From the IMG/VR virus record IMGVR_UViG_3300029813_000127, positions 1-27,846 of that record: a DNA stretch of 27,846 nt, one strand, 5' to 3'. The notes beneath the pieces are model-generated. The model was not told the origin of the DNA and searched no databases. It saw only the letters and a program-made list of their open reading frames with translations. This document shows, one piece after another, positions 1-27,846 of this stretch. Within the stretch, counting starts at the first letter, position 1, and the number at the start of each line of letters is the position of its first letter. The position numbers and the translations under genes were made by a program. Origin of the DNA: a virus.

Positions 1-336
1 CCATTCCAAATTCTATGGATAATCGAAAATTCTGAGACGCTGAGGGCTGACTGGCCACCTAACCCTGATGGCTCCAGCTATATAGACCCCAACATCAGAA
101 CGGGCTATAAGAGTGAGGCCTACTATACCAAGCCAGCGGGGATACTGGGAGAAGTTAATGCGCGGCTGGCTAGGACGGGAATGCATGGTAAGCTGCTCAG
201 AGCTGAGGTATTGGCTGGCTTAGATTTGAGCCAAGAGTCAAGGGATGCCTTAATGTATGTTAAGGGGTGGAGAAGAAAGAGGATGAGTTTTAGCGCATGG
301 AAGAAGTGGAGAAAACTTTACCAAAAGGTAAAGTAA
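1..336 (+). CDS. C-terminal part of an unidentified phage protein
   Basis: The frame beginning at base 1 is open from the window edge to TAA at 334-336, giving the last 111 residues of a protein whose start lies to the left. The visible part has a tryptophan- and proline-containing segment (ADWPPNPDG) near the start and a very basic C-terminus with two WRK-type motifs (GWRRKRMS and KKWRKLYQKVK). I do not recognise the family. In many temperate phages the gene just before the terminase encodes a late transcription regulator or antiterminator. The basic C-terminus would allow nucleic-acid binding, but this is inference from position only. A promoter-like sequence and a hairpin follow immediately, so this gene appears to end the preceding transcription unit. 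Confidence 0.6.
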   Translation, partial: PFQILWIIENSETLRADWPPNPDGSSYIDPNIRTGYKSEAYYTKPAGILGEVNARLARTGMHGKLLRAEVLAGLDLSQESRDALMYVKGWRRKRMSFSAWKKWRKLYQKVK

Positions 337-340
337 CTGA

Positions 341-375
341 GGAACTTGACAAATCATTAGCTTCTGTGGTATTGA
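341..375 (+). promoter_or_regulatory. Candidate sigma70-type promoter for the late operon
   Basis: A perfect TTGACA lies at 346-351, followed after 18 bases by TATTGA at 370-375, a weak -10. The 11-mer GGAACTTGACA at 341-351 recurs on the opposite strand at 24981-24971, ahead of the lone minus-strand gene. That recurrence supports a shared promoter element. A start near 382 would place three hairpins in the 5' leader of the terminase message. Confidence 0.4.
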
Positions 376-382
376 CTTAATA

Positions 383-412
383 GAGGGCGCTTGACGCCCT
401 CGAGGAGTTTTT
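383..412 (+). terminator. Hairpin, possible terminator after the partial gene
   Basis: Seven perfect base pairs (383-389 GAGGGCG with 395-401 CGCCCTC), a 5-base loop and then GTTTTT a few bases downstream (407-412). The T-run is separated from the stem, so termination may be inefficient. If the promoter at 341-375 is real, the hairpin would instead be at the very 5' end of the late transcript. Confidence 0.45.
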
Positions 413-450
413 AAGGCTCGGCTGAAACAGGCCGGGCTTCTTATATATAG

Positions 451-487
451 AGCCCATCGGTATATATGTATATAGGTGGGCTTTCTT
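451..487 (+). terminator. Long AT-cored hairpin in the terminase leader
   Basis: AGCCCATC (451-458) pairs with GGTGGGCT (475-482) including one G-T pair. Inside it TATATA (461-466) faces TATATA (469-474), with GG bulged, and TTCTT follows. It could be an attenuator-like terminator or a structural element of the noncoding leader upstream of the terminase genes. Confidence 0.4.
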
Positions 488-492
488 ATTGA

Positions 493-531
493 ACAGGCCG
501 CTGGGGACACTACTACCCCCCGGTGGCCTGT
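493..531 (+). terminator. 14-bp GC-rich hairpin in the terminase leader
   Basis: Bases 493-506 can pair along their whole length with 518-531 (12 Watson-Crick pairs and two G-T pairs) around an 11-base loop. The arms contain ACAGGCC and GGCCTGT. The downstream CTTGTTTGG is only weakly T-rich, so this may be an RNA structure or packaging-site element rather than a terminator. Confidence 0.4.
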
Positions 532-565
532 CTTGTTTGGCAGGGATTATATATAGAGAAGCCGG

Positions 566-1291
566 GTGGGGATGAAGCTGGATGAAAAACAAATTAGGTT
601 GATAACCAAGCGCTGGAGAGCCAGAGTATGTGAAGAGCACCCTGGATTTAAGGAACAACTGAAAGGAGAGGTAGGTTCTTATTATATAGGGGGAAGTATG
701 ATACCACTAAAGAACTATAGACATGAAAAATTTGCCCTCGCTATAGTAAAGGGCATGTCCCAGACTGACGCTGCTATAGAGGCAGGATATAAGAAGTCAA
801 GGGCACGATTTACGGCTTCAAGGCTGGTAACATATGGCAACATAATAGATAAAATAGAGGAACTGAACGAGGTTGCAGAGACCGCGGGTATCATGTCAGT
901 CATAGAGAGAAAGGAGCGGCTGTCAGAGTTAGCCAGGGGGCGTCTCAGTGACTTTGTAGAGGTGGGAGAGGATGGCTCTATTAAGAAGATAGATATTAAG
1001 GGCGGGCATAGCCAGGCCATACAAGGCATCACTATTACTGAGTTTGCCGGCGACTCCAATAAGAAGAGAGCAACAAAGGTTAGGCTACATGACCCGGTGC
1101 GGCCTATAGCGGAGCTCAACAAGATGGAGCATATATACGAGGAGAGAGTCCCCGCTGGTACTACTATAGTCAATACCTTCATGTTTATATTACCTAATGG
1201 TCAAAAGGTCAGCCCGAGGCAATTGAGGGAAGTTCAGTATATAGAGGGGCAGGCCATAGAGCATATAGAGGCTGAGGAGGACAAGGGATAA
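566..1291 (+). CDS. Phage terminase small subunit
   Basis: Predicted small terminase, the DNA-recognition subunit that selects the packaging site and delivers it to the large subunit. Residues about 53-90 carry the family's N-terminal helix-turn-helix region: KFALAIVKGMSQTDAAIEAG, then a basic stretch. In Terminase_2/XtmA-type proteins the same block reads roughly K..FV...L.G.N.TQAA..AGY. The C-terminal end is acidic (IEAEEDKG), which is common in small terminases. The start is uncertain. GTG at 566 and ATG at 572 give about 240 residues, while ATG at 698 (preceded by GGGGGAAG) would start just before the conserved domain and give 197. It directly precedes the large terminase, as expected. 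Confidence 0.8.
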   Translation: MGMKLDEKQIRLITKRWRARVCEEHPGFKEQLKGEVGSYYIGGSMIPLKNYRHEKFALAIVKGMSQTDAAIEAGYKKSRARFTASRLVTYGNIIDKIEELNEVAETAGIMSVIERKERLSELARGRLSDFVEVGEDGSIKKIDIKGGHSQAIQGITITEFAGDSNKKRATKVRLHDPVRPIAELNKMEHIYEERVPAGTTIVNTFMFILPNGQKVSPRQLREVQYIEGQAIEHIEAEEDKG

Positions 1292-1295
1292 CAGC

Positions 1296-1325
1296 ACCAC
1301 TATATATAGTGGTTGCCCCCTTTTT
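1296..1325 (+). terminator. Perfect 18-base palindrome followed by a T-run
   Basis: ACCACTATATATAGTGGT (1296-1313) is a perfect inverted repeat, followed after seven bases by TTTTT (1321-1325). It starts 5 bases after the small-terminase stop codon. It can fold as a short-looped terminator. A perfect dyad of this length could also be an operator or protein-binding site. Confidence 0.45.
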
Positions 1326-1458
1326 ATCAACAATGCGGACAACTGTCGGAATTGTTCACGCCTAGGTTTAACATAACGACTTTACCTAATAATTATAGTG
1401 CGAACCAACAGGCAGGAAAGCGAGCTGTATATATAGAGACTTTATATATGGTGACATT

Positions 1459-2721
1459 ATGGTAACTCCTCAAACAAAGACAATCGAGAAAGAGATAACC
1501 TTATTACCTGGCCAAGCTGCCCTATTAACTGATTTCGAAAGTGCTGTTCTGGCTGCCATTGCTGGCACCGGGGGCGGCAAGACCATGACCGGCTATTGGT
1601 TCCTGCATAGCCGTATGGAGGCATACCCTGGCAACACTTGGCTTATGGCCGAGCCGACTTATAATATGCTCTCAAAGATTATCCTGGAGAGCTCAGACCC
1701 GGACCGGCCAACGCTTGAGAAATACTTCAGGCAGGTAGGACATCACCCGGACTATCACGCCGTTGATAAGATACTTTATACCGACTTTGGCAAGGTCTAT
1801 CTGGGCTCTGCCGACCGGCCCGACTCAATGCAAGGTGCTGCGGTCAAGGGGGCTTGGCTGGATGAAGCCGGTCAGATGGCCTTGTTAGCTCATGAGACGG
1901 CTTCTCAGAGGTGTAACATGTTATCAGGCCAGGAGCTATTGACTACCACGCCGTATAATCTGGGCTGGTTGCTGACTGAGATAGTGAGAAAGGCTGGCAC
2001 TGTTGGGATACATGTTGAGACTTGGCGCAGTATAGATCGGCCGGGATATCCCAGGGAGAGCTACGAGAGAGCCAAAAAGATGCTACCCTGGTGGCGCTTT
2101 GCCATGCTATACGATGCGAGGTTCGAGAAGCCGGCAGGGTTAATCTACTCCAGCTTTGATGAGAGGATATGCTTGATAGACCGCTTCCCGATACGAAAGA
2201 ACTGGCTGATATATGTAGGGCATGACTTCGGGGCCGACAATCCAGCGGCTCTGTTCTATGCTCAGGACCCTGAGACTGGCCAATTCTACCTGTTCGATGA
2301 ATACCTGCCGGGCTCTGGGGTATCGGTGCATGAGAGGGTCGAGGCATTTAAGAAGATAACCCAGGGGTACGCTGTGGTCAAGCGAGTTGGTGGCTCACCT
2401 GGGGAAGAGGAGAACAGGCAGGCTTACAATGCCCACGGCTGGGTGATAGCAAAGCCAAAGATAGGCCATGTGGAACCACAAATTGAGAAGGTCTTCGCTA
2501 TGCACCAACTCAATAAAATCATGGTGTTCAATGACTTGTCCCACTACCTGGACGAGAAGAGGACATTTTCCCGGGCGCTCGATGCTGAGAATCAACCGAC
2601 TGCTGAGATAGCTAACGAAGCGCGGTATCATTGCATGGCATGTGAGCGGTATCTATTGAGCGACTTCACGCCGGAGACGGTGGTTAAGCGAGAACCTTGT
2701 CAAGCCAGTAGTTACCTGTAG
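1459..2721 (+). CDS. Phage terminase large subunit (ATPase-nuclease)
   Basis: The packaging motor: it cuts concatemeric DNA and drives it through the portal using ATP. Walker A is GTGGGKT at residues 36-42. Walker B with the catalytic glutamate is AWLDEAG, with D135 and E136. A TTTPYN motif (about 162-167) fits the ATPase coupling motif. The C-terminal nuclease domain begins near 250 with YVGHDFG, where D255 is a probable metal ligand; D279/E280 may provide another. At 420 residues it is close to usual length. ATG 1459 lies after a noncoding gap of 167 bases containing a palindrome and a TATATATAGAG motif. The portal gene starts 9 bases after its stop. Confidence 0.93.
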   Translation: MVTPQTKTIEKEITLLPGQAALLTDFESAVLAAIAGTGGGKTMTGYWFLHSRMEAYPGNTWLMAEPTYNMLSKIILESSDPDRPTLEKYFRQVGHHPDYHAVDKILYTDFGKVYLGSADRPDSMQGAAVKGAWLDEAGQMALLAHETASQRCNMLSGQELLTTTPYNLGWLLTEIVRKAGTVGIHVETWRSIDRPGYPRESYERAKKMLPWWRFAMLYDARFEKPAGLIYSSFDERICLIDRFPIRKNWLIYVGHDFGADNPAALFYAQDPETGQFYLFDEYLPGSGVSVHERVEAFKKITQGYAVVKRVGGSPGEEENRQAYNAHGWVIAKPKIGHVEPQIEKVFAMHQLNKIMVFNDLSHYLDEKRTFSRALDAENQPTAEIANEARYHCMACERYLLSDFTPETVVKREPCQASSYL

Positions 2722-2730
2722 GAGTGATAA

Positions 2731-4422
2731 ATGGATACATTAGAGATAGTCAAGAGTAGGGTTACGGAACTCCAGCCGTTATACGACCGGATGGATAAGA
2801 CAAAGGACCTGGTCTACCTCAAGGAATACAGACTTGAGAGCTTTGAGAAGGTACCTATAGAGAAAGTCATCAATGTAACCACGAACTGGCCGGCTATATA
2901 TGCCAATGCGATTATCTCCGACCTCATGGGTGCCACCTGGCAAACAGTTATAGAGAGTGACGGCGAGCTCTCTGATAAGCAAAAGCATGTTATCGAGAAC
3001 TTCATTGAGGACAACCTGGCCCAGGCGGATGAACAGTTACTTCGCAGGGGCATGGCTGAGTTGTTTACCTGGCTCTGCAACCATGTCTGTGTCAGGAGCC
3101 TGATTGGAGCACGCTGGATCTCCCAGATTGATAAAGATGGCTCCTATAAGCTGGATTGCCTGCCGGTGGATATGCGCTGGACTCCATTTGAGTTTGGCAA
3201 TGATGGCATGAACTGGGTTGCACCCAGAACCTTTCGCAGTAAGACAAGAATTAAAGCTCAGTATGGAATAGATGTAGGGGTGGATGACACTGAGGTAGTA
3301 GATTTCTGGGATAGTGAAAAGAACGAGATATGGATTGAAGAGAAGCTACACAAAACACAAAAGAATCCCTTCGGCTACCCGCCCTTTGTGATAATAATTC
3401 CCTCTTCCGGCTTTATGCTTAGGGATAAAGGCTACATGGAGCATGAGGCTGAAGATTTACTCTTTATGAACAGGGGTTTATATGATGAGCGCAGCCGTCA
3501 AATGTCCATTGAGCAAACTCTGGGTATGGATGTGCTTTTCCCCCCTTATGAACAGGAGGCGGAGGAGGCTGGGAAGGGAGACCGGCCACCTAAAACGGGG
3601 GAGACACTAAAGGTCAAGACAGGGGAAAGGCATCAGCTTCTTCCCAGGGGAGACTTAACCAATGCCTTCCGTGCCGGGCGCTCTGATGTCCAGAGGGACC
3701 TACAGATGGGCGGTGTAAATGATATAGACCTGGGCAATGTGAGCCAGACAGTATCGGCGGTGTGGATTACCGAGCAGTCAGAGATACGAAATAAGCTGAT
3801 TAAATCCAGATTAAAAGGTCTGGCTGCCTTTCGTCAACAGTCAGGACGGATGCTGATTGATCAGTATAAGAAAATTAGTGAGAAGGCTACGGGTAAGTCT
3901 GAAACCCTGATAGGTGTTACTGGGAGAAAGCGGAAGTATTCAGCCGATCAGCTAGGAGACCCTGGCACCTACACTATAACGAACCAGTTGATGTCCAAAA
4001 GCAAGAAGCAGGAAATTGTCAATCTGGCAATGTTTCAGGCAGCTCGGGGAGAATTACCACTAAAAGTGAGGCTGACCGATATTCTAATGGCTGATGACCC
4101 AGACGGGATAATGAGGGAACTAGACATTGAAAGAGCACGGAAGGCTGACCCAGCTATCGCGCTATTTGAAATGGCTATTAGATATGCTGAGGAGGCGGAA
4201 TCCCTTGAGGGTTCTGATGCGGATACGAGAAAAATACAATCGATGATGTTGACTGAAAGCGGGTGCTCAATTATTAGGCAACGAAAACAAATGCCACAAC
4301 CACTCCCAGAAGAGGCGGAAGAGACTAAGGGACCTGGTATGGAGAAACTGATGCCATTACTGGGGCCGAGTGGACCTGGGCCGAGGGTTGGTGGTAGACG
4401 CCAGACAGAGGAGGAGGAATAA
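2731..4422 (+). CDS. Phage portal protein
   Basis: Predicted portal, the dodecameric ring at one capsid vertex through which DNA enters and leaves and to which the terminase docks. The assignment rests on position directly after the large terminase, a typical length (563 residues), and composition. It has an N-terminal alpha-beta region with repeated aromatic and acidic residues, a central segment (residues about 220-260: PFGYPPFVIII, then MNRGLYDERSRQMS) resembling the clip/stem region of podovirus-type portals, and a long helical C-terminus ending in a Pro/Gly-rich, acidic tail (TEEEE). No enzymatic motif is expected. The stop codon overlaps the start of the next gene by one base (TAATG), indicating coupled translation. 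Confidence 0.82.
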   Translation: MDTLEIVKSRVTELQPLYDRMDKTKDLVYLKEYRLESFEKVPIEKVINVTTNWPAIYANAIISDLMGATWQTVIESDGELSDKQKHVIENFIEDNLAQADEQLLRRGMAELFTWLCNHVCVRSLIGARWISQIDKDGSYKLDCLPVDMRWTPFEFGNDGMNWVAPRTFRSKTRIKAQYGIDVGVDDTEVVDFWDSEKNEIWIEEKLHKTQKNPFGYPPFVIIIPSSGFMLRDKGYMEHEAEDLLFMNRGLYDERSRQMSIEQTLGMDVLFPPYEQEAEEAGKGDRPPKTGETLKVKTGERHQLLPRGDLTNAFRAGRSDVQRDLQMGGVNDIDLGNVSQTVSAVWITEQSEIRNKLIKSRLKGLAAFRQQSGRMLIDQYKKISEKATGKSETLIGVTGRKRKYSADQLGDPGTYTITNQLMSKSKKQEIVNLAMFQAARGELPLKVRLTDILMADDPDGIMRELDIERARKADPAIALFEMAIRYAEEAESLEGSDADTRKIQSMMLTESGCSIIRQRKQMPQPLPEEAEETKGPGMEKLMPLLGPSGPGPRVGGRRQTEEEE

Positions 4423-4730
4423 TGGCACACCATAGATGCACGAGGTGTAAAGAGGAGTCGTATCCCAGGCATAAGTGGCATGGGGGCGTCTTCTGCGATG
4501 GCTGCATACGCTGGATAAGGGGCTCCCTTCCACATACCGGCGGCCGTAGTTGGCTCGGCTCTATATGGGATAGGATAGTTGACTTTGCTACTTCTGTTTT
4601 TCAAGGCAAGACAGTAAAGAGGGTTCGTCTGACAGAGGAGAGGGCGTTGCACTCTCGATTAAAGGCTATGGAGACCAGAGCCAGAAACATTCCATTTAAC
4701 TCAGCAAGTAGCGTACCACAAAACCGATAA
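4422..4730 (+). CDS. Small zinc-ribbon protein of the head module
   Basis: A 102-residue protein of unknown role. C6/C9 (CTRC) and C25/C28 (CDGC), with several histidines between, make a probable one-zinc ribbon. The rest is basic (VKRVRLTEERALHSRLKA), with a possible helix of about 25 residues. Its start overlaps the portal stop by one base, so it is co-translated with the portal. Zinc-ribbon proteins at this position may bind DNA or stabilise head assembly, but nothing in the sequence proves that. Confidence 0.75.
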   Translation: MAHHRCTRCKEESYPRHKWHGGVFCDGCIRWIRGSLPHTGGRSWLGSIWDRIVDFATSVFQGKTVKRVRLTEERALHSRLKAMETRARNIPFNSASSVPQNR

Positions 4731-4740
4731 GGAAGGAATA

Positions 4741-4911
4741 ATGGCAAAGATTAAGTGGACCAAGGACGATGTTATTAAGAAATTCCAGGAGGCTATGACA
4801 TCTCCAGGGCCTGAGACTGGGCAAAGACCAAAATTGCTTCAGAATTTGTTGGACAGGGCAAAGACCAAGATTACACGGAAGCCGACTGAGGGTGAGGAAG
4901 AGACAGTATGA
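4741..4911 (+). CDS. 56-residue hypothetical protein
   Basis: ATG 4741 follows a good ribosome site (AAGGAA) by a few bases, and the frame ends with TGA overlapping the start of the giant gene as ATGA (4908-4911). The product is charged and probably helical (MAKIKWTKDDVIKKFQEA at the start, GEEETV at the end). No motif is recognised. Tight packing between the neighbours on both sides is the main support for its being a real gene. Confidence 0.65.
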   Translation: MAKIKWTKDDVIKKFQEAMTSPGPETGQRPKLLQNLLDRAKTKITRKPTEGEEETV

Positions 4912-7900
4912 ATGGTATCTCTGAATTATTGCAGCGCTATGGAACATCATTAGCCGAAACGAGGGCTTTGATGCCCGAGCTGACTGAGGCTATTAGAAGG
5001 CGCAGGAAACCGGCAATACCGACTGCTCCTCAGTTCTTCACTGCTGGAGAGGCGAGAGAGTTCGGCGTTGAGATAGACCCCGATTGGATGCTTAAAGTAA
5101 CCCCAGGCAAAGATGGAGAGGAGCCTATTTTAAGTCTGATAAGCCCTAAAGGGGAGGATGTAGGCTTAGATGTCTTTGAGACTGAGGCAGGTAAATGGAT
5201 TACCAGGGCGGAAAAGGAGTCTTTTGAAGCTCAACGAGAAGTAGAGTTGGGGAGATGGGAAGAAGCCGTTACCCCCGTTTTCCCTGAGCTTTTCCCTGAA
5301 TTTGCAGAAGCATTTGCTGAATTAACACCTGAAATGACTCGCCGATATATACCAGAGATTATGGAATGGGCGTTTGAAGAGCCGGAAGCCTTCTTGGAGA
5401 GAATGGCGACTGTAGGCAGAACCGAGGAGACTGAAGCTCTGCTGAGGCTCATGGGAGCGGAAGAGGAGTATATTGATGAGTTGTTCAAGACTATCACTCC
5501 CATGTATATCACGCCTGAAGGCAGGTTAATATACACAGAAGCGGAGCTATTTGAGTATTATGCTGAGGCATATAGAGCACCGGAATATGCGGAAATACCA
5601 GACTGGGCAAAGGTCTTTGCTGCCGGCGCCGGCGACTTAATGGTAACTGCCGGCGGAGCAGCAAGGTGGCTCGGGCAAGATGGTATTGGAGAGAGTCTAA
5701 CCAAGCAGGGCCAAGCGTTGCAGCCGCTTGCCTATGATATTCCCACCCAGGCTAACTGGGATACTCTATTCAGCCCTAGATTTTATGCTTTTAGACCAGC
5801 ACCCGAGCACGGCTATCAGGTGCTAAGAGCTTTACCATTTACTATTTCGTTACTTCCAGCGGCTGTAGCAGGTGTTTACGCTGGTTTAGGCACTGCTGCT
5901 GCTGTGGGACTGGGAACACTGGGCAAGCTGATTTTGGCCACTTTTGGAGCTAGTATTATGGCTGCTCCGATGGAGGCTGCCTTAGAAGCAGGGCAAACCT
6001 TTGATGAAGCTCAAGATAAGGGGCTTTCCGTGGAAGAAGCCAAAGTCGCTGCCGATAGCGTATTCAAGAAGAATGTCATGATGCTGGGGGCCACCAACTG
6101 GGCTGAATTTCTGGTAGCCTTTGCTCCTATGCCTTTCAAAGTCCCAGCCAATCTTATAGTTCGGGGATTGGTTACGACCGCTAGAGTTGGGGGCCGGGTG
6201 GTAATTACTGGCTTAACTGAGGCTGGTGAGGAGGCGGTGCAGGAGGTATTTCAGAGACAAGCACTGGGTGAAGAGATAGTGCTTGATGATGAAATGAAGG
6301 CAGCTATAGCCATTGGCGGAATTATGGGGATGGGGCTGGGTGTAGCTGGCGATGTTTGTAGCTCTATTATATATAGGACGAAAGATAATCTATCACCAGA
6401 TCTGAAGGCACAATTTGATAAAGATAAGGCAGCTTTTGAGAGGCAAGGCTTTACTCCTGAGCAAGCAGATTTGAAGGCACTGGACAGCGTAGCTGACACA
6501 GAAGAAGGTGCAAAGGTGGTAGCCGAGGCTACTGAGGCGGTTAAGCAAGCTGAGCTTCTGAATCAGATAAAACCTAAAACTGACGCCGAGCAGGTGGCTT
6601 GGGAGCACATGTCAAAGGACTTCCCCGAAGCAGCAACCCGGGTAGAAGTGCCAATGAATCTTGAAGCCTTACGGCTGGCTGCCAGGCTCAAGGACTATAC
6701 CATTAGTGAGCTAACAGTCCCGGTTGCTAGGATGCCAGCGGCTAAGTTCAGGATTACTGGCAAGGGTGTTAGGGTCTATGCGAGGGATTTGGCTGAAGTT
6801 GAGGCTTTTCTAAAGACTGGCGCATTGAAGGTGCCACCAGCCATTCTAGCTAGGATGAAAGGCGAATTGGCCCACGCTCTATTTGAGGCTGCTGAGGGCA
6901 GAGGATATTTCAAGGATGTGGCTGGATTCCGGGGCGTTGTAGATAAGATGTCTGAGGCAGAGGTGCGTGATTTGCACGCAATGTATGCCAGGACCGGTAA
7001 GATTACTGAGCCAACGCTTATAGGTGCCGAATACACTACTCAAGAGATTATGGAGTTGGAAGGCGAACTGGCTGGTCAAAAGGAATGGATTAGCACTGAA
7101 CCAGCAGCTAAATTAAGGAACTTGATAAAGAAGGTCGGTTGGTATAAGGGTGAGGTCTCCAATCTGACTATAGCACAGTACAAGAAACTTACTGGCAAAG
7201 CTCCCCTAGCAAATATCTTGACTCCAGACAAGAAGCATGTCCGGTGGGAATATGCGCTTGAAGACCCAGCTACAGAAATGGGCTATGCCAGCGGTGAGGA
7301 TCTGAAATATGCTATTGAAAATTCCAATGAGGCTTTGGCCAGGATAAAAAGGCTTGAAGCAGAACTAGCTAAAATTACTCCTGAGATGATGGCTGAAGCC
7401 AAACTTGAGGAAAATAGGGAAAGGATGCTTGAAGCCATTACCGCGGAACGAACAGATGAAGAAACCGTGCCTAGAGGAACAGTAAGGCATCCATCCCAAT
7501 ATAAGGGCATGGAAGACTTCACGGCAGAAGTCAACAGGGAACTCTTCTATCCCATCAAAGAAAGCCCACTAGATATGTCTGCCGCGGTTTACTGGAGAAG
7601 GGGCGACTTTGATGAGTATATAAGATATATGCCTGATGTCAGCGAAATGAAGCTGAAGGCATTAAGCGATGAGGTAAGAGCCAATATTGCCGAGTTAGAG
7701 GAATTGCGGGATGGCATCAATAAAATAATAGACTCTCTCGGGGTGGAAATCTCATTAGAAAAGTCTAGCTCAGAGAAGTTTAAGGCTGGACAGAAAGAAA
7801 TTGCCCAGCTAGAGAATGATGCTCACTACTGTGAAGATTCAATTAAAAAGCTAAAAGGCGGTGAGCGATTAACTGTAGAAGACGCTGTGGCTCTTGGCAT

Positions 7901-10900
7901 TGCTCTCAGAAAAGTTAAGGGGGGGAAGTTGGTTCCCGCCATCAAGAAGAGCGGGTTTTATGTGACCACTGAGTTTGCCGAATATCCAAACTTCAAGGAT
8001 GTGGGGTTTCTCTCCGGTAGAGCAATGGATACGATGACCCTGATGGAAGCCATCGATGGCGGATATGCTACTGGCATGGCACAGAAGTATATCCTGTGGG
8101 CGACTGAGAGGACGCACCTGGCTAAAAATAAGTTTGTTAATACTTACCACCAATTATGCCAAGAGGCTTTTGAGAAGTTCGGTTTAGCAGGGAATAAAGA
8201 GCTGATACGGCTATCCTTTGATGTTACTCAGCAAATCAGTGCTGCCGAGGCTGACTTTAAGACATCACAGCTCTTATACAAGCCAGCTATCAAGGAGCTG
8301 GTTTCTAAGTATAGCAAAGAGACACAAAGCAACATTGTTGAATTTGCCCAGTGGACGAGAGCCTTCCTTGATGACCTACTACGAATGCAGAATCAAGCTA
8401 GAGTCAAAAGGGGGCAGGACCCCATAGAATATAGGGAGAATTATCTGGTATGGGTAGCTGAGACAAATATCTGGGGCAAATTAGGTTGGGGACAAAAGAC
8501 ACCCTCTGACATCTTCCGAAAGCCACCAATGCCCGATTATATCAAGCCTGATGCTCCTTTCAATGCCAGGGCTATGGCTAGGGAAGGCGGTATGCGTGGC
8601 TATGAGATGGAGAGGGATGTTCACAAGCTCCTCTTTGACTATGTAAGGACTGCTGGCAAGGACATCTTTAATACCAACATTATTCAAAATGCCAAAATCC
8701 ATGTTGCAGCTCTGCGTTCAATGGGATATGAGAATAGTGCTCGATTGATAGAGGACTGGTCATCTGAGGCTTTCGCCGGCGTGAAACCAACACTAGAGAA
8801 GGGAGCTGAGGGCTTTATCCCGAGGCCAATGCTCAGATTCGCCTATATAATAAGGCGGAACCTGACTAGAGCCGTTTTCCCCTTGAACTGGATGTGGAAT
8901 ATAACGATACAGCCATCATCCATCGCCTTCACTGTTGGCAGATATGGCACAATAAATACTATGAGGGGCTTAGAATATCTGTTTGTGCCATCAGCCAGAG
9001 CTGAAGCCAGGGAAGCCTATAGCTGGATTATCAAGTCGAGGCGAGCTGGTAAGATGGCTTTTCAGGATATTGGTGCCCAGGTTGAAAAGAACCTTAAGTG
9101 GGAAGGTAACATAATTGATAAAGCAGAGAGCCTTGCCAATGTCATCACCAATACTATGGAGAGTAACCTAACGGGTATTTCTATCCGGGCAGCCTATCAC
9201 TACGGAAAGAGCCTGGGCTATACTGGCAGAGATTTATTGGAGTATGCCTCTAAAGGTGGGGCTAAAACTCAGTCAATGTACAACTACGAGGATGTACCCG
9301 GGGTCCTCCGAGCCAAGCCGGTGGGCACTTTGTTCCCCTTTCAAACCTTCTGCTTCCAAGCATTTAACTATATCAGGGAAATGAACTTTATCGGCAAATT
9401 CAAGGCTGGAGCTTATGAGACCATATCAGCTAAGTCAGCCGAAGGGCAGGCTACTATCCAAAGGCGACTTAGGTTCTTTATACAGTTCTTCGTCTGCATA
9501 ATGTTAATAAATATGGTGGTTGATAAGACGACCAACAGAAAGCCGTGGATATTGCAATCCTTCATCCCGTTTTATTCGAACCTGATGATGGGCACCGATG
9601 CTACTAATCCTTGGAACTGGCCTATCCCGGTGCAATATGCGATGGAGTTCTGGAATGCCTTTCAAGTTGCCATCAAGTATGAGGACTTTAGGAAACTGCG
9701 GAAGTGGCTTATAAGATACCACATGATAGGTGGCACTCAGATTAACCGGATGCTGGACGGCATAGAGGCTGTCATGAAGGGTAGAGTTGAGGATGTCCGG
9801 GGTAAAGAGATGTTTGAAGTGCAACCTGAAGAATGGCTCAAAGCAGTTTTAATGGGACCCTACCAGACTGAAGGCGGCAGGGAGTACATTGATAAGCTAA
9901 CCGAAAAGAAGGGCGAGTGGTATGAATACTTCAAAATTCCCCTGCCGAAGCGGGTCAGCATAAAGGGCGAGATAAACAAAAACCTGGCTATGCTGGGGCA
10001 AGTTGACGAAGAGGGGCAGGTCTATGACTTCAGGGACTTTGTGTCTGACCTCCGTGAGATTAGGCGGGCTGTTGGAGAAAGCAGGTTTGATAAAGATGAT
10101 TCTCCCTTTGTCAAAGGCTTCTTAGAGGCAGAGGAGAGCCGGGAACGCTATGAGCTATATGTCCTGGAGCACTGGGAGGGGCTGATTCCTGAAGAGATAC
10201 TGGAAATTGGGAAAGAGCCGGCTCAAGGGCAAAGGGATGAATGGCGGGCATTGAATCCAGAAGATGATGCCCGTTTAGCTATGTGGGGATATGGCGGTAG
10301 GATACAGACTCAAAAAGCCTACGACCTGGTTAAGCAATGGTGCAACGAACTTGGTGTGCCGCTGGAGCATCTATCCTGCTGGCTACCACCGGAAGTCATT
10401 GCTGAGACTTACTTCAAGTATATTGACGCGGTGAACGAATTTACTGCTGGTAGTGCTGAGGCTAGACTGATTAGGCTTGAAGACCCCGAATTTCAAGCGT
10501 GGGGCAAAGAAGCCTATGATTGGAAGGATATAGATACCCATATTGAATCCCTGAGAATCTCTGTCAAGTGGGGAGAGATGGATGATAGATACGATGCCCT
10601 TGACCCAGATGACCGCCCTGCTTTCCTTGAGGCTAATTCTGAATATGCTGACGATAGGCGTAGAAGGGATGCCTATAACTTGGGGTTTGATAAACAAGAA
10701 GGTCTAATAGACATTGAGAGTCGGTCTTGGACTATCCTTGAACGGCATAGAATATTCCACATCATACCAAAGGAAGATGAGAAAGGTGGGAGCCAACCAA
10801 GCCAAGAGCAACTGAATATTCTAATGGATTATTATAATATGACCCCTGCTACAAGGGCTATGGTTGAAAATACAGTATGGGCAGTAGGCCCAGGGCAGGC

Positions 10901-11963
10901 TGGTATCTATGGGGGATTGTGGGATGAAGTAACAAACATAATTTATATTCCACCCGAAACTAACCTCCCCGACCAAGTAATACCTTGCCTCCTGCATGAA
11001 TTGGGAGAATGGGCTTGGCGACAATTAAGCGATGCTGAACGCCAAGCATATTTTGATGCCTTTATAACGGAAGCCAAAACGAACAAGCATATTGGTGAAC
11101 TTTATAGACACTTTAGTGAGCCAATTAAGGTAGATAGGGATAGCTTCAGCGAACTTTATGCCCTTGTATTTAATCTCCTTAATTCAGATGAGATACCCGA
11201 ATCGCTATTGAAATATTACTACCCAATAACGAAAGCAATGCCACGGGGTAAAGGAGAAAACCTAATAGAAACCTATGTTGAGTGGTATAAAACGCCAAGG
11301 AAGGGTTACGCAGACGATTGGTTCCTGATGGAGCACAAGGACTTCTATGATGCGATGGTAAAGCTAGAGCAATTAAAAGAGAGGGACTTCAGTAAAGTCC
11401 CTGATATTAAGTATAAAGAGCTTTGGATTGGATGGGAAGATTGGGACGAGAGATACGAGGCTACTGAGGATAAAGAGGCTTTCCGAGAGGAGAACGCTGA
11501 ATATCATACATTGCTGAGGCGGAGAGAGGCTGTAATAAAAGGCCTCCCCGATAACCTTATAGAGACCTATGCTGACTACTATACCAATCCCAAGCTCAAA
11601 AAGCCAGAGGATTGGAAGTATGACTACTGGTTTGAGGATGACTGGTGGTTGATGGAACACCCAGAATTTGAAGTAGCTATGGTGGACTTATATCGTGCCA
11701 CTAATGGCAAAGAAGGCTGGAAGGAAGCTGGGGACTTCAGCAAAGTGCCTTCCATGGTGGTCTTTGAACTTTACAAAACATATCAAGGCTTGCCCTCGGG
11801 GACTCCGAGATACGATTTCAGGGCGAAACACCCAGAACTAGACGCTTGGCTGGTTCTGAAGTTTGGATACAAGCCAATAGCTGAACGGGGCGAGAAGGAA
11901 GCCGAGAAGACACCCTGGGAGATACAGCAAGAGGCAGAGAAGTTCAAGGAGAAGTTTAAGTAG
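4908..11963 (+). CDS. Giant 2351-residue polyvalent-type virion protein
   Basis: One uninterrupted frame coupled to the previous gene by ATGA. The N-terminal ~230 residues are mostly acidic and helical. Residues about 300-345 and 455-485 are Gly/Ala-rich hydrophobic stretches (for example SLLPAAVAGVYAGLGTAAAV). A long charged helical middle follows. Residues about 1310-1540 contain RNLTRAVFPLNWMWN, LFPFQTFCFQ and the membrane-like FFIQFFVCIMLINMVV. This resembles the large associated domains of phage polyvalent proteins. At H2030-E2034 is HELGEW, with SELYALVF about 45 residues later. That looks like a zincin (HExxH) helix pair, but the second histidine is replaced. From 1894 to the end there are repeated modules (RYxAxxxxx, NLIETY, LMEH). 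Its site between portal and scaffold is where MuF-type internal proteins usually lie, so it may be packaged and ejected with DNA. Function is inferred. Confidence 0.7.
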   Translation: MNGISELLQRYGTSLAETRALMPELTEAIRRRRKPAIPTAPQFFTAGEAREFGVEIDPDWMLKVTPGKDGEEPILSLISPKGEDVGLDVFETEAGKWITRAEKESFEAQREVELGRWEEAVTPVFPELFPEFAEAFAELTPEMTRRYIPEIMEWAFEEPEAFLERMATVGRTEETEALLRLMGAEEEYIDELFKTITPMYITPEGRLIYTEAELFEYYAEAYRAPEYAEIPDWAKVFAAGAGDLMVTAGGAARWLGQDGIGESLTKQGQALQPLAYDIPTQANWDTLFSPRFYAFRPAPEHGYQVLRALPFTISLLPAAVAGVYAGLGTAAAVGLGTLGKLILATFGASIMAAPMEAALEAGQTFDEAQDKGLSVEEAKVAADSVFKKNVMMLGATNWAEFLVAFAPMPFKVPANLIVRGLVTTARVGGRVVITGLTEAGEEAVQEVFQRQALGEEIVLDDEMKAAIAIGGIMGMGLGVAGDVCSSIIYRTKDNLSPDLKAQFDKDKAAFERQGFTPEQADLKALDSVADTEEGAKVVAEATEAVKQAELLNQIKPKTDAEQVAWEHMSKDFPEAATRVEVPMNLEALRLAARLKDYTISELTVPVARMPAAKFRITGKGVRVYARDLAEVEAFLKTGALKVPPAILARMKGELAHALFEAAEGRGYFKDVAGFRGVVDKMSEAEVRDLHAMYARTGKITEPTLIGAEYTTQEIMELEGELAGQKEWISTEPAAKLRNLIKKVGWYKGEVSNLTIAQYKKLTGKAPLANILTPDKKHVRWEYALEDPATEMGYASGEDLKYAIENSNEALARIKRLEAELAKITPEMMAEAKLEENRERMLEAITAERTDEETVPRGTVRHPSQYKGMEDFTAEVNRELFYPIKESPLDMSAAVYWRRGDFDEYIRYMPDVSEMKLKALSDEVRANIAELEELRDGINKIIDSLGVEISLEKSSSEKFKAGQKEIAQLENDAHYCEDSIKKLKGGERLTVEDAVALGIALRKVKGGKLVPAIKKSGFYVTTEFAEYPNFKDVGFLSGRAMDTMTLMEAIDGGYATGMAQKYILWATERTHLAKNKFVNTYHQLCQEAFEKFGLAGNKELIRLSFDVTQQISAAEADFKTSQLLYKPAIKELVSKYSKETQSNIVEFAQWTRAFLDDLLRMQNQARVKRGQDPIEYRENYLVWVAETNIWGKLGWGQKTPSDIFRKPPMPDYIKPDAPFNARAMAREGGMRGYEMERDVHKLLFDYVRTAGKDIFNTNIIQNAKIHVAALRSMGYENSARLIEDWSSEAFAGVKPTLEKGAEGFIPRPMLRFAYIIRRNLTRAVFPLNWMWNITIQPSSIAFTVGRYGTINTMRGLEYLFVPSARAEAREAYSWIIKSRRAGKMAFQDIGAQVEKNLKWEGNIIDKAESLANVITNTMESNLTGISIRAAYHYGKSLGYTGRDLLEYASKGGAKTQSMYNYEDVPGVLRAKPVGTLFPFQTFCFQAFNYIREMNFIGKFKAGAYETISAKSAEGQATIQRRLRFFIQFFVCIMLINMVVDKTTNRKPWILQSFIPFYSNLMMGTDATNPWNWPIPVQYAMEFWNAFQVAIKYEDFRKLRKWLIRYHMIGGTQINRMLDGIEAVMKGRVEDVRGKEMFEVQPEEWLKAVLMGPYQTEGGREYIDKLTEKKGEWYEYFKIPLPKRVSIKGEINKNLAMLGQVDEEGQVYDFRDFVSDLREIRRAVGESRFDKDDSPFVKGFLEAEESRERYELYVLEHWEGLIPEEILEIGKEPAQGQRDEWRALNPEDDARLAMWGYGGRIQTQKAYDLVKQWCNELGVPLEHLSCWLPPEVIAETYFKYIDAVNEFTAGSAEARLIRLEDPEFQAWGKEAYDWKDIDTHIESLRISVKWGEMDDRYDALDPDDRPAFLEANSEYADDRRRRDAYNLGFDKQEGLIDIESRSWTILERHRIFHIIPKEDEKGGSQPSQEQLNILMDYYNMTPATRAMVENTVWAVGPGQAGIYGGLWDEVTNIIYIPPETNLPDQVIPCLLHELGEWAWRQLSDAERQAYFDAFITEAKTNKHIGELYRHFSEPIKVDRDSFSELYALVFNLLNSDEIPESLLKYYYPITKAMPRGKGENLIETYVEWYKTPRKGYADDWFLMEHKDFYDAMVKLEQLKERDFSKVPDIKYKELWIGWEDWDERYEATEDKEAFREENAEYHTLLRRREAVIKGLPDNLIETYADYYTNPKLKKPEDWKYDYWFEDDWWLMEHPEFEVAMVDLYRATNGKEGWKEAGDFSKVPSMVVFELYKTYQGLPSGTPRYDFRAKHPELDAWLVLKFGYKPIAERGEKEAEKTPWEIQQEAEKFKEKFK

Positions 11964-11974
11964 GGTCGGGTGGC

Positions 11975-11999
11975 TACCTATGAGCCATAATCATAGGTA
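11975..11999 (+). other. Nine-pair hairpin after the giant gene
   Basis: TACCTATGA (11975-11983) pairs perfectly with TCATAGGTA (11991-11999) around GCCATAA. No T-run follows directly. With the hairpin just downstream it forms a double structure between the giant gene and the scaffold gene. Confidence 0.5.
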
Positions 12000-12012
12000 A
12001 ATTCATCTAGGG

Positions 12013-12044
12013 GCCTGCCAAATCTTTTACTGGTAGGCTTTATT
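12013..12044 (+). terminator. Terminator-like hairpin before the scaffold gene
   Basis: GCCTGCCA (12013-12020) pairs with TGGTAGGC (12031-12038) with one G-T pair, and TTTATT follows. It would reduce read-through from the giant gene, or protect the 5' end of the scaffold-capsid message. No strong promoter is visible between it and the next start. Confidence 0.55.
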
Positions 12045-12065
12045 CGTTTAAGGAGGGACGAAACC

Positions 12066-12842
12066 ATGACAACTGGACAGGACACATCTCTGGGCAAGAC
12101 CGGACAGTCTTCTGACGGTAAGGGTGGGACTACTTCCAAGGATAAGGGAAAGCTCTACACTGCCGCTCAGATTACGAAAATCGAGAGCGACGCTGCTGCC
12201 AAGGCTGGGAGGCTACAGAAGGCAGCGGAAGTGGAAAGGGACACTTTCAAAAAGGAACTTGAGTCTACTAATAGTAGGCTTGACAGCCTCGAGAGGGAGG
12301 TAAATGAGTCCCGTCTCGCAGAGGCCAGGGGAGACCCCGAACAACTCCGCATCTATAACCGGGAACAAGCCGTGGTGAAGCGGGAGCGACAAGCTGGCGA
12401 CAAGGAAAGAGACCTAGCCAGCCGTGAGGAGCAATTGAAGTCTGACCTTGAGACACTTGCTACGGACAAAGGCGTGGTGAACATCGCCTATATTGCTGCC
12501 AAACACGGCCTGGAAACTGAGGACCTAGAAGACCTTGGTATCAGTGACCCGGAGGCACTTGAGAAAGTCGCTGAGAAACTCGCTGCCGTCAAAACCAAAG
12601 GAGAAGGAGAAGACGCTGACCGGCAAGCATATCAGGCGTTAGAGACCGATGCTGAAAGAGCGGCGTTTATTGAAGCCCACCCCGATTTTGAACCGGAAGG
12701 TGCAGAAGGATTGACTCCTGATACCCTCGAGACTACTGGTGGAGCTGGTGCCCTAGCTACTCTTGCAAAGGCAAATGAGGACTTCCAAGCAGGGAAGATA
12801 ACCGAAAAGCAATTGCAAGAGATTTCCTCAAAAGTAAAATAA
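12066..12842 (+). CDS. Putative capsid scaffolding protein
   Basis: A 258-residue protein placed directly before the major capsid gene, where scaffolding proteins sit. The N-terminal ~28 residues are Gly/Ser/Thr/Lys-rich and probably disordered. Residues about 33-150 form a long charged coiled coil (for example LESTNSRLDSLEREV). The C-terminus is acidic, ending in a short basic-hydrophobic helix (ITEKQLQEISSKVK) such as scaffolds use to touch the capsid subunit. A strong ribosome site (AAGGAGGG) precedes ATG 12066. Scaffolds co-assemble with the shell and then leave or are digested. No protease gene is recognised here. Confidence 0.75.
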   Translation: MTTGQDTSLGKTGQSSDGKGGTTSKDKGKLYTAAQITKIESDAAAKAGRLQKAAEVERDTFKKELESTNSRLDSLEREVNESRLAEARGDPEQLRIYNREQAVVKRERQAGDKERDLASREEQLKSDLETLATDKGVVNIAYIAAKHGLETEDLEDLGISDPEALEKVAEKLAAVKTKGEGEDADRQAYQALETDAERAAFIEAHPDFEPEGAEGLTPDTLETTGGAGALATLAKANEDFQAGKITEKQLQEISSKVK

Positions 12843-12862
12843 ACACGGGAGGATAAAGGGTA

Positions 12863-14059
12863 ATGGCTAAGACTGGAATTGCGGAATTAACTGATTCCGT
12901 AAAAACTAAGTATATGACTGACTATCTCCTAGCTGCTGCCAGCAAGTCCGTCTGGTCTCAGTTTGTTGACTGGGATGTCATTACAGAAGGGCTGGGTGGT
13001 AAAGACTTCGAGTATGTAGCCTATGAGGCTATGGAATCGGATGACCTTGGGGCTAAACTGCCTGAAAAGGATGACATTGAGGCGACCGCATTGACTGACA
13101 GCAAAATCACGGTAACTCCATACGAGTATGGGCGCCGCGTAACGCTGACTTCAAAGCTTCGCTTCCAGTCCCATGTCAAGACGAGACAGGCAACAGCTAA
13201 ACTGGTCGGTAACAACATGATGGATACCGTTGAGAGGGCTATAAGGCGTGGCGTGCTAGGTGGCACCAATGTCTTTATGCCTAACAACAATGTGCTCAGG
13301 ACGGTTCTGGGCACCGATACCACAAACGACCTGCCAACATTCGTCTTCCTTTCCCAGTTAGTTTCTATGGCTCATGGTATGGGCATTGAGCCGATTGGTG
13401 GAGACTTTGTGGCGGTTGTCCATCCGGCACTAGAGCCCAGCCTCATAGGGCTGACCGAAGTAAAGAACATTGGCTACAACTACCCGGAACCGCTCTACAA
13501 GGGTGAGATGATTAGGCTGTGCGGTATCCGCTTCGTTAGAAGCCGATTCGGCAAGCTCTATCTGGGTGGTGGAAAGGTAACAGGCGCTGCAACCACACTG
13601 GCGGTTGCGGAGCCTAAAGGTGTTACCAGCATAAATCTCACCAGCATTACTACCCCGGCGATTGTAGCTGGGGACTGGATCACCATAGGCACGCTGGAAG
13701 CAGCGGATGTTGAGCAGGTGCAGGTAACCAGTATTGCTGGCGGTTTAACGGATGTGACCATTCGTGGTGCCGGCACCGGCGCCAGCAACTTCGGTCTCAA
13801 GTATGACCATCCTTTGGGCACTGCGGTAAATGAGTCGGCTAATGTCGCTGCTATCTGCCTGATTGGAGCCAACAGTGCGAAGGGCGTTTACGGCTCTAAC
13901 ACTGGAAAGTTCGGCAAGTCGGTCATCAAGGAGGACATTGACTCCCTCAACCGGCTGCTGTCACTCGGCTGGTACTGGTATGGTGGCATTGGCATAGTTC
14001 CGAAGTATGTGCTCCGGGGCGAGGCTTACTGTCCGCAGTATGTCTTTGGTGGCAACTAG
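12863..14059 (+). CDS. Major capsid protein (N4-gp56-like)
   Basis: Predicted major head subunit, 398 residues. The N-terminal half carries the pattern of the N4-gp56 family: a weakly structured start, an acidic stretch with LPEKDDIEA, then TPYEYGRRVTLTSKL (YG, then VxxT) and a long helix with NNMMDTVERAIRRG. Residues about 235-330 look like an inserted beta-rich domain (VAEPKGVTSINLTSI, with many Val/Thr/Gly), a common site of variation in HK97-fold capsids. The ribosome site GGGAGG is a little distant from ATG 12863. A GC-rich hairpin follows the stop. Family identification is from pattern and position, and its placement after a scaffold is strong support. Confidence 0.85.
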   Translation: MAKTGIAELTDSVKTKYMTDYLLAAASKSVWSQFVDWDVITEGLGGKDFEYVAYEAMESDDLGAKLPEKDDIEATALTDSKITVTPYEYGRRVTLTSKLRFQSHVKTRQATAKLVGNNMMDTVERAIRRGVLGGTNVFMPNNNVLRTVLGTDTTNDLPTFVFLSQLVSMAHGMGIEPIGGDFVAVVHPALEPSLIGLTEVKNIGYNYPEPLYKGEMIRLCGIRFVRSRFGKLYLGGGKVTGAATTLAVAEPKGVTSINLTSITTPAIVAGDWITIGTLEAADVEQVQVTSIAGGLTDVTIRGAGTGASNFGLKYDHPLGTAVNESANVAAICLIGANSAKGVYGSNTGKFGKSVIKEDIDSLNRLLSLGWYWYGGIGIVPKYVLRGEAYCPQYVFGGN

Positions 14060-14067
14060 GAAAACTA

Positions 14068-14093
14068 GAGAGGGGGTTTAACAGCCCCCTCTC
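14068..14093 (+). terminator. GAGAGGGGG hairpin after the capsid gene
   Basis: Nine perfect pairs (14068-14076 with 14085-14093) around an 8-base loop. The downstream GCAAATAAAA has no T-run, so this looks more like an mRNA-stabilising or pausing hairpin than a classical terminator. It shares its G5/C5 core with the hairpins at 14553, 16787 and 26097. Confidence 0.55.
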
Positions 14094-14119
14094 GCAAATA
14101 AAAATGGGAGGTAAAACTC

Positions 14120-14521
14120 ATGAGTTCTGGAGATAAGAGGATAGGGACTTCTGGCGACTCAATGCCTTTTGGAACTGAGGTGCTGTGTGTCGGCCCACTT
14201 CTACAGACAGATGCACTAATCTTCCCCATCTATGTGCCCAAGGGAATGGGGGCAATCCGGGTCAAGAAGGTGCGCAGTGTCGTTAATATCCTTATTGGCA
14301 CTGGTGATTCAATAATCACGATAAAAAATAAGACCACAGCAATGACTGGCGGGACCCTCACTATTGCCGCCGCTAGTGCTATAGCTACTAAGGACGACTG
14401 CGACATTGTGAACGATGAGAACGCCCGCGTTGCTGAGGAGGACTACATTGCCCTGGACCATGATGGTGGCTCTAACGCTGGTGAAGCTACATTCTTCATT
14501 GAGTTTGAGCGTTGCCAATAG
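14120..14521 (+). CDS. Possible head decoration protein
   Basis: A 133-residue protein immediately after the capsid gene, the usual place for decoration (head-stabilising) proteins. It is beta-rich: alternating hydrophobic strands (VLCVGPLL, IFPIYVPKG, SIITIKNKTT), a Gly/Thr/Ala-rich middle (GGTLTIAAASAIA) and a final strand (ATFFIEFERCQ). It reads as a small beta-sandwich. It has its own ribosome site (GGGAGG) and is flanked by G-rich hairpins on both sides, suggesting a separately tuned, abundant product. No catalytic motif is seen, and the exact family is not recognised. Confidence 0.5.
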   Translation: MSSGDKRIGTSGDSMPFGTEVLCVGPLLQTDALIFPIYVPKGMGAIRVKKVRSVVNILIGTGDSIITIKNKTTAMTGGTLTIAAASAIATKDDCDIVNDENARVAEEDYIALDHDGGSNAGEATFFIEFERCQ

Positions 14522-14552
14522 GCTAGAAGACTGAGTTAGCCAAAGAGACAAT

Positions 14553-14577
14553 AGAGGGGGAGCTTACCTCCCCCTCT
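14553..14577 (+). terminator. AGAGGGGGAG hairpin after the decoration-like gene
   Basis: Ten perfect pairs (14553-14562 with 14568-14577) around CTTAC. The downstream TCCTATT is only weakly T-rich. It is nearly the same stem as the one after the capsid gene. Confidence 0.6.
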
Positions 14578-14619
14578 TCCTATTAGAGGCACTACAATCC
14601 AAATTAAGGAGGTTTGGCT

Positions 14620-14880
14620 ATGCCTAGTAAACACAAGGGGCGAAAGTGGATTCTCTCACTGGGCTTCTCTGATGCTGAGGCTGATAGCTTCATTGAAAAT
14701 GATGTCCCAGATGAGAAGATTGAAGCCTTGCATGAGGTTCTCCATAAGCCAGAGCCAGAGAAGCCGGTGGCGACACCACCGGCTGAAGGCCAGGGCTTTG
14801 GCGATTACCTGTGCCCTAAATGCAATGTAACACATAGAGCTGGTAGCAAGATACACAAGCGCCACCTGAAGCTACTGTAG
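14620..14880 (+). CDS. 86-residue protein with C-terminal zinc finger
   Basis: ATG 14620 is chosen because AAGGAGG (14606-14612) lies 7 bases ahead. A TTG six bases upstream would be too close to it. The N-terminal ~45 residues form a charged helical domain (LSLGFSDAEADSFIEND). A Pro/Glu-rich linker follows. The C-terminus has C65xxC68 (CPKC), H72 and H79/H82, making a probable CCHH-type zinc site. The gene ends 10 bases before the next start. The combination suggests a small DNA- or protein-binding accessory protein, but no family is recognised. Confidence 0.7.
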   Translation: MPSKHKGRKWILSLGFSDAEADSFIENDVPDEKIEALHEVLHKPEPEKPVATPPAEGQGFGDYLCPKCNVTHRAGSKIHKRHLKLL

Positions 14881-14890
14881 GAGGTGAACT

Positions 14891-15058
14891 ATGCCATACG
14901 ATATTCAGAAGCGCGGAGAAAAGTGGGTGGTCGTCAATACTGAGACCAAAGATGTCAAGGGCCGGCACAAAACGAAGATAGGGGCTCAACGGCAGATTAA
15001 CCTGCTCCGTGGTATAGAGAAGGGCTGGGAGCCAACTGGCAAGAAAGCCAGGAAGTAG
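14891..15058 (+). CDS. 55-residue basic protein
   Basis: Starts at ATG 14891 behind GAGGTGAACT and ends with TAG at 15056-15058. The product is strongly basic with a beta-strand pair at the start (KWVVVNTETK) and a helical, Arg/Lys-rich second half (KIGAQRQINLL). The shared junction sequence and packing argue that it is translated. No motif of known function. Confidence 0.65.
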   Translation: MPYDIQKRGEKWVVVNTETKDVKGRHKTKIGAQRQINLLRGIEKGWEPTGKKARK

Positions 15059-15067
15059 AGGTAAATT

Positions 15068-15181
15068 ATGGCAAAAGGAGTACCTAAAAGAGATGGCTCT
15101 GGCGGAGGAGTCAGAGCAAACAAAGGACGTGGGGGATGCAAAACAACCCGAAGCACAGGGCGTGGCAGCAATAGAAAGTAG
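15068..15181 (+). CDS. 37-residue Gly/Arg-rich protein
   Basis: Frame from ATG 15068 to TAG 15179-15181, 9 bases after the previous stop. The peptide is almost entirely Gly, Arg, Lys, Ser and Asn with one cysteine (GRGGC). It is probably disordered and would bind nucleic acid non-specifically. Reality is supported by the packing of the operon and by its position just before the next gene's GGTGAACT start region. Confidence 0.5.
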   Translation: MAKGVPKRDGSGGGVRANKGRGGCKTTRSTGRGSNRK

Positions 15182-15188
15182 GTGAACT

Positions 15189-16025
15189 ATGGGGAATCCA
15201 TTACCAGCAATAAAAGCGAAGGTTCATCAGGCTCTTAGGGATGAATTTGTTGATGGCGCCGAGCAGGATTTTCAAGAAGACGAGCTGGACCTGCATATAG
15301 CTGACTGCTTGGTTGAAATATCGCAGCGCCGGCCATACGAGGTCAAGGAGACGAAGACCACGAAAGCCTCAAGGGACCTGGATATTAGCACTATAGAGGA
15401 CTTACTTGAGGTGGATAAGGTTGAGTTTCCAGTAGGCAGTGACCCACCGGATTACAGGAATGTCTCCATATTTGGCGATACCCTGACGATTGACATTGAC
15501 ACCAAGCCTACTGCTGACCAAACCATCTACCTGTTTTGTCTCAAGCTCCACCAGCTAACCGAGGTGTCATCTACCCTGCCCACTCAGCTTGAAAGCCTGC
15601 TAGTCACAGGAGTTGTGGCTAAGGCTGCTCTGGGCTGGATTAACCAGGTCAGAGATGAGGTCAAAGAGGCTATTGCCAGAATCACCGATATACACACAGC
15701 CATTGGCAATATGACTTCCGAAACCACCGGGATAGAACAAGCTATTAAAGACCTAGCCACTGGTCGGACTTTAGGTTTCAATAAGATATATGTTGGCAGA
15801 GACCCTCTGGGCGATTATGCTACCTTCGCTGCACGGGAACTCGGCAACGCTAATGCTTATCTGGCGCAGTCCCAGGGGTACCTCAGGGAGCTGACGAGTC
15901 GGCTCTCAATCTCCGGGGTCATCAACTCTTATCAGACCTGGGCTAATAATAAGCTGGCTCTATACCGCGCCGACCTGGGAAGACTGGCTCGGGCCCGAAC
16001 TTATACTGAGTATCGGAAGGGGTGA
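15189..16025 (+). CDS. Possible head-tail adaptor protein
   Basis: A 278-residue protein. Residues 1-150 combine an N-terminal helical acidic segment (FQEDELDLHIADCL) with beta strands (NVSIFGDTLTIDID), a layout typical of phage adaptor/connector proteins that sit below the portal. Residues 150-278 are helical (QVRDEVKEAIARITDIHTAI and LARARTYTEYRKG), which would form the helical bundle of such adaptors. Position after the capsid and decoration genes fits. No sequence motif is diagnostic, so the call depends on order and overall shape. Confidence 0.5.
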   Translation: MGNPLPAIKAKVHQALRDEFVDGAEQDFQEDELDLHIADCLVEISQRRPYEVKETKTTKASRDLDISTIEDLLEVDKVEFPVGSDPPDYRNVSIFGDTLTIDIDTKPTADQTIYLFCLKLHQLTEVSSTLPTQLESLLVTGVVAKAALGWINQVRDEVKEAIARITDIHTAIGNMTSETTGIEQAIKDLATGRTLGFNKIYVGRDPLGDYATFAARELGNANAYLAQSQGYLRELTSRLSISGVINSYQTWANNKLALYRADLGRLARARTYTEYRKG

Positions 16026-16029
16026 ACTT

Positions 16030-16389
16030 ATGCCAGAAGGTATTGCTGGAGGTGGGTCAAAGGCTACAGGTTATACCGAAATCAGAAATGGTATTTGTGC
16101 TAAATGCAATATCCCGTTTGAAGCAACTGGTGATGAGAAAGTCCCTTGGCGATGCCCAAAGTGCGGCGGCTGTCAGGACACCTTGCTTGTTGCCTTTAAC
16201 TCAGAGGATGCTGAAGACTACTGGGGAAACGAATACCAAAAAGAGAGAATAGAATACTGCATGAGACACAGACGAGATAAGATTCCTAAGCATCTTAGAA
16301 CTGGAGCGAAGCCCCTGAGTCTCAGAATCGGGGGATTGGAGCGAGAGGCTAAGAGGCTCCACGAACTAAATCTTAAAGAAGGAGGTTAG
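16030..16389 (+). CDS. Zinc-ribbon protein
   Basis: Begins at ATG 16030, four bases after the preceding stop, with GGGGTGAACTT ahead of it. C23xxC26 (CAKC) and C42xxC45xxC48 (CPKCGGC) make a typical zinc ribbon in the first half. The second half is charged, helical and basic (RHRRDKIPKHLR; GLEREAKRLHEL). A nucleic-acid-binding function is plausible from the ribbon plus the basic tail. No homologous virion role is recognised. Confidence 0.75.
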   Translation: MPEGIAGGGSKATGYTEIRNGICAKCNIPFEATGDEKVPWRCPKCGGCQDTLLVAFNSEDAEDYWGNEYQKERIEYCMRHRRDKIPKHLRTGAKPLSLRIGGLEREAKRLHELNLKEGG

Positions 16390-16393
16390 GGAA

Positions 16394-16780
16394 ATGGCAG
16401 AGAGAACTATTCCGACTGCATTACTGTTTCAGACTGCGAGTAAGTTCCTCAAGGGTGATGCCCCATCTAAGTTTAGCCATCTAGGCTTATCTAAAGGCAC
16501 TATGGCTGCTATGGATGTGGACACCATCAAATTTGCTTCTGAGATTACCAGGGAAGCAGTTTCGGGAACACTGGCAACAACTACCAAGACCGATGACACA
16601 ATCTCTATGTCAAAGGCAACTTGGAAGCCTGGTGCCAACACCATTTATGGTGCTGGGGTATTTACTGCTATCACTGGCGACCTGTTGCAGACATTCCATG
16701 AATGGGCTGCAAGCGTAACCTTTGAAGCTGATGACACAGTTACCGAGACCATCAAAGTCCAGTCTAAGCAGGGTGCGTAG
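16394..16780 (+). CDS. Small virion protein, possibly tail/appendage subunit
   Basis: A 128-residue beta-rich protein with its own AAGGAGG site. The second half (GANTIYGAGVFTAITGD, then VTFEADDTVTETIKV) resembles the small phage structural proteins built of alternating strands found among decoration, appendage and tail-tube subunits. A G-rich hairpin follows its stop. No tail-tube or sheath gene is otherwise recognisable, so this is one candidate for a repeated tail subunit. The call is by resemblance of pattern only. Confidence 0.45.
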   Translation: MAERTIPTALLFQTASKFLKGDAPSKFSHLGLSKGTMAAMDVDTIKFASEITREAVSGTLATTTKTDDTISMSKATWKPGANTIYGAGVFTAITGDLLQTFHEWAASVTFEADDTVTETIKVQSKQGA

Positions 16781-16786
16781 AGTGGC

Positions 16787-16816
16787 TGAGGGGGTAGGGG
16801 TAACTCTGCCCCCTCA
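16787..16816 (+). terminator. TGAGGGGG hairpin after the small virion gene
   Basis: TGAGGGGG (16787-16794) pairs perfectly with CCCCCTCA (16809-16816) around a 14-base loop. Little T follows. It belongs to the same G5/C5 series as the hairpins after the capsid and decoration genes, and marks the border of the block that looks accessory. Confidence 0.5.
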
Positions 16817-16838
16817 CTTCCCATAGAAAGGATAAAAG

Positions 16839-17426
16839 ATGATTTCATTAGACGAGGGTGAAGCAAGGCTATTAGCTAAATACTGGGGCAGGAATGACCT
16901 GGTTGAGGACGAGGAATTCTGGCAGGATGTCTTTGACTATTACACTTTTGAAATCCACGATGCACCCCTACCCTTAATGTTTGACCCTTATACAGTCAGG
17001 AGGGTGCTGGAGATGCTGAAGTGTCCATCTGGAGTGTGTGGTAAGTGTTGTTACTATGACAATATACAGGTCAGCCCCAGCGACATTAAGCGGATAATAG
17101 AAAACACCTCATACACAGATGAGGATTTAGCAAAGCTATTAACGATTAAAAATGACAAGGTGGTTTTGAATGGGAAGCCTGATGGATGTCCTTTTCTTAA
17201 AGATAACAGTTGTATGATATATGATTTTAGACCTGATTGTTGTTATATGTTCCCGTTTAGCGGGAGGGATGCTATGGCTGGGAATGTTCAGGTCAAGCAG
17301 ATGCAGATAAGGATTATATGCGAGCCAGCTTTGGCAGTAGTGAGAAAGTTAATCACAGAGGTAATAGAAAAGGGGGAGACTTTACTACTCCCCGATTTAA
17401 CGATAATTCCAAAGGTGGAGGGTTAG
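16839..17426 (+). CDS. YkgJ-type cysteine-cluster protein
   Basis: 195 residues. The middle has the YkgJ-family metal-chelating signature: C62, then C67xxC70C71 (CGKCC), C117 in GCPFL, C125 in SCMIYDF, and R131P132 followed by C134C135 and FPF. In the family the pattern is Cx(n)CGxCC, CPFL, C.IY, RPxxCR.FP. Here CR is replaced by CC. These proteins probably bind zinc or an iron-sulfur centre; the cellular role is not settled. The first 60 residues are an acidic helical extension. It lies between a virion gene and a zinc-ribbon gene that starts one base after its stop. The local DNA is visibly more A/T-rich than the head genes, compatible with acquisition. It is unusual for a phage. Confidence 0.8.
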   Translation: MISLDEGEARLLAKYWGRNDLVEDEEFWQDVFDYYTFEIHDAPLPLMFDPYTVRRVLEMLKCPSGVCGKCCYYDNIQVSPSDIKRIIENTSYTDEDLAKLLTIKNDKVVLNGKPDGCPFLKDNSCMIYDFRPDCCYMFPFSGRDAMAGNVQVKQMQIRIICEPALAVVRKLITEVIEKGETLLLPDLTIIPKVEG

Positions 17427-17427
17427 A

Positions 17428-17676
17428 ATGTTTTGTCCGAATTGCTCAGGTAAATTAAAGCCTGTAGATACTGAGAAACTTATCTCACAGGACTTGATAG
17501 GTGGAGATTACTATACCCATTATTGCCAGACCTGTAAAACCTACTGGCATCTACACATTCATAGCGGTAATGTTGACCTCATCTCAACAGGTGCTGACCA
17601 AAAGATAGCCAGCAAGAGGGTTGTGAATGATTTAGCTGTTGAACTTGGAGAGCGATTGTTTAAGTTGGAGAAGTAA
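17428..17676 (+). CDS. Small zinc-ribbon protein
   Basis: 82 residues with C3xxC6 (CPNC) at the start and C33xxC36 (CQTC), a standard zinc ribbon, followed by a histidine-rich strand (YWHLHIHSG). The C-terminal 30 residues are helical. It starts one base after the cysteine-cluster gene, and its own stop directly touches the GTG of the repeat-fibre gene. These three are therefore one translational unit. The two metal proteins may act together, for example in folding or metal loading, but this is inference. Confidence 0.75.
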   Translation: MFCPNCSGKLKPVDTEKLISQDLIGGDYYTHYCQTCKTYWHLHIHSGNVDLISTGADQKIASKRVVNDLAVELGERLFKLEK

Positions 17677-20600
17677 GTGGAACAGGTATTAGTTGGTGGT
17701 TTCTATAGTGCCCTAAATGCTGTAACTACTGAATATAACTGCCTACAGGGGGGGTATAGTTGGTATAATGTTGCAGTTTATGTAGAGACGACAATTAGCA
17801 GTTCAGGTAAGATTAAGGGATTGCGTGTCAAACTTAATGATAGTCCTGGAACAGACAAGTCCTACACTTTCACATTGATGGTTAATGGGACACCTACTGC
17901 CTTAACCTGCACGATAGCTGATGCCGCTATAAGTGCCTCAGATACTGAACACGAAGTAACTGTCTCTCCTGGGGATTATGTTTCCTTAAGGTGTGTTCCC
18001 ACTGGCACCCCTACAGCACGATATGCCCGATGGGCTTCCATATTTGATGGAACTACAGCAAAAGAAAGTCTTATTATGGGGGCTCCTTGCGCAATACAGA
18101 CAGATACCTCACAAACAGAGTATAGCTCATTGATGGGAAGGTCTGGGCTGAGTGAAACTGAGAATGATTTTCGTCAAGTTTGTCCGACTGCGGGTAAGAT
18201 TAAAAACCTCTATATTCAGTTACAAGACGACCCAGGGACATCTCCAGATGCTTATAGATTTACTCTTAGGGTCAATGGTGCGAATAGCGATGATGGTGGA
18301 GGAAACCCACTTCAAGTAACCATTGTTGCTAACGATAAAGTTGGTAATGATACTACTCACGAAATTAGTGTAGTGGCTGGAGATATTTTAACACTAATGG
18401 TTGAACCCATAGATACACCTACTTACCCTACTAATGTTAATTGGGGAATGACATTTGTTGCTGACACTGATGGTGAGAGTATTATACTAGCAGGAACTGG
18501 GGTCGACCTAGACGATAGTGCTACGGAATATAATTTTCTTACAGGACTATGGCATGGCTGGAGTGCTACTGAAAGCCAAAAATACCAATTAGCACAATCC
18601 TGCACCTTGAAGAAGTTATATGTATTGTTAAATGGTAGCCCAGGAGCAGGTAATAATTATACCTTCACAGTAAGACAGAATGGTGCAAGCCCTGCCAATG
18701 GTCTGGTAGTTGAAATAACTGGTGTTGCGACCACAGGGAACGATACAGCTCATACTATAACCATATCAAATGATGATGATCTAGATTTGATGGTTGTCCC
18801 CACTAGCACTCCAACAGTAAGGGATGCCTACTGGGGGTTGGTGTGCTATACAGGACCGCTGCACTACGACCGCTCATCTACAGCCTTACTTGGTTTGAAG
18901 GGGACTGCTTCTAAGACTAGAGTCGCAGTCAGAAGCGACACAGCTTTATTAGGTCTACTCCCTACTGGTGCCAGAACAATGGCTTATACCAGAAGCAAGA
19001 CTGCGCTACTTGGTCTGTTCTCCACTGCGTCAAGGACTTTAGTTTTAACCCTTGTAGATACTCCCCTCTTGGGATTACTTACATCTGCTAGTAGGGCTAT
19101 GGTCTATGCTGCTAAGGTCGGCACAGCTCTATTAGGGTTAAAAACCACAGCATCCAGAGTTGTTAGCTACAGCAGAGTTCAAAGTGCATTATTAGGATTA
19201 AAGCCCACCGCCACCAGAGTTATTACACTGACCCGGGCTGACATATCCTTACTTGGCCTAAAGACCACGGCTACCAGGGCTATCGCTTACGCTAGAACTA
19301 ATACTGCCTTGCTGGGCCTGAAGTCCACAGCGACAAGAGTGATAGTCCTCACCAGAGCGGATACTGCCTTACTGGGGTTGCTCGCCACAGGGACTAGAGC
19401 TATAGTTTATGCTGAAAAGTCAGCAACTGCCCTTCTGGGTCTATTATCTACTGGGACTAGGAGTGTCAGCTATGCCCGAACCAAGACAGCTCTCTTAGGT
19501 TTGAAGACAACTGCCTCTCGCATAGTAGCCTATACAAGAACTAAGTCTGCATTGCTTGGCTTAAAGACCACCGGAGCAAGGGTAGTAATCTTGACCCGTG
19601 CCGGTACTGCTCTACTAGGGTTAAAGACCACAGGTGAAAGAGCTGGTTACTACTTCATGACTGGCGTTGCACTTCTTGGGCTGAAGGCAACCGCCACCAG
19701 AACAGTTGCTTATACGAGGACTGAGACTGCCCTACTGGGGTTAAAGGCGACAGCTTCTAGGGTAGTGAGTTTAAGCCGGGCTGACACTGCTTTACTGGGG
19801 TTGCTTTCCACAGCTTTAAGAGCGGTGGCCTATGCACGGGTGAATACGGCTCTACTCGGACTCAAAGCTACCGCTTCTAGGGTAATGATTTTAAGCCGTG
19901 CCGATTCTGCTCTACTCGGACTCAAGGGGACTGCCTCCAGAGTATTGACTTTAACTAGGGAGAATACCGCCTTATTGGACTTGAAACCTACCGCTTCAAG
20001 GTTGGTAGCATATTCTAGGACAGCCACCGCTTTATTAGGCTTGACGGCTGCCGGGGTAAGAACTGTTATCTTGACCCGTAGTAGCACTGCCTTACTCGGG
20101 CTGAAGACCACTGCCACAAGGGTCGTATCATACTCAAGGGTGAACACCGCTTTGCTGGGTCTAAAGTCTACTGGTGCCAAGGCGGTGGCTCGGGTCCGAA
20201 CCGGCACAGCACTTCTTGGATTAGAGGCTACCGCCGTAAGGACAGTGGTTCTATCCAGGAGTGATACCGCACTGTTAGGGCTGAAGGGAGTGGGGACAAG
20301 GGTTATCTCTATCACTCGGTCCGACACTGCCTTACTAGGCTTAAAACCTACTGCGTCCAGGGCTGTAGCCTATGTTCGGAGCGGAACTGCTTTGCTGGGG
20401 CTAGAGACAACCGCAAGCAGATTGGTGGGGTATATCAGGTCTGGCACTGCTTTATTAGGACTGAAAGGAACAGCCTCTCGCACAATAGCTCTCACCCGGG
20501 TAAAGACTGCGCTCCTGGGTTTGGAGACAACTGCCTCCAGAGCTATGGCATACGCCAGAGTTGCTACAGCTTTGCTCGGTCTAAAGTCTACTGCTTCCCG

Positions 20601-20919
20601 GGTTATTGTCCTCACTAGGTCGGATACAGCCTTATTAGGATTGAAAACTACGGCAGTGAGAGCAGTAGCTTACACTAGGGCTGATACAGCTCTACTCGGA
20701 CTCAAAACTACCGCGACAAGAGTGGTAGCCTATACACGGACTGGGGCAGCTCTATTAGGCTTGAAGTCTACGGCTACCAGGGTCATTGCATTAACACGGA
20801 CAGGCACAGCATTATTAGGACTCAAGACTACCGGTATTTACTCAATGATGAGGGTACTAGGTCTAAAGGTCATCACCAGCACTTACAGGAAGCTAAAGAC
20901 ATTTACGAGTGGAGGTTAG
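17677..20919 (+). CDS. 1080-residue fibre-like protein with 20-residue repeats
   Basis: Starts at GTG 17677, directly on the previous stop, with GGAGAAG ahead. Residues 1-~395 are three similar beta-sandwich-like domains of about 130 residues. Each has a strand block with K-IK-L-V-L, then SPGT..YTFTL.VNG, then DT.HE..V..GD, and a closing PT.TPT...W. From residue 402 there are 32 complete repeats of 20 (two of them 21) residues with the pattern TALLGLKxTAxRVxxYTRxx, then a partial repeat and a short tail. The repeats are very basic, with about one Lys and two Arg each. A 20-residue period of two short strands fits a beta-solenoid shaft. The protein is probably a virion surface fibre or shaft with binding domains at one end. 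No signal peptide or anchor is seen. Confidence 0.65.
18880..20835 (+). repeat. 33-unit, 60-base tandem coding repeat
   Basis: Thirty-two complete units plus a partial one (from 20806) fill the second half of the fibre gene. Thirty units are 60 bases and two are 63, so the array is always in frame. The Leu-Leu-Gly-Leu core is written with many synonymous codons. A few units share long identical strings (GCTCTACTCGGACTCAA near 19850, 19910 and 20690), as expected of old amplification plus a few later copies. Confidence 0.95.
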
Positions 20920-20923
20920 CTAT

Positions 20924-21484
20924 ATGGCGATAGAAGTTGGCGAGGTCAGAAGAGCTAGGGAGATAGGACGAAAAGGAAACTATAAATATATCCGGGCAGC
21001 TTGTGTGGATTGTGGTAAGGAACGGTGGATTCAAGTTAAAGATGGGGAGCCCCGGAATCTAAGGTGCAGGTCTTGCAGTAATTCCTTTCTTGCTAAAAAC
21101 TGGGGAGGTGGGAGAACAACAACCTCAAAAGGTTATGTTCAGGTTAAACTATTCAAAGATGACTTCTTTTACCCAATGGCTGCCAAAAATGGCTATGTTT
21201 TAGAACATAGGCTAGTTATGGCGAAGAAGCTGGGACGGTGCCTTCAATCGTGGGAGCATGTGCAACACAAAGGGGTAAGGTATAGTGGGGTCGCGAATAA
21301 GCAGGATAATCTAGAGGACAATTTGGAGTTGACTACCAACGGAAGCCACATTAAAGAGCATCAGAGGGGTTATAAAGCTGGATATGCGAGAGGTCTGGCT
21401 GACGGGCGAACCAAGCAAATAGAAGAACTGAAACAAGAAATCAGACTTTTAAGATGGCAAATGCAGCAGGAGGCAAGAATATGA
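20924..21484 (+). CDS. HNH endonuclease with zinc ribbon
   Basis: A 186-residue HNH-family nuclease of the free-standing phage homing type. The N-terminal domain has C27xxC30 and C48xxC51 (CVDC, CRSC), a zinc ribbon. The HNH core lies between about 92 and 146: [15 protein letters not shown], then H112/H115, NLEDNLEL (N130, N133) and the terminal H142/H146. The C-terminus is a coiled coil. ATG 20924 is chosen because GGAGG (20911-20915) lies 8 bases upstream. The stop overlaps the next start (ATGA). The N-terminal half is clearly related to the nuclease at 26163. Confidence 0.85.
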
Positions 21485-21795
21485 TAGAGGTAGTCACTAC
21501 ATTCCAGAAAGAAGAGACGGTCTGGATTTTAGCCTATGTCTACAACCAGCGGACTGGCGCCCCTGCTGGCCCCACGGCAATCACACTAACTCTCAGTGGG
21601 CCTGATGGAGTAGCGGTTTTTCCTGAACCAGTAGCCATGAGTGAGTACACTGAGGGAGAATACCAATACTTCTACACACTCCCTCCAGATGCAAAAAGGG
21701 GCTGGTGGAGAGGGCTCGTAAAGGTCGTGGATGGCAGTGTTGCAGGGGGAGACTACAAAGCCACAATCGCAACCTTTGGATTCAGGATAAAGTAG
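21481..21795 (+). CDS. Small Ig-like tail protein
   Basis: 104 residues. ATG 21481 is coupled to the preceding stop (ATGA) and preceded by AGGAGG at 21468-21473. The protein is a run of beta strands ([44 protein letters not shown]), the layout of an Ig- or carbohydrate-binding-like domain such as those found next to tail-tip proteins. It stops directly before the tail-tip gene. It may be a tail-tip accessory subunit or upper-baseplate protein. No catalytic motif. Confidence 0.55.
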
Positions 21796-24531
21796 ATGAG
21801 AGAACTACCACCCGAACTCAAGGCAGCCCAAGAGGCTATGGTTATAGACCCCTTGGTCAAAATTGTCCTTACTCATGGGGCCAGCTCTTATACTTATGAC
21901 CGGGACCGCATCTTAGACAGGAACCACCCGGAAGAGCCATATAGCCAGAAGGCCACGGTAGTGCTGGACAATAGTGATGGGGCATTAACTAATCTTGCTT
22001 TGCAAGGTTATAAGGGTGTTATTTCTTATGGTGCGATAACCGGTGCTGGTGAGGAGTATTCCGCTTGTGCTCCTCTGTGGGTAATCGGGCAGCAGCTAGA
22101 ATCTTCTCCAGGCAAGCTAGATTGCACTCTTGAGCTTATTGGGATAATGAACCTGATGGCTGAGGACAAAGCCAGTGCCAAATATATGCCCGATGAGACC
22201 GACACGAAGACTGTTAAAACGCTTATCAATGAGATACTCGGTGCTACTCTAGCCTGCTATTCCCACTGTGATGCGGTGCAAGTAAAGTGGGAAACTGGTT
22301 ATGACACCCTGGCTGACACATACAAACCAAAGGACACCTTCAGGATATATGCTGGTGGCTCCAGGCTGGCAGCATTTAGAAGGCTATTAGACTATACGGG
22401 CAATGTGGCTCGGGCTGAGGCTGACGGCAAGGTTCATATTTTTAAGCCGATTACTAGCGGAGTAGTCTATGACTCCGAATACAGTCTTGAGAGCGGACAC
22501 ACCTTCTTCTCCAAGGCTTATCGCAAGCGAGTGGTGATTCCGGGTTACATCGTGGTGAAAAGCCAGCCAGATGATGTCCCTCAATACTCTGGGTTTGCTA
22601 AAGACCCGGGGTATGATGCCCTGCCGGCAAAATTAAAGAAGCAAGACTTTAAGCAGATGAGGCTGGAAAGCAGCGACCCCCAGGCCAATGATATAGCTGC
22701 TGCAATCCTGTCTAAGCATCAGCTATGGTCAGAGATGGGAGCCGCCGATGTTCCTATGAATGTCGGTGCCGAGGTATTTGACTATGTGAAGGTCGCTGCC
22801 CTTTGCGCTGAAGATGTTTACCGGGTAGGCAATCTGGGACATCTGACACGCCACTACAACGCCGAGAGAGGCGAATGGCGGATGACCTTTAGCTTTGGTA
22901 ACTGGATGACAGTAAGGAAGGCACTGGCTAATTTAGACCCTACGGGCAGCATCGGCACGGATGAGCTTGAGGAATACTTTAGCCGGCTGCAAGTCAAAGA
23001 CCTCTATGCTGAGAACATCCTGGCTGAGAACATGGCTTTTGTCTGGATTGACCCCGATAACAACATTGACTTGTCCAAGATAGGGGATAACCTGGACAAT
23101 CTACCTGATGGAGAGGTCTTTGCTAGGGTTAAAACATTACACCTCAGTGCCGAAGGCGGTATCAAGCTAGATGAGCATATCCTTTATAAAGCTGGCTACG
23201 ACCCCGATACCAAGCGGAGGAATTTCACCTCAACACCCACTACCCCTTATGACTCAGGAGATATGTGGACGGATGGCACGGTGCTTAAACGATGCACGAC
23301 AGCCAGGGCGACCGGGGCTTATGTGGCGGGTGATTGGACACAGGTATCAATTGATGAGATAAAAGACGGCTCCATTTACCAGCGGGCTAAGAGTGCAGCT
23401 CTGACGCCTGATGGGCTAGTCATCCTTGACCAAGTATATGTGGATACTGAGGCTGGTGAATATGGCTTAGTTAAAAGAACGGGCATCAGTGCTGGCAAGA
23501 TTTTATTATCAGAGAGCACACCAGATGATGACCACCTTTTAACATCTACTACTGAAAAAACAACTTGGAATGGCAAAGAGATCGCTATTAAAAGGGGCAC
23601 TACTGCACCAGCAGACAAAACAAAGCTATGGCTAGATACTTCAACAACTCCTTATGTTTGGAAGCGGTGGTCTGGTGCAGCGTGGGTGAAAGCTACACCC
23701 ACTAAAGCGGACGAGATTGCAGAAACGGCATACTTAAAGTGGGCTGCTGAGCACGGCGCTGATGTAACTGCCGGCAAACCTTTGAGTGTTTTAACTAATA
23801 GGACGCTGGAGTTTATCGCTGATAGCACTTACCGGAAGTCTGTAACGGGTAATGAGAAGATTGGTGCCAGTGATGCCTATGATGTCTTTGAGTCTAAATT
23901 AACCGCCTATGGTCTATCTCTATGGACAGCCAATAGCACTACCAGAGTGCAACTAACCGCAGCCGGCTTGAAGGGCTATTCTGGTGGTGTTCTACAGGTA
24001 GAGATTAGAGCTTCAGACGGCAAGATATATGCTGGGGGTGGGAATGTTATTATTGGTGCTGGTGGTATAGAGATTAGAGGGGCTACTCAACTAAAATTTA
24101 CCTATGGTGGCTCATATGCTGCTTATATCTATGTAGCATCCTCTAGAAACTTAGTTATCAGCCCCAGCACCGGGTATTTTCTTGAGACTACTACAGACTT
24201 TAAGACAAAAAATGTAAGACCTGACACTCATGAGAGTCGTGCTTGCGGATACTCCGATAATGCTTGGTCTCAGGTCTGCACCAAATACCTCTACACTAAA
24301 AGCACAAGCTGGGTATCATACCAGAAGCATGATGATATTGCTTTGTTAAAAGCTATTAAGAGCAAAAAGGAAAAAGGGAAGGACATTATAGATATTCAAA
24401 CACTCCCGAAGGAACTTGTCATTGACAACGATTATGTGAATGTAGCAGGCATGCACGGTCTTAATATCGGCGTGATGAAAGCTCTTTTGGCGAGAATAGA
24501 AGCCTTAGAAGCTAAAAAGACGGATATATAA
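21796..24531 (+). CDS. Phage tail-tip/fibre protein
   Basis: 911 residues, starting at the base after the preceding stop. Residues 1-~380 form the hub-like part: an opening VKIVLTHG, a sandwich domain and repeated beta-alpha segments, as in tail-tip (Tal/hub) proteins. Residues about 480-640 carry two copies of the fibre motif ending in GDWTQV and AAWVKA, with GDMWTDG and KLWLDTS, a short W-containing module common in siphovirus tail fibres. Residues 640-800 are beta-rich fibre. The last ~105 residues (from NVRPDTHESRACG) resemble a C-terminal intramolecular chaperone of the S74 type, but without a clear catalytic SD.R.K set. It probably recognises the host surface. It overlaps the opposite-strand gene end by 27 bases. 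Confidence 0.75.
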   Translation: MRELPPELKAAQEAMVIDPLVKIVLTHGASSYTYDRDRILDRNHPEEPYSQKATVVLDNSDGALTNLALQGYKGVISYGAITGAGEEYSACAPLWVIGQQLESSPGKLDCTLELIGIMNLMAEDKASAKYMPDETDTKTVKTLINEILGATLACYSHCDAVQVKWETGYDTLADTYKPKDTFRIYAGGSRLAAFRRLLDYTGNVARAEADGKVHIFKPITSGVVYDSEYSLESGHTFFSKAYRKRVVIPGYIVVKSQPDDVPQYSGFAKDPGYDALPAKLKKQDFKQMRLESSDPQANDIAAAILSKHQLWSEMGAADVPMNVGAEVFDYVKVAALCAEDVYRVGNLGHLTRHYNAERGEWRMTFSFGNWMTVRKALANLDPTGSIGTDELEEYFSRLQVKDLYAENILAENMAFVWIDPDNNIDLSKIGDNLDNLPDGEVFARVKTLHLSAEGGIKLDEHILYKAGYDPDTKRRNFTSTPTTPYDSGDMWTDGTVLKRCTTARATGAYVAGDWTQVSIDEIKDGSIYQRAKSAALTPDGLVILDQVYVDTEAGEYGLVKRTGISAGKILLSESTPDDDHLLTSTTEKTTWNGKEIAIKRGTTAPADKTKLWLDTSTTPYVWKRWSGAAWVKATPTKADEIAETAYLKWAAEHGADVTAGKPLSVLTNRTLEFIADSTYRKSVTGNEKIGASDAYDVFESKLTAYGLSLWTANSTTRVQLTAAGLKGYSGGVLQVEIRASDGKIYAGGGNVIIGAGGIEIRGATQLKFTYGGSYAAYIYVASSRNLVISPSTGYFLETTTDFKTKNVRPDTHESRACGYSDNAWSQVCTKYLYTKSTSWVSYQKHDDIALLKAIKSKKEKGKDIIDIQTLPKELVIDNDYVNVAGMHGLNIGVMKALLARIEALEAKKTDI

Positions 24532-24951
24532 AATCGGCTTATAATGGATGGGGGCAGGTCCCAAAGGTCTAATGGTCGCAGCATCCCAAATTTCGCCCTG
24601 ATATTCAACCCATATATGACGGCGGTCGCATAATGTTCCATAGACTAAAGAGGCATCCAACCCAGAGAATTTGAAAAGTAGCCATTCTAAAAGAGCTAAA
24701 TCTTCACAGTCTCCCGCTTTCCTAATTATAGTATGAACCGGATGTTGCCAGAAATCTACTGCATCCTTTTTGACACCACAATTTGATACGACATAAATAT
24801 GTAATTTGTTAGCCACCATATCATCTGAGTCGTTAGAATCAATCACACTATTCGCGATATACGACAAAGGCATAACGGTTAAACCTACACCGACTAGGAA
24901 AATGCAAATTGCAAATATTAGAATCACTCGTTTCATTCTAGGGATAAGCAT
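24505..24951 (-). CDS. Membrane-anchored transglutaminase-like protein
   Basis: A 148-residue product (from ATG 24951) with an N-terminal hydrophobic helix (VILIFAICIFLVGVGLTVM, residues 9-27) and a transglutaminase-like core: C82 in AGDCEDLA, H112 in RRHIWVEY and D123 in IWDAA, the expected order of the Cys-His-Asp triad. The fold is used by cysteine peptidases and transglutaminase-like hydrolases acting at the cell surface. Other starts are TTG 24966 and ATG 24936; the latter begins MKRVILIF, a classical signal start. It is the only minus-strand gene inside the late region and converges with the tail gene. It has a TTGACA promoter candidate, so it looks like an independently expressed moron, perhaps altering the host envelope or acting in lysis. 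Confidence 0.7.
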   Translation of the reverse strand: MLIPRMKRVILIFAICIFLVGVGLTVMPLSYIANSVIDSNDSDDMVANKLHIYVVSNCGVKKDAVDFWQHPVHTIIRKAGDCEDLALLEWLLFKFSGLDASLVYGTLCDRRHIWVEYQGEIWDAATIRPLGPAPIHYKPILYIRLFSF

Positions 24952-24976
24952 ATACACATCTTCCAAAATCTGTCAA
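24949..24976 (-). promoter_or_regulatory. Candidate promoter of the transglutaminase-like gene
   Basis: On the minus strand TTGACA (24976-24971) is followed after 16 bases by TATATG (24954-24949). It overlaps the ATG 24951 start, so it would favour the downstream ATG 24936. The 11-mer GGAACTTGACA (24981-24971) is identical to that at 341-351. Confidence 0.4.
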
Positions 24977-24995
24977 GTTCCAAGTGAGGTGAGAA

Positions 24996-25196
24996 ATGGA
25001 CTTAAACCAGAAGTTAAAGGAAGCGAAGGCAAAGCGGAAAGAGATTGTGGACCAGGTAAATGCACTTGCAGACAAGATGGAGGAGCTCCGGGAGCAAAGA
25101 CAGGCTTTGCTTCAAGAGGCTCTGAGATATGATGGCGAGGTAAGAGCACTGGAAGCTCTGGTCAAGGAAGGGAAGAAAGATGTGCAGGATAAGTGA
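24996..25196 (+). CDS. 66-residue coiled-coil protein
   Basis: ATG 24996 is preceded by AGGTGAG. Nearly the whole protein is one charged heptad-type helix (KEAKAKRKEIVDQVNALADK, then MEELREQRQALLQEAL). It starts on the plus strand only 45 bases beyond the oppositely oriented transglutaminase-like gene and begins the small-gene block at the end of the late region. It may be a small structural or lysis-regulating protein. No family recognised. Confidence 0.6.
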   Translation: MDLNQKLKEAKAKRKEIVDQVNALADKMEELREQRQALLQEALRYDGEVRALEALVKEGKKDVQDK

Positions 25197-25440
25197 TGTA
25201 GTTACCCACCCAAAAACGCCGAGCTGGATAACACAGACCCCGGAGCAAGTGGCAGATGCCGAGCTCGAGGCAACTTCAATACATTACACTTGGATGGTCG
25301 GCATAAGCGAGGGATGGATAACGCCTGAGCAGATAGCGATTGGTGGTGATTACCAGCATCACGAATACTGGTGGAAAAAGCATACTGAGGCTGCTTGGTA
25401 TACAGCACCGGGTTATACTGAAAAGAGGTTAGGTAAGTAA
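25180..25440 (+). CDS. 86-residue Trp-rich hypothetical protein
   Basis: ATG 25180 overlaps the end of the previous gene by 17 bases. The protein is rich in Trp, Tyr and His (WITQTPEQVADAELEA; HHEYWWKKHTEAAWYTAP). No membrane segment or catalytic motif. The stop at 25438-25440 abuts the next ATG, so it is part of the same unit. Similar short aromatic proteins are common hypothetical genes in phage late regions. Function is unknown. Confidence 0.55.
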   Translation: MCRISDVVTHPKTPSWITQTPEQVADAELEATSIHYTWMVGISEGWITPEQIAIGGDYQHHEYWWKKHTEAAWYTAPGYTEKRLGK

Positions 25441-25686
25441 ATGGTAAGCCTATACAAAAGACTATGGAGCAAAATAGGTGGCCGGCCCTGGACTTATATT
25501 TGGCGAGACATCTATCACAAGGCTGAGTATGTAATACAACTCCTTTGGTTCTTCACCGGTATAGCTGTGTATTACTATCTTGGATGGGTCGGCGTTATTC
25601 TATTCTGGATATTCTACACCTATGGCTACATCAATGGACACTTCCACTGGGGAACGAAGTGGATTGAGAGGCAGGAAGGCAAATGA
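25441..25686 (+). CDS. Small membrane protein, possible holin
   Basis: 81 residues starting directly on the preceding stop. Residues about 30-62 are a continuous aromatic-hydrophobic stretch (VIQLLWFFTGIAVYYYLGWV, then GVILFWIFYT), long enough for one long or two short membrane helices. The ends are charged. Phage holins and holin regulators have this size and form, and the place after the tail genes is where lysis genes sit. No sequence family is recognised. Its stop overlaps the next start as ATGA. Confidence 0.6.
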   Translation: MVSLYKRLWSKIGGRPWTYIWRDIYHKAEYVIQLLWFFTGIAVYYYLGWVGVILFWIFYTYGYINGHFHWGTKWIERQEGK

Positions 25687-25763
25687 TTAGACTTATCCTA
25701 TTTATTGTAATATTCATAAGTGTGTTTTTCGGGGTGTGCTGGCTATTGGCTTTCAAACTATGA
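25683..25763 (+). CDS. 26-residue single-pass membrane peptide
   Basis: ATG 25683 overlaps the previous stop (ATGA) and is preceded by AGGAAGG four bases away, an unusually good ribosome site. The product is little more than a membrane helix (LILFIVIFISVFFGVCWLL). Such mini-proteins occur in lysis cassettes as holin partners or antiholins. Translation is supported by the coupling and the ribosome site. The role is inferred. Confidence 0.55.
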   Translation: MIRLILFIVIFISVFFGVCWLLAFKL

Positions 25764-25795
25764 CGCCGATAAGCCTGACAGAAGGGGGAATAGTT

Positions 25796-26020
25796 ATGAA
25801 CAATAACTTTTTTGCCAAAATGTGTAAAGAGGCTATAGAGGAGCTTGCTTCAGGCGAAAAGAGCTGGAGGGAAATTGAGACCAACACCCTATTTCTCGCC
25901 TGCTTCGGGATACTCTATAATCAACTGATGCACAAGCTGGCCTATCCCCTGCGATGGCTCGCGGGGTGCGCTCTGGCTGCTGTTATTACTTATATAGTAA
26001 CCTCTATCCTATCAGGTTGA
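25796..26020 (+). CDS. Small protein with C-terminal membrane helix
   Basis: ATG 25796 is chosen because GAAGGGGG (25781-25788) lies 7 bases upstream, though an ATG at 25760 overlapping the previous stop (ATGA) could also be used. The 74-residue protein has a charged N-terminal helix (KMCKEAIEELASGEKSW) and a C-terminal membrane segment (WLAGCALAAVITYIVTSIL). It is one of three consecutive small membrane proteins, so the block is a plausible lysis (holin) cassette, although no endolysin is present. The operon terminates after it. Confidence 0.6.
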   Translation: MNNNFFAKMCKEAIEELASGEKSWREIETNTLFLACFGILYNQLMHKLAYPLRWLAGCALAAVITYIVTSILSG

Positions 26021-26037
26021 AAAACAACCTCACGGGA

Positions 26038-26067
26038 CGCATCAGGATTGAAATCTGAGCGTTTTTT
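26038..26067 (+). terminator. First terminator of the late operon
   Basis: CGC, TCA and GATT (26038-26049, with two single-base bulges) pair with AATCTGAGCG (26052-26061) over a 2-base loop, and TTTTTT follows (26062-26067). An imperfect stem directly joined to a T-run is a good rho-independent terminator. Confidence 0.6.
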
Positions 26068-26096
26068 GATGATAGTTAATGGTTTGACACCTGTTT

Positions 26097-26134
26097 CCCC
26101 CTCTCCTTCAAAGGAGAGGGGGATTTTCTTTATT
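26097..26134 (+). terminator. Strong terminator of the late operon
   Basis: CCCCCTCTCC (26097-26106) pairs perfectly with GGAGAGGGGG (26113-26122) around TTCAAA, followed by ATTTTCTTTATT. It is the strongest terminator in the window. With the hairpin at 26038 it forms a double stop between the late operon and the downstream nuclease gene. Confidence 0.85.
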
Positions 26135-26162
26135 GTCTGGAATATCGTAAAATAATAGTGAG

Positions 26163-26654
26163 ATGCCACAATTAGGGGATATTAAAAGAGCTAGGGATTT
26201 AGGATACAAAGGCCGAGACAAACATATATGGGCTGCATGCTCAGAATGTGGGAGAGAGCGATGGGTTCTTCTTAGACTTAATATACTCCCTAAAAAATGC
26301 TGGGCTTGTGCTACTAAACAGATGGGTTTAGCCTTCAAATGCGGTGAGGAAAACCCAAGATGGAATGGCGGGAGATTCAAAACCACAGATGGATATATTG
26401 CTGTGAAGTTACAGCCTAATGACCCATTTTACCCGATGGCTACTAAACGAGGCTATGTCTTGGAGCATCGCCTCATTATGGCAAAGCATCTAGGGCGGTG
26501 TCTCCTAGACGAGGAGGTTGTCCATCACGATGATGACAATGGATTAAACAATTCATTTTTTAATTTAATTTTGTTTATTTCAACCGCTGTTCACTCCGCC
26601 CTACATATGAAAGCACAATCTAATCTCTATTTGAAATCGCAATCTAAAAATTAA
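26163..26654 (+). CDS. Second HNH endonuclease with zinc ribbon
   Basis: 163 residues, homing-type HNH nuclease. Ribbon cysteines C26/C29 and C46/C49; then YVLEHRLIMAKHLGR and the HNH core with H121-H122-D123-D124, NN at 129-130, N134-L135 and H144/H148. All expected positions are present, so it is probably intact. The N-terminal 50 and the YVLEHR segment match the nuclease at 20924, although the DNA differs at many sites, so this is an old paralogue rather than a recent copy. It stands alone between the late terminators and the integrase; its stop overlaps the integrase stop by three bases, convergently. Its ribosome site is weak. Confidence 0.85.
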   Translation: MPQLGDIKRARDLGYKGRDKHIWAACSECGRERWVLLRLNILPKKCWACATKQMGLAFKCGEENPRWNGGRFKTTDGYIAVKLQPNDPFYPMATKRGYVLEHRLIMAKHLGRCLLDEEVVHHDDDNGLNNSFFNLILFISTAVHSALHMKAQSNLYLKSQSKN

Positions 26655-27616
26655 AATTTCATATTGTCCACAGGACTGGCTTTTTGGTGTGCTTTGAAAG
26701 AATCTTCCACTCCCAATGTTGAGACATACCGCCTAGTCATGTAAAGTGATTCATGGCCAAGTATAAGTTGTAAGGCGAATTCACCCATTCCATTTCTCAG
26801 ACAAGTAGTCGCAAAACTGTGGCGAAAAGTGTGGGGTGAACAGCGAACACCTGTAAAGCCTGCCCTCTTTCCTAGCTTTCCAATCATCAACTCAATTCCC
26901 CAATGGGTAAGAGGTCTCCGTTCCTCGCTGACCCACAAGCAAGGTAGCCCATCATTCCTCATCAAGAGATACCTCAGTATAGCCTTCTGTGCCTTTTTGC
27001 CGATCCTAACTACCCTCTCTTTAGCACCTTTGCCCATCACCTTTATTGTCTCGCGGTCAAAGTCTATGTCCTTGAGCTGAATGTTAGCCAGCTCTGATAA
27101 CCTTAACCCGGTATCAAGAAAGGTGAGGATAATGGCTTTGTTTCTAGCTCCCAAGAATTTGCTATCATCACATAAGAGGAGCAAATCCTGTATCTGTTCG
27201 GGCTTGAAGGGCTGGATAATTTTATCGGGTGGTTTGCGAAGCCGAATTGAGGACATCGGGCTTTGTTTCAATGTTCCTTCATCTACCATCCAGGCGAAGA
27301 ATCGCTTTATAGCTCGGTAATTATTATAGACAGAGACTCGTTGGCAGGTGTCCTGGAGCTTCAGAAGGAATAACCTAATGTGATGTGGTGTAATGTGATG
27401 TGGTGTAATGTGATGTGGGTCGGTTATCTCAAGGCCAGCTAAAAATCTAACAAAGACGCTTAACTTTTGGTCATAGCCCTTGATAGTCCAGGGCGAAAGC
27501 TCCTCCACCCTGCACGATAATAGGAAGACTTTGAGTTGTCCCTCAAGAGTTCTTTGGTCTACGCCAGATAGCGAGCCTATCTGAACCTTATTGATAGTTC
27601 TTTGGTCTAGAGTCAT
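26651..27616 (-). CDS. int: Tyrosine integrase
   Basis: 321-residue site-specific recombinase of the XerC/phage integrase family. The N-terminal core-binding domain (residues about 25-115) and catalytic domain (from 140) are in the usual order. R172 (TGLRLSEL), K199 in GKGAKERVV, H262 and R265 (HTFRHSF), H288 (LGHES) and the nucleophile Y297 (RRYVS) are all present, so it is expected to be active. It lies 36 bases from the tRNA gene, consistent with integration at the tRNA 3' end. Residues 67-79 are a triple PHHIT-like repeat within the core-binding domain, unusual for the family. No strong ribosome site precedes the ATG, so translation might depend on read-through from the tRNA transcript. 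Confidence 0.93.
   Translation of the reverse strand: MTLDQRTINKVQIGSLSGVDQRTLEGQLKVFLLSCRVEELSPWTIKGYDQKLSVFVRFLAGLEITDPHHITPHHITPHHIRLFLLKLQDTCQRVSVYNNYRAIKRFFAWMVDEGTLKQSPMSSIRLRKPPDKIIQPFKPEQIQDLLLLCDDSKFLGARNKAIILTFLDTGLRLSELANIQLKDIDFDRETIKVMGKGAKERVVRIGKKAQKAILRYLLMRNDGLPCLWVSEERRPLTHWGIELMIGKLGKRAGFTGVRCSPHTFRHSFATTCLRNGMGEFALQLILGHESLYMTRRYVSTLGVEDSFKAHQKASPVDNMKF
27377..27418 (-). repeat. 15-base tandem repeat inside the integrase gene
   Basis: Plus-strand units AATGTGATGTGGTGT at 27377-27391 and 27392-27406, and a partial third at 27407-27418. They encode repeated HHITP in the core-binding domain (residues about 67-80). The 15-base length keeps the frame, so copy number could change without destroying the gene. 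Confidence 0.9.
27548..27609. repeat. 14-base direct repeat at the integrase start
   Basis: AGTTCTTTGGTCTA occurs at 27548-27561 and again at 27596-27609, 48 bases apart. They encode two DQRT copies near the integrase N-terminus (residues 4 and 20). Direct repeats beside an integration site are often integrase or excisionase arm-binding sites. Confidence 0.55.
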
Positions 27617-27724
<108 letters not shown>

Positions 27725-27732
27725 ACAGGCAA

Positions 27733-27762
27733 AATATAGCACGCCTCAAATTAAGCTGTCAA
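27733..27762 (-). promoter_or_regulatory. Promoter of the tRNA gene
   Basis: On the minus strand TTGACA (27762-27757) is followed after 18 bases by TATATT (27738-27733), a few bases before the tRNA 5' end at 27724. Spacing and both boxes fit a vegetative sigma factor. Being outside the tRNA's phage side, it is presumably host DNA. Confidence 0.65.
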
Positions 27763-27785
27763 TTTCCGTGTAGCTCTCCCGGAAT

Positions 27786-27845
27786 CTAGTCAACCCCGGT
27801 AACATATTTTCTTAATTCATCAGGCAATTTGCTCTTGTCATTGGT
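27786..27845 (-). CDS. Possible C-terminal end of a chromosomal gene
   Basis: On the minus strand the frame from the window edge stays open for 19 codons (TNDKSKLPDELRKYVTGVD) and ends with TAG at 27788-27786. The other two frames contain stops sooner. Its short length means that it could be chance. If real it is host DNA beyond the prophage. Confidence 0.35.
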   Translation of the reverse strand, partial: TNDKSKLPDELRKYVTGVD

Positions 27846-27846
27846 A

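Follow-up and report, generated by a model that had tools for sequence, protein, structure and literature searches.

The open reading frame at positions 17677-20919 of the window (the whole 27,846-base virus record analysed here, which carries terminase, major head protein, HNH and integrase genes) encodes on the + strand, from a GTG start, a protein of 1080 aa that we read, with a probability of about 0.7, as the tail-fibre (receptor-binding) protein of a temperate tailed phage, its repeats forming the shaft, its C-terminus docked and its N-terminus facing outward. Underlying this reading are the repeat itself, its family, the gene order around it, replacement of the gene in its slot, domain swaps and continuity with a tail hub in two relatives, all of which are observed; from these we infer that the protein belongs to the virion and binds the host, as well as its fold, its oligomeric state and, for the window's own phage, its polarity. 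As the protein matched no tail-fibre family in PHROGs or Pfam, the fibre class is assigned by context and function rather than by membership of a named sequence family.

The proposed shaft (18880..20865, + strand) occupies residues 402-1063 without a gap, residue 402 lying at nucleotide 18880 and residue 1063 ending at 20865, and consists of 33 twenty-residue units, 31 of exactly 20 aa and two of 21; the assignment draws on a table of these units, the family, codon entropy and an all-beta, low-confidence model. LL[GD]L anchors occur 33 times, spaced by 20 residues (30 times) or 21 (twice), and suffice by themselves to exclude a chance origin of the array. The unit consensus is TALLGLKxTASRVVxYTRxD, with L3, L4 and L6 invariant in the 31 exact 20-mers and G5 (30/31), T9 (29/31), R12 (28/31, with K in 2) and R18 (28/31) nearly so, whilst the last unit is degenerate in its second half, so that '32 full units plus one' is an accurate description. 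Lysine and arginine together average 2.79 per unit and aspartate and glutamate 0.55, a net charge of about +2.2 per unit, and the array has a pI of 11.8 compared to 4.4 for the N-terminal part. The repeat count, coordinates and charge estimated in a previous, sequence-only reading of this DNA were thus correct. Its 40-residue superperiod, built on alternation of Tyr and Leu types, did not hold up: similarity between every second unit is at the average level (lag-2 z = -0.07), the largest z values fall at lags 3 and 6 (1.75 and 1.95), and position 16 shows weak alternation (shuffle p = 0.005 in the window protein, 0.09 in its nearest homolog). In most homologs the natural start of the array reads [HQ]Y[EDT]RSGTALLGL, which implies that the array opens with the end of the second strand, and some of the odd units are recognisable as matched between the window array and that of its closest relative (contig L002, 44 units).

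The array is old by the measures available from its DNA. Units share on average about 54% of their nucleotides, which explains why Tandem Repeats Finder reported no DNA repeat at the array, and adjacent units are no closer (0.539) than all pairs (0.536). At the invariant Leu and Gly positions, and at most Thr ones, codon use is about as varied as it is genome-wide, Arg12 being the exception, and such randomisation at invariant positions implies that the protein sequence has long been held by selection. Recent tandem expansion or gene conversion can be ruled out on both counts: the array is neither newly duplicated nor undergoing homogenisation, and selection evidently keeps its amino-acid sequence.

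Searching with a profile of the repeat identified 15 other viral contigs with an array, L002 included, each of which may be a fragment, and in which a loose count of anchors puts the arrays at roughly 9-45 units. Two phages encode two array proteins each, with a second, short protein bearing the same repeats after the main fibre gene (L014, 9249-9656; L017, from 9474). Outside this set, the repeat-profile scan of genomes from 84,980 prokaryote species and a tblastn search of plasmids with the array both returned no match, leading us to reject a cellular or plasmid origin; a looser DNA pattern scan of genomes yielded, among the matches listed, low-complexity Leu/Gly/Phe frames and not the TALLGLK family. 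Weak partial matches to the array were all that 50,697 phage records provided, no match was found in Pfam, PHROGs or PDB sequences, and such a repeat was not described in the open-licence papers searched. The proposal that the repeat is new is therefore upheld.

Evidence for a fibre comes in part from gene order, which in most array contigs runs from a 128-aa protein through the array gene and an Ig-like protein of about 100 aa to a protein of 690-911 aa. In the window, the conserved 128-aa protein (16394..16780, + strand) has no Pfam match, and it precedes the array gene in most array contigs as its upstream partner. Between the fibre and Ig-like genes lies an HNH endonuclease gene (20909..21484, + strand; phrog_20891, E 5.6e-15), which is probably an intruder and outside the fibre, since it is missing at that place in most relatives. 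The Ig-like (MG2-like) protein of 113 aa (21454..21795, + strand; MG2 E 3.5e-4, below Pfam's cut-off) is a probable tail-tip connector; a search with this protein alone found no relatives, and aligned homologs come after the array gene in L012, L018, L019, L021 and L023, with a fusion to the array C-terminus in L022. The 911-aa protein (21796..24531, + strand) is probably a tail-hub or tail-tip protein, judging from its position, from homologs beside the array gene, from the PF06605 hub found at the equivalent place in L020 and from weak tail matches such as that of its L018 homolog to phrog_1887 (E 7e-4). By eye, its last ~50 residues (NVAGMHGLNIGVMKALLARIEALEAKK) resemble a Peptidase_S74-type intramolecular chaperone end, a likeness for which no library match was found.

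An alignment of the 128-aa protein provides a view of this locus that is independent of the repeat. Scanning with it recovered 16 contigs: 13 with an array, two that end too soon, and L276, in which a tail-fibre N-terminus (phrog_8469, E 7e-19) occupies the slot of the array gene. Where the contig extends far enough, the slot therefore holds an array in 13/14 cases and a tail fibre in 1/14. In L020 the array gene is preceded by tape measure and Dit genes and followed by a PF06605 hub (E 7e-35). Location in a tail-tip module was found in the window and most relatives, the exceptions being L009, L013 and L015, where the array gene precedes head-tail connector genes and so does not stand at the tail tip. 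Gene order, homologs and slot replacement in L276 together back the idea, raised from the sequence at the outset, that the array is the shaft of a phage appendage.

Several other features of the window and its relatives were observed alongside. Within 26651-27725 an integrase gene is followed by tRNA-Met (27652-27725), a probable attachment site; the end of the window may be a prophage border, and the pairing, together with the terminase, major head protein and HNH genes, points to a temperate tailed phage whose record was possibly cut at that site. HNH endonuclease genes recur beside the fibre gene (window 20909-21484 and 26163-26654; L010 8647-9225; L018 4707-5264 and 5658-6131), as if homing elements favoured its exchange-prone neighbourhood. 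The gene for a CxxCxxCC protein (PF03692, E 3.7e-11; putatively zinc/iron-chelating) lies after that of the 128-aa protein and before the fibre gene (window 16839-17426; L002 6450-7064; L013 5395-5976), and a few genes upstream of the L002 fibre lies a fused glycosyltransferase-methyltransferase gene (4391-5716), a candidate for modification of sugars on the virion or host surface. A 2351-aa protein of the window (4908-11963), encoded in the interval from the portal-position gene to the capsid genes, has no Pfam or PHROGs match; the LLHELGEW in its C-terminal part may be a zinc-metallopeptidase motif, and large ORFs related to this one stand at the same place in L012, L014, L021 and L023.

Which end of the fibre would meet the host is suggested by how its two ends vary. 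The N-terminal head (17677..18879, + strand), proposed as the host-binding part, consists of three divergent copies of a ~130-aa domain (36-39% identical to one another) and found no match in Pfam, PHROGs or PDB. In homologs it is replaced by unrelated domains: the 14 complete array proteins used for typing carry eight types of N-terminal domain without detectable mutual similarity, matches to DUF2341, BNR-type repeats and a phage protease occur at the N-terminus or within inserts, and in L023 the N-terminal domain is nearly absent (30 aa). C-termini are more uniform, with half of 16 falling in one group, and a ~10-residue motif of the TSQYRKIKV type ends eight family members. One copy of that motif lies in the window's C-terminal tail (20866..20916, + strand), 17 residues that differ from the units and form the proposed attachment end. 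Two relatives carry the array into the hub itself. In L016 and L020 the last ~75 residues of the array ORF are homologous to each other, and those of L016 match positions 7-71 of the hub-like phrog_4311; in L020 the next ORF matches phrog_4311 from position 184, at its own residue 103. With matches on both ORFs, the hub continues across the ORF boundary, so that a tail hub is split over two ORFs (L016 7164-10705; L020 6936-10654) with an ATGA overlap at the junction. No slippery sequence shared by the two junctions was visible that would allow a frameshift to join the array and hub ORFs. Taken together, these comparisons place the C-terminus, by inference, on the tail and the N-terminal domains outward. 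In the window's phage, the C-terminal tail would dock on the tail tip, for which the Ig-like and hub-like proteins are encoded next, the number of units would set the reach of the fibre, and the N-terminal domains would face outward and touch the host.

Specificity would then shift through swaps of the N-terminal domain or insertion of domains at unit boundaries, and exchange of this kind is observed among the relatives. Array DNA of L012 and L020 is 97.8-98.7% identical in two blocks, yet their N-terminal domains and C-termini are unrelated and their gene orders differ, with the hub fusion in L020; between the shared blocks, L012 has an additional globular domain plus units. The junction switches within AAGAC, at the Lys-Thr unit boundary and in register. 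Together with seven array inserts of 59-529 aa in five homologs, this documents exchange at unit boundaries.

What fold the shaft adopts is less readily answered, and trimeric and monomeric-solenoid models are rated about equal. Each 20-residue unit of the beta-rich rod would fold into two turns and two short strands, at about positions 1-7 and 12-18, with Leu4, Leu6, Val14 and Tyr16 buried and Arg12 and Arg18 retained for structure. Two single-chain AF2 predictions were obtained. The first (ten units, 14 aligned segments) was all-beta, with one turn per 20 residues, periodic strands and no helix in the array (pLDDT 57, pTM 0.52); the second (23 rows, C-terminal tail included) gave patchy strands and a C-terminal helix (pLDDT 47, pTM 0.29). 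The beta structure in the original proposal is thus supported by the better model. Quite conceivably, though short of probably, three copies of the chain interleave their beta strands to make a homotrimeric shaft, like the triple beta-spiral found in adenovirus and reovirus fibres; it would then be well above 16 nm long. Such a shaft would be unpredictable from a single chain, in keeping with the low confidence of both models; each of the two strands has hydrophobic residues on either face (positions 2-4, 6 and 13-16), suggesting burial between chains; and hubs of the PF06605/phrog_4311 sort, with which the array C-terminus is continuous in L016 and L020, are trimers. Against this, the sequence matches no solved fibre and the better model is solenoid-like.

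The second candidate, a monomeric right-handed beta-solenoid of about 16 nm with one 20-residue rung per repeat, is plausible but somewhat doubtful. In its favour, VIA placed right-handed solenoids (DUF2807, SRRP and Dot proteins) closest to the first model among solved shapes (Z 13-16, rmsd 2.5-3.1), the fit to left-handed solenoids being poor (rmsd ~10.7), and similar arrays of the Microbacterium phage protein gp68 touch DUF2807 in Pfam at E 0.006, below cut-off. However, the window protein found no match to DUF2807 (PF10988) in Pfam up to E 1, Foldseek with the first model found nothing below E 0.1 among PDB structures and nothing below E 0.001 among viral ones, and strands with two hydrophobic faces would be odd in a free monomeric rod. 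AF2 often yields confident but unrealistic beta-solenoids from repeats, even meaningless ones (PMC11795689), which makes a weak solenoid model poor evidence; the second prediction fell further in confidence. Of the beta-solenoid originally proposed, then, a solenoid-like shape is seen in one of the two models, and the suggested rod length of 15-16 nm holds only for one rung of ~0.48 nm per repeat, resting as it does on that fold.

It is improbable that charge is itself the function, with the array binding anionic polymers or DNA (teichoic acid, capsule or phage DNA), despite the strongly basic composition of the window array and the fact that all 16 family members are net basic, at +0.8 to +3.2 per unit. 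Acidic LGLTDS arrays of other phages, whose kinship is unproved, have net charges of -1.3 to -2.5 and nonetheless concentrate what basic residues they have at positions 12 and 18, which favours a structural role for Arg12 and Arg18; moreover, the variable part of the family consists of unrelated folded domains. The earlier charge argument stands in so far as the array and its family are basic, and falters on these acidic arrays, leaving charge as weak evidence for polymer or DNA binding. Less likely still is a reading in which the prophage expresses the protein as a secreted or surface adhesin that is absent from the virion: the phage is temperate, with its integrase beside tRNA-Met, and homologs carry adhesin-like domains, but the array gene sits within a run of structural genes, continues into a hub in two relatives and gives way to a tail fibre in another.

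If the tail-fibre reading is correct, the repeat offers a recognisable shaft signature for receptor-binding proteins in uncultivated temperate phages where nothing else would identify the fibre genes, and a testable claim of C-terminal attachment of such fibres to the tail. The family also provides a natural case of domain exchange at repeat boundaries, in which arrays 98-99% identical have had both ends swapped between different phage types. Should the fold prove new, a further shaft type would be added to those known; should it not, the repeat would be a sequence signature for a known one. A broader, tentative and on balance unlikely possibility is that phage fibre shafts of this kind form a widespread, undescribed class that comes in acidic, basic and neutral forms, all sharing ~20-residue units, basic positions 12 and 18 and an LGL core. 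Such shafts would hold to the hub by their C-terminus and carry swappable N-terminal domains, contrary in polarity to the rule that fibres are usually anchored N-terminally, and their beta fold would be one that PDB does not yet contain. Other ~20-residue arrays occur in unrelated phages (L007 3188-5734, L025 10734-13171 and L089 3490-7735), flanked by a small beta-type gene and a ~100-aa gene that looks Ig-like by eye, and may be part of one wider fibre-shaft class.

Comparison with known systems finds partial likenesses at several levels. The LGLTDS arrays (IMG/VR contigs L046, L069 and L089), of which no earlier description was found, share with the window array 20-21-residue units, the basic positions 12 and 18 and an LGL core, a likeness preset by a retrieval pattern that fixed LGL; unlike it, they are net negative and lack L3. 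A relationship to the window array is suggestive only, the profile link being non-significant (4/30 column-permuted controls scored equally high). Searching by tblastn with the array found those of Microbacterium phage vB_MoxS-R1 gp68 (QWT28918.1, annotated glycerophosphodiester phosphodiesterase) and fecal phage MT835599 (34-38% identity, E 1e-4 to 3e-3), both with ~20-residue beta-like units (GTLGLDGTATRIVSVTRAG) C-terminal to an N-terminal enzyme domain and, in MT835599, with a short C-terminal tail and then a small Ig-like-looking gene after the array; in contrast to the window, they have about five irregular units that are not basic, are rich in Gly and Thr and lack the TALLGLK core. Right-handed beta-solenoid adhesins (DUF2807 3lyc, 4opw and 3jx8; SRRP 5nxk) resemble the low-confidence model of the array in shape, but are cellular proteins without sequence similarity to the array, whose own fold is a prediction. 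From the PF06605 (Prophage_tail) hubs of siphophages the window differs in that its fibre and its 911-aa hub-like protein are separate genes and the latter has no PF06605 match; in L016 and L020 the likeness is close, the array ORF ending in a match to the first domain of a hub whose remainder is encoded by the following gene.
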